Assembly: GCF_003173775.1 (NCBI RefSeq)
Contig: NZ_CP029552.1
Span: 6,097,001-6,161,000 of the forward strand
Source: Methylobacterium sp. 17Sr1-1
GTDB taxonomy: Bacteria > Pseudomonadota > Alphaproteobacteria > Rhizobiales > Beijerinckiaceae
Reading direction: 5' to 3'
DNA length: 64,000 nt
Positions 1 through 64,000 of this stretch are shown one piece after another; the stretch's first letter is position 1; each line of letters opens with the position of its first letter. The position numbers and the translations under genes were made by a program. The notes under the pieces were generated by a model. That model saw only the letters and a program-made list of their open reading frames with translations. It made no database searches and was not told the DNA's origin.

Positions 1-2
1 TC

Positions 3-1982
3 GCGAAGTGGACGCCCGAGGAGGTCGAGCGGGTCTCCGGCGTGCCGGGCGAGCAGCTGAAGCGTGTCGCCGAGCTCTTCGCCAAGGAGAAGCCCGCCAC
101 CCTGATCTGGTGCATGGGCGCGACCCAGCACACGGTCGGCACCGCCAACGTGCGGGCGCTCTGCATCCTCTGTCTCGCCACCGGCAACGTCGGCAAGCCC
201 GGCACCGGCGCCAACATCTTCCGCGGCCACACCAACGTCCAGGGCGCGACCGATCTCGGCCTCGATGTGACGACGCTGCCGCTCTATTACGGCCTCGTCG
301 AGGGCGGCTGGAAGCACTGGGCCCGGGTCTGGGAGGTCGAGTACGACTGGCTGCAGTCGCGCTTCGACGAGGTGCCCGCCAGCGCCGGCCGCAAGGCGCG
401 CTCGCGCAAGGAGAACATGGAGACACCCGGTCTCACCTCGACCCGGTGGTTCGACGCCGTGAGCCTGCCCGCCGACCAGGTCGACCAGCGCACGCCGCTC
501 AAGGCCATGATGGTGTTCGGCCACGGCGGCAACACCGTCACCCGGATGCCCGAGGCGGTGAAGGGCATGTCCGAGCTGGAACTGCTCGTCGTCGCCGACC
601 CGCACCCGACCACCTTCGCGGCGATGGATGCGCGGCGGGACAACACCTACCTGCTGCCGATCTGCACCTCGCTCGAGATGGACGGGTCGCGCACCGCGTC
701 GAACCGCACGCTCCAGTGGGGCGAGCAGGTCGTGAAGCCGGCCTTCGAGTCGAAGAACGACTACGAGGTGATCTACCGGATGGCGGTGAAGCTCGGATTC
801 GCCGACAGCCTGTTCAAGAACATCAAGGTGGTGGACGGTGTGCCGTCGGCCGAGGACCTCCTGCGGGAGATCAACCGCGGCGGCTGGTCCACCGGCTATT
901 GCGGCCAGAGCCCCGAGCGCCTCAAGGCGCACATGAGGAACCAGCACAAGTTCGACCTCGTGACGCTGCGCGCGCCGAAGGACGATCCGGAGGTCGGTGG
1001 CGACTATTACGGCCTGCCCTGGCCGTGCTGGGGCAAGCCGGAGCTGAAGCATCCGGGCACGCACATCCTCTACAACACGTCGCTGCACGTGAAGGAGGGC
1101 GGCAGCACCTTCCGCGCCCGGTTCGGCACCGAGCGCAACGGCCAGACGCTGCTGGCGGAGGATTCCTTCACCAAGGATTCCGATCTCACCGACGGCTATC
1201 CCGAATTCACCTTCGGGGTGTTCCGCAAGCTCGGCTGGGACAAGGACCTGACGGCGGACGAGCTCGCCACGATCCAGCGGATCGGCGGCAACAACCCGGA
1301 CGCGGTCAGCTGGGCCACCGACCTGTCGGGCGGCATCCAGCGGGTCTGCCTCGACCACGGCGTGATCCCGTTCGGCAACGGCAAGGCCCGGGCCAATGCC
1401 TGGAACCTGCCCGACCCGGTGCCGGTCCACCGCGAGCCGATCTACTCGCCCCGGCCCGACCTCGTCGCGAAGTACCCGACCCGGCCCGACGAGCGGCAGT
1501 TCCGCATGCCGAATGTCGGCTTCTCGGTGCAGAAGGCGGCGGTCGATCGCGGCATCGCCAAGCAGTTCCCGATCATCCTGTCCTCGGGCCGCCTCGTCGA
1601 GTACGAGGGCGGCGGCGAGGAGACCCGCTCGAACCCCTGGCTCGCCGAGTTGCAGCAGGACATGTTCGTCGAGGTCAATACCCAGGACGCGGCCGAGCGC
1701 GGCATCAAGGACGGGCAGTTCGTCTGGGTCCACGGCCCGGAGAACGCCGCGAAGGCCAAGGTGAAGGCCCTCGTCACCGACCGCGTCGCCAAGGGCGTCG
1801 CCTGGGCGCCGTTCCACTTCTCGGGCTGGTTCCAGGGCAAGGATATGCGCGACTTCTACCCGAAGGGCGCCGACCCGGTGGTGCTCGGCGAGAGCGTCAA
1901 CACCGTCACCACCTACGGCTTCGATCCCGTGACGGGCATGCAGGAGACCAAGGTGACCCTCTGTCAGATCAGCGCGGCGTAA
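3..1982 (+). CDS. fdh3A: Formate dehydrogenase alpha (catalytic) subunit, FDH3 type, 5'-truncated
   Basis: This is the C-terminal ~660 residues of a molybdopterin-dependent formate dehydrogenase; the reading frame is open from the first bases, so the gene starts before the window. It oxidises formate to CO2 and passes electrons to the iron-sulfur subunit encoded next. The visible part runs through the large molybdopterin oxidoreductase domain and ends with a molydop-binding domain (around NTQDAAERGIKDGQFVWVHG, near the C-terminus). The N-terminal 4Fe-4S motif and the Cys/Sec active-site residue lie outside the window, so whether it uses selenocysteine cannot be seen. The next gene follows after 15 bp, and the order alpha-beta-gamma matches FDH3 of Methylorubrum extorquens and E. 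coli FdnGHI. The name FDH3 is by gene order and subunit type, not by alignment. Confidence 0.93.
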   Translation, partial: AKWTPEEVERVSGVPGEQLKRVAELFAKEKPATLIWCMGATQHTVGTANVRALCILCLATGNVGKPGTGANIFRGHTNVQGATDLGLDVTTLPLYYGLVEGGWKHWARVWEVEYDWLQSRFDEVPASAGRKARSRKENMETPGLTSTRWFDAVSLPADQVDQRTPLKAMMVFGHGGNTVTRMPEAVKGMSELELLVVADPHPTTFAAMDARRDNTYLLPICTSLEMDGSRTASNRTLQWGEQVVKPAFESKNDYEVIYRMAVKLGFADSLFKNIKVVDGVPSAEDLLREINRGGWSTGYCGQSPERLKAHMRNQHKFDLVTLRAPKDDPEVGGDYYGLPWPCWGKPELKHPGTHILYNTSLHVKEGGSTFRARFGTERNGQTLLAEDSFTKDSDLTDGYPEFTFGVFRKLGWDKDLTADELATIQRIGGNNPDAVSWATDLSGGIQRVCLDHGVIPFGNGKARANAWNLPDPVPVHREPIYSPRPDLVAKYPTRPDERQFRMPNVGFSVQKAAVDRGIAKQFPIILSSGRLVEYEGGGEETRSNPWLAELQQDMFVEVNTQDAAERGIKDGQFVWVHGPENAAKAKVKALVTDRVAKGVAWAPFHFSGWFQGKDMRDFYPKGADPVVLGESVNTVTTYGFDPVTGMQETKVTLCQISAA

Positions 1983-1997
1983 AGGGAGGGCTTCCTC

Positions 1998-2594
1998 ATG
2001 GCGCGAATGAAGTTCCTCTGCGACGCGGACCGCTGCATCGAGTGCAACGCCTGCGTCACCGCCTGCAAGAACGAGCACGAGGTGCCGTGGGGCATCAACC
2101 GTCGCCGGGTCATCACCCTCAACGACGGCAAGCCCGGCGAGCGCTCGGTCTCGATGGCCTGCATGCACTGCACCGACGCGCCCTGCGCGGCGGTGTGCCC
2201 GGTGAACTGCTTCTACACCACGGCGGATGCGGTGGTGCTGCACTCCAAGGACCTGTGCATCGGCTGCGGCTACTGCTTCTACGCCTGCCCGTTCGGGGCG
2301 CCGCAATATCCGCGGGTCGGGAATTTCGGCTCCCGCGGCAAGATGGACAAGTGCACCTACTGCTCGGGCGGTCCGGAGGTCGACCTCTCGGTCGCCGAAT
2401 ACGAGAAGTACGGCTCGAACCGCCTGGCGGAGGGCAAGCTGCCGCTCTGCGCCGAGATGTGCTCGACCAAGTCGCTGCTCGCCGGCGACGGCGAGATGAT
2501 CGCCCAGATCTACAAGGAGCGGGTGATCAAGCGCGGCTACGGCTCGGGCGCGTGGGGCTGGAAGACGGCCTACCGCGAGACGATCGCGATCTAA
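1998..2594 (+). CDS. fdh3B: Formate dehydrogenase beta subunit, four-cluster iron-sulfur protein
   Basis: This 198-residue ferredoxin-like electron-transfer subunit carries electrons from the catalytic subunit to the cytochrome b subunit. Four cysteine groups suited to four [4Fe-4S] clusters are visible: CIECNACVTAC near residue 14, CMHCTDAPCAAVC near residue 55, CIGCGYCFYAC near residue 90, and a split CTYC...CAEMC near residues 118-156. It is shorter than E. coli FdnH (about 290 residues) and lacks that protein's C-terminal membrane helix, so it is probably held at the membrane only by its partners. A GGAGG-like Shine-Dalgarno lies a few bases before the ATG. The gene sits between the alpha and gamma genes with gaps of 15 bp or less, which implies co-translation. 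Confidence 0.95.
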   Translation: MARMKFLCDADRCIECNACVTACKNEHEVPWGINRRRVITLNDGKPGERSVSMACMHCTDAPCAAVCPVNCFYTTADAVVLHSKDLCIGCGYCFYACPFGAPQYPRVGNFGSRGKMDKCTYCSGGPEVDLSVAEYEKYGSNRLAEGKLPLCAEMCSTKSLLAGDGEMIAQIYKERVIKRGYGSGAWGWKTAYRETIAI

Positions 2595-2609
2595 AGGGAG
2601 ATGGTGCCG

Positions 2610-3611
2610 ATGCGCAGGCTGACCTCCATCGCCCTCGTGGCGGCGACCCTGATGCTGGCGGGCCCCGCCGGCGCGCAGGTGCGCGCGCCGGACGGCGCCC
2701 CGAACCCGACCGCCTCCTCGGTCAACGAGGAGCTGTTGTTCAAGCAGGATCCGAAGATCCACGGCCGGATCTCGATCCCGAACCCGACCGCCGCCAACCT
2801 GATCCAGCCGCAGGGGCGGGAATGGCGCGAGTTCCGCGAATCCTGGATGCCGTGGATCGGGGCGCTCGCCGTGCTCGGCATGATCGCCGCGCTCGGCCTG
2901 TTCTACTTCACCCGCGGTCGCATCCGCCTCGAGCACAGCGAGGAATCGGGCACGAAGCTCCTGCGCTTCAACAGCTTCGAGCGCTTCTCGCACTGGATGA
3001 CGGCGACCTGCTTCATCATCCTGTCGCTGTCGGGTCTGAACTACATCTTCGGCAAGCGGCTCCTGATGCCGCTGATCGGGCCTGAGGCGTTCGCGACGCT
3101 CGCCCAGTACGGCAAGTACGCCCACATCTATCTCGCCTGGCCGTTCATGCTCGGCGTGCTGTTCATGCTGGTGCTCTGGATCAAGGACAACATCCCGGGC
3201 AAGATCGACTGGATCTGGCTCAAGCAGGGCGGCGGCCTGCTCGGCGACGCGCATCCGAGCGCCGGGCGCTTCAATGCCGGCCAGAAGATGGTGTTCTGGA
3301 TGGTGGTCGGCTTCGGCTTCGCCATGGGCGCCACCGGCATCATGATGATCTTCCCGTTCGCCTTCACCGACATCAACGGGATGCAGGTCATGCAGGTGAT
3401 CCACTCGCTGATCGGCGTGGTGTTCATCGCCGGCATCCTGGCCCACATCTATATCGGCTCGCTCGGCATGGAGGGCGCCTACGACGCCATGGGCAGCGGC
3501 GAGGTCGATCTCGCCTGGGCCAAGGTCCATCACGACCTGTGGGTGAAGGAGCAGCAGGCCAAGACCGCGAGCGGGCCGCAGCTCGGGCGCGGTCAGGTTC
3601 CGGCGGAATAA
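2610..3611 (+). CDS. fdh3C: Formate dehydrogenase gamma subunit, cytochrome b
   Basis: This membrane cytochrome b subunit would pass electrons from the iron-sulfur subunit to the quinone pool. The N-terminus is a plain signal peptide (MRRLTSIALVAATLMLAG, then AQ). A periplasmic stretch and a first helix near residues 85-105 follow, then a four-helix cytochrome b561-like core. Candidate haem histidines are seen in FERFSHWM, KYAHIYLAW, QVIHSLIG and GILAHIYIG. An ATG nine bases upstream (2601) is in frame, but the AGGGAG Shine-Dalgarno abuts it; spacing favours 2610. It ends 21 bp before a small membrane-protein gene and is probably in the same operon. At about 333 residues it is longer than FdnI (217), because of the added N-terminal secreted segment. 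Confidence 0.93.
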   Translation: MRRLTSIALVAATLMLAGPAGAQVRAPDGAPNPTASSVNEELLFKQDPKIHGRISIPNPTAANLIQPQGREWREFRESWMPWIGALAVLGMIAALGLFYFTRGRIRLEHSEESGTKLLRFNSFERFSHWMTATCFIILSLSGLNYIFGKRLLMPLIGPEAFATLAQYGKYAHIYLAWPFMLGVLFMLVLWIKDNIPGKIDWIWLKQGGGLLGDAHPSAGRFNAGQKMVFWMVVGFGFAMGATGIMMIFPFAFTDINGMQVMQVIHSLIGVVFIAGILAHIYIGSLGMEGAYDAMGSGEVDLAWAKVHHDLWVKEQQAKTASGPQLGRGQVPAE

Positions 3612-3632
3612 GCGAAGGGTGCGGAGACAGCG

Positions 3633-3845
3633 ATGAAAGCCTTCCTGATCGCCGTCGTGGCGGCGGTGGTCCTGGCGACCGCGGCGAGCTTCCTGCTCGC
3701 CGAGAACCAGCGTTTCGCCTACCAGGCCTTCGCCACCTCCGGCGCCCGGGTCTCGGATCCGGGCACCAACCTCGTCGGCCCGCGTTGGACCGGCGATATC
3801 AAGGAGCCCGGCAAGGCCGGCCACAAGGCGGAGGCGGGGTCGTGA
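3633..3845 (+). CDS. Small membrane-anchored protein of the formate dehydrogenase operon
   Basis: This 70-residue protein is of unknown function. One hydrophobic segment at residues 2-23 (KAFLIAVVAAVVLATAASFL) could be an uncleaved anchor or signal peptide; the rest is short, soluble and ends in a basic-acidic tail. A GGAGA Shine-Dalgarno precedes the ATG. The gene lies 21 bp after the gamma subunit, and its stop codon overlaps the GTG start of the next gene, so it is almost certainly translated with the FDH operon. No catalytic motif or cysteine is present. A role as an accessory or stabilising subunit of the dehydrogenase is inferred from position alone. Confidence 0.75.
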   Translation: MKAFLIAVVAAVVLATAASFLLAENQRFAYQAFATSGARVSDPGTNLVGPRWTGDIKEPGKAGHKAEAGS

Positions 3846-4354
3846 GCCGCACCAGCATCATCCTCGCCGCCGCCGGCCTTGCCGCGTCTTTGGGCGCCGC
3901 GCATGCCGCCGGGCCGCCCGCGAACCTGTGCCAGGAACTCGTCGCCTTCGTGCATCCGAAGGCGCCGGACGCCGCGGCGGGCGGCGCGTCCCAGCCGGCG
4001 GCGGCGGCCGTCCAGGCCCCCGACAAGGGCGCCGCGCAGCTGCCGAGCGGCGGCGCCGGCGAGACGCAGCAGAAGTCGGGTCTGAGCGGCCCGGTGGCGC
4101 AGACCGGACCCGGCGCCTCGGGGCCGCAAGGGCAGGCGCAAGCCCAGTCCCAGGCCGCCCCTGCCCCGAGCGGCGCGCCGGCGCAGAAGGGGCCGAGCCC
4201 GGAGCAGGTGGCGCAGGTCGACGCGGCCGCGGGGGCCAACGACGTCCAGGCCTGCCGCGCCGCGGCGCGGGCGATGCGCAAGGCCGGGGTGGTGATGCCG
4301 GCGCCGCTGCTCGCCTTGTCGGCGCTCGATCCGAAGTTCTTTGCGGCGCAGTGA
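3842..4354 (+). CDS. Secreted Ala/Gln/Pro/Gly-rich protein, last gene of the FDH operon
   Basis: This 170-residue protein starts at a GTG that overlaps the previous stop codon. It begins with a classic signal peptide (about 22 residues, likely cut after AAHA). Then comes a short segment with one cysteine (NLCQELVAFVHP), a long low-complexity middle rich in Ala, Gln, Pro and Gly (roughly residues 45-125), and a conserved-looking C-terminal part with a second cysteine (DVQACRAAARAMRKAG). The two cysteines could form a disulfide in the periplasm. Function is not recognised. Its overlap with the upstream gene suggests co-expression with formate dehydrogenase. The low-complexity core may be a flexible linker; other open frames over this stretch are composition shadows. 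Confidence 0.7.
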   Translation: MSRTSIILAAAGLAASLGAAHAAGPPANLCQELVAFVHPKAPDAAAGGASQPAAAAVQAPDKGAAQLPSGGAGETQQKSGLSGPVAQTGPGASGPQGQAQAQSQAAPAPSGAPAQKGPSPEQVAQVDAAAGANDVQACRAAARAMRKAGVVMPAPLLALSALDPKFFAAQ

Positions 4355-4405
4355 CGGCGCAGCAAACTGTTTCACTCGCTCTCTAGCGGTTCTCACACCC
4401 ACAGG

Positions 4406-4542
4406 GTCATTCCGGGGCCGCGAAGCGGAGCCCGGAATCCAGAACCGCGGAGGGTCCAGGATCAAGCGGAGACTGTTCCGCTTCCGTGTCCCATGACCTG
4501 AGCGTCTGGATTCCGGGCTCCGCTTCGCGGCCCCGGAATGAC
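4406..4542. repeat. Bipartite palindromic repeat, family 1 (copy A)
   Basis: Two perfectly complementary 35-bp arms (4406-4440 and 4508-4542) are separated by 67 bp. Each arm begins or ends with GTCATTCCGGGG or its complement. The whole stretch could fold into one long hairpin if transcribed. It fills the 302-bp space (4355-4656) between two convergent genes, in which no gene is seen. Related copies lie at 8332, 23998 and 50910, with a solo arm at 40444. Confidence 0.85.
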
Positions 4543-4656
4543 TCGGAGGTTGGCCATGCTGTCGGGCGAACGAAGCACGTTCACGATATCTGACGGCCAG
4601 CAATTATTCTCAGCGCGATGGTGTGGACGGTCGTTGGACCGCGAACCCCGAACCAC

Positions 4657-6516
4657 CTATTCCGCCGCCGCCCGCTCCTCATCCTCCCCCAAAAATCCGC
4701 CGGATTGGCGCGCCCAAAGCCGTGCATAGAGCCCGCCGGCCTTCACGAGGTCGGCGTGGCGCCCCTCCTCGACGATCCGGCCGCGATCGAGCACCACCAG
4801 CCGGTCGAGGGCCGCGATGGTCGAGAGGCGGTGGGCGATGGCGAGCACGGTCTTGCCCTGCATCAGCCGGTCGAGGGAACTCTGGATCGCCGCCTCGACC
4901 TCCGAATCGAGGGCGGAGGTCGCCTCGTCGAGGATCAGGATCGGCGCGTCCTTCAGGATCACCCGCGCGATGGCGATGCGCTGGCGCTGGCCGCCCGACA
5001 GCTTGACGCCGCGCTCGCCGACCTGGGCGTCGTAGCCGCCGCGGCCCTTGTGATCGGTCAGTTCGCCGATGAAGGCGTCGGCATGCGCGGCTTGCGCCGC
5101 CGCGACGATCTCGGCCTCGGTCGCGTCCTCGCGGCCATACGCGATGTTGTCGCGGATCGAGCGGTGAAGGAGCGAGGTGTCCTGCGTCACCACGGCGATC
5201 TGCCGGCGCAGGGAGGCCTGCGTGACGTCCGCGATGTCCTGCCCGTCGATCAGGATGCGCCCGCCCTCGAGGTCGTGCAGGCGCAGCAGCAGTGAGGTCA
5301 GGGTGGTCTTGCCCGCCCCGCTCGGACCCACCAGCCCGACCTTCTCGCCCGCCGCGATCCGCAAGCTCAGGTCCTCGATGATCCCGGCGTCCTCCCGGCC
5401 GTAATGGAAGCTCACGCCCTCGAACGCCACCGCGCCGCCCGTCACCGCGAGGTCGCGGGCCCCCGGCCGGTCGGTGAGCGCGTGCGGGCGGGCGATGGTC
5501 TGCATGCTCTCCTGCACGACGCCGATATGCTCGAACAGGCCGCGCACGGTCTGCATCACCCAACCCGACATCGCGATCAGCCGCAGCACCAGGGCGAGGC
5601 CCGCCGCCCCCTCGCCCGTCGTCATCTGCCCGCGCGACCACAGGGCCAGCACCACACCGGCGGTGGCGACGATGAGGCCGCTGTTGAGGAGCGAGAGCGT
5701 GCCGGTGACCGCGGTGACGAGGCGGAAGGAGTGCAGGTAGGCGTCGGTGTGGTCGATCGTGGCGCTGCGCACCGCCGAGCGCTCCTCGCGGTCGCGGGCG
5801 AACAGCTTGACGGTCAGGATGTTGGTGTAGCTGTCGACGATGCGCCCGACGAGGACCGAGCGGGTGTCGGCGACCTTCAGCGAGCGCGCCCGCGCGCGCG
5901 GCACGAAATAGGTGGTCAGCCCCGCATAGGCGAGGATCCACACGACGACCGGCAGCATCAGCCACGGGCTGATCGAGCCGAACAGGCTGACCGCGGTGAC
6001 GGCGAAGATCGCGACGTAGAGCAGGGTGTCGATGACCACGATGGCGAGCTCGCGCACCGCCACCCCGACCTGCGTCACCCGGTTGGCGAGCCGGCCGGCG
6101 AAGTCGGCCTGGAAGTACGACAGGGCGTGGCCGAGCGTGTAGAGGTGGGTGCGCCAGCGGATGAGCCCGGTGGTCTGCGGCACCACCAGCTGGTTCGACA
6201 ATGCCTCGTGCAGCCAGGCGAGGATCGGGCGCACGACGAGGATCAGGCCGGCGGCGAGCATCAGCCCGGTGCCGTGGTCGCGCCACAGGGTCTCGGGGCC
6301 GGACCGGGCCAGGATGTCGACGAACCAGCCCATCAGCAGGTAGAGCGAGGCCTCGACGCTGCCGGCGGCGAGGGCGATGCCGAACAGGGCCGCGAGCGGC
6401 CCTCGCACCGGCCGCAGGTAGAACCAGGCGAAGCCCGCCACCGTGTCGGGCGGGCGCTCGGCCTCCTCGAAGGGGGCGAAGGGATCGATGCGGCGCTCGA
6501 GCCAGTCGAGGAACAT
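4657..6516 (-). CDS. ABC exporter, fused membrane and ATPase domains (MsbA/multidrug type)
   Basis: This 619-residue half-transporter acts as a homodimer or heterodimer in the inner membrane. Residues about 35-330 form a six-helix type I exporter domain. The ATPase domain follows, with Walker A GPSGAGKTT at 397-405, signature LSGGQRQRIA at 506-515, Walker B ILILDEATSALD near 526, and the H-loop in AIAHRLS. All catalytic motifs are intact. The substrate cannot be read from the sequence; lipids, drugs or peptides are all exported by this family. The gene stands alone, convergent with the FDH operon. No partner half-transporter lies beside it, which favours a homodimer. Confidence 0.9.
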   Translation of the reverse strand: MFLDWLERRIDPFAPFEEAERPPDTVAGFAWFYLRPVRGPLAALFGIALAAGSVEASLYLLMGWFVDILARSGPETLWRDHGTGLMLAAGLILVVRPILAWLHEALSNQLVVPQTTGLIRWRTHLYTLGHALSYFQADFAGRLANRVTQVGVAVRELAIVVIDTLLYVAIFAVTAVSLFGSISPWLMLPVVVWILAYAGLTTYFVPRARARSLKVADTRSVLVGRIVDSYTNILTVKLFARDREERSAVRSATIDHTDAYLHSFRLVTAVTGTLSLLNSGLIVATAGVVLALWSRGQMTTGEGAAGLALVLRLIAMSGWVMQTVRGLFEHIGVVQESMQTIARPHALTDRPGARDLAVTGGAVAFEGVSFHYGREDAGIIEDLSLRIAAGEKVGLVGPSGAGKTTLTSLLLRLHDLEGGRILIDGQDIADVTQASLRRQIAVVTQDTSLLHRSIRDNIAYGREDATEAEIVAAAQAAHADAFIGELTDHKGRGGYDAQVGERGVKLSGGQRQRIAIARVILKDAPILILDEATSALDSEVEAAIQSSLDRLMQGKTVLAIAHRLSTIAALDRLVVLDRGRIVEEGRHADLVKAGGLYARLWARQSGGFLGEDEERAAAE

Positions 6517-6636
6517 GCGGGCTCCGGGGTGATGGGCTCTCAGCTATGCGGCGGCGCCTCGTCGCCAACCGGGGGGCGATGCCGCAGGCCGGCAACCGGC
6601 GTATGACGGGGCATCGCCCCCCACACCCCCGGACCC

Positions 6637-7092
6637 ATGCTGCGCCTCGCCCTCTACCAGCCCGACATCCCGCAGAACACCGGCACGATGCTGCGGCTGG
6701 CCGCCTGCCTCGGCGTCGCCGTCGAGATCATCGAGCCCGCGGGGTTCGACGTCTCGGACCGCCACCTGCGCCGCTCGGGCCTCGACTATCTCGACCACGT
6801 CGCGATCACCCGCCACCGCTCCTACGCCGCCTTCGATGCCTGGCGCCGTGAGGCCGGGATCCGGCTGGTGCTGGCCACCACCCACGGATCCGTGCCCTAC
6901 ACGGCGCACGCGTTCCGGGACGGCGACTGCCTGCTCGTCGGGCGCGAATCGGCCGGGGTGCCCGACGCCGTCCATGCCGATGCCGAGGCCCGGGTGGCGA
7001 TCCCGATGCGGGCGGGAATGCGCTCGCTCAACGTGGCGGTGGCGGCCGGGATGATGCTGGGGGAGGCGTTGCGCCAGACGGGGGGCTTCTGA
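6637..7092 (+). CDS. trmL: tRNA (cytidine(34)-2'-O)-methyltransferase TrmL
   Basis: This 151-residue SPOUT-fold methyltransferase has the standard TrmL length. It methylates the 2'-hydroxyl of the wobble base in certain leucine tRNAs using S-adenosylmethionine. Diagnostic motifs are the N-terminal QPDIPQNTGTMLRLAACLG and the C-terminal knot with LLVGRESAGVPD and PMRAGMRSLNVAVAAGM, which bind the cofactor. It is preceded by a 120-bp gap with no gene and followed by a palindromic repeat, so it is probably transcribed alone or with a short leader. Confidence 0.95.
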   Translation: MLRLALYQPDIPQNTGTMLRLAACLGVAVEIIEPAGFDVSDRHLRRSGLDYLDHVAITRHRSYAAFDAWRREAGIRLVLATTHGSVPYTAHAFRDGDCLLVGRESAGVPDAVHADAEARVAIPMRAGMRSLNVAVAAGMMLGEALRQTGGF

Positions 7093-7135
7093 GGGGGCGG
7101 ATCGACCGCATCGAAGCCGTGGGACATCCGCTCAT

Positions 7136-7272
7136 CATCCCAACCACAACCTCATCCTGAGGTGCTGCGAAGCGGCCTCGAAGGAAGCCTCGAGAAGTCT
7201 GCGAGCGAGCTGGAGCCCTCTTTCGAGGCCTCCGCGTTGCTCCGGCACCTCGGGATGAGGTCGTGGGTGGGA
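7136..7272. repeat. Palindromic repeat, family 2 (CCTCATCCTGAGGTGC type)
   Basis: The outer arms are complementary: CCACAACCTCATCCTGAGGT near 7144-7163 pairs with ACCTCGGGATGAGGTCGTGG near 7246-7265. The inner part holds further partial copies of a CGAGGCCTC-like word. It fills the trmL-hemF intergenic space. A CCTCATCCTGAGG core is common between genes in Hyphomicrobiales, so this is probably a mobile or structural repeat rather than a gene-specific regulator. Confidence 0.7.
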
Positions 7273-7340
7273 GGAAAGGACCGTCTTGAAAAACCGGCCC
7301 GGGAGGCCCCGAGATCTTGGCCCGCGGGCGGCACTGTGGG

Positions 7341-8249
7341 ATGACATCGCCCATGACCGACGCCGCTCCCGACATCGCCGCGCTCAAAGTCGAGGCGACC
7401 ACCTGGTTCTCCACCCTGCGCGACCGGATCTGCGCCGCCCTCGAGCGGCTGGAGGAGGAGGCGACGGGGCCCTTCGATCCCGAGGCCGGCGGGCCGGGGC
7501 GGTTCGAGCGCACGCCCTGGGAGCGCAAGGACCATTCCGGCGCGCCGGGCGGCGGCGGCACCATGGCGATGCTGCGCGGCCGGGTGTTCGAGAAGTGCGG
7601 CGTCCACGTCTCGGCGGTGCACGGCGAGTTCGCCCCGGAATTCCGCGGCCAGATCCCGGGCGCGGCGGAGGATCCGCGCTTCTTCGCCACCGGCATCTCG
7701 CTGATCGCCCATCCGTGGAACCCGCACGTGCCGACCGTGCACATGAACACCCGCTTCGTCGTGACGACGAAGACGTGGTTCGGCGGCGGGGCCGACCTGA
7801 CGCCGGTCCTCGACCGGCGCCGGACCCAGGACGATCCCGACACGATCGCCTTCCACGCCGCCTTCGAGGCGGCCTGCGGCAGGCACCCGGCGGCGGATTA
7901 CGCCCGCTACAAGGCCTGGTGCGACGAGTATTTCCACCTCAAGCACCGCAACGAGCCGCGCGGCGTCGGCGGCATCTTCTACGACTACCACTGGACCGGC
8001 GATCCGGCCGCCGACCTCGCCCTCACCCGCGAGGTCGGCAACGCCTTTCTCGAGGTTTATCCGGAGATCGTGCGGCGCAACGTCGACACGCCGTGGACCG
8101 AGGCCGACCGCCACGAGCAGCAGGTGCGCCGCGGCCGCTACGTCGAGTTCAACCTGCTCTACGACCGCGGCACGATCTTCGGCCTGAAGACCGGTGGCAA
8201 CGTCGCGTCGATCCTGTCCTCGATGCCGCCGACGGTGCGGTGGCCGTGA
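7341..8249 (+). CDS. hemF: Oxygen-dependent coproporphyrinogen III oxidase HemF
   Basis: HemF converts coproporphyrinogen III to protoporphyrinogen IX by two oxidative decarboxylations using O2, in the haem and bacteriochlorophyll pathway. At 302 residues it matches E. coli HemF (299). Family motifs are present: [19 protein letters not shown], the histidine in [17 protein letters not shown], and the C-terminal [14 protein letters not shown] and PPTVRW. ATG starts at 7341 and 7353 are both possible; an ATG at 7317 would add eight residues without family support. A palindromic repeat lies on either side, so this is probably a single-gene unit. Confidence 0.96.
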
Positions 8250-8331
8250 CCGCACGATGAGGGCCGAAGAAGACCTGAACACTTGTCCGGCCTCGGCGGC
8301 CGGTTCTACGGGCGTTCATGCCACCCTTCGC

Positions 8332-8471
8332 GTCATCCCGGGGCGCGGCGAAGCCGAGAACCCGGGATCCATAACCGCTGATGCTCCAGGACGAGGCGGA
8401 TCGCGTTCCGCTTCGTCCCCAAGCGTCGGCGGTTACGGATCCCGGGTTTCGCTGCGCGGCCCGGGGATGAC
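8332..8471. repeat. Bipartite palindromic repeat, family 1 (copy B)
   Basis: This 140-bp element fills the 300-bp space between hemF and the next transporter gene. The left arm starts GTCATCCCGGGG; the right arm ends CCCGGGGATGAC. Inner complementary words ATAACCGC and GCGGTTAC extend the stem towards a middle containing GCGGATCGCGTTCCGC. It is less perfect than copy A, but the arm order and spacing are the same. No coding frame of its own is supported. Confidence 0.8.
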
Positions 8472-8549
8472 GCGGAGGGTCGAACACGCGTCGGCGGGTG
8501 GCTCGATCGACCCCGCCGCTTCACCTCGCCGCTGATCCAGGCCACGCCG

Positions 8550-9446
8550 GTGAAACCCTTCCCCAACCTCGCCGCCGTCGTCCTCTGGATGGCCGGCGCC
8601 CTGCTCTCCTTCTCGGCCACCGCCATCGCCGTGCGCGAGGTGGCGCCGGCGCTCGGGCTGTTCGACATCCTGGCGGCCCGGGCGGGGGCCGGGGTGGCGA
8701 TCGTCGGCCTGGTCGCGCTCCTGCGCCGCCGGCCGCTCGCGCCGCGGCGGCTGCACCTGCACCTCGCCCGCAACCTCGTCCATTGGGGCGGCAACTACGC
8801 CTGGTCGCTCGGCGTCACGCTGCTGCCCCTTGCCGTCGTCTTCGCCCTCGAATTCACCACGCCGGCCTGGGTCACGCTGCTCGCCGTCCTGATCCTGCGC
8901 GAGCGGCTGACCGCGAGCCGGGTCGCCGCGGTGGCTCTCGGCTTCCTCGGCGTGCTGGTGGTGCTGCGCCCGGGCGTCGCGGCGTTGCAGCCGGCGAGCC
9001 TGGTGGTGCTCGGCGCGGCCATCCTGTTCGCGCTGACCGCAGTCTGCACCAAGGCGCTGACCCGGACCGAGAGCGTGCTGTCGATCCTGTTCTGGATGAA
9101 CCTGATCCAGCTGCCCCTCAACCTCGCGGCCGGCCGGATCTTCCCGGCGGCGCCGGTCCACACGTTCGAGGGGCATCACGGGCTCGCGCTGGCGGTTCTG
9201 TGCATCGCCGGTCTCACCTCGCACTGGTGCCTGACCAGCGCCTATCGCCGGGGCGACGCCATCCTGGTCATGCCGCTCGACTTCCTGCGCATCCCGCTGA
9301 TCGCGCTGCTGGGCTGGCGCCTCTACGGCGAGCCCCTCGATCCGTGGCTGTTCGTCGGCGCCGGGCTGATCGTCGGCGGCATCGTCTGGAACCTCGCGGC
9401 CGAGGCGCGGCGACGCGACCCGGCGCCGGTCCCGAAGAGGGCTTGA
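8550..9446 (+). CDS. EamA/DMT-family membrane transporter
   Basis: This 298-residue protein has about ten hydrophobic helices arranged as two EamA repeats (roughly residues 10-135 and 150-285), the usual build of drug/metabolite transporters. It starts at GTG. The substrate cannot be told; relatives move amino acids, nucleosides or small metabolites across the inner membrane. Typical features are the first-repeat end FTTPAWVTLLAVLILRERL and the matching second-repeat stretch with LLGWRLYGEPLDPW. It ends 32 bp before the VWA gene, so the two may be co-transcribed, but no functional link is evident. Confidence 0.88.
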   Translation: MKPFPNLAAVVLWMAGALLSFSATAIAVREVAPALGLFDILAARAGAGVAIVGLVALLRRRPLAPRRLHLHLARNLVHWGGNYAWSLGVTLLPLAVVFALEFTTPAWVTLLAVLILRERLTASRVAAVALGFLGVLVVLRPGVAALQPASLVVLGAAILFALTAVCTKALTRTESVLSILFWMNLIQLPLNLAAGRIFPAAPVHTFEGHHGLALAVLCIAGLTSHWCLTSAYRRGDAILVMPLDFLRIPLIALLGWRLYGEPLDPWLFVGAGLIVGGIVWNLAAEARRRDPAPVPKRA

Positions 9447-9478
9447 CCAATCGCGGTGCTGGCGCGTTGATCGGCGCC

Positions 9479-10654
9479 ATGCTGCTGACCTTCTTCACCG
9501 AGCTGCGCGCCGCCAAGGTCCCGGTCTCGCTGCGTGAGTACCTGACCCTGCTGGACGCCCTCGACCGCGACCTCGCCGACCAGCGGGTGGAGGATTTCTA
9601 TTATCTCTCCCGCACCGCCCTGGTGAAGGACGAGCGCAACCTCGACAAGTTCGACCGGGTGTTCGGCCGCGTCTTCAAGGGCGTGGTCACCCTCGGTGAG
9701 GCCGTGGAGCCGCAGGCCATTCCCGAGGAGTGGCTGCGCAAGCTGGCGGAGAAGTACCTCACCGAGGAGGAGCGGGCGCAGATCCAGGCCCTCGGCTGGG
9801 ACAAGCTGTTCGAGACCCTGAAGGAGCGGCTGGCCGAGCAGAAGGGGCGCCACCAGGGCGGCTCGAAATGGATCGGGACGGGGGGCACCTCGCCCTTCGG
9901 CGCCTACGGCGCCAACCCGGAGGGCATCCGCATCGGCCAGGACGGCAACCGCAACTTCCGGGCGGTGAAGGTCTGGGACCAGCGCACCTTCAAGGACCTC
10001 GACGACTCGGCGGAGCTCGGCTCGCGCACCATCCGGCTCGCGTTGCGGCGCTTGCGCCGCTTCGCCCGCAGCGGGGCGGCGGAGGAGCTCGACCTCGACG
10101 GCACGATCCGCGAGACCGCCCGCCACGGCATGCTGGATCTCCGCCTGCGGCCGGAGCGGCGCAACGCCGTCAAGGTGCTGCTGTTCCTCGACGTCGGCGG
10201 CTCGATGGACTGGCACGTCGAGCTCGCCGAGCAGCTCTTCTCCGCCGCCCGCTCGGAGTTCAAGCACTTCGAGCACTTCTACTTCCACAACTGCCTCTAC
10301 GAGAAAGTCTGGAAGGAGAACCGCCGGCGCCACACCGAGGGCACGCCGCTCCTCGACGTGATCCGCACCTACCCGTCCGATTACCGGGTGGTGTTCGTCG
10401 GCGACGCGGCGATGTCGCCCTACGAGATCGCGATGGCGGGCGGCTCGGTCGAGCACTGGAACGAGGAGCCCGGGCGGGTCTGGCTCGAGCGGGTGCTGGC
10501 CCATTTCCCGAAGGTGGCCTGGCTCAACCCGGTGCCGCAGGCGCAGTGGGGCTACTCGCAATCGAACGCGATGATCCGGCAGATCTTTTCCGACCGGATG
10601 TACCCGCTGACGCTGGAGGGGATCGACCAGGCGACGCGGGCGCTGCTGCGCTAG
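9479..10654 (+). CDS. VWA-domain protein of the CoxE-like family
   Basis: This 391-residue cytosolic protein has an N-terminal CoxE-type region (TELRAAKVPVSLREYLTLLD, then DFYYLSRTALVKDERNLDKFDRVF) and a C-terminal von Willebrand factor A domain starting near residue 235. The metal-site motif reads LFLDVGGSMDWH, so the first serine of the usual DxSxS is glycine. I recall this as normal for this subfamily (COG3825). Such proteins usually work with a MoxR-type AAA+ ATPase in cofactor or metal insertion, but no MoxR gene lies beside it here. The exact client is unknown. The chosen ATG gives the N-terminus expected for the family. Confidence 0.85.
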   Translation: MLLTFFTELRAAKVPVSLREYLTLLDALDRDLADQRVEDFYYLSRTALVKDERNLDKFDRVFGRVFKGVVTLGEAVEPQAIPEEWLRKLAEKYLTEEERAQIQALGWDKLFETLKERLAEQKGRHQGGSKWIGTGGTSPFGAYGANPEGIRIGQDGNRNFRAVKVWDQRTFKDLDDSAELGSRTIRLALRRLRRFARSGAAEELDLDGTIRETARHGMLDLRLRPERRNAVKVLLFLDVGGSMDWHVELAEQLFSAARSEFKHFEHFYFHNCLYEKVWKENRRRHTEGTPLLDVIRTYPSDYRVVFVGDAAMSPYEIAMAGGSVEHWNEEPGRVWLERVLAHFPKVAWLNPVPQAQWGYSQSNAMIRQIFSDRMYPLTLEGIDQATRALLR

Positions 10655-10663
10655 AGCCCCGTA

Positions 10664-10751
10664 CGATTGCGCTGCAATCGAACGATGCTCCAGGTCTTTG
10701 ATTTTGCCGCATTTTCTTCGACGAACCGGTATCCACTTCGTCGGAAAATGC
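10664..10751. repeat. Short palindromes, family 3 (GCATTTTC...GAAAATGC)
   Basis: Two hairpins lie in the space between convergent genes. CGATTGC-GCT-GCAATCG (10664-10680) is perfect. It is followed by complementary words GCATTTTCTTCGACGAA (10709-10725) and TTCGTCGGAAAATGC (10737-10751) around CCGGTATCCA. The AT-rich arms contrast with the GC-rich surroundings. This looks like a dispersed intergenic repeat of methylobacteria; it could also help terminate both neighbours. Confidence 0.6.
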
Positions 10752-10760
10752 TCGGGCCGC

Positions 10761-11837
10761 TCACGCCCCCTGCACGATCACCCCGTACCAGCCGAGGCCC
10801 CGGTAGGTCTCGTAGCCGGGCGTGCGGTGATAGGCGACGAGGCCCCGGCCTCCCGTGGTCGGAACGACGCCGCTGTCCGGACCGGCGAGGTCGACGCGCA
10901 GCCGTTCGGTGAGGAGGCCGGCGCCGTCGCTCGCGGCGATCACCCTTTGCCCGGCATCCACGAGCAGCACCCGCGTGCGGGCGCGATCCTCGGGCGCGAC
11001 CCGCACGCCCTGGACGATCGCGCGGGCCTGCGGTTCCCAGTCGAAATGGATCGCCAGCACGCCGAGGGGCCGGCCTGCGGCCTCGCCGTCCCGGCGCACG
11101 CTGGCGCAGTAGGTCGCCACCTGGGCGCCGCCGAGGCGGCTCTCCGCGCGGATGTCGGCCGAACTGTACTCGTCGCCCGAAGCGAGCGCGGCGGCCTGCC
11201 GGAACCAGGGCTCCTGCGCCACGCTCTGGCCGCGCAGGCCCGGGAAGCGGTCGGGCCGGCCGGTGGCGAGGATGCGCCCGTCGAGGTCGCACAGCCAGAG
11301 ATCGAGATAGACCGTGTAGGCCGACAGGATCACGCCGAGCCGCCTGCTCGCGAAGCCTGCCGCTTCGGAAGACGATTCCGCCGCCGCGCAGGCGACCACC
11401 GCCGCGTCGGTCGCCCACCAGCGCACGTCGCAGGTCCGCTCGTAGAGATTGCGGTCGATCAGCTCCACCGCGTTGAGGGCGAGGTCGACCAGGCGCTCGC
11501 CCTGGGCCCGGGTCACCAGCCGGGAGACCTGATCCTGCAGCCCGACGATGCGTCCGTCGACATCGGCCTCCAGCTCCCGGGCGAGGCCGGCGATGGCCTC
11601 CCCGACGGCGCCGACCTCGTTGGCCACCACCGTGAAGCCGCGCCCGTGCTCGCCGACCCGGCTGCTCTCGATGCGGGCGTTCAGGGCCAGCATCTTCACC
11701 TGGCTGGTGATCTGGCGGATGCGCTGCGTCTTGTCGTGCGCGGCCTTGCGCAAGGTCGTCGCCGCGGCGGCGATGTCCGACAGGGCGCAGCCGGTCTCGG
11801 TGCGCTCGTTGCCCATGCGTCGGGCCTGGTTCGTCAC
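10761..11837 (-). CDS. Soluble methyl-accepting-chemotaxis-like protein with C-terminal sensory domain
   Basis: This 358-residue protein has no membrane helix. Residues about 15-120 form a truncated MCP signalling hairpin whose tip is recognisable: MLALNARIESSRVGEHGRGF, then TVVANEVGAVGEAI. Residues about 160-355 look like a PDC/Cache-type sensory fold (YLDLWLCDLDGRILATG, then VLLVDAGQRVIAASDG). The order is reversed compared with classical receptors, where the sensor is N-terminal and periplasmic, so this is likely a cytoplasmic sensor feeding a CheA-type or other output. The GTG at 11837 has a GGGAGA Shine-Dalgarno six bases away; an ATG at 11816 lacks one. No chemotaxis operon is adjacent. 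Confidence 0.78.
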   Translation of the reverse strand: MTNQARRMGNERTETGCALSDIAAAATTLRKAAHDKTQRIRQITSQVKMLALNARIESSRVGEHGRGFTVVANEVGAVGEAIAGLARELEADVDGRIVGLQDQVSRLVTRAQGERLVDLALNAVELIDRNLYERTCDVRWWATDAAVVACAAAESSSEAAGFASRRLGVILSAYTVYLDLWLCDLDGRILATGRPDRFPGLRGQSVAQEPWFRQAAALASGDEYSSADIRAESRLGGAQVATYCASVRRDGEAAGRPLGVLAIHFDWEPQARAIVQGVRVAPEDRARTRVLLVDAGQRVIAASDGAGLLTERLRVDLAGPDSGVVPTTGGRGLVAYHRTPGYETYRGLGWYGVIVQGA

Positions 11838-12064
11838 GTCGCGTCTCCCGATCCGGGCTCCGGTCCCGGATGTCGGTCGCGATCTTCGAACAACGTTGCT
11901 TAAGAAAGTACGTGGCTGACGCGGTCTAGGCTGCTTGCCCGATCGGTTCCGCGCGGGATGTCGTACGGTGATCGGGGCTGATGTCGGGCGTTCACGCCGC
12001 TCAACCCCAGGTAGGATGCGCCATTTCTCTACGGAACAGGAGGTTGTCCGCCGCGCCCGGCGCC

Positions 12065-12385
12065 TCAGCCCTGGCGGGCCGGGGTCGTGACGGTGAGGCC
12101 GTCGAGCTCGGGCTTGAGCCGGATCTGGCACGACAGGCGGGAGCTCGGCCGCACGTCCGAGGCGAAGTCGAGCATGTCCTGCTCCATCGGCTCGGCCGGG
12201 CCGACGGCCTCCGCCCAGTCCTCGCCGACATAGACGTGGCAGGTCGCGCAGGCGCAGGCGCCGCCGCATTCCGCGTCGATGCCCGGCACGTTGTTGCGGA
12301 TCGCGGTCTCCATCACGGTCGAGCCGACCTCGCCCTTCACGGTGCGGGGCGTGCCGGCGGCATCGACGTAGGTGATCTGGACCAT
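12065..12385 (-). CDS. [2Fe-2S] ferredoxin, adrenodoxin type
   Basis: This 106-residue electron carrier has the vertebrate/ISC-type ferredoxin signature. The cluster ligands are the three cysteines of CGGACACATCHVYV plus the later cysteine in RLSCQIRL. The acidic segment GEDWAEAVGPAEPMEQDMLD typical of adrenodoxin-like proteins is present. The start MVQITYVDAAG matches family length; a longer open frame upstream adds unrelated low-complexity residues. It may serve iron-sulfur assembly or a P450/hydroxylase; with no partner gene adjacent, its client is unknown. Confidence 0.93.
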   Translation of the reverse strand: MVQITYVDAAGTPRTVKGEVGSTVMETAIRNNVPGIDAECGGACACATCHVYVGEDWAEAVGPAEPMEQDMLDFASDVRPSSRLSCQIRLKPELDGLTVTTPARQG

Positions 12386-12527
12386 CTGGGACTCCGGAAG
12401 CCTCGAGCGCGGCCGCGGATCGGACGTAACGACGCGGCGCGGTCTGATTGGCGGCTGCCGCCCCGGAATGCAAGCGCGCCGTGCGTCGCGCGGCACACGC
12501 GCCGCAGCATGGACCGTGGCCGGAGGC

Positions 12528-12845
12528 TCAGAGCAGCGCCAGGGTCTCGCGCACGGCCTGCGCCAGCGCCGGCGCCACGTCGCGCGCGTCGTCCGCGCCG
12601 CCGGCCCGCAGGGCCGCTTCGAGCCGCCCGGCGAGAGCGGCGACCCGGGCGGCGCCGACCCCGAGGGCCGAGCCCTTGAGGGTGTGGGCGAGGTCCGCCC
12701 GGGCCTCGGGCGCCAGGGCCGGATCGGCCAGCCCGGGGATCAGCCGGTCGCACTGGCCGGCGAACAGCCCCAGCACCTCGCGGGCGAGGTCGGCGTCGCC
12801 GAAGGTCTGGCGATCGAGGTGCTCGCGGTCGAGGAGCGGCTCCAT
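12528..12845 (-). CDS. Histidine phosphotransfer (Hpt) domain protein
   Basis: This 105-residue protein is essentially one four-helix Hpt domain. The phosphorylatable histidine is in AHTLKGSALGVGA near residue 54, the canonical HxxKG(S/A) motif. Such proteins relay phosphate between a hybrid kinase's receiver domain and a response regulator. No kinase or regulator is adjacent, so the partners are encoded elsewhere. It lies upstream of the ferredoxin gene on the same strand, but the 142-bp gap makes a shared transcript uncertain. Confidence 0.85.
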   Translation of the reverse strand: MEPLLDREHLDRQTFGDADLAREVLGLFAGQCDRLIPGLADPALAPEARADLAHTLKGSALGVGAARVAALAGRLEAALRAGGADDARDVAPALAQAVRETLALL

Positions 12846-13280
12846 CCGGCGTCTCGCGCTGGCCCGGTTCGGGCGGGAAAGAAGGCCAGATCCCGCAAGG
12901 TGCGGCCCGGCGCAAGGTCACGGCCCTCGCGCGGCTGTGGGCGACAGAGGTTCCGGCGGATCCGGTGGAACTCTGTCCACAGCGTGCTCACCCTCCGCCT
13001 CCGCCCGCCCTCCCGCCGGCAAAGCCGAGATTCTGCGGCAGGATAGCGGCCTCCGGCGCGGCGCGACGGACACATGGTAACCATTCCGTTAAGCTTTTTG
13101 AGAGGGTTGGCGCGGTCCGGGTATCCGGCTGGTACTCCTTGCGTCTAAGGTTCTCGTGGTAAACCGCTGAGATCGCGCCGGCTGGCGGCACGGCGCGGGT
13201 TTCGCGGGATCTCGGGGATGATGCGGCGCGGCGGCCTCAACGGGCCGCCCGGTAGCGTTCACGGCGTAACGGGGCGTTCG
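12846..13280. other. Intergenic region ahead of the giant coiled-coil gene
   Basis: This 435-bp stretch separates the divergently transcribed Hpt gene and the giant gene, and no credible gene is seen in it. It presumably holds the promoters of both. An AT-richer patch at 13076-13110 (GGTAACCATTCCGTTAAGC and onward) stands out and contains TAACCAT and TTAA words reminiscent of CtrA half-sites, but the spacing is not canonical. Confidence 0.5.
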
Positions 13281-16200
13281 ATGGCGACGGAAAAGAAGCT
13301 CAAGGATCCGGCGGAAGCGGCGCTGTCGGCGATTGAGCAGGCCCTGAACCTGGACCATCCGGCGGGGCCGGATTCCCGCTCGCCCGACATCCGCGCGATG
13401 GACGCCGATGGAGCCCGCGTCGAGCCCCGCCTGCCCGACGTTCACGATTCCGATCCCCTCTCCGATCCGCTGTCGGGCTCGCTGGCGAAGGGCGGCGCCG
13501 GCCTGGAGCCCGGCTTCGACGGCAGCCCCCTGCCCGCCTCCCGCGACGGCCGCCGCGAGGGCGGGCTCCTGCCGCCCGACCGTTCCCTCGTCGCCAACGA
13601 CGACCGCCGCAGCGTCGGTGCCCTGCAGCAGACCCTGCGCATCGAGCCGTCGCGCGCGCCCTACCTCGTCGCGAGCGTCGCGGCCCTCCTCTGGCTCGCA
13701 GGCTTCGCGGCTCTGGCCTGGAGCCAGTCCGGCGGCGACCTGCGCGGCTTCGCCGCCGGGCTCAGCGGCCTCCAGGGCGCGGTCGGCGCCGCTGCCGTGC
13801 TCGCCCCGGTGATGCTGTTCTTCATCGCCGCGATGCTGGCGGTGCGCGCCCAGGAGATGCGCCACGTCGCCCGCGCGGTCGGCGAGGTGGCGATCCGGCT
13901 CGCCGAGCCCGAGGGCTTCTCGACCGACGCGGTCCTGACCATGTCGCAGGCGGTCCGCCGCGAGGTCGCGGCGGTCGGCGACGGCGTCGAGCGGGCGCTC
14001 GCCCGCGCCGGCGAGCTCGAGACCCTGGTGCGCGGCGAGATCTCGACCCTGGAGCGCGCCTATTCGGACAACGAGATCCGCATCCGCTCCCTCGTCGAGG
14101 AGCTCGTGGCGCAGCGCGAATCCATCGTCGCCAATGCCGAGCGGGTGCGCGGCGCGATCCAGGGCTCGCACCAGAACCTGACCCAGGAGCTCGATACCGC
14201 GGCCGAGCGGATCGTGACGGCCGTCGACGGCGCCGGCGAGCGGGTGACCGCGGCGCTCGGCGCCCGCGGCGAGGCGATCACGGCGGCGATCGGCGACCGG
14301 GGCGACGCGGTCACCGCCGCGCTTGCCGCCACCGGCGACCGGGTGGTCGAGGCCGTGGCCGGCCGCGGCGACGACCTGGTGCAGCGCCTGATGGCCACCA
14401 GCGAGGGCGTGAAGACCGATCTCGGCAGCGTCGGCGAGTCCCTGAGCCGCGCGCTCGAGACCCGGGCGGTCGAGGTCACGGAGGCGTTCGAGCGCACCGG
14501 CGGCCTCCTCACCCGCACGCTCGCGGAGAATGCCGGCACCGTCGCCCGCACCCTGGCGGAGACCGGGGCCGAGGTGATCGAGGCCCTCAACCGCGAGGGC
14601 GCCCAGGTCCGCGACACCTTCGAGCGATCGGCGCAGGGGCTGGAGGAGCGCTTCCTCGCCCGCGGCAGCGACCTCACCGAGCGCTTCGCCGAGACCGGCA
14701 GCGCCATCACCGAGCGGTTCGCCGCCTCGGGCAGCGCCATCGCGGCCCACATCTCCGACCGCGGCATCGCGCTCCGCGAGGAGATCGAGCAGGCCGGCAA
14801 CGGCGTGGCGGTCGCGATCGAGGCCCGGGCGGCGGCGGCCGAGGCTGGGCTCGCCCGCGCCAGCGACGGCGTGATCACGGCCTTCGGCGACCGCGCCACG
14901 AAGGTGCGCGACGACCTCTCGACGCTGGTCGAGGACGCGGCCCAGGCGCTGGGCGTGCGCGGCGCCGACCTCGCGGCCCGCCTGGAGGAGACGATCGGGC
15001 GCGTCGAGGAGGTGCTGGTCGGCCATGGCGGCAGCCTCGAGCGCAGCCTGGACCAGACTGGCGAGCGCGTCGCCGCCCTGGTGGCCGAGCGGACGGGCGA
15101 GGCCGAGAACCGGATCGGCCAGGCGCTGGCCGGCCTCAGCCTCGCCTTCGAGACCCGCAGCCGCGACCTCGCCGAGGGTCTCGACCAGCGCACCCGGGAG
15201 ACGCAGGCCGCGTTCGCGCTCGCGGCCGACACCCTGCAGGGCGGTTTCGAGGCCCGCACCGCCGATGCCGGCGACGCCCTGCGCCGCACCGCGGACGAGA
15301 TCGGCGCCGACCTCGACGCCCGCGCCGCGGCCCTGGCCGCGCGCTTCCGCGCCGCCGCCGAGGCCGCGACCGGCCATGTCGGCGCGCAGACCGAGGAGGC
15401 CGCGACCGCCTTCGCCCGCGCCGCCGACGAGGCCGGCCGCACCCTGGCGACCCGCGCCCAGTCCCTCGACGAGTCCCTGCGCAGCACGATCGAGCACCTG
15501 ACGCGCCAGGCCGAGGACGTGTCCGCCGCCCTCGCTCTCGCCGCCGAGAGCGCCACCGGCGCCCTCGACGGACGCACCGCCGCTGCCGCCGCCGCCTTCG
15601 TGGTCGCTGCCGAGGAGGCCGGCCGCCTGATCGGCGAGCGCACCGAGACCGCCGACGCGTCCCTGCGCACCGCACTCGCCGGCCTCGCCGAGCGGGCCGA
15701 GGCCGCCGCCGCCGCCCTCACCGCGTCGGCCGACACGGTCGGCGACGCGCTCCAGGGCCGCTCCACGGAGGCAGCCGAGATCATGCGCCGCACCGCCGAG
15801 CAGGTGACGGGCGCGCTCGGCACCCGCACGGTCGAGGTGGCGCACATCTTCCGGCGCACGCTGGAGACCACCGGCGCCGAGCTCGATGCCCGCAGCCAGG
15901 CCGCGGCCGAGCTGTTCCGGCAGGCGACGACCGCGACGACCGGCGAGCTGGGCGCGCGGGCGGAAGAGGCCGCCGAGGTGCTGCGCCGCGTTGCCGAGAC
16001 GGCGACGGGGGCGGTCGGGGCCCGCACGGCGGAGAGCGTCGAGGCGTTCCGGCACGGCGCCGAGGAGGCGGCGGGCGCGCTGCAGGCGCGTCTGGCCGAT
16101 GCTGCCGCGTCCTTCGCCCGGGTGGCGGAGGAGGCAGCCCAACTGATCGGGACGCGGGCGGGCGAGGCCGACACGGCGCTGCACGGCGCGGTGGTCGGAC

Positions 16201-19200
16201 TGGCGAGCCGCGCCGAGGAGGCGGCGCTCGCGATCGGGCGCGCGGCCGAGACGGCGACCGGCGCCCTCGATGCGCGCACGCTGGCGGCGACCACCGCCTT
16301 CGCCCAAGCGGCGGAAGCGGCCGGACGCCTGGTCGGCGACCGGGCGCAGGCGGCCGACGCGACCCTGCGGGGCGCGGTCGAGGGTTTGGCCGGGCGGGCG
16401 GACGAGGTCGCCTCGGCGATCGCGGCGGCCGCCGAGCAGGCGACCGGTCACTTCGATGCGCGTACCCTGGCGGCGGCCTCGGCCTTCGCCCGCGCCGCCG
16501 AGGAGGCCGGGCGCCTCGTGGCCGAGCGCACCGAGACCACCGACGCGACCCTGCGCAAGGCCGTCGAGCACCTGACGCGCCAGGCCGAGGACGTGTCCGC
16601 CGCCCTCGCTCTCGCCGCCGAGAGCGCCACCGGCGCCCTCGACGGGCGCACCGCCGCTGCGACCGCCGCCTTCGCGGCTGCCGCGCATGAGGCCGGCCGC
16701 CTGATCGGCGAGCGCACCGAGACCGCCGACGCGTCCCTGCGCACCGCGCTCGCCGGCCTCGCCGAGCGGGCCGAGGCCGCCGCCGCCGCCCTCACCGCGT
16801 CGGCCGACACGGTCGGCGACGCGCTCCAGGGCCATTCGACGGAAGCCGCCGAGATCATGCGCCGCGCCGCCGAGCAGGCGACGGGCGCGCTCGGCACCCG
16901 CACGGTCGAGGTGGCGCACATCTTCCGGCGCACGCTGGAGACCACCGGCGCCGAGCTCGATGCCCGCAGCCAGGCCGCGGCCGAGCTGTTCCGGCAGGCG
17001 ACGACCGCGACGACCGGCGAGCTGGGCGCGCGGGCGGAAGAGGCCGCCGAGGTGCTGCGCCGCGCCGCCGAGACGGCGACGGGGGCGGTCGGCGCCCGTA
17101 CGGCGGAGAGCGTCGAGGCGTTCCGGCAGGGTGCCGAGGAGGCGACGGGCGCGCTGCAGGCGCGTCTGGCCGATGCTGCCGCGTCCTTCGCCCGGGTGGC
17201 GGAGGAGGCAGCCCAGCTGATCGGGACGCGGGCGGGCGAGGCCGACACGGCGCTGCACGGCGCGGTGGTCGGACTGGCGGGCCGCGCCGAGGAGGCGGCG
17301 CTTGCGATCGGGCTCGCGGCCGAGACGGCGACCGGCGCCCTCGATGCGCGCACGCTGGCGGCGACCACCGCCTTCGCACAGGCCGCGGACGCCGCCGGCC
17401 GCCTCGTCACCGAGCGCGCCGCTGCCGCCGACCAAACCCTGCGGGGCGCGGTCGACGGCCTGGCCGGGCGGGCGGACGAGGTCGCCTCGGCGATCGCGGC
17501 GGCCGCCGAGCAGGCGACCGGTCACTTCGATGCGCGTACTCTGGCGGCGGCCTCGGCCTTCGCCCGCGCCGCCGAGGAGGCCGGGCGCCTCGTGGCCGAG
17601 CGCACCGAGACCACCGACGCGACCCTGCGCAAGGCCGTCGAGCACCTGACGCGCCAGGCCGAGGACGTGTCCGCCGCCCTCGCTCTCGCCGCCGAGAGCG
17701 CCACCGGCGCCCTCGACGGGCGCACCGCCGCTGCGACCGCCGCCTTCGCGGCTGCCGCGCATGAGGCCGGCCGCCTGATCGGCGAGCGCACCGAGACCGC
17801 CGACGCGTCCCTGCGCACCGCGCTCGCCGGCCTCGCCGAGCGGGCCGAGGCCGCCGCCGCCGCCCTCACCGCGTCGGCCGACACGGTCGGCGACGCGCTC
17901 CAGGGCCATTCGACGGAGGCCGCCGAGATCATGCGCCGCGCTGCCGAGCAGGCGACGGGCGCGCTCGGCACCCGCACGGTCGAGGTGGCGCACATCTTCC
18001 GGCGCACGCTGGAGACCACCGGCGCCGAGCTCGATGCCCGCAGCCAGGCCGCGGCCGAGCTGTTCCGGCAGGCGACGACCGCGACGACCGGCGAGCTGGG
18101 CGCGCGGGCGGAAGAGGCCGCCGAGGTGCTGCGCCGCGCCGCCGAGACGGCGAGCGGCGCGGTCGGGGCCCGCACGGCCGAGAGCGTCGAGGCGTTCCGG
18201 CAGGGTGCCGAGGAGGCGACGGGCGCGCTGCAGGCGCGTCTGGCCGATGCTGCCGCGTCCTTCGCCCGGGTGGCGGAGGAGGCAGCCGCACTGATCGGGA
18301 CGCGGGCGGGCGAGGCCGACACGGCGCTGCACGGCGCGGTGGTCGGACTGGCGGGCCGCGCCGAGGAGGCGGCGCTCGCGATCGAGCGCGCGGCCGAGAC
18401 GGCGACCGGCGCCCTCGATGCGCGCACGCTCGCGGCCACCGCCGCCTTCGCCCGCGCCGCCGAGGAGGCCAGCCGTCAGGTGGCCGACCGCACGCAGGCC
18501 ACCGACGCGACCCTGCGGGGCGCGGTCGAGCACCTGACGCGGCAGGCCGAGGACGTCGCGGCGGCCCTGGCGCTCGCGGCGGAATCCGCCACCGGCGCCC
18601 TCGACACCCGCCTCGCCGAGGTCGGGACCGCCTTCGAGGACAATGGCCGCGCGCTGACCGACCTGATCGGCCGGCACGCCGAGGAGACCCAGACCCGCCT
18701 CGCGGAGGCCGGCCGCGACATCGTCGTGGCGGTGGCGAGCCAGGGCGCGCGGGTCAACGACGCTCTCGACAAGACCGGCGCCGCGTTCGCCAGCGCCGCC
18801 GAGACGGGCGGCCGCGCCATCGACGAGGTGCTGACCAGCCGCCTCGCCGCGCTCCAGGACGCCATCGCCCGCGGCGACATCCTGGCCGACCGCATCTCCC
18901 GCGACACCCACGATCTCACCGCGAGCGTCTCCGGCCGCCTGGAGGAGATGGACCGCCTCATCACGGTCCAGGGCCGCGCCGTGGCCGAGACCATCGCCGA
19001 GCGCACCCGCGAGGCGCGCGAGGCCGTCGAGGCCCAGCTCGGGGCGCTCGAGGACCGCTCGGCCAAGCGCACCGCCGAGATCGGCGCCACCTTCAGCACC
19101 ATGGTGGCCCATGTCGACCAGCATATCGGCGCCCGTGCCACGGCGCTGAACGAGGCCCTGATCGTGCGGGCCGGCGAGATGGCCCGGGTGATGGCCGAGG

Positions 19201-22200
19201 GCGGCCGCGAGGTCGCCCAGGCCCTCGACGGCCGCGCCGACGAGCTCGCCCGCGCCATCACCGCCCGCAGCCAGGCGATGAGCGACACGCTGACCGCCCG
19301 CGTCGGCGAGATCGGCGACGAGCTCGGCCGCCGCACCGAGGAGCTGACCCGCTCCCTCGATGCCGGTGCCGCCCGCTTCGACGAGCGGGTGATCGCCCGC
19401 CTCGACGGCCTCGCCCAGGCCCTCGACGAGCGCGGCCGCATCGTCGACGAGACCTTCGGCGTGAAGGCCGAGGAGGCCTTGCACCTGATCGAGAGCCGCA
19501 CCCGCCGCCTCGACGAGGAACTGGGCGCCCGCACCCGCGAGCTCGTCACCTTCGTGGAGAACCACAGCGGCGAGGCGAGCCGCGACCTCGCCGCCCAGGC
19601 CGAGGCCATCCGCGCCGCCTTCGAGGGACGCGGCGAGTCCCTGGCGCGCCTCGTCGACGAGCGCACCGCCGCCATGGCGCAGGAGATCGACGAGCGCGGC
19701 CGGGCGCTGTTCGGCTCGCTCGCCGGCCGCATGACCGAGCTGGCGCGGCTGTTCGACCGCGGCGGCACGGCGCTGACCGACCTCATCGGCAAGCGCGGCG
19801 AGGCCGTGCTCGGGGCGTTGCGCGAGACGATCGAAGAGGCCGACCGCGTCCTCGCCGAGGGCTCGGGCCGCCTGGAGACCGTGGTGGGTGAGCGCGGCAC
19901 TGCGCTGGCCACCCTGCTCGACGAGCGTGGCGGGCACATCGAGCACCTGTTCGGCGAGCGCCTGCGGGCCCTCGGCGGCCTCCTGGACGAGCAGGCCGCG
20001 ACCCTGCGCGGGCTGCTCGACGGCCAGTCGGCGGCGCTCCATGCCGGTCTCGACGACCGGATCCGCGCCCTGCACGACGCCCTGGAGCAGCGCGCCGGCG
20101 CGGTGCGCCAGGTGCTCGACGACCAGGCCGGCGCCCTCGGCGCCGTGCTCGACGACCGGGTCGGCACCCTGCGCGGCGTGCTCGCGGAAGGCGGCGACAC
20201 CCTGGCGGCGACGCTGGAGGAGCGCGTCGGCCGCGCCGTCGGCACCGTCGACCAGCGCACCCACGCTCTCTCGCGTCTGTTCGACGACCGCCTCGCCGCC
20301 CTCGACCACCTGGTCGAGAGCCGCGGCGCGGCCTTCGCGGAGGCAGTGGAGGCCCGCGCCCAGGCGCTCGCCGGGATGCTGGACGACCGCACCGAGGCCT
20401 TCGTCCGGGCGGCGCAATCCGGCGGCACCAGCCTGTCGGGCCGCATCGAGGCGGCGCTCAACGACCTCGACGGCCTGATCGAGGCCCGGTCGCGGGCGCT
20501 GGAGACCACCCTCGACCGTCGCGGCGAGGCCCTGGCGGGCCTGATCGCGGCGAGGGGCGAGGAGGCCGCCGGCCTGCTCGAATCCCGCGTCGCGACGCTC
20601 GGCGACGCGGTGTCGCGCAGCGCTCAAGCCGTGTCCGGCCTCCTCTCGGAGCGCGAGGCCGGCCTCGGCGACGCCCTCGACGGGCACCGCACCGCGCTCG
20701 CCCGGACCCTCACCGAGCGCGTGGAAGCGCTGGCGTCCCTGCTGCGCGAGCGCGAGGAGGCCATCGCGGGCACGATCGAGCAGGGCGGCGGCAACCTGGT
20801 GCGGCTGATCGACGGCCGCCAGCGGGCGCTCGCCGAGCTGACCGGCGCCGGCGACGTCCTGGCCCGCCGGGTCCAGGAGCGCATCGACGTGCTCGCCGCC
20901 ACGATCCGCAGCGGCGGCGACGCGCTGGCCGGCCTGCTCGACTCGCGCAACAGCGACCTCGCCGAGACCTTCGACGGCCGCGGCGCGGCGCTGGCCGCCC
21001 TGCTCGACGCCCGCGTGGCCGAGCTGTCCACCGCCCTCGAGCGCAGCCGCGCCGCCCTCGACGCGGTGCTCGGCGGGCAGGTCGAGGCGCTGGCCCAGCG
21101 GCTCGACGCCGGCGGCGAGGCGGTGGCCCAGCAGCTGCGGGCGAGCATCGAGGCGCTCGGCGGCACCGTCGAGGAGCGCGCCGCGGCCTTCGGGATGCTG
21201 GTCGACGCCAAGGCGGCGGAGCTCGCCGCGCTGATGCAGGCCCGTACCGAGGCCCTGTCGGGCAGCGTCGACGAGCGCTCGGCGGCCTTCACGGCCCGGA
21301 TCGACGGCCGGATGCGCGCCTTCGCGGCCCTGGTGGCGGCCCGCGGCGAGGCCCTGGCCGACGCCTTCGACGACCGCAGCGACGCCTACGCGGCCCTGGT
21401 CGACGCCCGCACCGCGGCGCTCACGGCGGCCCTCGACGAGCGGGTCGCGAGCCTGCACGGCGCCATGGACGAGCGCTCCGCCGCGCTCGCCGCGGCGGTG
21501 GACGAGCGCAGCGCCCAGCTGAGCTCGGGCTTCGACCGCCGCGCCGCGGCCTTCGCGGCGCTGATCGACCAGCGCGGCACCACCCTGACCCGGGCGCTCG
21601 CCGAGACCGCCCGCGACCTGACCCAGGCGATCGACGGGCGCGGCAACGAGCTGAACCGCGGCCTCGCCGAGCGGGTCGAGGCCCTGCGCCAGATCGTCGA
21701 CGAGCGCGGCGGGCGCTTGGGCCAGACCCTCGAGGCGACCACCGCCTCGCTGCAACGCACGATCGACCAGCGCGGCGGCGCCCTCGTGGCGGCGCTGGCG
21801 GCGAGCGGCCAGACCGTCGAGGGGCTCGACCGCCAGGTGGCGCAGCTGCGCGACCTCGTCGAGGGCCCCGGCAGCGAGCTGGTCACGGTGCTGACCCAGC
21901 GCAGCGAGGCGCTGGAGCGGGCGGTGACCGAGGGGATGGGCGGCGCCGTGGCGGTGCTCGGCGAACGCGCCGAGACGCTGGCGGCCCTCTCCTCCGAGGC
22001 GGCCGAGACCCTGCGCCGGGCGGCCGACCAGGGCGCGGCCCGGGCGGTCGAGGCCCTGACGCAGGTCAACCAACGCCTCGGGGGCGAGCTCGGCGGCCTG
22101 ATCGGCCGCATCGAGGCCGCCTGCGGCGCGCTCCAGGACCTCATCGGCAAGTCCGGCGAGAACCTCTCGGCGATCGAGGGCGGGCTGTCGGGCCGGGTGC

Positions 22201-23882
22201 AGGAGATCCAGTCGGCGCTCGCCGAGATCGCCGTCGAGACCGGCAAGGCCTCCGACCGGGTCGCCGAGCAGGTCGGCGCGCTCCAGGGCGCGGCGACCGG
22301 GGCGCTCCGCCAGGCGGCGGGCCTCGCCGCGACGCTCGACGCCCGCGGCAAGGCCCTGACCGAGACCGCGCGCCAGCATATCGGCGACCTCACGGCGGCC
22401 GCCGGCGCGCTGGAAGGCGCCGAGGGCCGGGTCAACGCCTCGCTCGGCGAGCGCCGGACCGAGATCGACGCCCTGCTCGGCAGCATCGATGCCCGCTCGG
22501 CGGCCCTCGCCGCCGCCACGGAGGGCGTCGGCGCCCGGGTCGAGGCGACGCTCAAGACCATCGAGGCCCGCACCCAGGCGCTCGGCCGCGAGATCGAGGC
22601 CAGCGCCCGCCAGGCCGGCAGCGCCGTGACGGAGGCGTTCGAGCGCCTGCGCTCCGGTACCGGCCAGGAGGGCGAGCGGGCGGCCGAGTCGGTCCGCCAG
22701 GCGGTGGCCGGCGCCTCGGGCGAGATGCGCGAGGCCTTCGGCGACGCCGCCGAACGCTTCCAGGGCACGGTGGAATCCATGCGCGGCATGGCGAGCGAGA
22801 TCCGCCGCACCCTGGAGGAGATCCGCGGCGACCTGCAGCGCGGCGTGGTCAGCATCCCGCAGGAGGCGCAGGACGCCACCGGCGAGATGCGCCGGGTGGT
22901 GGCCGAGCAGATCAGGGCCCTGAACGAGCTCTCGGCCCTGGTCCAGCGCTCGCCCCGTGCGGTCGATGTCGCCCAGCCCTCGGCTCAGCCGCTGGCCCAG
23001 CCCCGCGCCGCGGAAGCCGGCCGGTCCGCTGCTTCGGTCCAGGGCCCGGCGGTCCAGAAGCCGCAAGGTCAGAGCCCGCAGGCTCAGGCCCCGGCGCAGC
23101 CCGCTCCGGTGCAGGGTTCGGCGCAGGCCGCCCGGCCGTCGGCACCGAAGCCGGCGGTCCAGGCTCCGGCTCAGCCCGCGCCTCAGGCCGCCCCGGCGCG
23201 CCCGGCCCAAGGTTCGGCCCAAGGTACGGCTCAGGTCCCCGCTCAAGTCTCGGCCCGTCCGGCTTCGGCGCAGGGATCGGCGCAAGGCCCGGCCCGTCCG
23301 GCCGCGCCTCAGGCCGCGAACCGGCCCGCCGGCGAGGCGCGGCGCGACGCCGCCCTCCCCCGCACCGGGTCCGGCGGCTGGCTCTCCGACCTCCTCTCCC
23401 GCGCGTCGCAGGACGATGAGGACGAGGCGCCGGCGGCCGGCAAGGCTGCGGCCAAGGGAGGCCAAGAGAAGCCGGGCCAGGAGAAGACGGATCAGGCGGG
23501 CAAGGCGGGCCAGAACACCGGCGCCGACCGGGCCGGCTCCGCCGCGATCGACTCGATCTCCAGCAACATCGCCCGGATGATCGAGCACGCGGCCGCGGTG
23601 GACCTGTGGGAACGCTACCGGCGCGGCGAGACGGATCTGTTCACCCGCCGCCTCTACACGGCGGAGGGCCAGCAGACCTTCGACGAGATCCGCCGCCGCT
23701 ACCGCGCCGAGCCGGATTTCCGCCGGACCGTCGACCACTACGTGCGGGAGTTCGAGCGCCTGCTCGGCGAGGTCTCCCGCACCGACAAGGACCCGCGCCG
23801 GGCCAACGCCTACCTCACCTCGGAGAGCGGCAAGGTCTACACGATGCTGGCCCATGCCAGCGGGCGCTTCGAGGGGGCGTGA
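13281..23882 (+). CDS. Giant membrane-anchored coiled-coil protein, GPR/RgsE-like (polar growth)
   Basis: This is a single 3533-residue protein. Residues 1-125 are cytosolic. Two hydrophobic segments lie near 128-148 and 168-188. About 3000 residues of alanine-rich helical repeats follow, of the kind databases often label apolipoprotein- or kinesin-like. Next come a Pro/Gln/Ala linker (about 3227-3365), an acidic-basic linker and a compact C-terminal domain (about 3429-3533) containing DLWERYRRGETDLFTRRLY and YLTSESGKVYTMLAHASGR. Two membrane segments, a huge helical body and this end resemble the Agrobacterium growth pole ring protein GPR and Sinorhizobium RgsE (about 2100 residues), which organise polar growth. 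That homology is my inference. It is about 1400 residues longer, partly through recent tandem duplication. An equally long antisense frame is a codon-bias shadow. Confidence 0.8.
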   Translation: MATEKKLKDPAEAALSAIEQALNLDHPAGPDSRSPDIRAMDADGARVEPRLPDVHDSDPLSDPLSGSLAKGGAGLEPGFDGSPLPASRDGRREGGLLPPDRSLVANDDRRSVGALQQTLRIEPSRAPYLVASVAALLWLAGFAALAWSQSGGDLRGFAAGLSGLQGAVGAAAVLAPVMLFFIAAMLAVRAQEMRHVARAVGEVAIRLAEPEGFSTDAVLTMSQAVRREVAAVGDGVERALARAGELETLVRGEISTLERAYSDNEIRIRSLVEELVAQRESIVANAERVRGAIQGSHQNLTQELDTAAERIVTAVDGAGERVTAALGARGEAITAAIGDRGDAVTAALAATGDRVVEAVAGRGDDLVQRLMATSEGVKTDLGSVGESLSRALETRAVEVTEAFERTGGLLTRTLAENAGTVARTLAETGAEVIEALNREGAQVRDTFERSAQGLEERFLARGSDLTERFAETGSAITERFAASGSAIAAHISDRGIALREEIEQAGNGVAVAIEARAAAAEAGLARASDGVITAFGDRATKVRDDLSTLVEDAAQALGVRGADLAARLEETIGRVEEVLVGHGGSLERSLDQTGERVAALVAERTGEAENRIGQALAGLSLAFETRSRDLAEGLDQRTRETQAAFALAADTLQGGFEARTADAGDALRRTADEIGADLDARAAALAARFRAAAEAATGHVGAQTEEAATAFARAADEAGRTLATRAQSLDESLRSTIEHLTRQAEDVSAALALAAESATGALDGRTAAAAAAFVVAAEEAGRLIGERTETADASLRTALAGLAERAEAAAAALTASADTVGDALQGRSTEAAEIMRRTAEQVTGALGTRTVEVAHIFRRTLETTGAELDARSQAAAELFRQATTATTGELGARAEEAAEVLRRVAETATGAVGARTAESVEAFRHGAEEAAGALQARLADAAASFARVAEEAAQLIGTRAGEADTALHGAVVGLASRAEEAALAIGRAAETATGALDARTLAATTAFAQAAEAAGRLVGDRAQAADATLRGAVEGLAGRADEVASAIAAAAEQATGHFDARTLAAASAFARAAEEAGRLVAERTETTDATLRKAVEHLTRQAEDVSAALALAAESATGALDGRTAAATAAFAAAAHEAGRLIGERTETADASLRTALAGLAERAEAAAAALTASADTVGDALQGHSTEAAEIMRRAAEQATGALGTRTVEVAHIFRRTLETTGAELDARSQAAAELFRQATTATTGELGARAEEAAEVLRRAAETATGAVGARTAESVEAFRQGAEEATGALQARLADAAASFARVAEEAAQLIGTRAGEADTALHGAVVGLAGRAEEAALAIGLAAETATGALDARTLAATTAFAQAADAAGRLVTERAAAADQTLRGAVDGLAGRADEVASAIAAAAEQATGHFDARTLAAASAFARAAEEAGRLVAERTETTDATLRKAVEHLTRQAEDVSAALALAAESATGALDGRTAAATAAFAAAAHEAGRLIGERTETADASLRTALAGLAERAEAAAAALTASADTVGDALQGHSTEAAEIMRRAAEQATGALGTRTVEVAHIFRRTLETTGAELDARSQAAAELFRQATTATTGELGARAEEAAEVLRRAAETASGAVGARTAESVEAFRQGAEEATGALQARLADAAASFARVAEEAAALIGTRAGEADTALHGAVVGLAGRAEEAALAIERAAETATGALDARTLAATAAFARAAEEASRQVADRTQATDATLRGAVEHLTRQAEDVAAALALAAESATGALDTRLAEVGTAFEDNGRALTDLIGRHAEETQTRLAEAGRDIVVAVASQGARVNDALDKTGAAFASAAETGGRAIDEVLTSRLAALQDAIARGDILADRISRDTHDLTASVSGRLEEMDRLITVQGRAVAETIAERTREAREAVEAQLGALEDRSAKRTAEIGATFSTMVAHVDQHIGARATALNEALIVRAGEMARVMAEGGREVAQALDGRADELARAITARSQAMSDTLTARVGEIGDELGRRTEELTRSLDAGAARFDERVIARLDGLAQALDERGRIVDETFGVKAEEALHLIESRTRRLDEELGARTRELVTFVENHSGEASRDLAAQAEAIRAAFEGRGESLARLVDERTAAMAQEIDERGRALFGSLAGRMTELARLFDRGGTALTDLIGKRGEAVLGALRETIEEADRVLAEGSGRLETVVGERGTALATLLDERGGHIEHLFGERLRALGGLLDEQAATLRGLLDGQSAALHAGLDDRIRALHDALEQRAGAVRQVLDDQAGALGAVLDDRVGTLRGVLAEGGDTLAATLEERVGRAVGTVDQRTHALSRLFDDRLAALDHLVESRGAAFAEAVEARAQALAGMLDDRTEAFVRAAQSGGTSLSGRIEAALNDLDGLIEARSRALETTLDRRGEALAGLIAARGEEAAGLLESRVATLGDAVSRSAQAVSGLLSEREAGLGDALDGHRTALARTLTERVEALASLLREREEAIAGTIEQGGGNLVRLIDGRQRALAELTGAGDVLARRVQERIDVLAATIRSGGDALAGLLDSRNSDLAETFDGRGAALAALLDARVAELSTALERSRAALDAVLGGQVEALAQRLDAGGEAVAQQLRASIEALGGTVEERAAAFGMLVDAKAAELAALMQARTEALSGSVDERSAAFTARIDGRMRAFAALVAARGEALADAFDDRSDAYAALVDARTAALTAALDERVASLHGAMDERSAALAAAVDERSAQLSSGFDRRAAAFAALIDQRGTTLTRALAETARDLTQAIDGRGNELNRGLAERVEALRQIVDERGGRLGQTLEATTASLQRTIDQRGGALVAALAASGQTVEGLDRQVAQLRDLVEGPGSELVTVLTQRSEALERAVTEGMGGAVAVLGERAETLAALSSEAAETLRRAADQGAARAVEALTQVNQRLGGELGGLIGRIEAACGALQDLIGKSGENLSAIEGGLSGRVQEIQSALAEIAVETGKASDRVAEQVGALQGAATGALRQAAGLAATLDARGKALTETARQHIGDLTAAAGALEGAEGRVNASLGERRTEIDALLGSIDARSAALAAATEGVGARVEATLKTIEARTQALGREIEASARQAGSAVTEAFERLRSGTGQEGERAAESVRQAVAGASGEMREAFGDAAERFQGTVESMRGMASEIRRTLEEIRGDLQRGVVSIPQEAQDATGEMRRVVAEQIRALNELSALVQRSPRAVDVAQPSAQPLAQPRAAEAGRSAASVQGPAVQKPQGQSPQAQAPAQPAPVQGSAQAARPSAPKPAVQAPAQPAPQAAPARPAQGSAQGTAQVPAQVSARPASAQGSAQGPARPAAPQAANRPAGEARRDAALPRTGSGGWLSDLLSRASQDDEDEAPAAGKAAAKGGQEKPGQEKTDQAGKAGQNTGADRAGSAAIDSISSNIARMIEHAAAVDLWERYRRGETDLFTRRLYTAEGQQTFDEIRRRYRAEPDFRRTVDHYVREFERLLGEVSRTDKDPRRANAYLTSESGKVYTMLAHASGRFEGA
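15492..18527 (+). repeat. Near-identical 1074-bp tandem repeats inside the giant gene
   Basis: A landmark word GAGCACCTGACGCG recurs at 15492, 16566, 17640 and (diverged) 18528. Units 1 and 2 are exactly 1074 bp (358 codons). Unit 3 is 888 bp, shorter by 186 bp, which is exactly one 62-residue sub-repeat (ATGALDARTLAATTAF type). Units 2 and 3 are more alike than either is to unit 1. The near-identity at DNA level points to recent duplication by unequal crossing over. All units stay in frame and cover about residues 738-1749 of the protein. Confidence 0.93.
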
Positions 23883-23925
23883 GACCCGGGAGCGGATGCT
23901 CCGGATCCGGTCCCCGACAGAAACT

Positions 23926-23965
23926 GCCGCCCTCCGGTCCCCACGGGACCGGAGGGCGGCGCGTG
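23926..23965 (+). terminator. Strong hairpin terminator after the giant gene
   Basis: Perfect 16-bp complementary arms GCCGCCCTCCGGTCCC (23926-23941) and GGGACCGGAGGGCGGC (23945-23960) enclose a 3-base loop. A short T-containing tail (GTCTTT) follows at 23964-23970. It lies 44 bp past the stop codon. Confidence 0.8.
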
Positions 23966-23997
23966 TCTTTCAGACCGATGGTTCTCCCACCCGCAGG

Positions 23998-24137
23998 GTC
24001 ATCCCGGGGCTCGCCGAAGGCGAGAACCCGGGATCCGCAACCGCTGACGTGGGAGGAAGAGACGGATCGCTTTCCGCGTCGTCCGGAAGCGCCGGTGGTT
24101 CTGGCTCCCGGGTTCCGCTGCGCGGCCCCGGGATGAC
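23998..24137. repeat. Bipartite palindromic repeat, family 1 (copy C)
   Basis: This 140-bp element starts GTCATCCCGGGG and ends CCCCGGGATGAC, with inner CAACCGC and GGTGGTT words that extend the stem. It occupies most of the 333-bp space (23883-24215) between the giant gene and the convergent DUF1489 gene; the rest is the terminator hairpin. Confidence 0.8.
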
Positions 24138-24215
24138 ACCGAGGGCTTCAAACTCGTCCGCCATGACTCGTGAATGTACCCGGTCGTGAATGCACGGGGT
24201 CCGGTCGTCCCGTCG

Positions 24216-24656
24216 TCAGAGCAAGCCCAGCGACGCCAACTCCCGCCGCATCGTCTCCGGCATCGCGGCGAGGTCGCCGGCGGCGGCCCGGGAGATGTCG
24301 CGCGGGGCGTCCATGGGCGCGAGGTAGCGCCAGCCCTGGAACGGCCGGCACGGGCGGGGCTCGACCGGGGTGACTTCCTGGTCGAGGACGAGGCGGCAGC
24401 GGCCGATGCCCTCGCCGTCTGTGAAGGGGCGGATCGCCAGCACCGGCTGGCGGCAGGCGATCTGGCCGCGGATCACCCAGTAGAGCGAGCCCGCTCCGAC
24501 GATCTCGTCGCCGCGCTTCGGCACCATGCGGGTGATGTGGGCCTGCTCGTGCGGGCGGCCGAGGCGCACGGATTCGGCCCGGCGGGCGGCGATCCACTCC
24601 TCGAGGTCGGCGATCGAGTCGCAGCCGACGCAGAGCTTGAGGAGGTGCAGGGACAT
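24216..24656 (-). CDS. DUF1489 family protein
   Basis: This 146-residue protein matches the length and pattern of the alphaproteobacterial DUF1489 family. Recognisable stretches are MSLHLLKLCVGCDSIADLEE, then TRMVPKRGDEIVGAGSLYWV and RCRLVLDQEV. It has no signal peptide or membrane segment, so it is cytosolic. Its function is not known. It is the last of two minus-strand genes and is separated from the CheZ-like gene by 109 bp, so a common transcript is possible but not shown. Confidence 0.88.
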   Translation of the reverse strand: MSLHLLKLCVGCDSIADLEEWIAARRAESVRLGRPHEQAHITRMVPKRGDEIVGAGSLYWVIRGQIACRQPVLAIRPFTDGEGIGRCRLVLDQEVTPVEPRPCRPFQGWRYLAPMDAPRDISRAAAGDLAAMPETMRRELASLGLL

Positions 24657-24765
24657 CGCGGCTCGGCGTGAAGGTCTGGCGGGGGTCGAGGGTCCCTGCG
24701 AGGCGATTGGGGCGCCGCGAGGGCGGACGTCCCGCGCCAGGACGTCGCCCCCGCGCCGCCGCTCG

Positions 24766-25668
24766 TCAGGTGAAGCGGGCGAGCTTCTCGTCGAGGGCGA
24801 GGTCGTCGATCTCCGCGAACGCGTCCTCCAGCGCGACCGCGTCGTCGGCGGCCGGCGCCTCGTCGCGGACCGGCACGAAGGCGATGTCGTCGTCCGGCAA
24901 GGCCGGCTCGACCAGGCGCAGGCGCGGACCCGAGGCCGGCTCCTCGTCCCCGGCCTCGTCCGCGCCCTGATCCGGGCCGGCCGCCCTGTCGGCCGACTTG
25001 CCGGTCGCCACGATCTGGTCGACGTCGTCCTGGTCGAGGGTGGTGTCCGGCACGTCGGGCCGGTGCGCGGCCGGGGCCGGCGGATCGTCCTCGCTCGCCC
25101 AGATCTCGATCATCGCGGTCAGGCGCTGCTCGAGGTAGCGCAGGGTGTTGACGATGCGGCTGGTGCGCTGCGCCGTCAGGTCCTGGAACGAGCAGGCGGT
25201 GTAGATCTGGGTCGCGTTCTGGTCGAGGCGGTCGCAGACGCGGCTGTCGGCCCCGGTCTCGCGCAGGGTCCAGGCGACCTCCTGCACCTCCTCGGCGGCC
25301 TGAAGGATGTCGGAGGTGGCGCGCTCGGTGGTGCGCACGATGCCGTCGAGGGCCTCGGAGGCGGCGCCGAGCTGGCTCTGGTCCTGGTCGGGGGTGTGGA
25401 TCGCCGCGATCTCGGACTTGGTCCGGCTGATCGCCTTGGCCATCTCGATCAGGTCGAAGCGCAGGCGCTCCATCCCGGAGGGGCCGCGCTCGCCGACCAC
25501 GGCGGATTCGAGCCGGCCGATCGCCTGGAGCAGCACGTCGGTATCGGCGGTGCGGTTGCGCTTGGCGTACTCGCCCAGGAACCAGCGCCCCCGCGCCGTC
25601 TCCAGCATCGCACCCTCGATGACGTCGTACTCCTCCCGCGGAGCGGGGAGCGAAGGGGTCCCGGCCAT
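24766..25668 (-). CDS. CheZ-like chemotaxis phosphatase
   Basis: This 300-residue protein carries the CheZ core motif CSFQDLTAQRTSRIVN near residue 180. The aspartate and glutamine of FQDLT-Q are the residues that CheZ inserts into CheY to speed dephosphorylation. A long helical segment precedes it, and the C-terminal third is acidic and Pro/Ala-rich. The extreme C-terminus (FAEIDDLALDEKLARFT) could be a short CheY-binding helix, as in E. coli CheZ. No che operon is adjacent; an orphan MCP-like gene lies about 13 kb away. Relatives in alphaproteobacteria are generally annotated as protein phosphatase CheZ. Confidence 0.82.
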   Translation of the reverse strand: MAGTPSLPAPREEYDVIEGAMLETARGRWFLGEYAKRNRTADTDVLLQAIGRLESAVVGERGPSGMERLRFDLIEMAKAISRTKSEIAAIHTPDQDQSQLGAASEALDGIVRTTERATSDILQAAEEVQEVAWTLRETGADSRVCDRLDQNATQIYTACSFQDLTAQRTSRIVNTLRYLEQRLTAMIEIWASEDDPPAPAAHRPDVPDTTLDQDDVDQIVATGKSADRAAGPDQGADEAGDEEPASGPRLRLVEPALPDDDIAFVPVRDEAPAADDAVALEDAFAEIDDLALDEKLARFT

Positions 25669-25836
25669 CTCACCTGCCCTGTCATCGCCGGCCCGACGAA
25701 ACGCTTCGGCGGCGTCGCCCGGAGGCGTTCTCGGTGTTTACGCTTGACATCCCGGCGTTAACGGCGGCTTACGCCAGGCCCGCCCGGGGCGGACTGATTC
25801 GGTCCGCTCGCCGGCCCTCCCCGTCCCAGGGTTCCC

Positions 25837-27018
25837 GTGCCGCCTCCCCCGCTTCTCCTCGGCGACGGCCCGCGCCTCGCCCTGCTCTACGCGGCGGTCT
25901 TCGCCGGCATCGGCGTGGCGATGCCGTTCCTGCCGCTCTGGCTGTCCGGCCTCGGCCTCGGGCCGGAGCTGATCGCCGCCCTGGTGGCGCTGCCGATCTT
26001 GGTCCGGATCGTCGCGACGGCACCCCTCGTCGGGCTGATCGACAGCGGCCTCGCGCCGCGCCGGCTGATGGTCGCCGGCAGCCTGGGCCTCGCCGCCACC
26101 TACGCGCTGATGCCGTCCGCCGCCGGACTCGGCTGGCCGGTGCTGGCCGGGCTGATCGTCCTCAACGCCGTCGCCGGGGCGCCGCTGGTGCCCTGCCTCG
26201 ACTACCAGAGCCTCGCCGCGGTGCGGCGCGGGTCCGGCCTCGACTACGCCCGGATCCGCCTCGGCGGCTCGCTCGGCTTCCTCGCCGCCACCCTGCTGGG
26301 CGGCTGGCTCCTCGGCCTCCTCGGCACCGGCAGCATCACCCATTTCCTCGCCGGGCTGGAGCTCGCCTCGGCCTGCGGGGCCGCGCTCCTGCTGCGCCGG
26401 GCGGAGAGCGCCCCCCGGGCACCCCGCGTGGCCGGGCGGGCGCGACTGCCCGCCGCCCTGTGGCTCGCCATCGCGGCCGGCGCGGCGATCCAGTCGAGCC
26501 ACGCCGCGGTCTACGCCTTCGGGTCGATCCACTGGGGCACCCTCGGCCTGACGCCGGCGACGACCGGCTTCGCCTGGGGCATCGGCGTCGTCGCCGAGAT
26601 CGCGTTCTTCGCCCTCGCCGGCCGCATCCGGGCCTTGCGCGACGCGCCGTTCCGGCTGCTCGCGCTCGGAGCCGGGGCGGCGCTCCTGCGCTGGGCCGGG
26701 CTGCTCGCGGCGGCCGGCCTGCCCGCCCTCGTCCTGCCGCTCCAAGTCCTGCACGGCCTGACCTTCGGGGCGACGCAGCTCGGCGCCATGGCGGCCCTGT
26801 CGCGCCTCGCTCCCGAGGGCGCGCGCGGCGCCGCGCAAGGAACCTACGCGGCCTGCTCCGCCCTCGCCTCGGCCACCGCCACCCTGGCGAGCGGGGCGGC
26901 CTACCGGGCCGGCGGCGGGTCGCTCGCCTTCGGGTTGATGCTGCCGGTGGCCGGCCTCGGCCTCGCCCTGACCGTGGCGGCCGCCAGGAGTGCCCGACCG
27001 AGGACGGCCCGGAGGTAG
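25837..27018 (+). CDS. MFS transporter, phenylpropionate-permease-like
   Basis: This 393-residue inner-membrane carrier has about twelve hydrophobic helices. It begins at GTG with LALLYAAVFAGIGVAMPFLP. The internal pattern with DYARIRLGGSLGFLAATLLG in the middle loop is typical of the MFS_1-like group that includes HcaT and LacY relatives. The substrate is not determined. It is divergent from the CheZ-like gene and precedes the Mla operon by 84 bp; no link to lipid transport is implied. Confidence 0.88.
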   Translation: MPPPPLLLGDGPRLALLYAAVFAGIGVAMPFLPLWLSGLGLGPELIAALVALPILVRIVATAPLVGLIDSGLAPRRLMVAGSLGLAATYALMPSAAGLGWPVLAGLIVLNAVAGAPLVPCLDYQSLAAVRRGSGLDYARIRLGGSLGFLAATLLGGWLLGLLGTGSITHFLAGLELASACGAALLLRRAESAPRAPRVAGRARLPAALWLAIAAGAAIQSSHAAVYAFGSIHWGTLGLTPATTGFAWGIGVVAEIAFFALAGRIRALRDAPFRLLALGAGAALLRWAGLLAAAGLPALVLPLQVLHGLTFGATQLGAMAALSRLAPEGARGAAQGTYAACSALASATATLASGAAYRAGGGSLAFGLMLPVAGLGLALTVAAARSARPRTARR

Positions 27019-27102
27019 GCACGACGCCGGGTCGCGGCACGCGGGCCATGGTTTGCGAATTGTTAGCATCACGCGGTATAGGACCGCCGCGAGGGGATTG
27101 TT

Positions 27103-28311
27103 GTGGCGAACGAGGGAGGCCGGCCCGTGCCGACCGCACCCATCACGCGGGGGGCCGATCCGGCCCGCGTCGCGGTCGAGCGCGCGCGCGACGGGATCGC
27201 CGCGCGCCTCGCCGGCCGCTGGACCGCCGACCAGGCCCCCGCCGTCGAGGCCGCCTCCGCCGAGATGCTGGCCGCTGCAAGTCCTGCCTGTGCAAGTACT
27301 GCCGGTGCAAGTCCTGCCGTCGGCTTGCCCCTCGTCATCGACCTCTCGGGCCTCGCCCGCCTCGACACCCTCGGCGCCTGGGTGCTGGAGCGGACCCGCG
27401 CCGCCCTTCCGGCCGGCACGACCTACGCGGGCGCCTCCCCCGAGCACCTGATCCTCCTGCGCGAGGTCGCCTACCGCGAGGCGGCGCCGGCGTCGCGCCG
27501 CCGGCGCTTCCACCCCCTCGATCCGGTCGCGAGCCTGGGCGCGGGGGTGCGCAGCCTCGGCCGCGAGGGCCTGTCCGGGCTCGCCTTCCTGGGCGAGGTG
27601 GTGGCGGGCTGCCTGCGGGTGCTCGCCCGCCCGCGCAGCTTCCGCGGACCGGCGCTCGTCAACCAGATCGAGCAGATCGCCTTGCGCGGCGCGCCGATCA
27701 TCATGCTGATCTCGTTCCTGGTCGGCTGCATCGTCACCCAGCAGGGCATCATCCAGCTCCAGCGCTTCGGGGCCCAGACCTACGTCGTCAACATGATCGG
27801 CATCCTCACCCTGCGCGAGCTCGGGGTGCTGCTCACCTCGATCATGGTGGCGGGGCGCTCCGGCTCGGCCTTCACGGCGGAGATCGGCTCGATGCGGATG
27901 CGCGAGGAGGTCGATGCGCTGCGCGTCATGGGCCTCGACCCGATCGAGATCCTGATCGTCCCGCGCATCATCGCCTTGATGCTCGCCCTGCCGATGCTGG
28001 CCTTCCTGGCCGATCTCGCGGCGCTCGCCGGCGGCGCGATGACCTCGTTCCTCTATGGCGGCCTGTCGCTCGAGGCGTTCACCTTCCGGCTCCAGAACGC
28101 GATCGGCTTTCGGCACCTCGCCATCGGGTTGATCAAGGCGCCGTTCATGGCGCTGATCATCGGCATCATCGCCTCGGTCGAGGGGTTCATGGTCGAGGGC
28201 TCGGCCGAGTCGCTCGGCCGCCACGTCACCGCCTCAGTCGTCAAGTCTATCTTCATGGTCATCGTCCTCGATGGGCTCTTCGCGGTGTTCTTCGCGGCCA
28301 TCGACTTCTGA
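27103..28311 (+). CDS. MlaE-family lipid ABC transporter permease with N-terminal STAS-like domain
   Basis: This is the permease subunit of an Mla-type system that moves phospholipids between the inner and outer membranes. Residues about 20-125 look like a STAS domain (LVIDLSGLARLDTLGAWVLE), supplying in cis what E. coli provides as separate MlaB. Residues about 150-400 are the MlaE permease (NQIEQIALRGAPIIMLISF, VAGRSGSAFTAEIGSMRM, EEVDALRVMGLDPI). It starts at GTG. The ATPase, MCE and lipoprotein genes follow directly, giving a complete transport operon without an MlaC-like periplasmic carrier. Confidence 0.94.
   Translation: MANEGGRPVPTAPITRGADPARVAVERARDGIAARLAGRWTADQAPAVEAASAEMLAAASPACASTAGASPAVGLPLVIDLSGLARLDTLGAWVLERTRAALPAGTTYAGASPEHLILLREVAYREAAPASRRRRFHPLDPVASLGAGVRSLGREGLSGLAFLGEVVAGCLRVLARPRSFRGPALVNQIEQIALRGAPIIMLISFLVGCIVTQQGIIQLQRFGAQTYVVNMIGILTLRELGVLLTSIMVAGRSGSAFTAEIGSMRMREEVDALRVMGLDPIEILIVPRIIALMLALPMLAFLADLAALAGGAMTSFLYGGLSLEAFTFRLQNAIGFRHLAIGLIKAPFMALIIGIIASVEGFMVEGSAESLGRHVTASVVKSIFMVIVLDGLFAVFFAAIDF
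27276..27320 (+). repeat. Three 15-bp in-frame repeats in the permease gene
   Basis: Three consecutive 15-bp units of the TGCAAGTCCTGCC type lie at 27276-27290, 27291-27305 and 27306-27320. They encode an Ala/Ser/Pro/Cys-rich stretch inside the STAS-like domain. In-frame units like this can gain or lose copies by slippage without breaking the gene. Confidence 0.75.
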
Positions 28312-28328
28312 GCGAGGCGACCCTGTCC

Positions 28329-29183
28329 TTGGCGATCACGAGCCCCACCCATCCTGCACCGGCGAGCCGCGACGCGATCATCCGGGTGCGCGACCTCGTG
28401 GTCGGATTCGGCGACCGCACGGTGCTCAAGGGCCTGAACCTCGACATCCGCCGGGGGGAGATCCTGGGCTTCGTCGGCCCGTCCGGCCAGGGCAAGTCGG
28501 TGCTCACCCGCACGCTGCTCGGCCTGGTGCCGAAGCGCTCCGGCACGATCGAGGTGTTCGGCGAGGACGTCGACCGCCTGAGCCTCGCCCAGCGCCGGGT
28601 GATCGAGCGGCGCTGGGGCGTGCTGTTTCAGCAGGGCGCGCTGTTCTCGGCGCTCACCGTCAAGCAGAACATCCAGGTGCCGATGCGCGAGCACCTGAAG
28701 CTCTCCGAGCGCCTGCTCGACGAGTTCGCCCGGCTCAAGATCGAGATGGTGGGCCTCAAGCCCGATGCCGCCGACAAGCTGCCCTCCGAACTCTCCGGCG
28801 GCATGATCAAGCGCGCAGCCCTCGCCCGGGCGCTGGCCCTCGACCCGGAGGTGCTCTTCCTCGACGAGCCGACCTCGGGCCTCGACCCGATCGGCGCCGG
28901 CGAGTTCGACGAGCTGGTGGCGACGCTCCAGCGCACCCTCGGGCTGACCGTGTTCATGGTCACCCACGACCTCGACAGCCTCTACACCGCCTGCGACCGC
29001 ATCGCGGCGCTCGGCGACGGGCAGATCATCGCCGAGGGACCGATCGACGCGATGCTCGCCTCCGATCACCCCTGGCTGCGCTCCTACTTCCACGGCAAGC
29101 GCGCCCGCTCGATCGTGGTGCCGGATTATCGAGATCCCGCCGGTCACGCGTCATCCCGCGGATCTGTGGAGGGGTTCGCCTGA
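28329..29183 (+). CDS. MlaF-family lipid ABC transporter ATPase
   Basis: This ~284-residue ATPase subunit powers the MlaE-type permease encoded just upstream. Motifs are Walker A GPSGQGKSVLT, the MlaF-typical LFQQGALFSALTV, signature LSGGMIKRAALARAL, Walker B EVLFLDEPTSGLDPI and the H-loop in MVTHDLDSL. No ATG or GTG lies upstream of the first beta strand. The best start is TTG at 28329, about 11 bases after AGCGAGG; the frame also reads back through a CTG that overlaps the permease stop. The start is therefore uncertain, but overlap implies translational coupling. Confidence 0.93.
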   Translation: MAITSPTHPAPASRDAIIRVRDLVVGFGDRTVLKGLNLDIRRGEILGFVGPSGQGKSVLTRTLLGLVPKRSGTIEVFGEDVDRLSLAQRRVIERRWGVLFQQGALFSALTVKQNIQVPMREHLKLSERLLDEFARLKIEMVGLKPDAADKLPSELSGGMIKRAALARALALDPEVLFLDEPTSGLDPIGAGEFDELVATLQRTLGLTVFMVTHDLDSLYTACDRIAALGDGQIIAEGPIDAMLASDHPWLRSYFHGKRARSIVVPDYRDPAGHASSRGSVEGFA

Positions 29184-29233
29184 TGTGCGCTCCCGCACCC
29201 TGCGGCCAGCAGCCCGCCCTTAAGCTTGGCAGC

Positions 29234-29263
29234 CTAGGCCATGCCACTCTAGGCCATGCCACT
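29234..29263. repeat. Two perfect 15-bp direct repeats before the MCE gene
   Basis: CTAGGCCATGCCACT occurs twice back to back in the 131-bp gap between the ATPase and MCE genes. It could be a slippage product or a paired protein-binding site; nothing else in the gap is recognised. Confidence 0.6.
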
Positions 29264-29314
29264 TGGGCGTGTGGTCCGCTTCCCGCCCCGCACGAGCACG
29301 GAAACCGTTAAGGC

Positions 29315-30394
29315 ATGGAAACCCGCGCCAACAACGTCCTGATCGGGGCCTTCACGCTGGCGGTGATCGCGCTCGGCTTCGTCTTCGCGTTCTGGCTGCG
29401 CGGCAGTTCCGCGAACCAGGCCCGGATGCCGGTGCGCGTCGTGTTCTCCGGCGGCGTCGGGGGCCTAGCCAAGGGGGCGGTCGTCACCTTCAACGGCATC
29501 CGCGTCGGCGAGGCGACCGACGTGCGGCTGCTGCCGCAGGACCCGCGCCGGGTGACGGCGATCATCGAGGTCAATCGCGGCACGCCTCTGCGCGTCGACA
29601 CCCGCGCCCGCCTCGACATGACGATGCTGACCGGCGTCGCCTCGATCGCCCTCGTCGGCGGCAGCGCCGACGCGGCGCCGCTGGCCCCGACCACCAACGA
29701 TCCGGTGCCGACCATCTACGCCGACGCCGCCGACATCCAGGACCTGATGGTGGCCGCCCGCACCATCGCGCAGCGCGCCGACGACATGCTCCAGCGCCTC
29801 GACCGGGTGGTCGCCGGCAACGAGGGCGCGATCAATCGCACGCTCGCCAATGTCGAGCGCTTCTCCAAGACCCTCGGCGACAGTGCGCCGGCCCTCGACG
29901 CCCTGACGAAGGCGGTGGACGGCCGCAAGCTCGCGAGTCTGATCGACAACGCCGACAAGTTCTCCTCTGCGCTTGCCGCCGCCTCGCCGGACGTCCAGGC
30001 CGGCATCCACGATGCGCGGACGCTCGCGGGCAAGCTCAACGTCTCCGCCGACCGGCTCGACGCCGTGATGAAGGGCGCCGAGGGCTTCCTCGGCTCGGCT
30101 TCGGGCGATGCCGGCAAGAGCACCTTCGCCGAGGTGCGCGACGCCGCGATCTCGATCCGCGAGGCGGGCCGCGCCTTCCGGGTGATGTCGGAGAACCTCG
30201 ACAAGCGCACCGCCACCCTGACCCAGAGCGTCAGCCGCCTCAGCGGCACCGGCCGGCGCGAGGTCCAGACCCTCGCCACCGACGGCCAGCGCACCCTCAA
30301 CAGCCTCAACAGCGCCGTGCGCAACATCGAGCGCGACCCGTCCCAGGTGATCTTCGGCGGCAAGCCGTCGTTGCCCGAATACAACGGTCGCTGA
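29315..30394 (+). CDS. MCE/MlaD-family lipid-binding protein
   Basis: This 359-residue protein is anchored by one N-terminal helix (VLIGAFTLAVIALGFVFAFWL). An MCE domain follows at about residues 38-115 (VVFSGGVGGLAKGAVVTFNG), and then a long helical C-terminal part (about 130-345). MCE proteins form a hexameric ring that handles phospholipids for the MlaE/MlaF transporter. The extended helical tail is longer than in E. coli MlaD (183 residues) and may form a needle or barrel reaching into the periplasm. Its place after permease and ATPase genes supports this role. Confidence 0.94.
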   Translation: METRANNVLIGAFTLAVIALGFVFAFWLRGSSANQARMPVRVVFSGGVGGLAKGAVVTFNGIRVGEATDVRLLPQDPRRVTAIIEVNRGTPLRVDTRARLDMTMLTGVASIALVGGSADAAPLAPTTNDPVPTIYADAADIQDLMVAARTIAQRADDMLQRLDRVVAGNEGAINRTLANVERFSKTLGDSAPALDALTKAVDGRKLASLIDNADKFSSALAAASPDVQAGIHDARTLAGKLNVSADRLDAVMKGAEGFLGSASGDAGKSTFAEVRDAAISIREAGRAFRVMSENLDKRTATLTQSVSRLSGTGRREVQTLATDGQRTLNSLNSAVRNIERDPSQVIFGGKPSLPEYNGR

Positions 30395-30513
30395 CCATGT
30401 TGCAGTGCGGCCTCGTGGCGGTTGCACCCGTGCGGCCGGCCGGGCGTTGTCAGCCCATATCTGGTCAAGCTTCCGGGCCCGTCCCGGCCCCGCCTTCCGG
30501 TCCGCCCGCTCCC

Positions 30514-31128
30514 ATGCTCCTCACGGCCCCCTCCCCGCGCCGCGCTCCCGGTCGTCTCGCCGCCGGCTGTCTCGCGGCTGCCCTGGCCCTGCTCCTCGGT
30601 GCCTGCGGCAGCGGCGCCGTGCCGACCACCTTCGACCTCACCGCCCTGCCGGGCGCGGCCCGCAGCGGTGCCGCCCGGCGCTCGATCGTGGTGGCCGAGC
30701 CGGTCGGCCTGCAGCCCTTCGAGGCCGACCGGATCATCGTGCGCGAGCCCGGCGGCGCGGTGTCCTATCTCGGCGGCGGCCAATGGGCCGACCGGCTGCC
30801 GCGCCTCGTCCAGACCCGGCTGATCCAGAGTCTCGAGAACGCCAACCGGCTGAAATCCGTCAGCCGCCCCGGCGACAAGGTCGCGGCCGACACGATCCTG
30901 ATCACGGAACTCCGCGCCTTCGACATCAATGCCGGCACCCGCGAGGCGGTGGTCGACCTCTCGGCCAAGCTGATCCAGGAGAGCAGCGGCACGGTGGTGG
31001 CCGCCAAGGTGTTCCAGGCCCGGGTGCCGGTGGCGGGGGTGAACGCGCCGGTGGCGGCGAACGGGCTCGACCGGGCCTTGTCGATGGTGCTGGCCGACAT
31101 GGTGCGGTGGATCAACGCCGGGGGGTGA
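30514..31128 (+). CDS. ABC-type transport auxiliary lipoprotein (PqiC/DUF330-like)
   Basis: This 204-residue secreted lipoprotein has an N-terminal signal peptide ending in a lipobox, LLLGAC, with the acylated cysteine near residue 29. The mature part resembles the PqiC/YmbA family (TTFDLTALPGAA, then VAEPVGLQPFEADRIIVREP and LPRLVQTRLIQSLENANR). Such lipoproteins sit at the outer membrane as receivers for MCE-based lipid bridges. It closes the operon begun by the MlaE gene, 119 bp after the MCE gene. The ATG gives a proper signal peptide; the longer upstream frame does not. Confidence 0.9.
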   Translation: MLLTAPSPRRAPGRLAAGCLAAALALLLGACGSGAVPTTFDLTALPGAARSGAARRSIVVAEPVGLQPFEADRIIVREPGGAVSYLGGGQWADRLPRLVQTRLIQSLENANRLKSVSRPGDKVAADTILITELRAFDINAGTREAVVDLSAKLIQESSGTVVAAKVFQARVPVAGVNAPVAANGLDRALSMVLADMVRWINAGG

Positions 31129-31189
31129 GGGTCAAATCCGGCCCGCACTGCGGGTGCTGTTCTGATGCTCCAGCGGCAATCTCGCCGTC

Positions 31190-31657
31190 ATGAAGGCCGT
31201 GCTGCTCCTCAGAGAGCGACTCGCGCTGACACCCGACGCTTTTGCCGAACTCGTGGTGTGGCGGGTGCCGAGGCCGGTCGTGGGCAGTCGGCACAGCTTC
31301 AAGTACCGTCTCGCTCTCGTCGTGGAAGTGCAGTGCGTGCTGCGCTATGACAATGAGGCAGGCAAGGGTGATCATAAGCACATCGGTGCCGAAGAGCTTC
31401 CCTTTGCGTTTGCCGGCATCAATGATCTGCTCGCCGCGTTCTGGCGCGATTTTCCGCGGAGAGCCGCAGGGCGCGTTCATCTCCTTCGCCTCGGTCGAGC
31501 TGCTCTGGACCGTGATGACGCCGCAACGTTGGGAGCTGTTGCGCGCCCTGGTCGGCCGCGATCCGCTACCGCTCCCGGCCCTGGCGGATGTGTTGAGTCG
31601 CGACGACGACGCGGTGCGGGCCGACATCGACGCGCTGAGGAAGGCCGGTGTCGTTGA
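31190..31657 (+). CDS. TumE-like toxin with read-through C-terminus
   Basis: This 155-residue frame has a first ~90 residues resembling the TumE toxin family: VVWRVPRPVVGSRHSFKYRL, then RYDNEAGKGDHKHIG and LPFAFAGINDLLAAFWRDF. TumE proteins normally stop near this point (about 100-115 residues). Here the frame runs on for about 65 more Arg-rich residues that look like the antitoxin sequence read out of frame. The next frame overlaps it by 236 bp. This suggests an indel or deletion at the toxin-antitoxin junction, so the product may be extended or non-functional. The family call comes from motif memory, not alignment. Confidence 0.65.
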   Translation: MKAVLLLRERLALTPDAFAELVVWRVPRPVVGSRHSFKYRLALVVEVQCVLRYDNEAGKGDHKHIGAEELPFAFAGINDLLAAFWRDFPRRAAGRVHLLRLGRAALDRDDAATLGAVARPGRPRSATAPGPGGCVESRRRRGAGRHRRAEEGRCR

Positions 31658-31733
31658 ATCGGGATCAAACGACCGGATCAGCTTCCCGTTCGATTCGGTC
31701 CATGTCGACTTCACGATGGGCCGGGCCGCCTGA
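31422..31733 (+). CDS. TumA-like antitoxin (HVO_A0114-type DNA-binding), N-terminally shortened
   Basis: This 103-residue frame begins at an ATG inside the toxin-like gene. Its body matches the antitoxin partner of TumE: GEPQGAFISFASVELLWTVM, TPQRWELLRALVGRD, a winged-helix region with DAVRADIDALRKAGVVE, and the C-terminal FPFDSVHVDFTM. The usual N-terminal ~30 residues are missing; the first ten residues look like out-of-frame toxin sequence. A trace of the expected FWRDF motif lies in the other frame immediately before, which fits a frameshift or small deletion. It may still be made by coupling to toxin translation. Confidence 0.65.
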   Translation: MICSPRSGAIFRGEPQGAFISFASVELLWTVMTPQRWELLRALVGRDPLPLPALADVLSRDDDAVRADIDALRKAGVVESGSNDRISFPFDSVHVDFTMGRAA

Positions 31734-31745
31734 CCCTCCGAGCCC

Positions 31746-32366
31746 CTACTCCATCACCGCCGCCTTCATGATCACCACCATGAAGGCGCGCCCCGTCCCC
31801 TCGCTGATGCAGCGCACGGTGTGGGGCCGGTCGCAGCGGTAGCGCAGGGTCTCGCCGGCTCGCGCCCGCTGCACGGCGCCGGCCACGTCGACCTCGAACT
31901 CCCCCTCGGTGACCGACAGGCACTCGACCGAGCCGCGCTGGTGCGCGTCGGAATCGAGCACGCCGCCGGGATCGGCCGAGAGGTCGTACCATTGCAGCCA
32001 CTCGACGGTCTTGATCCAGCCGATGATGGCGAGCCGCATCCGTCCGTCGTCGGAGACCAGGATCGGCGTGTCGGCTCGCGACGACTTCTCGATGAAGGGT
32101 TCTTCGTCGCCGGTGGCGAGCACCCGCTCGATCGAGACGTCGAGAGCCTGGCTCAGGCGCCAGATCGTGGCCAGCGTCGGGTTGGTCTCGTTGCGCTCGA
32201 TCTGGCTGATGATCGACTTCGCCACGCCCGATTGCTCGGCCAACTCGGAGAGCGACAGGTTGTAGGCCTTGCGCAGGCGCTGGATGGTCTTGCCGAGCTG
32301 CCCCGACAACACCTGCGCCCCGGTCATCAGGTCCTTGGGACGCTCCCGCCCCCGCTCGACGCCCAT
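31746..32366 (-). CDS. XRE-family regulator with C-terminal cupin domain
   Basis: This 206-residue transcriptional regulator has a helix-turn-helix at about residues 25-80 (RKAYNLSLSELAEQSGVAKS, then IISQIERNETNPTLATIWRL) and a cupin sensory domain at about 120-200. The start at 32366 has an AGGGCAGG Shine-Dalgarno; a longer open frame to 32513 adds unlikely residues. The family (PuuR/SutR-like) senses small ligands through the cupin, and the target is unknown. It follows thiE and thiD on the same strand after 137 bp, but links to thiamine control are speculative. Confidence 0.9.
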   Translation of the reverse strand: MGVERGRERPKDLMTGAQVLSGQLGKTIQRLRKAYNLSLSELAEQSGVAKSIISQIERNETNPTLATIWRLSQALDVSIERVLATGDEEPFIEKSSRADTPILVSDDGRMRLAIIGWIKTVEWLQWYDLSADPGGVLDSDAHQRGSVECLSVTEGEFEVDVAGAVQRARAGETLRYRCDRPHTVRCISEGTGRAFMVVIMKAAVME

Positions 32367-32503
32367 CGCCTGCCCTCGACCCCCGCTGGAGCACCCTGGG
32401 GGCGTTCCGCATACCGAACGCCCGTACGCTCCATCAAACGCAATCGCCCGGACGACGCAAGGGTTCATCCGGCCGCGCGGGCTGATTCCAGCGGGATGAC
32501 GCG

Positions 32504-33334
32504 TCAGTTCCACCAGGCATGGAAGTGGTGCACCGGCCCGTTGCCGTGACCGATCCGCAAGCGCTCGGAGGCGGCGAGCGCGGCGCTCAGGTAGGCCTTG
32601 GCCGCCTGCGCGGCGTCCGTCAGGGTAAGACCGCGGGCGAGACCGGCAGCGAGCGCCGCCGACAGGGTGCAGCCGGTGCCGTGGGTGTTGCGGGTCGCGA
32701 TCCGCGGTCCCTCCAGGCGCAGCACACGGTCGTCCGGCCCGACCAGAAGGTCGACACTCTTGGGGCCCGCTGCGTGGCCGCCCTTCATCAGCACCGCGCG
32801 CGGCCCGAGCCCCAGCAGGCGCCGTCCCTGGTCGAGCATCGCCGCCTCAGTCTCAGCGATGCCCTCCCCCAGCAGCACCGCCGCCTCGGGCAGGTTCGGG
32901 GTCAGCACCGCGGCGTGGGGCAGGAGCTTGCCGCGCAGGGCCTCGACGGCGGCGTCGGCGAGCAGCCGGTCCCCGCTCGTCGCCACCATCACCGGGTCGA
33001 GCACCAGGGGCAGGCCGGCGGCGTGGCGGGCGAGATTTTCGGCCACCGCGGCGATCACGGGCGCGCGCGACAGCATGCCGATCTTCACCGCCCGCACGTC
33101 GAGGTCGGTGAAGACGCTCTCGATCTGGCGGGCGACGAAGTCGGGATCGACGTCGTGGATCGCCTGCACGCCGCGCGTGTTCTGGGCGGTGAGCGCCGTG
33201 ATCACGCTGGCGCCGTAGACGCCGAGCGCCGAGAAGGTCTTAAGGTCGGCCTGGACGCCGGCGCCGCCGCCGGAATCCGAGCCCGCGATCGTGACGGCGA
33301 TCATGCCGGACCCGGCCTTGTCGAGCACGGTCAT
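32504..33334 (-). CDS. thiD: Hydroxymethylpyrimidine/phosphomethylpyrimidine kinase ThiD
   Basis: This 276-residue kinase phosphorylates HMP and then HMP-phosphate to give HMP diphosphate for thiamine synthesis. Ribokinase-fold motifs are present: substrate loop AGSDSGGGAGVQADLKTF, VLDPVMVATSGDRLL, LTPNLPEAAVLLG, VLMKGGH, and the anion-hole/catalytic motif RNTHGTGCTLSAALA. Length is typical. It lies 28 bp after thiE on the same strand, so the two are likely co-expressed, and thiE uses its product. Confidence 0.96.
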   Translation of the reverse strand: MTVLDKAGSGMIAVTIAGSDSGGGAGVQADLKTFSALGVYGASVITALTAQNTRGVQAIHDVDPDFVARQIESVFTDLDVRAVKIGMLSRAPVIAAVAENLARHAAGLPLVLDPVMVATSGDRLLADAAVEALRGKLLPHAAVLTPNLPEAAVLLGEGIAETEAAMLDQGRRLLGLGPRAVLMKGGHAAGPKSVDLLVGPDDRVLRLEGPRIATRNTHGTGCTLSAALAAGLARGLTLTDAAQAAKAYLSAALAASERLRIGHGNGPVHHFHAWWN

Positions 33335-33362
33335 GCCTGGTCTCCGATCGTGCGAAGCCCGA

Positions 33363-34067
33363 TCATGCCGAGCCTCGCGCCGCGAGCGCCCCGTCGATCA
33401 CCGCGCGCAGGTCCCGCGCCCGCGCCTCGACGTCGCGGCCGCTGCCGAACAGGGCCGAGATCAGGGCGATCCCGTCCGCGCCCGCGCCGATCGTCGCCGC
33501 GGCGTTGCTGCGGTCGATGCCCGCGATCGCCCCGACCGGCAGGCCGCCGCCGCGGGCGAGCCGCGCCCGGAACACGACGCGGTTGAGCCCGTCGAGCCCG
33601 ACCGGAGGATCGGGATTGTCCTTGCTGGTGGTGGCGAAGACGCCGCCGATGCAGGCGTAGTCGACCGGCAACCGGTAGAGCTCGTCGGCCTGGGCGGCGT
33701 TCTTCACGGTGAGTCCGACGATCGCCCCCCGCGGCAGCAGGCGCTTGGCGTCAGTCGGGTGCAGGTCCTCCTGGCCGAGATGCACGCCCTCGAGCCCGGC
33801 GGCGAGGGCGAGATCGACCCGGTCGTTCATCAGGAGCGGGACGCCGGTACCCTGGAGCGCCGCGTGGATCCGGCGCAGGCGGGCCACGGTCTCGCGGGCA
33901 TTGACGATGGTCTTCTCGCGGTACTGGAGCAGGGTGCAGCCCCCGGCCGCCGCCTCCGCCGCCATCCGGGCGAGGTGATCGGCGTCGCCGCCGCAGACCC
34001 CGACATCGAGGAGGCCGTAGAGCCGCAGGTCCACCGGCACGGTCGCGTGCCCACCGTCGGGCTTCAC
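33363..34067 (-). CDS. thiE: Thiamine phosphate synthase ThiE
   Basis: This 234-residue TIM-barrel enzyme joins HMP diphosphate and thiazole phosphate to make thiamine phosphate. Motifs are LLQYREKT for the pyrophosphate site, LLMNDRVDLAL, GVHLGQEDLHPTDAKRLLP, and ATTSKDNPDPPVGLDGL near the thiazole site. The GTG start at 34067 has GGAG eight bases upstream; the longer frame to 34190 has a low-complexity extension. No TPP-riboswitch core was seen ahead of it. It is followed by thiD at 28 bp. Confidence 0.94.
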   Translation of the reverse strand: MKPDGGHATVPVDLRLYGLLDVGVCGGDADHLARMAAEAAAGGCTLLQYREKTIVNARETVARLRRIHAALQGTGVPLLMNDRVDLALAAGLEGVHLGQEDLHPTDAKRLLPRGAIVGLTVKNAAQADELYRLPVDYACIGGVFATTSKDNPDPPVGLDGLNRVVFRARLARGGGLPVGAIAGIDRSNAAATIGAGADGIALISALFGSGRDVEARARDLRAVIDGALAARGSA

Positions 34068-34200
34068 GGGCGGGCTCCGGCGGGACGCGGGTAGGGACGT
34101 GCGGGCATCGAGGCGGTTCCCGGCTGGGCCCGGAACCCCGGGCCGATCGTTCGATCCCCCGGAGTAAGGGCGTGCGCGTGCGGGCGTCAACGGCTCGCGA

Positions 34201-35184
34201 TCAGCCCGCCCGCGCCCCGCCGGCCGCCGCCTCGCGGGCCCGCTCCACCACCAGGCGCCGCTCGCGCCAGACCACGAACACGCCGGCCGCCGCCACGATG
34301 CCGCCGCCCACCGCGATCGAGGCCGTGGGGAGCTGGCCGAACACGAACCAGCCGATCAGCACCGACCACAGCATCGTGGTGTATTCGAACGGCGCGACCA
34401 GCGAGGCGTCGCCGTGGCGATAGCTCTCGGTGAGCAGGATCTGGCCGATGCCGCCGAGCACGCCGACGACCAGGAACAGCGCCAGGTCCGACCAGCCGGG
34501 CATCCGCCAGCCGAGCGCCAGGGTCGAGAGGCCGAGGAGCGAGGTGAACAGGAAGAAGTAGAGCACGATGGCGCCGGTGCGCTCGGTGCCGGTGAGCTTG
34601 CGCACCTGGATCGTCGCCGCCGCCGAGCAGCCAGCCGCCAGGATGGCGAACAGCGCGCCGGTCGACCCGCCGCCGCCGGTCCCGCCGAATTCGAGGTGGG
34701 GGGCGAGCGTGATCAGCACGCCGAGGAAGCCGACCGAGACGCCGGCCCAGCGATAGGCCTGGACCCGCTCGCGCAGCACGACGGCCGCCAGCACCACCAC
34801 GAGGAGCGGCGAGGCGTAGCCGATCGCCACCGCGTCGGAGAGCGGCAGGAAGGACAGGCCGGCGAAGCCCGCGAACATCCCGCAGGCGCCGATGATGCTG
34901 CGCAGGACGTGGCCCTTGAGGTTCTGCGTCGCCACCGCCTCCCGCACGCCGCCCTGCCAGCGCAGCCACAGCAGCAGCGGCGCGATGGCGATGAAGGAGC
35001 GGAAGAACACGATCTCGCCGGTCGGGAACCGGTCGGCCAGCGTCTTCACGCCGGCGGACATCAGCGTGAAGGCCAGCGCCGAGAGGACCTTGAGCCCGAT
35101 GCCGAGATAGGGGCGGGCGGCCGCTCGTCCCGACGCGCCAGATCCGGTGACCGACCGGCCGGGGACGACGAGGGGGGCTGCCAT
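34201..35184 (-). CDS. EamA/DMT-family membrane transporter
   Basis: This 327-residue protein has about ten hydrophobic helices in two EamA repeats, starting near residue 28 (YLGIGLKVLSALAFTLMSAG). The stretch FRSFIAIAPLLLWLRW resembles the RarD/YdcZ-type transporters common in alphaproteobacteria. The substrate is unknown. It is divergent from the LpxH-like gene across a 266-bp region that probably holds both promoters. It differs clearly from the EamA gene at 8550, so it is not a recent duplicate. Confidence 0.88.
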   Translation of the reverse strand: MAAPLVVPGRSVTGSGASGRAAARPYLGIGLKVLSALAFTLMSAGVKTLADRFPTGEIVFFRSFIAIAPLLLWLRWQGGVREAVATQNLKGHVLRSIIGACGMFAGFAGLSFLPLSDAVAIGYASPLLVVVLAAVVLRERVQAYRWAGVSVGFLGVLITLAPHLEFGGTGGGGSTGALFAILAAGCSAAATIQVRKLTGTERTGAIVLYFFLFTSLLGLSTLALGWRMPGWSDLALFLVVGVLGGIGQILLTESYRHGDASLVAPFEYTTMLWSVLIGWFVFGQLPTASIAVGGGIVAAAGVFVVWRERRLVVERAREAAAGGARAG

Positions 35185-35450
35185 GGGCGGGGCGCTTTTC
35201 TTGAAACCGGGGGAGTGGCCGAGACCGCGGGAGCGCGGTGGGGCCGCTTGTCAGAACCACGAATCGCCACGGCCGAGGTAGAGGCGGGTGCGGGCGGCTG
35301 ACCTGCGCAATCCGCATGATGTGGATTAAGGCTCCGCAAACGAATTCGAGTCCCGGTCCCCGGCCAAGGTTCCGCCCGCGGCAGCCGCGTCATCAAAGTG
35401 ATACGCGAATAGGGTTTGGCTGGCGCGAGACGCCGCCAAGGAGATTGCAC

Positions 35451-36347
35451 GTGGCCGAGGACGCCGACGCGCTGCGCGTGCGAACCCTGTTCCTCTCGGA
35501 TATCCACCTGGGGACCAAGGGCTGCCAGGCCGAGCTGCTGCTCGACTTCATGCGCGAAGTGGATGCCGACGAGATCTACCTGGTCGGCGACATCGTCGAC
35601 GGCTGGAAGCTGCGCTCGGGCTGGTACTGGCCGCAATCGCACAACGACGTGGTGCAGAAGCTCCTGCGGAAGGTGCGCAAGGGCTCGCGCCTCGTCTACG
35701 TGCCCGGCAACCACGACGAGTTCCTGCGCGACTTCCTCGACATGCATTTCGGCGGCATCGAGATCCAGGACCAGGTGCTGCACGAGGCGGCGGACGGCAA
35801 GCGCTACCTCGTCATCCACGGCGACCAGTTCGACCTCGTGGTGCGCCACGCCCGCTGGCTGGCCTATCTCGGCGACGGCGCCTACTCGGCGGCGCTCTTC
35901 GTCAACACCCACCTGAACTGGGTGCGCCGGCGCCTCGGCCTGACCTACTGGTCGCTGTCGGCCTGGGCCAAGCTGAAGGTGAAGAACGCCGTCAACTTCA
36001 TCGGCCGCTTCGAGGAATTCTTGATCGCCGAGGCGCGCCGGGCCGAGGCCGACGGGGTGATCTGCGGCCACATCCACCATGCGGCGAGCCGCATGGTCGG
36101 CGACATGCACTACCTCAACACCGGCGACTGGGTCGAATCCTGCACGGCCGTCGTCGAGCATTACGACGGCACGATGGAGGTGATCCGCTTCGCCGAGTGG
36201 AAGCGGGCCCATGCCGAGGCCCCCACGCCGCTGACCTCCCACAGTCGCCAAGTCGCCGCGGGCGAGGTCGCCCCGATCGAGGAGTTGGCGCCCGCCGCCC
36301 GCGCCCCCCTGCCCCCGGCCGCCCAGAGCACCCGGGCCGTCGCGTGA
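35451..36347 (+). CDS. UDP-2,3-diacylglucosamine diphosphatase-like metallophosphoesterase (LpxH-like)
   Basis: This 298-residue enzyme has a full calcineurin-like metal site: LFLSDIHLGTKG, YLVGDIVDGW, VYVPGNHDEFL, VIHGDQFD and ICGHIHHA. The pattern is that of the LpxH-like branch widespread in alphaproteobacteria, which acts on lipid A precursors or related lipids, though this branch is less well characterised than E. coli LpxH (240 residues). The GTG start has a strong AAGGAGA ahead of it. Its stop overlaps the start of the next gene by four bases, so the two proteins probably work together at the membrane. Confidence 0.88.
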   Translation: MAEDADALRVRTLFLSDIHLGTKGCQAELLLDFMREVDADEIYLVGDIVDGWKLRSGWYWPQSHNDVVQKLLRKVRKGSRLVYVPGNHDEFLRDFLDMHFGGIEIQDQVLHEAADGKRYLVIHGDQFDLVVRHARWLAYLGDGAYSAALFVNTHLNWVRRRLGLTYWSLSAWAKLKVKNAVNFIGRFEEFLIAEARRAEADGVICGHIHHAASRMVGDMHYLNTGDWVESCTAVVEHYDGTMEVIRFAEWKRAHAEAPTPLTSHSRQVAAGEVAPIEELAPAARAPLPPAAQSTRAVA

Positions 36348-37444
36348 GGCTCCTCGTCGCGACCGATGCCTGGCACCCCCAGGTCAACGGCGTCGTCCGC
36401 TCCCTCGAGCACATGGTGGCGGCAGGGCGCCGGCGCGGCCACGACCCGGTGATGCTGACGCCCCTCGACTTCGCCAACGTGCCGCTGCCGGGCTATGCCG
36501 AGATCCGGCTCTCGCTCGTCACCGCCCGTGGCGTCGCGGCCCGCTTTCCCGCCCTGGCGCCGACCCACGTCCACATCGCCACAGAAGGGCCGATCGGGCT
36601 CGCCACCCGCCGGGTCTGCCTGGCGCAGGGGCGCCCCTTCACCACCAGCTACCACACCCGGTTCCCCGAGTACCTCGCCGCCCGCCTGCCGGTGCCGGAA
36701 CGCTGGAGCTACGCCTGGCTGCGCCGCTTCCACGGCGCCGCGAGCGGCACGATGGTGAGCACGCCCTCGCTGGAGCGCGACCTGTCCGGGCGCGGCTTCA
36801 CCCGGCTGATGCGCTGGAGCCGCGGCGTCGACACCGGCCTCTTCCGCCCCCGCGACGGCGAGGCCCCGCCGGCCGCCCTGGCCGGGCTGCCGCGCCCGTT
36901 CTTCCTGTTCGTCGGGCGGCTGGCGGTGGAGAAGAACGTCGAGGCGTTCCTGCGCCTCGACCTGCCCGGCACCAAGCTCGTCGTCGGCGACGGGCCGGAC
37001 CGGGCGCGGCTCGCCGGGATCGATCCCGAAGCCCGCTTCCTCGGCACCCTCACCGGCGAGGCCCTGGCCCGGGTCTATTCGGCCTCCGACGTCTTCGTCT
37101 TCCCGAGCCTCACCGACACCTTCGGCATCGTGCTGCTGGAGGCGCTGGCGAGCGGCTTGGCCGTCGCGGCCTATCCGGTGACCGGGCCGCTCGACGTGGT
37201 CGGGGGCACGGACGTGGGCGTCCTCGACCAGGACCTCGGCGCGGCGGCCCGCGCGGCGCTCGCGATCCCGCGGGACGCCTGCCGGGCGGAGGCCCTGCGC
37301 TACACCTGGGAGGCGAGCGCCGACCAGTTCTACGGCAACATCGAGGCCGCCCATGCCGACGGGATGCCGGCGCCGCAGCGCCGGCCGGGCCTGCCGCGGG
37401 CCCTGCCGGGCGAGGCGCCGGTGCCGCGGGTGGGCGAGGGGTAA
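36344..37444 (+). CDS. GT4-family glycosyltransferase
   Basis: This 366-residue glycosyltransferase starts at a GTG overlapping the previous stop (GTGA). The N-terminal domain opens with LLVATDAWHPQVNGVVRSLE, typical of the GT4 group that includes SqdX/MgtA-like glycolipid enzymes. The C-terminal domain has FFLFVGRLAVEKNVEAFL and the nucleotide-sugar EX7E-like region in VFVFPSLTDTFGIVLLEALA. Coupling to an LpxH-like phosphatase suggests transfer of a sugar to a membrane lipid. Acceptor and sugar are not determinable from sequence. Confidence 0.9.
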   Translation: MRLLVATDAWHPQVNGVVRSLEHMVAAGRRRGHDPVMLTPLDFANVPLPGYAEIRLSLVTARGVAARFPALAPTHVHIATEGPIGLATRRVCLAQGRPFTTSYHTRFPEYLAARLPVPERWSYAWLRRFHGAASGTMVSTPSLERDLSGRGFTRLMRWSRGVDTGLFRPRDGEAPPAALAGLPRPFFLFVGRLAVEKNVEAFLRLDLPGTKLVVGDGPDRARLAGIDPEARFLGTLTGEALARVYSASDVFVFPSLTDTFGIVLLEALASGLAVAAYPVTGPLDVVGGTDVGVLDQDLGAAARAALAIPRDACRAEALRYTWEASADQFYGNIEAAHADGMPAPQRRPGLPRALPGEAPVPRVGEG

Positions 37445-37523
37445 CGACAGCCGGCAGCGACGCGGCCGAGTGGATGGCGAACCGCTGCCCGGCCTGCTCG
37501 CATCACAGCCACGCCCGCCCGAT

Positions 37524-38729
37524 TCATTCGGCCTTCAGCGCGAGGCTCTGCCGTGGCTCGGGCGCCATGCGATGGTGCAGCATCCGCAGCCCGACCAGGA
37601 GGCCGACCGCGACGATCGAGATCGTCAGCGCCAGCCACAGGGCGGCGTGGGGACCCGCCCTCGTCACGAGCGCGGCGAACACCGGCGGCGCGGCCGCGAA
37701 GGAGAGGTTGAGCGGCACTGCCAGACGCGCCGAGGCGCGGGCATAGGCGCCGGCGGGGAAGATCTGCAACGGGAGCGTGGCGCGGGTGACGGCGCCGATG
37801 CCGCTGGCGGCGCCGTAGAGCGTGGCGAACAGCATCGCCCCGGCAAAGCTGCGGGTCAGCAGCAGCACGACGAAGCTCAGCGGAAACAGCGCGTAGGCGA
37901 CGAGGCCGAGGGTGAAGCCCGACCAGTGCCGGCCGCCCAGGACCTCGACCATGCGCCCCGCCCATTGGGCGATGCCGATGAAGGACGCCGCAGCCAGCGC
38001 GGCGGCATGGTCGAGCCCCGCCGCCTCGAACAGGATGATGAAGGTCAGGGCGAAGCCCCAGGTGAAGAAGCCGTTCGCCGCGAAGCTCAAGGCGAGAAGG
38101 GTGAACCGCGCCCGATCGATGCCGGCGGGCCCGGCGGCTTCCGCGCCGGATCGCGTCCCGGGCCGCCGCGCGAGCGTCGCCCAGTGCAGCGGCACGCAGA
38201 CGAGCAGCATCGTGACGCCGTAGCACAGCGTCGTCGCGCGCCAGCCCCACCGGTCCTGCAGGAGCCCCGAGAGCGGCCAGACGATCGTCGAGGTCAACCC
38301 GCCGGCCAGGACCAGCAGGCCGAGCGCCCGGCGCGCCGCGCCGCCGGCGATCTCGGTCACGGCGATCTGCGCCGGGGTGGTCAGCATCCCGGCGCCCGCC
38401 AGCCCGATGACGACCCACGACACGAAGTAGAGCGCCGGGCCGTCGGCCGAACCCATGATCAGCAGGCCGGCCGCGCCCAGGGCCGATCCGGCGATCATGA
38501 CCGGGCGCGCACCGACGCGCTCGAAGACGCCGCTCAGCGGCCAGGTCGCGGCGGCCATGACGACGAGCATGACCGTCGGCCCGGCCATGACGAGGGGAAG
38601 CGCCATGCCCAGCTCGCCGGCCATGGCCGGTCCCGTGACCGCGGGCAGCCAGAACGTGGCGCCCCACCCGATGATCTGCGTCAGGGAGAGGGCAGCGACG
38701 GCACGGGCCGTCGGTGACGGGATGAGCAT
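37524..38729 (-). CDS. MFS transporter
   Basis: This 401-residue major-facilitator carrier has about twelve hydrophobic helices (first: AVAALSLTQIIGWGATFWLP). The MFS loop signature appears as GVFERVGARPVMIAGS between helices 2 and 3. The opening resembles the group annotated as MCT/oxalate-formate-type or cyanate-like carriers, but the substrate is unclear. It stands alone between a plus-strand glycosyltransferase and a minus-strand DUF488 gene. Confidence 0.87.
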   Translation of the reverse strand: MLIPSPTARAVAALSLTQIIGWGATFWLPAVTGPAMAGELGMALPLVMAGPTVMLVVMAAATWPLSGVFERVGARPVMIAGSALGAAGLLIMGSADGPALYFVSWVVIGLAGAGMLTTPAQIAVTEIAGGAARRALGLLVLAGGLTSTIVWPLSGLLQDRWGWRATTLCYGVTMLLVCVPLHWATLARRPGTRSGAEAAGPAGIDRARFTLLALSFAANGFFTWGFALTFIILFEAAGLDHAAALAAASFIGIAQWAGRMVEVLGGRHWSGFTLGLVAYALFPLSFVVLLLTRSFAGAMLFATLYGAASGIGAVTRATLPLQIFPAGAYARASARLAVPLNLSFAAAPPVFAALVTRAGPHAALWLALTISIVAVGLLVGLRMLHHRMAPEPRQSLALKAE

Positions 38730-38832
38730 CTTCGGGCGACGGTCGGGCAGCGGGCAGCCGGCATGATGCGGCGCGGCGGTTCGCGGGTCCAGGTCGAATC
38801 GGCGAGCGGGCCCGGGAAGCGGCTGCGCCGCC

Positions 38833-39276
38833 TCACGCGAACAGATCGACGATCTCGAACCCCCTCCCCGCCAGCCGCTCGCTCAGGACCCGCCGGTGGC
38901 AGCGCTCGGGGTCGCGCTCGAAGCAGAGCAGGCAGGTCGGCCCTGCCGCCGCCAAGGCCGCCAGCTCGTCGAGGGCGGCCGCGCCCGAGGCCGTGTCCAG
39001 CACCTCGTCGCAGTAGATCCGCCGCATCAGTGCCGCGTCATGGGCGCGCGCCGCCTCGCGGCCGGCCTTCGGCGTGCCGAGGCTGCGTAAGTGCGCGTAA
39101 CCAATGCCCACGCCGGTCAGCCCCGCGGCCAGCGCGCTCTTCGAGAATCCCCGCTTGCGCGAGGCCGCCACCGCCCGCACATCGGCCAGGGTCGCCACGC
39201 CGGCATCGCGCAGGGCGGCGGTGAAGCGCTCCGGATCGGCGCCTTCGTACCCGATGGTAAACAGAACCTTGGCCAT
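38833..39276 (-). CDS. DUF488 family protein
   Basis: This ~147-residue protein has the DUF488 pattern: LFTIGYEGADPERFTAAL, TLADVRAVAASRKRGFSKSA, and the conserved cysteine/histidine motif CLLCFERDPERCHRRVL. The function is not established; the family is often linked to stress or DNA-related loci. The start at 39276 fits the family's usual N-terminus, though the purine-rich stretch is very close to it and an ATG five codons upstream (39291) is also possible. Confidence 0.85.
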   Translation of the reverse strand: MAKVLFTIGYEGADPERFTAALRDAGVATLADVRAVAASRKRGFSKSALAAGLTGVGIGYAHLRSLGTPKAGREAARAHDAALMRRIYCDEVLDTASGAAALDELAALAAAGPTCLLCFERDPERCHRRVLSERLAGRGFEIVDLFA

Positions 39277-39442
39277 TCTCCGCCCCGGCAAACATCAAGT
39301 TCGACGGGGGCTTATGCCCGATGGACGAGGCCCGGGCGAGCCGTGCGCCGGCCCTACGTGGCTTATCGGCCACGCGTTCCGGAATTCCGTTCAGATCTCG
39401 TCAAGCTTCCATTAACCCGCCCCACCGCATCGAATAGCCATA

Positions 39443-40339
39443 GTGTTCCGCGTGAAGTCAGGCCGCGCCCCGATGCCGATGGAGTCGACGATCCCCTCCG
39501 CCCCGTGGTCCACCGTGCTGTCGCGCAGCGTCCGGTGGGGCAAGCGTGCCCTCGCGGCGGCGAGCCTCGCCGCGCTGGCGGCCTGCGCCGGCGGCGGCGC
39601 CGATTTCTACCCGACCAAGGGCGACGTGAAGCCCCATCCGGGTGTCGCCAAGGCGAAGAACCACCCGATCCAGGGCATCGACGTCTCGAAGTGGCAGGGG
39701 CCGATCGACTGGACCTCGGTCAAGGGCGCCGGCACCCAGTTCGCCTACATCAAGGCGACCGAGGGCGGCGACCACGTCGACGACCGCTTCCGCGAGAACT
39801 GGGACGGCGCCGGCCGGGCCGGCGTACCGCGGGGCGCCTACCACTTCGTGTTCTGGTGCCGCTCGGCCAAGGACCAGATGGACTGGTTCAAGCGCAACGT
39901 CCCCAACGACCCGACCGCCCTGCCCCCGGTCCTCGACGTCGAGTGGAACGGCCACTCGCAGCTCTGCCCGAAGAAGCTGCCGAAGGCCCAGGCCCTCGCG
40001 ATGACCGAGTACATGCTCCGCGAGATGGAGGCCTATACCGGCAAGCGGCCGATCATCTACACCGACATCACGTTCCACAAGGACGTGCTGGAGGGCGAGC
40101 TGCCGGATTACCCGCACTGGGTCCGCTCCACCGCCGCCGAGCCGGAGCAGCGCTACGTCAATCGCGACTGGATGCTGTGGCAGTTCACCTCGACCGGCCG
40201 GGTGCCGGGCGTGCGCGGCGACGTCGACCGCAACGCCTTCTACGGCACCAAGGCCGAATGGGCCTCGTTCCTCGCCACCGATTGCGATCCCCGCCATCAC
40301 CGCCGGCTGTCGGAGGCGGGGCTCTGCACGGACAAATGA
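39443..40339 (+). CDS. GH25-family lysozyme (N-acetylmuramidase), predicted lipoprotein
   Basis: This ~298-residue secreted muramidase has a GH25 domain from about residue 70. GIDVSKWQGPIDW, FAYIKATEGGDHVDDRF, GAYHFVFW and the catalytic DxE motif in PPVLDVEWNG are present, followed by MLWQFTSTG. The N-terminal region is basic, then hydrophobic, and ends in a lipobox-like LAACAG, so the mature enzyme is probably lipid-anchored in the periplasm. GTG at 39443 or ATG at 39473 or 39479 could be the start; the shorter forms give a more usual signal peptide. It likely remodels or recycles peptidoglycan. A terminator follows. Confidence 0.92.
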   Translation: MFRVKSGRAPMPMESTIPSAPWSTVLSRSVRWGKRALAAASLAALAACAGGGADFYPTKGDVKPHPGVAKAKNHPIQGIDVSKWQGPIDWTSVKGAGTQFAYIKATEGGDHVDDRFRENWDGAGRAGVPRGAYHFVFWCRSAKDQMDWFKRNVPNDPTALPPVLDVEWNGHSQLCPKKLPKAQALAMTEYMLREMEAYTGKRPIIYTDITFHKDVLEGELPDYPHWVRSTAAEPEQRYVNRDWMLWQFTSTGRVPGVRGDVDRNAFYGTKAEWASFLATDCDPRHHRRLSEAGLCTDK

Positions 40340-40361
40340 TGCTCGTGAGGTAGCGAAGACG

Positions 40362-40398
40362 AAGAAGCCCGGTCCGCGACGAGCGGCCGGGCTTCTTT
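40362..40398 (+). terminator. Rho-independent terminator after the GH25 gene
   Basis: AAGAAGCCCGGTCCG (40362-40376) pairs with CGGCCGGGCTTCTT (40384-40397) with one bulged base and a 7-base loop, ending in a short T run. It lies 22 bp after the stop. The hairpin's A-rich 5' end means it could also act for the opposite strand. Confidence 0.8.
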
Positions 40399-40443
40399 CA
40401 TTCGCAGGATCCGGCTGACACCGACAAACTGTACTTCCTCCAA

Positions 40444-40479
40444 GTCATCCCGGGTTCCGCTGCGCGGCCCCGGGATGAC
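40444..40479. repeat. Solo arm of palindromic repeat family 1 (copy E)
   Basis: This 36-bp sequence starts GTCATCCCGGG and ends CCCGGGATGAC, matching the right arm of the 140-bp elements. The partner arm and the centre are absent. It lies between the GH25 terminator and the 3' end of acdS. It may be a deletion remnant or a founding unit of the family. Confidence 0.75.
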
Positions 40480-40545
40480 ATGGAGGGTGGCAGGTCCGGG
40501 GGCTGTTCGAGGAAGTGCAGCCTGGCGAACGGCCCCCGTCCCCGC

Positions 40546-41568
40546 TCAGCCGTTGCGGAAGGTGTAGCTGTAGCCGTTCAGCGCCGGCGCGCCGCCGAGA
40601 TGGGCGTAGAGCACCTTCGAGCCCTTGGGGAAGAAGCCCTTCTGGACGAGGTCGATCATGCCCTGCATCGACTTGCCCTCGTAGACCGGGTCGGTGATCA
40701 TCGCCTCGAGCCGGGCCGCGAGGCGGATCGCCTCGACCGTCTCCTTCGAGGGCACGCCGTAGACCGGGTAGGCGTACTCCTCCTTGATCACCACGTCGTC
40801 CTCCGTGATCTCGCCGGCGCCGACGAGAGCGGAGGTGTTGCGGGCGATCTCGAGCACCTGTGCCTTCGTCTGCGCCGGGGTGCAGGAGGCGTCGATGCCG
40901 ATGACGTTGCGGGCGCGGCCGTCGGGCTTGAAGCCGACCAGCATGCCCGCATGGGTCGAGCCGGTGACGGTGCAGACCACGATGTAGTCGAAGTGGAGGC
41001 CCATCTCGGCTTCCTGCTTGCGCACTTCTTCCGCAAAGCCGACGTAGCCCAGACCGCCGAACTTGTGCACCGAGGCGCCGGCCGGGATCGCGTAGGGCTT
41101 GCCGCCCTTGGCCTTCACGTCCTCGATCGCCTGCTTCCAGCTGTCGCGGATGCCGATGTCGAAGCCGTCGTCGACGAGCTGCGATTCGGCGCCCATGATC
41201 CGCGTCAGCATGATGTTGCCGACCCGGTCGTAGACCGCGTCCTCGTGCGGCACCCAGGCTTCCTGGATCACCCGGCACTTCATGCCGATCTTGGCCGCCA
41301 CCGCCGCCACCATGCGGGTGTGGTTCGACTGCACGCCGCCGATCGACACCAGGGTGTCGGCGCCCGAGGCGATCGCGTCCGGCACGATGTATTCGAGCTT
41401 GCGCAGCTTGTTGCCGCCATAGGCGAGACCCGAGTTGCAGTCCTCACGCTTGGCGTAGATCTGCACGTCGCCGCCGAGATGGGCGGTCAGGCGCGGCAGG
41501 TGCTCGATCGGGGTCGGGCCGAAGGTCAGGGGGTAGCGCTCGAACTGCGACAGCATCGATTGGGTCAT
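40546..41568 (-). CDS. acdS: 1-aminocyclopropane-1-carboxylate deaminase AcdS
   Basis: This 340-residue PLP enzyme splits ACC, the precursor of plant ethylene, into 2-oxobutyrate and ammonia. The PLP lysine is Lys54 in [10 protein letters not shown], and the nucleophilic serine is Ser81 in [11 protein letters not shown]. The residues that separate true ACC deaminases from D-cysteine desulfhydrases are present: Tyr296-Glu297 in DPVYEGKS and Leu324 in [10 protein letters not shown] (Glu295 and Leu322 in Pseudomonas numbering). The gene is divergent from an Lrp-type regulator 154 bp away, the classic acdS/acdR layout. It points to life on or in plants. Confidence 0.97.
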
Positions 41569-41722
41569 CGCCGGGGTCCTGTGTGGAAGCCGCGATCGTT
41601 GTAGCAGGCTCCCGGCGGAAGGTGCTCTCGAAGTTGGACGAATTTTGGCGCTGGCCGGCCCCGCTACCGGTTCCATGTGCTACTGCATTCCGTGAAACAG
41701 CCATCTTGCGGAAGGATCTTTC

Positions 41723-42187
41723 ATGCCCGCCGGGCTCGACCGCATCGACCTCAAGATTCTCCGTCTGCTGCAAGAGGATGGCCGCATCGGCAACGCCGAG
41801 CTCGCCAAGCGCGTCAACACCAGCCCGGCGACCTGCCACCGCCGCACCCAGCGCCTGTTCGACGAAGGGTATCTCCGCGGCGTGCGCGCCGTGGTGGCCC
41901 CCGAGCGGGTGGGGCGCGGCTCCCTAGTCCTGGTCGGGGTGGTGCTCGACCGCTCGACGCCCGAGGCCTTCTCGGCCTTCGAGGCCGCGGCGCTCGCCAT
42001 GCCGACCCTCCTCGACTGCCACCTCGTCGCCGGCGACTTCGACTACTTCCTCAAGATCCGGGTCTCGGACATGGCCGACTTCAACCGGATGCACAGCGAG
42101 ATCCTGATCGCCCTGCCCGGGGTGCGCCAGACCCGGACCTTCTTCGTCATGAAGGAGGTGATCGACAACGCGCCCTTGAGCTTGTGA
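41723..42187 (+). CDS. acdR: Lrp/AsnC-family regulator AcdR
   Basis: This 154-residue regulator has an N-terminal winged helix-turn-helix (LKILRLLQEDGRIGNAELAK, then RVNTSPATCHRRTQRLFDEG) and a C-terminal RAM/AsnC effector domain. The divergent position next to acdS matches acdR, which controls ACC deaminase expression in proteobacteria, with ACC or leucine as likely signals. A GGAAGGA Shine-Dalgarno lies six bases before the ATG. The 154-bp acdS-acdR gap probably holds its operator, but no clean Lrp box was identified by eye. Confidence 0.93.
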   Translation: MPAGLDRIDLKILRLLQEDGRIGNAELAKRVNTSPATCHRRTQRLFDEGYLRGVRAVVAPERVGRGSLVLVGVVLDRSTPEAFSAFEAAALAMPTLLDCHLVAGDFDYFLKIRVSDMADFNRMHSEILIALPGVRQTRTFFVMKEVIDNAPLSL

Positions 42188-42222
42188 GGGAGCACGGCGC
42201 GAGAGGTGCCGCGAGGGTCTTC

Positions 42223-42810
42223 CTATCGGGCCCGCTGCTGCGCCACGAGCGCCTCCGCTGCCTGGACGAGCGCGTGCCCGACGCCGTCCGGGCCGCCGCC
42301 ATGGGTCTGGCTGATCGCGTAGGCTCCTTCCACGAGCAACAGCAGGCCGTCGGCGAGCTGGCCGGGGTCCCTCGCCTGCAGCGCCCCGGCGAGGTGCCGG
42401 AAGCGTTCCCGCAATGCCGTCTTCGTGGCCCGCGCGATCTGCCGGCCGGGATGGGCCGGATCGGCGAACTCGGCGCAGAAATTGATGAAGGGGCAGCCCC
42501 GGTATCCCTCCTGCGTCGTCCGCTCGACCAAGTAGGTCATGATCGCGCGGAGCCGCTCGTCCGGGTCGTCGTATCGGTCGAACGTCTCGTCCCAGCGTTC
42601 GAGAAACTGCCGCGACCGCTCCTCCAGATAGGCGAGGACGAGATCGTCCTTCGACGGGAAGCTGCGATAGAGGCTGATCTTGGTGACCCCGGCCTCCTTG
42701 ACGATGGCCTCGACGCCGACGGACCGGATCCCGTCGCGGTAGAACCGCTCGGCCGCGACCGCGAAGATCTTGTCGCGCGCCCGTGTCGGTCTCGTCGGCG
42801 CTTGGTCCAT
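42223..42810 (-). CDS. TetR-family transcriptional regulator
   Basis: This 195-residue regulator has a TetR DNA-binding domain at about residues 13-58 (IFAVAAERFYRDGIRSVGVE, then AIVKEAGVTKISLYRSFPSK). The larger C-terminal part would bind a ligand. The ATG at 42810 has an AGGAA Shine-Dalgarno; a longer frame to 42873 runs through the putative operator and is unlikely. It faces a YciI-like gene and a DNA glycosylase-like gene, which it probably represses along with itself. Confidence 0.92.
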   Translation of the reverse strand: MDQAPTRPTRARDKIFAVAAERFYRDGIRSVGVEAIVKEAGVTKISLYRSFPSKDDLVLAYLEERSRQFLERWDETFDRYDDPDERLRAIMTYLVERTTQEGYRGCPFINFCAEFADPAHPGRQIARATKTALRERFRHLAGALQARDPGQLADGLLLLVEGAYAISQTHGGGPDGVGHALVQAAEALVAQQRAR

Positions 42811-42833
42811 CGTGGTTCCTCGATTGACATGTG

Positions 42834-42843
42834 ACCGACCGGT
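42834..42843. promoter_or_regulatory. Candidate TetR operator palindrome
   Basis: ACCGACCGGT (ACCG, two bases, CGGT) lies 24 bp upstream of the TetR start codon, within TGTGACCGACCGGTTCG. The central symmetry and short length suit a TetR half-site pair. Assignment is by position and symmetry only. Confidence 0.45.
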
Positions 42844-42978
42844 TCGTACCACAGTCGAGCACCGGCCTGCCATAGCGGCAAGTCCCTCCGGTTCAGGTCA
42901 CGGTGTCGCGTGTCGCCGGTACCGGCGCGGCATCCGTCCCGGAGCCAAAAAGCATCCTCTCCGCGTGAGGATCATGAG

Positions 42979-43284
42979 ATGAAGCATTTCATCGTCGAGG
43001 CGACGTATCTCGTTCCGTTCGAGGCCGTCGCTCCTCTGATACCGAGTCATCGGAACTTCCTGAAGGACGGATACGATCGCGGGCTTTTCCTGTGCTCGGG
43101 GCCGAAGGAACCGCCGGTCGGCGGGTTCCTGGTGGCGCGGGCCGAGACCCGCGAAGATCTCGAAACGCTGTTCGAGGCCGAGCCGTTTCGCCAGAACGGC
43201 GTCGCCCGCTTCACCTTCACGGAGTTCCGGCCGGTGATGCGGCAGGATTGGTGCGAGCCCTGGTTCACGGGCGAGCCGGCGTGA
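42979..43284 (+). CDS. YciI-like protein (YCII-related domain)
   Basis: This 101-residue dimeric alpha-beta barrel protein has the YCII pattern: HFIVEATYLVPFEAVAPL, then HRNFLKDGYDRGLFLCSGP, and a later LFEAEPFRQNGVARFTFTEF. The His (in SHRNF) and Asp residues usual in the family's putative active site are visible. The precise activity is unknown. Its stop codon overlaps the ATG of the next gene (TGATG), so the two are translationally coupled. Both are divergent from the TetR gene. Confidence 0.87.
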   Translation: MKHFIVEATYLVPFEAVAPLIPSHRNFLKDGYDRGLFLCSGPKEPPVGGFLVARAETREDLETLFEAEPFRQNGVARFTFTEFRPVMRQDWCEPWFTGEPA

Positions 43285-43961
43285 TGCGGCCCCTCGAAGA
43301 CATCCTGGCCGAGGCGGCGTCCCGCAAGGGCGGGCTCGCGGCCCTGGAGGCGATGCTCGGCGAGACGCCGGTTCTCCCGCGCGACCGGATCGCCGCGCTG
43401 CCCGATCACCGCATCCTGGCCGCGATGACGCGGCGCATCTTCAGCGCCGGCTTCTCCGCGCAGGTGATCGACGCGAAATGGCCGGCCTTCGAGAGCGCCT
43501 TCCGGGAATTCGATCCGCCGGCCTGCGCGGCGCTGACCGAAGACGACATCGACGCCCTGGCCGCCGATCGGGCGATCGTCCGCAACCGCGCCAAGATCGA
43601 TGCGGTGCGCGTCAACGCGGCCCTGCTCCTGGCGCTCGCGCGCGAGCACGGCTCGGCCGCCCGAGTCCTGGCGGACTGGCCCGAGGACGACCTCGTCGGC
43701 CTGCTGCGACTGCTGCGGGAGCGCGGCCGTCATCTCGGCGGCGATTCGGGCATGCGCGTCCTGCGGGCGATCGGCAAGCCGGCCTTCGTCACCACCAGGG
43801 ACGTCGTCGCGGCGCTGATCCGGGAAGGCGTCGTCGCGCGTGCGCCGAGCACTCCGCGCGGTCTGGCGCTGGTCCAGCGCGCCTTCAATCTGTGGTCCGC
43901 CCAATCGGGGCGCAATCTCACGGAGATCAGCCGGATCCTGGCGCTGAGCGTTCCGTCCTGA
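43284..43961 (+). CDS. DNA-3-methyladenine glycosylase I-like protein
   Basis: This 225-residue protein resembles the Tag (adenine glycosylase) family: ILAAMTRRIFSAGFSAQVID, KWPAFESAFREFDP, then IVRNRAKIDAVRVNAALLL and the late PSTPRGLALVQRAFNLWSAQ. It lacks the N-terminal Cys and C-terminal His/Cys that hold zinc in E. coli Tag, as is usual for this shorter sub-branch, so its lesion specificity is uncertain. It would remove alkylated or otherwise damaged bases. Coupling to a YciI-like gene and a TetR regulator suggests an inducible stress unit. Confidence 0.82.
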   Translation: MRPLEDILAEAASRKGGLAALEAMLGETPVLPRDRIAALPDHRILAAMTRRIFSAGFSAQVIDAKWPAFESAFREFDPPACAALTEDDIDALAADRAIVRNRAKIDAVRVNAALLLALAREHGSAARVLADWPEDDLVGLLRLLRERGRHLGGDSGMRVLRAIGKPAFVTTRDVVAALIREGVVARAPSTPRGLALVQRAFNLWSAQSGRNLTEISRILALSVPS

Positions 43962-44011
43962 GCCGACTGAGAGCCTGCATAGACGGCCAAGCCGGCGGCG
44001 CGGTTGCTCCT

Positions 44012-44026
44012 GTACGCAGTTTGTTC
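44012..44026 (+). promoter_or_regulatory. Candidate LexA (SOS) box upstream of uvrA
   Basis: GTAC-GCAGTTT-GTTC matches the alphaproteobacterial LexA pattern GTTC-N7-GTTC with one mismatch. It lies about 150 bp upstream of the uvrA start in the 213-bp gap. uvrA is a usual SOS gene in this class, which raises the prior. Confidence 0.5.
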
Positions 44027-44174
44027 TAGTCGTGAGGGCAGACTTGGCTCGGGCGCCCCCGCGCCCCATCTGGTCACCATCACGGTCGATGGGCTCCCCG
44101 AACGTCACGGGCTCCCGGCCGATCCCGGTCCCATCAAGCCTGGCCGTGTCGACCCCGGCCCGGAGCCCCTCTGC

Positions 44175-47168
<2,994 letters not shown>

Positions 47169-47179
47169 CGTCTCGCGCA

Positions 47180-47211
47180 GAAGCGCCCGGCTCCGCGAGC
47201 CGGGCGTTCTC
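47180..47211 (+). terminator. Hairpin terminator after uvrA
   Basis: CGCCCGGCTC (47184-47193) pairs perfectly with GAGCCGGGCG (47197-47206) around a CGC loop, with GAA and TTC flanks extending the stem. It starts 12 bp after the uvrA stop. The T run is short (TTCTCG). Confidence 0.65.
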
Positions 47212-47336
47212 GCGTGTGCGCGATGCCTGTCGGGCGCCGCCTGCGCGACCTATAACGGGAGCGAGCGGGCGGGGCCGAGACGACCCCGCCGACGAGACGT
47301 GACACGGGGCGTTCGATGCCCCGGCAGGAGTCCATC

Positions 47337-48308
47337 ATGGCAGCGCCCGGCGACTGGAAGATCCCCTCCGCGGTGCAGCCCCGCCCGGCCGCCTATTCCT
47401 ACGACCTCGACCAGACCCTCACCGCCGTCGTCGCCCTGTCCTCGCGCGTGCCGGACGGCGCCTACACCGCCGAGATCCTCGGCACCGAGCGGGCCGGCAA
47501 TGGCGTCCTGATCGGCGAGGACGGGCTGGTGCTCACCATCGGCTACCTCATCACCGAGGCCGAGAGCGTCTGGCTCACCGCCCATGACGGGCGCACCGCG
47601 CCGGGCCACGTCGTCGGCTACGACGCTGCGACGGGCTTCGGCCTGGTGCAGGCGCTCGGCCGCCTCGACCTGCCGCATCTGCCGCTCGGCAGTGCCGACG
47701 GCCTGCGCGTCGGCGACCGGCTGGTGATGGCCGGGGCCGGCGGCCGTTCGCGGGCCGTCGCCGCCGAGGTGGTGGCCCGGCAGGAATTCGCCGGCTACTG
47801 GGAATACCTCCTTGACGATGCGATCTTCACCGCGCCCTCGCACCCGCATTGGGGCGGCGCCGCCCTGATCGGTCCGGCGGGCGAGCTCACCGGCATCGGC
47901 TCGCTCCAGCTCCAGCAGGGCGGCCGCGACAGCCGCGCCATCAACATGGCGGTGCCGATCGACCTCCTGAAGCCGATCCTCCACGATCTGACGACGCTCG
48001 GCCGGGTTTCCGGCCCGCCCCGCCCCTGGCTCGGCCTCTACGCCACCGAGATGGACGACCAGGTCGTGGTGATGGGGCTCTCGCCCCGCGCCCCCGCCGA
48101 GACCGCCGACCTGCGCGCCGGCGACATCCTGATGGCGGTGGGCCAGACCGAGGTGAGCGACCTCGCGAGCTTCCTGCGCGCCGTCTGGGCGCTGGGGCCT
48201 GCGGGCGTCGCCGTGCCGCTCACCGTGCACCGCGACGGGCGGACCCTGAGCATTGCCGTCGCCTCGGCCGACCGGTCGACCTTCCTGGTGGCGCCGCGGC
48301 TGCATTGA
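47337..48308 (+). CDS. HtrA-fold protease-like protein with PDZ domain, catalytic triad replaced
   Basis: This 323-residue protein aligns by eye with S1C/HtrA serine proteases (trypsin-like domain about residues 25-215, PDZ domain about 225-310: APAETADLRAGDILMAVGQT). The three catalytic positions are changed. The His loop reads VLTIGYLITE (Tyr70 at the His position), the Asp loop reads YDAATGFGLVQA (Gly100), and the Ser loop reads HPHWGGAALIGPAGELTGI (Trp172 where NSGG is expected). No signal peptide is present. It is therefore probably a cytosolic, non-proteolytic binding or scaffold protein. The ATG at 47337 has AGGAG seven bases upstream; an in-frame ATG lies at 47316. Confidence 0.85.
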   Translation: MAAPGDWKIPSAVQPRPAAYSYDLDQTLTAVVALSSRVPDGAYTAEILGTERAGNGVLIGEDGLVLTIGYLITEAESVWLTAHDGRTAPGHVVGYDAATGFGLVQALGRLDLPHLPLGSADGLRVGDRLVMAGAGGRSRAVAAEVVARQEFAGYWEYLLDDAIFTAPSHPHWGGAALIGPAGELTGIGSLQLQQGGRDSRAINMAVPIDLLKPILHDLTTLGRVSGPPRPWLGLYATEMDDQVVVMGLSPRAPAETADLRAGDILMAVGQTEVSDLASFLRAVWALGPAGVAVPLTVHRDGRTLSIAVASADRSTFLVAPRLH

Positions 48309-48384
48309 GGGCGGGTCGCACGCGCCCTTTCCCCGCGCTTGCAGGGCTGTGCGAGGAAGCCTCCGAGACGAGAAGAGCGCGGGT

Positions 48385-48571
48385 GTCCCCCTCCCCCCTC
48401 TGCGGGGGAGGGTGCCCCACGGAGTGGGGCGGGAGAGGGGAACCACGCTTCCGGACATGGCGGGGCCGTTCTGCAGGGCACTCCCTGGATCAGCGTCGCG
48501 CTGCCGCTCTCCCGACCCCCGCTGACGCGGGGGCCGCCCTCCCCCGCAGAAGGGGGAGGGAGAAACCCGCG
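48385..48571. repeat. Palindromic repeat, family 4 (CCCTCCCCCGCAGA type)
   Basis: A left arm CCCCTCTGCGGGGGAGGGTG (near 48396-48415) faces a right arm CCCTCCCCCGCAGAAGGGGG (near 48537-48556), with CCCCAC...GTGGGGCGGGAGAGGGG type words between. It lies in the 755-bp gene-poor stretch 48309-49063 after the protease-like gene. The remainder of that stretch (48572-49063) shows no credible gene; open frames there have poor composition. This repeat word is common between genes in alphaproteobacteria. Confidence 0.7.
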
Positions 48572-49063
48572 TCATTCCTCTCCCTGTACCGTTTCGTCAC
48601 CCGCACGGAGAGGCGAGTTACCGTACCCGTCCGTCTTGGACGGCCTCGCAGCTCGTGGGGACGAGAACCTGCGCTCCGTGCAGGTAAGTCCACGCCTCCA
48701 GAACCGGCATCGAATGCGCCCCTCGCGGCACTGCACACCGGATCGCCACCGGCTGCCGCATCCCTGCGCCTGGCCCCGCCGCACGGCTCCGCCAGTCCGC
48801 TTGGGACCCCCGCCCTTCGCGTGTGCAGCATAGTGCCTAAACGCCCGGAATTCCTGCGATTCATGCGTCAGAGTGCTGCCAAATCGGCGGGCACCTGGGT
48901 TGGTTGACGATTCCCTGCGCGCTGCATGTGAATCGCGCATGGCTGGCTTACGCGGCCCCGTCTCCCACCACCGAAGCCAATTCCCATATGGTGCGTTGCA
49001 ACAGAAGCAGGCAGGCGGTGCCGAAACGGTTCGCACCGGCTGCCCGCACAGAGGTCAAATCCG

Positions 49064-49213
49064 ATGTTCGTCTCCCTCATCCTCAGCAAGATCCGCTCGT
49101 ACCTCCGCTACCGCGAGACCGTGCACGAGCTGTCGCGTCTGTCTGACCGCGAGCTCGACGATCTCGGCATCAGCCGCTTCGAGATCCAGGGTATCGCCCG
49201 CTCGGTTGCGTAA
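49064..49213 (+). CDS. DUF1127 (YjiS-like) small protein
   Basis: This 49-residue Arg-rich protein has the DUF1127 core ELSRLSDRELDDLGISRFEI. GAGGTC lies about 8 bases ahead of the ATG as a Shine-Dalgarno. Small DUF1127 proteins are common in alphaproteobacteria; in Agrobacterium and Rhodobacter they affect RNA turnover, phosphate or carbon metabolism and stress survival. The gene is isolated, with repeat-rich DNA upstream and 216 bp without a gene downstream. Confidence 0.92.
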   Translation: MFVSLILSKIRSYLRYRETVHELSRLSDRELDDLGISRFEIQGIARSVA

Positions 49214-49252
49214 GCGTCTACACGCGTAGCTAGTACCGCGTATCGAGTACTT

Positions 49253-49282
49253 CGAGTTCTGCGTATCCGAGTTCTGCGTACC
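49253..49282. repeat. Two 15-bp direct repeats downstream of the DUF1127 gene
   Basis: CGAGTTCTGCGTATC and CGAGTTCTGCGTACC lie back to back (one mismatch), preceded by further GCGTA and GAGTACTTCGAG fragments. The 49214-49429 gap also holds a CGCCCGCC/GGCGGGCG hairpin at 49324-49345 that may end the DUF1127 transcript. No gene is seen there. Confidence 0.6.
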
Positions 49283-49429
49283 TCAGTCGATCGAAGGCCT
49301 TCGGGCTCAACCATCGTCTTGCGCGCCCGCCCTTCCCGGCGGGCGTTCGCTTGTACGGCCCCCCGCATCGGGCGCTTGCATCGATCCGTCGGAGTTGCAT
49401 CGACGGTGCCGGATCCGATATGCCGCGTC

Positions 49430-50860
<1,431 letters not shown>

Positions 50861-50909
50861 CCCGCGGGCGGCCCGCCGAAGGGGGCCGGACGGCCCTCAC
50901 ACCCTCCGT

Positions 50910-51049
50910 GTCATCCGGGGGCTCGGCGCAGTCGAGAACCCGGGATCCATAACCGCCGAGGTTTCCGGAAGTGGCGGGCGGTGGTCCGCCTCATCCTCGA
51001 TCGTCGGCGGTTATGGATCCCGGGTTCCGCTTCGCGGCCCCGGGATGAC
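50910..51049. repeat. Bipartite palindromic repeat, family 1 (copy D)
   Basis: This 140-bp element starts GTCATCCGGGG and ends CCCCGGGATGAC, with inner ATAACCGCCGA and TCGGCGGTTAT words that are perfectly complementary and extend the stem well inward. It lies between the convergent trmFO and phytoene-synthase-like genes, in the same kind of place as copies A and C. Confidence 0.82.
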
Positions 51050-51083
51050 GGAGAGGAATGCAAGCAGGCGCGAAGCTTGACGA

Positions 51084-51950
51084 TTACTTGACCGATCGCG
51101 CCGCCCGCCACAGCCGCCAGATCCGGCGCCAGTTCGGCACGTCGATCACGCTCGCCAGCGGGTCGTAGCCCGGCCGCTCCATCTGCGCGAGGTAGCCTTC
51201 GACGAGGGCGACCGGCAGGAAGGCCGGGGCGGCCACGGTCGCGATCGTCGCGCGCTCGGCCGCGTAGGCGGCGAGATGGCGGCGCACCAGCACCCGCATG
51301 TCGGCGCAGGCCCCGAGCAACCCGGGCCCGCCCCGCCCCGCGACGATGTCCTCGCGGGTGACGCCGTGGGCCTTGAGCACGTCGGCCGGCAGGTAGACCT
51401 GGCCGCGTCTCGCGTGCCAGGGCAGCGCCCGCAGGAGACCCGTCACCGCGTAGGCGACGCCGGCATGGCCCGCCGCCGCGGCGCCCCCGGGCTCGGAGCC
51501 GTTCGCCAGGATCAGGCTGCCGAGGCGGATCAGGCAGGAGGCGGTCTCGCCGCAGTAGCCCTCGAGGTCGCCCGTCGAGGGCATCGGGTCGTCGTAGAGG
51601 TCGAACACCCGCGCGTCGATCAGGTCGACGAGGGGCTGGCGTGGCAGCCGTGCCTTGACGAGCGTGTCGTCGAGAGCGGCGGCGACCGGGTGGGCGCGCA
51701 CGTCGCCCCGCGCCTCGCCCTGGAGCGCATCGCGCCACCATTGCAGCCGCAATTCGCCGGGCATCGGGCTCGACACCGCCTCGCGCACCCGTGCCACCTC
51801 CAGGCTGAAGGCGGCCAGCGCATGGAGATGGGGGCGCTTGTCGGCCGGGGCGTAGAGGCTGGCGTACCAGCGGTCCGGGTCGCCCTCGCGCACCAGGGCC
51901 TCGCAATGGGCGTAGGCCCAGGCCGGATCCCGCGTCTCGGGCTGGCTCAT
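51084..51950 (-). CDS. Squalene/phytoene synthase-fold protein, NDUFAF6-like
   Basis: This 288-residue protein has the isoprenoid-synthase fold of the squalene/phytoene synthase family. The aspartate-rich first motif is absent: where DDxxD is expected it reads SLEVARVREAV. The second region reads GYCGETASCLIRLG in place of the usual YC--VAG-VG. Such degenerate members include NDUFAF6, a mitochondrial complex I assembly factor. Directly downstream on the same strand order lie an NDUFAF3/Mth938-like gene, secF, secD and yajC, a neighbourhood that supports a role in assembling respiratory complex I rather than in carotenoid or hopanoid synthesis. Confidence 0.83.
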   Translation of the reverse strand: MSQPETRDPAWAYAHCEALVREGDPDRWYASLYAPADKRPHLHALAAFSLEVARVREAVSSPMPGELRLQWWRDALQGEARGDVRAHPVAAALDDTLVKARLPRQPLVDLIDARVFDLYDDPMPSTGDLEGYCGETASCLIRLGSLILANGSEPGGAAAAGHAGVAYAVTGLLRALPWHARRGQVYLPADVLKAHGVTREDIVAGRGGPGLLGACADMRVLVRRHLAAYAAERATIATVAAPAFLPVALVEGYLAQMERPGYDPLASVIDVPNWRRIWRLWRAARSVK

Positions 51951-51960
51951 CGGGTCGGGC

Positions 51961-52365
51961 TCACGGCACCGCGATCAGGGCGGCCGCGACCTTGCGGTTC
52001 TCGGCCATCAGGATGTTGTAGGTCCGCGCCGCCGCGCCGGTCTGCATCACGTCGAGGCCGATGCCCGCCTCCTTGAGGAACCGGCGCAGGGAATCGGGCA
52101 CGAACACGATCTCGGCCCCGGTGCCGAGGAGCAGGAGGTCGATCCCTTCGGCCTCCTCCACCAGCGGCAGCAGGCTCGCGGGCGTGATGCCGGCGGGCTC
52201 TGTCACCTCCCAGGCGCGCACGCCGGAGGGCAGCGCCAGGATCGAGCCGCGATGCGACATCTCGGCGAAGCGGAAGCCGCCGCCGCCATAGGCATCGATC
52301 GGGTAGCGGCCCGGGATGAAGCCGTCATGCTGGCGTCCGGGGCTGCTGTCCCGCTCGCCCGCCAT
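51961..52365 (-). CDS. Mth938/NDUFAF3-like protein
   Basis: This 134-residue protein is of the Mth938-domain family, whose human member NDUFAF3 helps assemble complex I. Family landmarks are IDAYGGGGFRFAEMSHRGSI, then LLLLGTGAEIVFVP and GIGLDVMQTGAAARTYNILM. The start codon overlaps the secF stop (TGATG), so it is translated with secF. In mitochondria-related alphaproteobacteria this gene is known to lie beside secDF, consistent with acting as complex I subunits enter the membrane. It is followed by the NDUFAF6-like gene after 10 bp. Confidence 0.88.
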   Translation of the reverse strand: MAGERDSSPGRQHDGFIPGRYPIDAYGGGGFRFAEMSHRGSILALPSGVRAWEVTEPAGITPASLLPLVEEAEGIDLLLLGTGAEIVFVPDSLRRFLKEAGIGLDVMQTGAAARTYNILMAENRKVAAALIAVP

Positions 52366-53312
52366 CACTCGGCCGCCTGCGGCAGGGTCGAGGTGTCCCG
52401 CGTCTGCGTCCGGGTCCCGCCGGCCTGGAGACCGATATAGATCAGGAACGGGGTCGAGACGAAGATCGCCGAGTAGGTGCAGATCACCACGCCGGCCAGC
52501 ATCACCACCGAGAAGCCCTTGATCGCCTCGCCGCCGAACAACACCAGGGCGAGCAGCGACAGGGCGGTCGACATCGCGGTCATCACCGTGCGCGACATGG
52601 TCGAGTTGATCGACAGGTTGAGCAGCTGCTCGGTCGGCATGGTCTTGTAGCGGCGCATCAGCTCGCGGGTACGGTCGAACACCACCACCGTCTCGTTCAG
52701 CGAATAGCCGACGATAGTGAGGATCGCGGCGATCGAGGTCATGTTGAACTCGATGCGGGTGATCACGAACAGCCCGACCGTGATGACGATGTCGTGCAGG
52801 GTGCCGACGATGGCCCCCAGCGCCAGCTCGCGCTCGAACCGGAACCACAGGTAGAGCAGCACCGCCACGACCGACAGCACGACGCCGATCGTGCCCGATT
52901 GGACCAGCTCTCCCGAGACGCGGGGGCCGACGGTCTCGACGCGGTCGAAGGCGTAGTCCTTGTCGAAGGCGGCGTGCGCCTTCTGCATCACCAGGGTCTG
53001 GCCGGTCTCGCCGCCGGCCTGGAGCGGGAAGCGGACCGAGATCGAGCCCTGGCCGAGCTCCTGCACCTCGGTCTCGCCGAAGCCGAACTCGTTGGCGGTG
53101 TGGCGCACCGTTCCGACATCCGAGGTCACGCCGGGCTTCGGCCGCAGCTCGACCAGGGTGCCGCCCTTGAAGTCGATGCCGAAATTGAGCCCGACCTGCA
53201 GGAACAGCACCACCGTGGCGACCGAGATGAACGCCGAGAGCGGGAAGCTGAAGCGCCGCAGGCGCATGAAGTCGAAGTGGGATTCGTCGGGCCAGAGGCG
53301 GAGGAGGCGCAT
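52365..53312 (-). CDS. secF: Protein translocase subunit SecF
   Basis: This 315-residue inner-membrane protein works with SecD to pull exported proteins through SecYEG using the proton gradient. It has six helices and a first periplasmic domain. Motifs are FGIDFKGGTLVELRPKPGVT after helix 1, then TIVGYSLNETVVVFDRTREL and ALVLFGGEAIKGFSVVMLAG. It lies 85 bp after secD and overlaps the Mth938-like gene. Confidence 0.96.
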   Translation of the reverse strand: MRLLRLWPDESHFDFMRLRRFSFPLSAFISVATVVLFLQVGLNFGIDFKGGTLVELRPKPGVTSDVGTVRHTANEFGFGETEVQELGQGSISVRFPLQAGGETGQTLVMQKAHAAFDKDYAFDRVETVGPRVSGELVQSGTIGVVLSVVAVLLYLWFRFERELALGAIVGTLHDIVITVGLFVITRIEFNMTSIAAILTIVGYSLNETVVVFDRTRELMRRYKTMPTEQLLNLSINSTMSRTVMTAMSTALSLLALVLFGGEAIKGFSVVMLAGVVICTYSAIFVSTPFLIYIGLQAGGTRTQTRDTSTLPQAAE

Positions 53313-53397
53313 CGTCGGTCTCGGAAGGTGTGTGTCGGCGCGCCCGACCGGGCGCAGCGCGGATGCGGGCCGCCCGAAGGCCGCCCGCCGGAAAACG

Positions 53398-55005
53398 TCA
53401 GATCGGCAGGGTCTTGGGCCGCAGGCGCTGGTACCACAGGGCGATCATCATCCGGGTCAGGGTCACGGCGGTGATGACCGTGGTCAGGATGCCGAGGATG
53501 AACACCACCGCGAAGCCGCGGACCGGGCCGGAGCCGAGGAAGAACAGGATCACCGCGGCGATCGCCATGGTGGAGTTGGAATCCACGATGGTGGCGAAGG
53601 CGCGGTCGAAGCCCGCCTGCAGCGCCGAGGGGATCGAGCGGCCGGCCCGCACCTCCTCCCGCACGCGCTCGTAGATCAGCACGTTGGAATCGACCGCGGT
53701 GCCGATGGTGAGCACGATGCCGGCGATGCCCGGCAGCGTCATGGTGGCTTCCAGCACCGACATCAGGCCGAGGATCAGGCCGACATGGACGAGGAGCGCG
53801 ATGTTGGCGAAGAGGCCGAACACCCCGTAGGCCGCGAACATCAGCACGACGACGAGGATCGTCGCCACGATGGTGGCGTGCTTGCCGGCCTCGATCGAGT
53901 CGCGGCCGAGGCCCGGGCCGACGGTGCGGCGCTCGATCACCGTCAGCTTGGCCGGCAGCGCGCCGGCGCGCAGCAGCACCGAGAGGTCGTTGGCCTGCTG
54001 CACCGTGAACCGGCCGGAGATCTGGCCCTGGCCGCCGGTGATCGGCTGCAGGATGCGGGGGGCCGACACGACCTCGTTGTCGAGCACAATCGCCATGGCG
54101 CGGCCGACATTCTCGCTCGTCGCCTGGCCGAACTTCTGGGCGCCGCGCAGGTTGAACTTGAAGTTGACGATCGGCTCGTTCGACTTCTGGTCGAAGCCCG
54201 GCTGGGCGTCGGTCAGGTCGGCGCCGTCGGCCATCACCCGGCGCTCCACCGGCACGCGCTGGCCGTTGGAATCCTTGGAGGGCAGCATGTCGACGTCGCC
54301 GGCCGGGCTGTCGGCGAGCATGCGGAACTCGAGCTTCGCCGTCTTGCCGAGCTGCTCCTCCAGGCGGGCCGGGTCCTGGAGGCCCGGCACCTGGACCAGG
54401 ATGCGGTCGGCGCCCTGCTGCTGGATCGACGGCTCGGTGGTGCCGCCGAGGTCGACGCGGCGGCGCACCACCTCGATCGCCTGGGCGACCGCCCGGCGGA
54501 TCCGGGCGTTGAAGCCCGGATCGGTGTAGGCGAGCTGGATCAGGCCGTTCGGCTCCTCGCGCACGTCGAGGGTGCGGGCGCCGGTCTGTCCGAGGGTCGC
54601 GTCGGTGACGGGCTGCGACAGGGCCTGCAGCTTCGGCATCGCCTTGGCGCGGTTCGCCGCGTCGCTGATGCGCAGCTGCACGCCGCGCGGCTGCAGCTGG
54701 ATGCCGCCGTCGGCCTGCACGCCGGCCTCGCGCAGGGCCTGGCGCACGTCGTCGCGCAACCCTTGCGCCATCGTGCGGCCGAGGTCGTTGCGGTCGACCT
54801 CGAGCACGATCTGCGAGCCGCCCTGGAGGTCGAGGCCGAGCACGATGGCGCGGGTCGGCACGATCCAGGTCGGGAACCAGGACGGCAGCGAGTTGATGAA
54901 GCCCTTGCGCTGATCGGCCGAGAAGAAGCTCGGCACGGCGAGCATCAGGCCGATCAGGATCACGGCGAGCGTCGCGACGGCCTTCGTGGTGGAGATACGG
55001 AGCAT
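53398..55005 (-). CDS. secD: Protein translocase subunit SecD
   Basis: This 535-residue partner of SecF starts with a membrane helix (TTKAVATLAVILIGLMLAVP). A large periplasmic P1 domain (about residues 40-370) follows, which holds GLDLQGGSQIVLEVD at its start, and then five more helices (VVLMFAAYGVFGLFANIALL, MTLPGIAGIVLTIGTAVDSN). It drives the late steps of protein export. It lies 87 bp after yajC, the standard yajC-secD-secF order. Confidence 0.97.
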   Translation of the reverse strand: MLRISTTKAVATLAVILIGLMLAVPSFFSADQRKGFINSLPSWFPTWIVPTRAIVLGLDLQGGSQIVLEVDRNDLGRTMAQGLRDDVRQALREAGVQADGGIQLQPRGVQLRISDAANRAKAMPKLQALSQPVTDATLGQTGARTLDVREEPNGLIQLAYTDPGFNARIRRAVAQAIEVVRRRVDLGGTTEPSIQQQGADRILVQVPGLQDPARLEEQLGKTAKLEFRMLADSPAGDVDMLPSKDSNGQRVPVERRVMADGADLTDAQPGFDQKSNEPIVNFKFNLRGAQKFGQATSENVGRAMAIVLDNEVVSAPRILQPITGGQGQISGRFTVQQANDLSVLLRAGALPAKLTVIERRTVGPGLGRDSIEAGKHATIVATILVVVLMFAAYGVFGLFANIALLVHVGLILGLMSVLEATMTLPGIAGIVLTIGTAVDSNVLIYERVREEVRAGRSIPSALQAGFDRAFATIVDSNSTMAIAAVILFFLGSGPVRGFAVVFILGILTTVITAVTLTRMMIALWYQRLRPKTLPI

Positions 55006-55092
55006 CCGCGGCGTTCCAACCGGTCCTTGGGATCTACGTCAGATAGGGCGGCCCGGCGGTGAGGGCCCGGGCCGTCCTCGTCCAGGGTGGGA

Positions 55093-55422
55093 TCAGGCGG
55101 CCTTGACCGGCTCGCCCTTGGCCCGGACCTCGGCGATCATGGTGCGGACCACCTTGACCTGCACGTTCGGGGCGATCTCGATCTCGATCTCCGGGGCCTC
55201 GGTCACCTTGGTGACCCGGCCGAGGATGCCGCCGGTGGTCACCACCGTGTCGCCGCGGCGCACGTTCTTGACCATGTCCTGGTGCTCCTTGGCGCGGCGC
55301 TGCTGCGGGCGCAGGATCAGGAAGTACATGATCACGAAGATCAGGATGAAGGGGACGACCTGCACGAGGATGTCCGTGCCGCCGGTCGCCCCGGCTCCCT
55401 GCGCGAAGGCGGGCGTGATCAC
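55093..55422 (-). CDS. yajC: Preprotein translocase accessory subunit YajC
   Basis: This 109-residue protein has a single membrane helix (VVPFILIFVIMYFLILRPQQ) followed by the typical RRGDTVVTTGGILGRVTKV. It joins the SecDF-YajC complex of the holotranslocon. The GTG start with upstream GGGAG gives family length; the longer frame adds a stretch without family support. It is the first gene of the secDF transcription unit, with a 214-bp space ahead of it shared with the divergent DUF815 gene. Confidence 0.95.
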   Translation of the reverse strand: MITPAFAQGAGATGGTDILVQVVPFILIFVIMYFLILRPQQRRAKEHQDMVKNVRRGDTVVTTGGILGRVTKVTEAPEIEIEIAPNVQVKVVRTMIAEVRAKGEPVKAA

Positions 55423-55636
55423 TCTCGAGGTCTCCCGGAACAAGACGAAATCGGGCCGCGCGGGTCCCCGCCGGCCTTGCAAAAGCGCGCGGACTATAGC
55501 CACCGACGACCCGAAAGCAATTGCGGGGATCGGCGTTCCGGTGCCCCATCCCGGCGGGTTTTCGTCCGCCGCCACCTGGGATTAAGAGGCGCTGCCGGCA
55601 CGTCCGCCCCTGCGCAGGAGCCCGAGTTTCCCCGCG

Positions 55637-56521
55637 ATGACCGACACGACCCCCAGCTCCCTCCCCGATTCCGCGCTTCTTCCCGTGCTGCTGCGCATCG
55701 CCGCGGCCCTGGAGCGTGCCGCCCCGCCGGCCCGTCCCGCCCCCGACTTCGCGGCGGCCGACGCCTTCGTGTGGCAGCCGGAAGGCCGGCTGCAGCCGGT
55801 GCCGCGGGTCAACCGGGTCGAGATGGGTCTGCTGCGCGGCATCGACCGGATGCGCGACATCCTGTTCGACAACACCGAGCGCTTCGCCCGCGGCCTGCCG
55901 GCGAACAACGCCCTCCTGTGGGGCGCCCGCGGCATGGGCAAGTCGTCGCTGGTGAAGGCGGTCCACGCCGAGATCAATGCGAAAGGCACGCTGGAGCGGC
56001 CGCTGAAGCTCGTCGAGATCCACCGCGAGGACATCGAGGGCCTGCCCGCCCTGATGGGCTGGCTGCGCCCCGATCCCCACCGCTTCGTGGTGTTCTGCGA
56101 CGACCTGTCGTTCGACGCCGAGGACACGTCGTACAAGTCGCTCAAGGCGGCGCTCGACGGCGGCATCGAGGGCCGGCCCGACAACGTGATCTTCTACGCC
56201 ACCTCCAACCGGCGCCACCTCCTGGCGCGCGACATGATGGAGAACGAGCGTTCGACGGCGATCAACCCGGGCGAGGCGGTCGAGGAGAAGGTCTCGCTCT
56301 CGGACCGGTTCGGCCTCTGGCTCGGTTTCCACAAGTGCAGCCAGGACGAGTACCTGGCGATGATCGACGCCTACGTGGCGCGCTACGCCCTCGCGGTCGA
56401 GCCGGCGCGGCTGCGGGCCGAGGCGCTCGAATGGTCGACGACCCGCGGGGCGCGCTCGGGCCGTACGGCGTTCCAGTACATCCAGGATCTCGCCGGCCGG
56501 CTGGGGCAGCGGCTGGACTGA
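55637..56521 (+). CDS. DUF815 family P-loop ATPase
   Basis: This 294-residue AAA+-type protein has Walker A LLWGARGMGKSSLVKA near residue 100, a Walker B-like VVFCDDLSFD near residue 155 and a sensor stretch VIFYATSNRRHLL. The family is widespread in proteobacteria but uncharacterised; it resembles DnaA/DnaC-type loaders. It is divergent from yajC and has no partner gene downstream. It probably acts in the cytosol. Confidence 0.9.
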   Translation: MTDTTPSSLPDSALLPVLLRIAAALERAAPPARPAPDFAAADAFVWQPEGRLQPVPRVNRVEMGLLRGIDRMRDILFDNTERFARGLPANNALLWGARGMGKSSLVKAVHAEINAKGTLERPLKLVEIHREDIEGLPALMGWLRPDPHRFVVFCDDLSFDAEDTSYKSLKAALDGGIEGRPDNVIFYATSNRRHLLARDMMENERSTAINPGEAVEEKVSLSDRFGLWLGFHKCSQDEYLAMIDAYVARYALAVEPARLRAEALEWSTTRGARSGRTAFQYIQDLAGRLGQRLD

Positions 56522-56587
56522 TCATCGGTCGAAGCGATGGGCGGACGGCTCGTGAACCTCCGCTCGTCCCGCCCCCGGACGGGAGGA

Positions 56588-56679
56588 AGAAAAAAGGCCA
56601 CCCTTGCGGGCGGCCCGAAGTCTAGGGAGGAAACGCCCAAAGAGGGCAGCAGGGCCGCGACGCCATCGCGACCGTGCAC
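56588..56679 (-). ncRNA. Candidate small RNA with CCTCCC loop, own promoter and terminator
   Basis: On the minus strand a sigma-70-like promoter reads TTGCGA (56712-56707), a 16-bp spacer and TATCTT (56690-56685), placing a start near 56679. About 90 bases later a strong terminator follows: stem GGCCGCCC (56615-56608), GCAA loop, GGGTGGCC (56603-56596), then six T residues. Just before it lies GGGCGTTTCCTCCCTAGACT, with a CCTCCC word that could pair with Shine-Dalgarno sequences, a feature of many alphaproteobacterial trans-acting sRNAs. No frame of the stretch looks coding. It resembles known Bradyrhizobiaceae sRNAs from memory, but the family is not confirmed. Confidence 0.7.
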
Positions 56680-56831
56680 TGCGAAAGATAGGCGTCCCGG
56701 CGGCGTTCGCAAGTGCGAAATCGCACCGGTGATGGATTTTGTCCCGAACGATCGCGCCCGTCCCGTAACGGCGACACCCCCGCCGGGGGTCCGGCGGGGG
56801 TGTCGGGTCGTGCCTTGCGGCGTTGCGGGGG

Positions 56832-56981
56832 TCAGCGGCGCAGGATCTTGGTGACGAGGCGGCCGACGAGGTTGCCGGAATCGTTGTAGGTGACCCGGTC
56901 GTCGTAGGGGCGGTTGTCGGGGCGCAGGCGGGGATCGTCGTTCCCCAGGATCTTGGTGACGATTCGGCCGATGAGGCTCAT
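56832..56981 (-). CDS. 49-residue uncharacterised protein with duplicated motif
   Basis: This short frame starts ATG AGC CTC with GAGAGG five bases upstream, and reads MSLIGRIVTKILGNDD at the start and NLVGRLVTKILRR at the end. The same GR(I/L)VTKIL motif opens and closes the protein; between them is a polar, Asp/Arg/Tyr-rich centre (RPDNRPYDDRVTYNDSGN). The two copies could form amphipathic helices. Function is unknown. It lies about 150 bp from the small-RNA candidate on the same strand and just past the histone-deacetylase-like gene. Confidence 0.6.
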   Translation of the reverse strand: MSLIGRIVTKILGNDDPRLRPDNRPYDDRVTYNDSGNLVGRLVTKILRR

Positions 56982-57058
56982 CGCATCCTCTCGCGTGCTG
57001 GCGTTGCGGTCTTCGGGAGGTCAACGGCGAAACAGCCTCGGCCGTTCCGGACCGTCCG

Positions 57059-57955
57059 TCACGCCAGCTCCGCCATGGTCTCGAAGACCAGGGCGTGGCG
57101 GGCCGCCAGCGCCTCGATGTCGGTCGCGTAGCCGCCGCCGATCACCGCGACGAGGGGGATGCCGCGCCGGCGCGCCGCGCCGACCACGTGGGCCTCGCGC
57201 CGGCGCAGACCATCGTCGGTGAGTGCCAGGCGGCCGAGGCGGTCGTCGCGGTGGGGATCGACGCCGGCATTGTAGAACACCAGATCCGGGCGCAGCGCAT
57301 CGATCAGGCGCGGCACGTGGAGGGCGAGGGCCGCCAGGTAGTCGTCGTCGGTCAGCCCGTCGGGCAGGCCGACATCGAGGTCCCCCGGGACCTTGTCGGC
57401 GGGATAGTTCTTCTCGGCGTGCATCGAGAAGGTGAACAGGTCGGGCTCGGTTTGCAGGCAATCGGCGGTGCCGTCGCCCTGGTGCACGTCGAGGTCGATG
57501 ACGAGGGCCCGGCGGATCGTGCCCTCCCGCTTGAGGGCGAGCGCCGCCACCGCGACGTCGTTGAAGACGCAGAAGCCCCGGCCCCCGTCCCGCCTGCCGT
57601 GATGGCTCCCGCCCGCGGTGCTGCCGGCGAGCCCCCCTTCGAGCGCCAGCCGGGCGGCCAACAGCGTGCCGCCGCAGGCGGCGAGCGAGCGCCGCGCCAC
57701 CCCGGCATCGACCGGCAGGCCGATCGCCCGCTCGACCGCCCGCGGCACCGTGCCGGTGACGACCTGCTCGACGTAAACCCCGTCATGCGCGAGACGGATC
57801 AGCTCCGGGTCCGCGGGCTCGGGCGTCACGAAGCCCCCCGGCACCAGGCCGCGGGCCTCGATCGCGGCGGCGAGCCGCCCGTACTTGCCCATCGGAAAGC
57901 GGTGGCCCTCCGGCAACGGGGCCTCGTAGGCCGGGTGGAACACGACCGGAACCAT
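57059..57955 (-). CDS. Histone deacetylase family protein (AcuC/HDAC-like)
   Basis: This 298-residue zinc hydrolase has the arginase/deacetylase fold. Motifs are the twin histidines in GGSHHGRRDGGRGFCVFND, zinc ligands in VIDLDVHQGDGTAD and in FYNAGVDPHRDDRLG, and the transition-state tyrosine in IGGGYATD. In bacteria such enzymes remove acetyl groups from proteins (AcuC) or from small amines. The start MVPVVFHPAYEAPLPEGHRF gives family length; the frame upstream to 58336 is low-complexity. No acetyltransferase or acetyl-CoA synthetase gene is adjacent. Confidence 0.92.
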   Translation of the reverse strand: MVPVVFHPAYEAPLPEGHRFPMGKYGRLAAAIEARGLVPGGFVTPEPADPELIRLAHDGVYVEQVVTGTVPRAVERAIGLPVDAGVARRSLAACGGTLLAARLALEGGLAGSTAGGSHHGRRDGGRGFCVFNDVAVAALALKREGTIRRALVIDLDVHQGDGTADCLQTEPDLFTFSMHAEKNYPADKVPGDLDVGLPDGLTDDDYLAALALHVPRLIDALRPDLVFYNAGVDPHRDDRLGRLALTDDGLRRREAHVVGAARRRGIPLVAVIGGGYATDIEALAARHALVFETMAELA

Positions 57956-58305
57956 GCGACGGACCCTGTGGACAGCGGGGACGGGACGGTCCCGCTCAAC
58001 GCGCCGGCGCGCCGGACAGCAGGCGCGACCGCGCGCCGCGGGCGGACGCGATCCCGCCGCAGATGTCAGAGGCTTAGCGCGCCGTCTTCTCCCGATCCGA
58101 CCGGCGCGGCGGTTCCTCTTCGCGGACATATGCTCTAGGTTGTCCCGTGACCGGGCCGATCGACGAACACGGTTTGGACATGAATTCCCTCGACCCTTGG
58201 GGAAGGAACCCAGACCCGGGGGCGTAAGACGGGGCGCGCCGCGGGCGCGACGGTATTTCTCGGCGTTGCCCGGACGGGCGGGGCCTGCAAGCACGGCCGG
58301 GGGGC
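57956..58305. other. Divergent intergenic region between the deacetylase gene and tamA
   Basis: This is 350 bp without a credible gene. It must hold the promoters of two divergent genes. A GACGGGACGGTCCCG partial palindrome sits at about 57978-57993 near the deacetylase start. No sigma-70 boxes are clear enough to call. Confidence 0.4.
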
Positions 58306-60306
58306 ATGCGGGAACGGGGCGAAGGTCACGGCGCACGGACGGTGCGTCGGTCGGTAGGAGTTGCCAAGGCCCTCGGGCTCGGCCTCGCGCTCGGGGTCGG
58401 CGCGGCGGAGCCGGCGCGCGCCTTCGACCTGTTCGGCCTGTTCAATTCCGAGGAGGCGCCGCCGGCGCCGAGCCCGGCCGCCCTGCCCTACTCGGTCCGC
58501 TTCCAGGGCGTCGAGGACGAGGACCTGCTCCGGGCCCTCCAGGACACGTCGAGCCTCTACCGCCTGCGCAACGACGCGCCGCCGGACGGCGAGGGCCTGC
58601 TGCGCCGGGCCGAGGCCGATGCGGGCCGCCTCGTCGATGCGCTCTGGGGCTTCGGCTACTATGCCGGCACGGTGTCCTTCCGCATCGAGGACGTGGTGCT
58701 GGGGGGCGACGCCGCCGCCCGCAGCGCCGTGCGCGCCGCGGAAGCCGCGCGCAACCGCTCCCTCGTGGCGGTGCGGGTCTCCGTGGACCAGGGACCGCTC
58801 TACCACTTGCGCCGCATCGCGGTACTCGATCCCGAAGGCAGGCCGTTTCCGCCGGAGGCCGTACCGGTCCGCCTCACCCGCCTCGACGACGAGGCGCCGG
58901 CCCGCTCCGCCACCGTGCTCGCCCGCGAGGCGGCGCTGGTCGACCAGTTCCGCCGCCAGGGCCACCCCTTCGCCAAGGTGCTGCGGCGCGAGCCGGTGGT
59001 GGACCACGCCGCCCGCACGATGGACGTGACCTTCGTGCTCGATCCCGGGCCGAAGGCGGTCCTCGGGCCGATCGCCGTGCGGGGCACGGACAACGTCGAT
59101 CCGGCGGTGGTGCGCTCCTTCATCTACGCCGAGCCGGGCGATCCCTACTCGCCGCAGGCGCTCGCGGACATCCGCCGCTCGGTCTCGCGCATCGAGGCGC
59201 TCGGCGGCGTGCGGGTGCGCGAGGGCACGGCGCTCGATCCCGACGGCGGCTTGCCGGTCTTCGTCGACGTCACCGAGCGCGCGCCGCACATCGTCGGCGT
59301 CTCGGCGCGCTACTCGACCGTCGACGGGCCGGGCGTGCGGGCCTACTGGGCCGACCGCAACCTGTTCGGCGGCGGCGAGACCCTGCGGATCGACGCCGAT
59401 CTGTCCTATCTCGGCCTCGGCACCGATTATTACGCCCGCCGCCGCAAGCTCGCCGGGATCGAGACCAACGGGCTCGGCGGTCGTCTCGCCGCGACCTTCG
59501 TCAAGCCGGCCCTGTTCGGCACCCGCAACGACCTCTTGGCCAGCGCCTTCATCGGCCGCGAGGTGCAGCAATCCTATCTCAGCGACGCCACCGGCGGCAC
59601 CGTCGCGATCCGCCACCGCTTCGCCGACGCGTTCTCGGCGCAGATCGGCCTCGACGGCCGGGTCGGCTCGGACCGCGACGCCCTCGGCCGCGTCGATTAC
59701 GGGCTGCTGGGGTTGAATGCCGGCGTCACCTACGATTCGACCGACAGCCTGCTCGACCCGACCCGGGGCTTTCGCGTCACCGCCTCGCTCACCCCCTATG
59801 CGGGCCTCGGCAACAGCCCGGACCTCCTGATCGCCAAGGCGCAAGGGTCGACCTACTACGCCTTCGACGACGAGGGCCGGTACATCCTGGCCGCGCGCCT
59901 CGGCTTCGGCTCGGTTAGCGGCGCGAATCTCGCCGACATCCCGGCTTCGCTGCGCTTCTTCGCCGGCGGCGGCGGCTCGATCCGCGGCTACTCGTACCGC
60001 ACCGTGGGGCCGATCGGCCCCTACCAGCTGCCGATCGGCGGGCGCTCGCTGCTCGAGGGCTCGGTCGAGGGCCGGATCAAGATCACCGACACGATCGGCA
60101 TCGTGCCCTTCGTCGATGCCGGCACGGCCTTCGCCGGCACCCTGCCCGATTTCGACGAGCGCATTCGCGTCGCGGCGGGCCTGGGGCTTCGCTATTACAC
60201 CGGCATCGGCCCGATCCGGGTCGACCTCGCGGTGCCGCTGAACCCCGACAAGCAGCTCAAGCAGCCGCCGGTCGCCCTCTACATCAGCCTCGGTCAGGCC
60301 TTCTGA
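58306..60306 (+). CDS. tamA: Autotransporter assembly outer-membrane protein TamA
   Basis: This 666-residue Omp85-family protein inserts proteins into the outer membrane together with TamB. A signal peptide (ALGLGLALGVGAAEPARA) is followed by three POTRA domains (about residues 60-330; SVRFQGVEDEDLLRALQDTS opens the first) and a C-terminal 16-strand beta barrel. The barrel contains FFAGGGGSIRGYSYRTVGP, the RGF/Y-type motif of loop 6, and ends in the aromatic-terminated strand VALYISLGQAF. The stop is directly followed by the tamB ATG, so the pair is co-translated. Confidence 0.95.
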   Translation: MRERGEGHGARTVRRSVGVAKALGLGLALGVGAAEPARAFDLFGLFNSEEAPPAPSPAALPYSVRFQGVEDEDLLRALQDTSSLYRLRNDAPPDGEGLLRRAEADAGRLVDALWGFGYYAGTVSFRIEDVVLGGDAAARSAVRAAEAARNRSLVAVRVSVDQGPLYHLRRIAVLDPEGRPFPPEAVPVRLTRLDDEAPARSATVLAREAALVDQFRRQGHPFAKVLRREPVVDHAARTMDVTFVLDPGPKAVLGPIAVRGTDNVDPAVVRSFIYAEPGDPYSPQALADIRRSVSRIEALGGVRVREGTALDPDGGLPVFVDVTERAPHIVGVSARYSTVDGPGVRAYWADRNLFGGGETLRIDADLSYLGLGTDYYARRRKLAGIETNGLGGRLAATFVKPALFGTRNDLLASAFIGREVQQSYLSDATGGTVAIRHRFADAFSAQIGLDGRVGSDRDALGRVDYGLLGLNAGVTYDSTDSLLDPTRGFRVTASLTPYAGLGNSPDLLIAKAQGSTYYAFDDEGRYILAARLGFGSVSGANLADIPASLRFFAGGGGSIRGYSYRTVGPIGPYQLPIGGRSLLEGSVEGRIKITDTIGIVPFVDAGTAFAGTLPDFDERIRVAAGLGLRYYTGIGPIRVDLAVPLNPDKQLKQPPVALYISLGQAF

Positions 60307-63300
60307 ATGATGCAGATGCGGGCCTCGCGCCTCCTCACCGCCGCCTTCGCTGTCGTGCTTCTGGGCCTGGCTTGGCTCGGCCACGCTGCCACCGGCGAGG
60401 CGGCCGAGGGCGAGACGACGATCCTCGGCGACCTCCTGTCCCGCGCCCTCTCGACCCCGACCTCGCGGGTCTCGATCGGCGCCGTCGACGGAGCGCTCTC
60501 CTCCGACGCCACCATTCGCGACGTCGCCATCGCCGACCGCAACGGCGTCTGGCTGCGCCTCGACAAGGCCCGGCTGATCTGGCGGCGCACGGCGCTCCTC
60601 TCGCGCCGCCTGGAGATCGACCGGCTCGAGATCGGCCGCCTCGAGGTCCTCCGCCGCCCCCTGCCCTCCGCCACCCCGCCCGCCCAGGACAAGGAGGCCC
60701 TGCTGCCCGACCTGCCGGTCAAGGTGGTGGTGAAGGCCTTCGCGCTCGGCGACCTCGTCCTCGGCGAGCCGGTGATCGGCGAGGCGGCCCGCATCGGCGG
60801 GGCCGGCCAGGCCACCCTCGGCGACCCGCGCGAGGGCCTCGACCTCGGCTTCGGCCTGCGCCGCCTCGACAAGCCCGGCACCGTCACCCTCAAGCTCGCC
60901 TACGTGCCGGACACCTCCCGCCTGGAGGTGAAGCTCGCCCATGACGAGCCCGCCGGGGGGCTTGCCGCGCGGCTCATGAACCTGCCCGGCCTGCCCCCGG
61001 TCAGCCTCGACCTCGACGGCAAGGGCACGCTCGATTCCTGGAATGCCGGCCTCCTCTTCAAGGCCGGCGAGGGCATTGGCGCCGACGGCAAGGCCCGCAT
61101 CGACCGGGTCGGGACGGAGCGGCGGATGGTGCTCGACCTCGCCTCGCGGGTCGAGGGCCTGATGCCCGGTCCCCTCGCAGCGGTCTTCTCCGGCACCACC
61201 CGCCTCGACGGGGCGCTGCGCTTCGCGGATGCCGGCGCGGTCCAGGTCGACCGGTTCGAGCTGACGTCCCGCACCGCGCGCCTCGCCCTCAATGGCGGGG
61301 TCGACGCCGCGCGCAACGCCGACCTGACCCTCCAGGCTCGGGCGCTTCCGACCGAGGGCGGCGTCACCAAGGCCGGCGACTCGACGCTCGAATCGCTGAT
61401 GCTCGACGCGAGCCTCAAAGGGCCGCTCGATGCGCCGGCCGTGCGCGGGACCTTGCGCGCCGCCGGCCTGTCCGCCGCGGGCAGCCGGCTCGGCCGGGCG
61501 AGTGCCGACCTCGTCGCCGAGCCGCTGCCGCGCGCTCCCGAGGGCCAGTCCTTCCGCCTCGCCGCGAATGCGGACGTGGACGGCCTCCACCTCGCCGATC
61601 CCGCCTTGCGCCGCGCGATCGGCCCGAAGGCGTCGTTCCGCCTCGCCGGCCGGATCGACCCGAACGGCGTCGCCGATCTCGACGCGGTGACCATCGAGGC
61701 ACCGACCGCCAACGCCCGCTACGCCGGCCGGATCGGCCGCGACGTGGTGGCGGGCACGCTGCAAGCCGAGCTCCCCGACCTCGCGGCCTTCTCGCTCGCC
61801 GCCGGCCGGCCGCTCGGCGGGCGCGTCGCCGTCAAGGCGCTCCTCTCCGGCGATCCCGGCCGGGCCGGCGTCACCGCCGATGTCGAGGCGGGCACCGAGA
61901 AGTTGTTTCTCGGCACTCCGGCCCTCGACCGGACGCTCGGCCGCGACCCGCGCTTCACCGGCCGCCTGACCCGCCTGCCCGACGGCTATGCCGTCCAGGC
62001 CGCGCGCCTGACCGGACACGCCGTGACGGCGACGGTCGACGGCCGCGCCACCGAGACCAAGGCCGACATGACCGGCCGGGTCGATCTCGGCGACCTCACC
62101 ACCCTCGATCCCGAGCTCGCCGGCCGCGCCGCGCTCGACGCCCGCCTCACCGGCTCGCTGGAGCGGCCCGACCTCGCCCTGACCCTGTCTGCACCCGAGG
62201 CCCGCGCCATGGGCCGCCCGGTCCGCGACCTCGCAGCCCGCGCGACGATCGCCGACGCCACCGGCGCCCTCGACGGGACGGTCGCCTTGTCCGGCCGGAT
62301 CGACGGCAAGCCGCTCGCCGGCGACCTCCACCTCGCCCGCCGCGACGCCGACTGGCTGCTCGACCGGCTCGCGCTCACGCTCGGCTCGGTGAACCTCGCG
62401 GGCCGCGCCGCTGTCGATCCCGCCTCGCGCCTCGCCGAAGGTGAGGTGACGCTCAAGGCCGGCGATCTCGACGATCTCTCGGCCCTGGCGCTCACCCGCC
62501 TGCAGGGCCGCCTCGACGCCGCGATCACCCTGTCCCGCGCCGGCGGCCGGCAGGATGCGCGGGTGCGGGCGACCGGCGAGGGCGTGCGCGGCGCCGGCGT
62601 GGCGCTGTCGCGGCTCGACGCGGATCTCGCCGGCACCGACCTCTGGGCGAGCCCCCGGGTCTCCGGCCGGCTCAATGCCGACCGGCTCGTCGCCGGCTCC
62701 GAGACGATCGAGGCGATCCGCCTCGACGCCAAGCCCGCGCCCGACGGCAGCGACCTCACGCTCCAGGCCCGGGCCCGCGGCTTCGCCCTCGACGGCGCCG
62801 CGCGCCTCGTCCCGGCCGAGCAGCCGCGCCTCGACCTCGCCCGCCTCAGCGCCGTGCGCGGGGCCGACCGGCTGGCGCTGGCCGGCCCGGCGACGATCAC
62901 CTTCCGGGACGAGGGCGTGACGGTGGCGGGCTTCGCGATCGCCGCCGGCTCAGGGCGCGCCAGCCTCGACGGCACGATTGGCCAGCGTCTCGACCTGCGG
63001 CTCGGGCTGAAGAGCCTGCCGCTGGCGATGGCCCGCATCGCCGCGCCGAGCCTGAGCCTCTCCGGCACCCTCGACGGCGAGGCCGTGCTCGCCGGCCCGG
63101 CCGCCAGCCCGGAGGGGCGCTATGCGCTGAGCGTCTCGCGCCTCGTGACGCCCGAGACCCGCTCCGCCGGCCTGCCGCCGATCGACGCCAGGGCATCGGG
63201 CCGGATCGAGGACGGCCGGGCCGGGCTCGACGGCACGGTGACGGCGGGACGCGGGTTGCAGCTCACGCTCTCCGGCTCGCTCCCCGTCGAGGCCGGCGGC

Positions 63301-64000
63301 GCCTTAGGCCTGCGCACCCGCGGCACCCTCGACGCGGCGCTCGCCAACACGCTGCTGGCGGCGGGCGGGCAGCGCCTGACCGGCCGGGTCGCCCTCGATG
63401 CCGGCGTCGCCGGCACGCTCCAGGACCCGAAGATCGACGGCTCGGCGGTGATCGCCGGCGGCAGCTTCACCGACCCGCTCCAGGGCGTGCGCCTCACCGA
63501 CATCCAGGGCCGGATTATCGGCCGCGGCGACACGATCGTGATCGAGCGCCTGACCGCCGCCACCCGCAACGGCGGCACCCTGCAGGCGCAAGGCCGCGTC
63601 GCCGTCGAGCCGGCGGCGGGTTTTCCCGGCAACCTGACCATCCGGGCCGACCGGGCCGAGCTGGTCTCGAGCCCGCTGATGACCCTGATCTCCGGCCTCA
63701 ACCTGTCGCTGACAGGGCCGCTCGCCCGCACCCCGCGGATCACCGGCCAGGTCGACGTCGTCTCCCTCGACGTCTCGGTGCCCGACCGCCTGCCCGCTAC
63801 GGTGCAGCCGCTGCCCGGCATCCGCCACGTCAACGCGCCGCCGCAGACCCGCGCCCGCCTCGCGGCGCGGGCCAAGCGCGAGGCGGCGTCGCGGCGCGGT
63901 TCCAAGGCTCCGCCCTTCCTCGCCACCCTCGACATCGCGGTGAACGCGCCCGGCCGCATCACCGTGCGCGGCCGCGGTATCGACGCCGAGCTCGGCGGCA
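60307..64000 (+). CDS. tamB: Translocation and assembly module protein TamB, 3'-truncated by window end
   Basis: This is the first 1231 residues of TamB, open to the last base of the window. It starts immediately after the tamA stop. An N-terminal membrane anchor (LLTAAFAVVLLGLAWLGHAA) is followed by a very long run of beta-rich repeats typical of the AsmA-like, groove-forming TamB body. Near the end the conserved DUF490 onset is visible (LDIAVNAPGRITVRGRGIDA, then ELGG). TamB spans the periplasm and works with TamA in moving proteins or phospholipids to the outer membrane. A 1398-codon antisense frame over this gene is a composition shadow. Confidence 0.95.
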   Translation, partial: MMQMRASRLLTAAFAVVLLGLAWLGHAATGEAAEGETTILGDLLSRALSTPTSRVSIGAVDGALSSDATIRDVAIADRNGVWLRLDKARLIWRRTALLSRRLEIDRLEIGRLEVLRRPLPSATPPAQDKEALLPDLPVKVVVKAFALGDLVLGEPVIGEAARIGGAGQATLGDPREGLDLGFGLRRLDKPGTVTLKLAYVPDTSRLEVKLAHDEPAGGLAARLMNLPGLPPVSLDLDGKGTLDSWNAGLLFKAGEGIGADGKARIDRVGTERRMVLDLASRVEGLMPGPLAAVFSGTTRLDGALRFADAGAVQVDRFELTSRTARLALNGGVDAARNADLTLQARALPTEGGVTKAGDSTLESLMLDASLKGPLDAPAVRGTLRAAGLSAAGSRLGRASADLVAEPLPRAPEGQSFRLAANADVDGLHLADPALRRAIGPKASFRLAGRIDPNGVADLDAVTIEAPTANARYAGRIGRDVVAGTLQAELPDLAAFSLAAGRPLGGRVAVKALLSGDPGRAGVTADVEAGTEKLFLGTPALDRTLGRDPRFTGRLTRLPDGYAVQAARLTGHAVTATVDGRATETKADMTGRVDLGDLTTLDPELAGRAALDARLTGSLERPDLALTLSAPEARAMGRPVRDLAARATIADATGALDGTVALSGRIDGKPLAGDLHLARRDADWLLDRLALTLGSVNLAGRAAVDPASRLAEGEVTLKAGDLDDLSALALTRLQGRLDAAITLSRAGGRQDARVRATGEGVRGAGVALSRLDADLAGTDLWASPRVSGRLNADRLVAGSETIEAIRLDAKPAPDGSDLTLQARARGFALDGAARLVPAEQPRLDLARLSAVRGADRLALAGPATITFRDEGVTVAGFAIAAGSGRASLDGTIGQRLDLRLGLKSLPLAMARIAAPSLSLSGTLDGEAVLAGPAASPEGRYALSVSRLVTPETRSAGLPPIDARASGRIEDGRAGLDGTVTAGRGLQLTLSGSLPVEAGGALGLRTRGTLDAALANTLLAAGGQRLTGRVALDAGVAGTLQDPKIDGSAVIAGGSFTDPLQGVRLTDIQGRIIGRGDTIVIERLTAATRNGGTLQAQGRVAVEPAAGFPGNLTIRADRAELVSSPLMTLISGLNLSLTGPLARTPRITGQVDVVSLDVSVPDRLPATVQPLPGIRHVNAPPQTRARLAARAKREAASRRGSKAPPFLATLDIAVNAPGRITVRGRGIDAELGG

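Follow-up and report, generated by a model that had tools for sequence, protein, structure and literature searches.

An RgsE/GPR orthologue of 3533 residues from Methylobacterium, with a helical array that changes length almost only by whole turns and carries a tandemly duplicated 358-residue unit

The window analysed here, a 64,000-nucleotide stretch of DNA from Methylobacterium sp. 17Sr1-1, contains a gene for an orthologue of RgsE and GPR with 3533 residues, which we consider likely to be a membrane-tethered polar scaffold with a hendecad coiled-coil array; the array changes length almost only in whole turns and includes a tandemly duplicated unit of 358 residues. What is new is the nearly proline-free 11-residue (hendecad) array together with its change of length almost only in whole turns. 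Judged by orthology, the protein is likely to serve at the new pole as a membrane-tethered organizing centre for the growth of the cell wall.

Bacteria with unipolar growth mostly lack MreB. In Agrobacterium tumefaciens, GPR (Atu1348, WP_010971556.1, 2115 aa) forms a ring of six foci at the growth pole (PMC8262873), and the loss of GPR, or of RgsE in Sinorhizobium meliloti, delocalizes cell-wall synthesis and leaves the cell rounded or bent (PMC8262873, PMC7327166). RgsE (SMc00190, published length 2089 aa) has RgsA, RgsS and TolQ as partners in S. meliloti, is homologous to GPR with 42% identity, and has homologues reported in all families of the Rhizobiales (PMC7327166), so that the presence of the gene in the present organism was to be expected. 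Removal and complementation of rgsE are both feasible in S. meliloti Rm2011 (PMC7327166). For polar growth in Methylobacterium itself, the literature that we found consists of Bergmiller and Ackermann (2011), as a cited title and a mention.

METHODS

Published work is cited from those parts of the articles that were available. The genus set comprised 47 sequences, namely 53 loci fetched, minus seven that were left out (L068, L069, L074 and L077, which run into contig ends; L082 and L109, which are split; and L112, in which the start motif was unmatched), plus the 3533-residue protein. The Rhizobiaceae set comprised 75 sequences, that is 80 named loci minus L176, L177, L220, L226 and L229. Gap counts cover these two sets, and 27 further loci from the order lie outside them. 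To reduce repeated counting, comparisons were confined to proteins adjacent in a minimum spanning tree, and only pairs sharing 75% identity or more entered the counts (35 of 46 in the genus and 49 of 74 in the Rhizobiaceae, the latter rising to 50 at one gap setting of the other aligner). Changes to the MAFFT options --op and --ep gave identical gap counts, so the robustness of the counts rests on another aligner, used with three gap settings. Residues belonging to later copies of a repeat were removed using windows of 60 residues and an identity of at least 75%.

RESULTS

The frame at 13281..23882 was confirmed as 3533 codons followed by a stop (Table 1). An alternative ATG at 13218, upstream, would extend the protein to 3554 residues; the opening MATEKKLKDPAEAALSA is common to the close relatives within the genus, among which it is little changed, and this supports the start at 13281. 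The pattern of GC content by codon position (0.805/0.568/0.951), taken with the fact that the frame is open in relatives, marks it as the coding frame. In two loci (L082 and L109) the gene is broken across two frames into N- and C-terminal pieces, through frameshift, sequencing error or decay.

Table 1. Features of the gpr locus; positions are those of the window
Feature	Position	Strand	Evidence
2Fe-2S ferredoxin gene, conserved neighbour	12065..12385	-	PF00111, 42.3 bits (cut-off 21)
Divergent Hpt-domain gene, conserved neighbour	12528..12845	-	PF01627, 37.4 bits (cut-off 24.6)
gpr/rgsE orthologue, 3533 aa	13281..23882	+	ORF, composition, homology at both ends, in-frame C-terminal domain
First predicted membrane segment, residues 126–148	13656..13724	+	Hydropathy; model helix 126–149
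Second predicted membrane segment, residues 157–192	13749..13856	+	Hydropathy; model helix 164–208
Conserved juxtamembrane helix, residues 193–330	13857..14270	+	Alignment with 26 named Rhizobiaceae loci
11-residue-periodic helical array, residues 216–3190	13926..22850	+	Period, autocorrelation, composition, hydrophobic stripe, PF01442
Copy 1 of 358-residue unit, residues 696–1053 (ends approximate)	15366..16439	+	DNA 92.0% identical to copy 2
Copy 2 of 358-residue unit, residues 1054–1411 (ends approximate)	16440..17513	+	DNA 93.9% identical to copy 3
Copy 3 of 358-residue unit, residues 1412–1769 (ends approximate)	17514..18587	+	DNA 89.7% identical to copy 1
Pro/Gln/Ala-rich linker, residues about 3224–3424	22950..23552	+	Sequence; many small indels
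Conserved C-terminal domain, residues 3425–3533	23553..23879	+	61.5% identity over 109 aa to S. meliloti protein; alignment; model

An earlier note on this DNA had described two N-terminal membrane segments, about 3000 residues of helical repeats, a Pro/Gln linker and a conserved C-terminal domain, and this architecture was borne out, with the amendment that a unit of 358 residues stands three times in tandem within the array, its copies being nearly identical. Two N-terminal hydrophobic segments were found in 62 of the 63 sequences examined. In the structure model of the N-terminal part, pLDDT was below 50 nearly throughout residues 26–111. The C-terminal domain was modelled as helical, with a best pLDDT of 84.9 and poor agreement among five models, and comparison of the model with solved structures gave no convincing match.

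A tblastn search of a plasmid collection with the C-terminal 109 residues returned five records, four from Sinorhizobium and one from Shinella. The record CP090106.1 (S. meliloti, 3.7 Mb, labelled pSymB) encodes a protein of 2089 aa, LZK74_25975, which is annotated 'kinesin' and adjoins cytochrome bc1 genes; from its length, taxon and homology we identify it as the presumptive RgsE (SMc00190). Both ends of the 3533-residue protein matched it in pairwise BLASTP, the C-terminus with E 3.6e-52 and the N-terminus with 44% identity over 231 aa (E 6e-59). N- and C-terminal queries matched one and the same ORF in 74 of 80 loci, the remaining six being those cut by contig ends or split (see Methods). 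Of 150 genomes sampled across the order, 142 carried the C-terminal domain in frame, as did 108 of 111 from the genus, where the three misses were assemblies of 420–730 contigs; an Agrobacterium query found the domain in 387 of 394 genomes from the family taken for the Rhizobiaceae. Orthologues of 1899–2342 aa are carried by three Agrobacterium loci (L208, L214 and L215). As a separate observation, five gpr-bearing records that are labelled as plasmids (CP090106.1, NZ_CP069303.1, NZ_CP104131.1, NZ_CP104127.1 and NZ_CP104135.1; 3.5–4.6 Mb) are chromosome-like.

The ferredoxin and Hpt-domain genes lie divergently upstream of the gene at 13281..23882, as do their counterparts beside rgsE in S. 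meliloti. Among the 148 loci with enough upstream DNA, a divergent ferredoxin gene was found within 3 kb of gpr in 141 and a divergent Hpt gene in 129; by group, the two genes were found in 46 and 46 of 49 loci of the genus, 70 and 69 of 72 Rhizobiaceae loci and 25 and 14 of 27 other loci of the order. Homology at either end of the protein, together with the shared gene order, makes the gene the positional orthologue of Sinorhizobium rgsE, and its kinship to GPR is supported through the published homology of RgsE and GPR (PMC7327166). The homology to both proteins proposed in the earlier note stands directly for RgsE and by that published step for GPR; the lack of a significant match at either end, which the note would have taken as refutation, was not observed. 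In Rhizobium etli, no Hpt partner was found near rdsA according to the available text of the paper on RdsA (PMC9022086); a link between RdsA and the Hpt protein divergent from gpr would be a guess.

Other parts of the neighbourhood are shared with S. meliloti in rearranged form: positions 6640–7080 and 4690–6519 of the window match tRNA methyltransferase and ABC transporter genes that in S. meliloti lie on the other side of rgsE. Downstream of gpr is an MlaE permease gene (27103–28308, + strand; PF02405, 233 bits), and the frame between the two (24766–25668, − strand) matched CheZ with 30.0 bits against a cut-off of 30.7. Positions 1–2593 resemble Azospirillum oryzae DNA whose annotation names formate dehydrogenase alpha and FDH3 beta subunits. 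In the plasmid collection, the match listed first for positions 1–25000 was to Methylobacterium bullatum (85.5% over 2.6 kb), in keeping with the genus.

Hydrophobicity along the array shows autocorrelation peaks at 11, 22, 33, 44, 55 and 66 residues and a period of 3.656 residues per turn, that of the S. meliloti protein being 3.654. The array contains a single proline in 2975 residues, 24% alanine, 0.4% lysine and no tryptophan, and large hydrophobic residues are gathered in a narrow stripe, making up 63% at its centre and 29 and 13% at 65 degrees to either side. The Pfam model PF01442 matched the protein with 317.9 bits in 21 stretches (curated cut-off 90) and the S. meliloti protein with 257.8 bits in 12 stretches; of 14 unrelated genomes used as controls, 7 likewise gave responses to this model, though below its cut-off. 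Apolipoprotein A-IV provided the only PDB sequence matches at E ≤0.001 (3s84, E 3e-4; 9hx4).

In two families, the array gains and loses length almost only by whole helical turns. Among array gaps of at least 11 residues, 57 of 67 in the genus and 85 of 91 in the Rhizobiaceae deviated by no more than 0.15 turn from an integral number of turns, where chance would give 30%, leaving 10 and 6 out of phase. Exact multiples of 11 made up 44 of 67 and 60 of 91 array gaps of at least 10 residues, and the remaining long gaps were mostly of the form 11n+7m (18, 29 and 62, for example). Among linker gaps of at least 10 residues, 2 of 15 in the genus and 3 of 8 in the Rhizobiaceae were in phase. For gaps of all lengths, the in-phase share was 58/69 and 88/97 in the array and 29/123 and 16/93 in the linker (genus and Rhizobiaceae, respectively), the phases of the linker gaps being non-random (Rayleigh p about 8e-4 and 5e-5) because these gaps are mostly of 2–5 residues.

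Gaps of 1–10 residues numbered, per 1000 aligned residues in the genus and the Rhizobiaceae, 0.026 and 0.075 in the array, 32.6 and 25.3 in the linker, 7.1 and 8.5 in the N-terminal disordered part, and 0 and 0 in the C-terminal domain; they were more than 300-fold rarer in the array than in the linker, and at least 75-fold rarer with other settings. With the other aligner, small gaps per 1000 residues ranged over the three gap settings from 0.012 to 0.43 in the array and from 20.9 to 43.3 in the linker, and in-phase array gaps amounted to 61/71, 65/88 and 54/64 in the genus and 88/95, 89/109 and 85/93 in the Rhizobiaceae. The array has 13–17 times as many aligned residues as the linker, and its residues differ only about two-fold less (8.7 and 10.4% versus 23.0 and 17.3%). 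This near-absence of small gaps from the array is a stronger sign than the excess of in-phase gaps, which is no proof of selection, since recombination between repeats of 33 and 66 bp would of itself yield multiples of the unit. Whole turns are probably kept because the hydrophobic stripe must stay in register.

Complete sequences from the genus (n=47) measured 2008–3674 residues (median 2635), nine of them having at least 3000 residues and three, the 3533-residue protein included, at least 3533; named Rhizobiaceae sequences (n=75) measured 1846–2959 residues (median 2116). The protein had been described in the earlier note as far larger than its known relatives, with a comparison of lengths across the genus suggested as a check. 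This holds against RgsE and GPR but not within its own clade, where it is no outlier: the ten close sequences formed by the protein and its nine closest relatives span 2742–3674 residues.

The great length of the protein is owed in good part to a unit of 358 residues (1074 bp) that has recently been duplicated in tandem, in frame and with register kept. Three tandem copies start at about residue 696, with dN/dS between copies of 0.48–0.53, and the two extra copies account for about 716 residues, that is 716 of the 1444 by which the protein exceeds that of S. meliloti; the remainder is older length. With the residues of later copies removed, the protein is reduced to 2809 residues, and its nine closest relatives come to 2681–2818. 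The gaps that separate it from these nine within residues 700–1800 are of 22, 62, 124, 172, 222, 296, 358, 420 or 654 residues; the closest relative (L066, 97% by its termini) is shorter by 631 residues, and another (L067) differs chiefly by one gap of exactly 358. The clade thus possesses a site at which expansion is active. That the copies are an artefact of assembly is unlikely, as they differ at 6–10% of bases and a self-match displaced by 358 residues is seen in several close relatives too.

Long GPR versions may also exist outside the genus. In G604, G880 and G719 (of the family of G136), the frames open at the C-terminal match measure 3131–3392 aa; these lengths are upper bounds, because a listed frame can exceed the true ORF (3503 against 2690 in G106).

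DISCUSSION

We envisage that two predicted N-terminal membrane helices anchor the protein in the inner membrane, that some 3000 residues of amphipathic, 11-residue-periodic helix run from the membrane in the cytoplasm, and that the helix gives way to a disordered Pro/Gln linker and a small conserved C-terminal domain. By homology, such a scaffold would gather the machinery for cell-wall growth at the growing pole. The array would form a hendecad coiled-coil rod or bundle. It gains and loses length almost only in whole turns, its stripe probably needing register, and in-frame tandem duplication of the 358-residue unit has lengthened it with register kept.

A role in handling lipid at the growth pole, by sorting or sequestration, was proposed for the array by the authors of the work on GPR (PMC8262873). 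A true apolipoprotein-like lipid-binding region would account for a PF01442 score far above the cut-off, for apolipoprotein A-IV as the sole PDB sequence match and for the impairment of GPR by deletions in its A-IV-like regions (PMC8262873), and register would then follow from the need for the amphipathic face to rest on a membrane. We nevertheless regard lipid binding as rather unlikely: the array has scarcely any proline or lysine, no tryptophan and a narrow stripe, the same Pfam model responds below its cut-off in half of the control genomes, and ZorA-tail profiles match the array as well. The low content of proline and lysine would itself argue against binding to lipid. Ala-rich cores have been described for hendecad coiled coils, in which small residues ease packing (PMC9858780), and an array that is nearly free of proline and changes length almost only by whole turns is more easily squared with a coiled-coil rod locked in register than with an apolipoprotein that binds lipid. 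Our preferred reading is that the array makes a hendecad coiled-coil rod or bundle, its hydrophobic stripe being single, narrow and unbroken. The wider proposition, that GPR-family proteins are register-locked hendecad coiled-coil rods forming a length-plastic polar scaffold, able to take up or shed hundreds of residues provided that whole turns are retained, and not lipid-sorting apolipoproteins, seems to us about evenly poised.

What the length of such a rod means admits of several answers. The earlier note suggested that subunit length might set ring size or cell width. Taken as a ruler, in which the number of units decides how large the ring at the growth pole or how wide the cell is, this is in keeping with an array that is long and length-plastic, but species with near-identical termini differ by hundreds of residues, which weakens the idea without refuting it, and we think it improbable. 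Far better placed, at slightly short of an even prospect, is the possibility that array length is nearly neutral, copies coming and going by recombination while register and a minimum length alone matter. The spread of lengths among the ten close sequences and the dN/dS between copies speak for near-neutrality; that the same dN/dS is well below 1, so that the copies are constrained, and that register is kept, speak against it. As to whether the gene encodes a GPR orthologue at all, it is extremely improbable that the product is instead a ZorA-type defence protein or that the opposite strand bears the gene. Scores against the PADLOC models of ZorA go up to 111 bits, but the best ZorA stretches in the 3533-residue protein start at profile position 228 or beyond, the S. 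meliloti protein scores alike, and no membrane domain of the MotA/ExbB/TolQ type was found in Pfam up to E 1; ZorA membership is refuted. The antisense frame opposite gpr is open over 3588 aa, but it is fully open in just 11 of 48 genus ORFs of more than 1900 aa; not being kept, it is rejected as the gene and is a by-product of composition. GPR proteins reach these ZorA scores through their tail repeats, so that an annotator of defence systems could miscall GPR as ZorA.

Some published deletions in GPR can be set against the register rule. Deletion of the whole A-IV-4 domain (232–494, 263 residues), after which paired foci still formed, corresponds to 71.94 turns, and deletion of A-IV-1 (1036–1381, 346 residues), after which they were lost, to 94.64 turns, which is off register; a coiled-coil deletion of 20 residues in A-IV-4, equal to 5.5 turns, interfered with the wild type worst of all deletions, to the surprise of the authors (PMC8262873). 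The fit of the A-IV-4 and A-IV-1 outcomes to the rule is post hoc and a hint only, because the small deletions are given variously as 20 residues, 413–433 and 413–434 and the limits of A-IV-1 and A-IV-4 are swapped in the Methods (PMC8262873), and because we take the limits of each domain to be the ends of its deletion. Against the rule, the off-register A-IV-1cc deletion of 20–21 residues complemented well, and the A-IV-4cc deletion expressed alone still gave paired foci (PMC8262873). If true, the rule could explain why a deletion of about 20 residues interferes more than the surrounding 263-residue deletion, and it predicts that deletions of 20 and of 22 residues will differ in outcome.

The words hendecad, periodic, amphipathic and repeat are absent from the available text of the GPR paper (PMC8262873), and we found no paper joining hendecads with GPR or RgsE in a search that left subscription journals mostly outside its scope. 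The GPR array has so far been read as apolipoprotein-like; a register rule with scarcely any small indels, found in each of two families on its own, suggests a simple hypothesis for its structure. Natural variants of 2.0–3.7 thousand residues could be used as they stand to ask whether, and how, rod length matters at the growth pole. The rise of an alpha-helix being 0.15 nm per residue, a helix of 1700 residues would extend over about 255 nm and the present array over about 446 nm. For GPR, the extended 1700-residue helix is put at 600 nm in the conclusions of the published work (PMC8262873).

Among known systems, the closest likeness is to RgsE, which shares the two N-terminal membrane segments, the proline-poor 11-residue array of the same period, the Pro-rich linker, a C-terminal domain that is 61% and an N-terminal region that is 44% identical, and the divergent ferredoxin and Hpt neighbours; it differs in having 2089 aa and in lacking the 358-residue copies. 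GPR, also shorter, is alike by its published architecture of two membrane segments, a helix of 1700 residues in PF01442, a Pro-rich region of 110 residues and an essential C-terminus, at which a tag disturbs the protein (PMC8262873). Apolipoprotein A-IV has similar amphipathic repeats of 11 and 22 residues and matches by profile and by PDB sequence, but the array here is nearly without proline and lysine and has a narrow stripe. ZorA of the Zorya defence systems is likewise anchored in the membrane, and its cytoplasmic part is a long helical tail that forms a rod by bundling (PMC11890865); its profiles match the array, and it differs in its MotA/TolQ-type membrane domain. Finally, Scy and FilP of the Actinobacteria are long, Ala-rich, mostly hendecad coiled-coil rods of the polar or division machinery (PMC9858780); they have a DivIVA-like start, and no membrane anchor is described for them in the available text (PMC9858780). 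The parallel is a functional one only.
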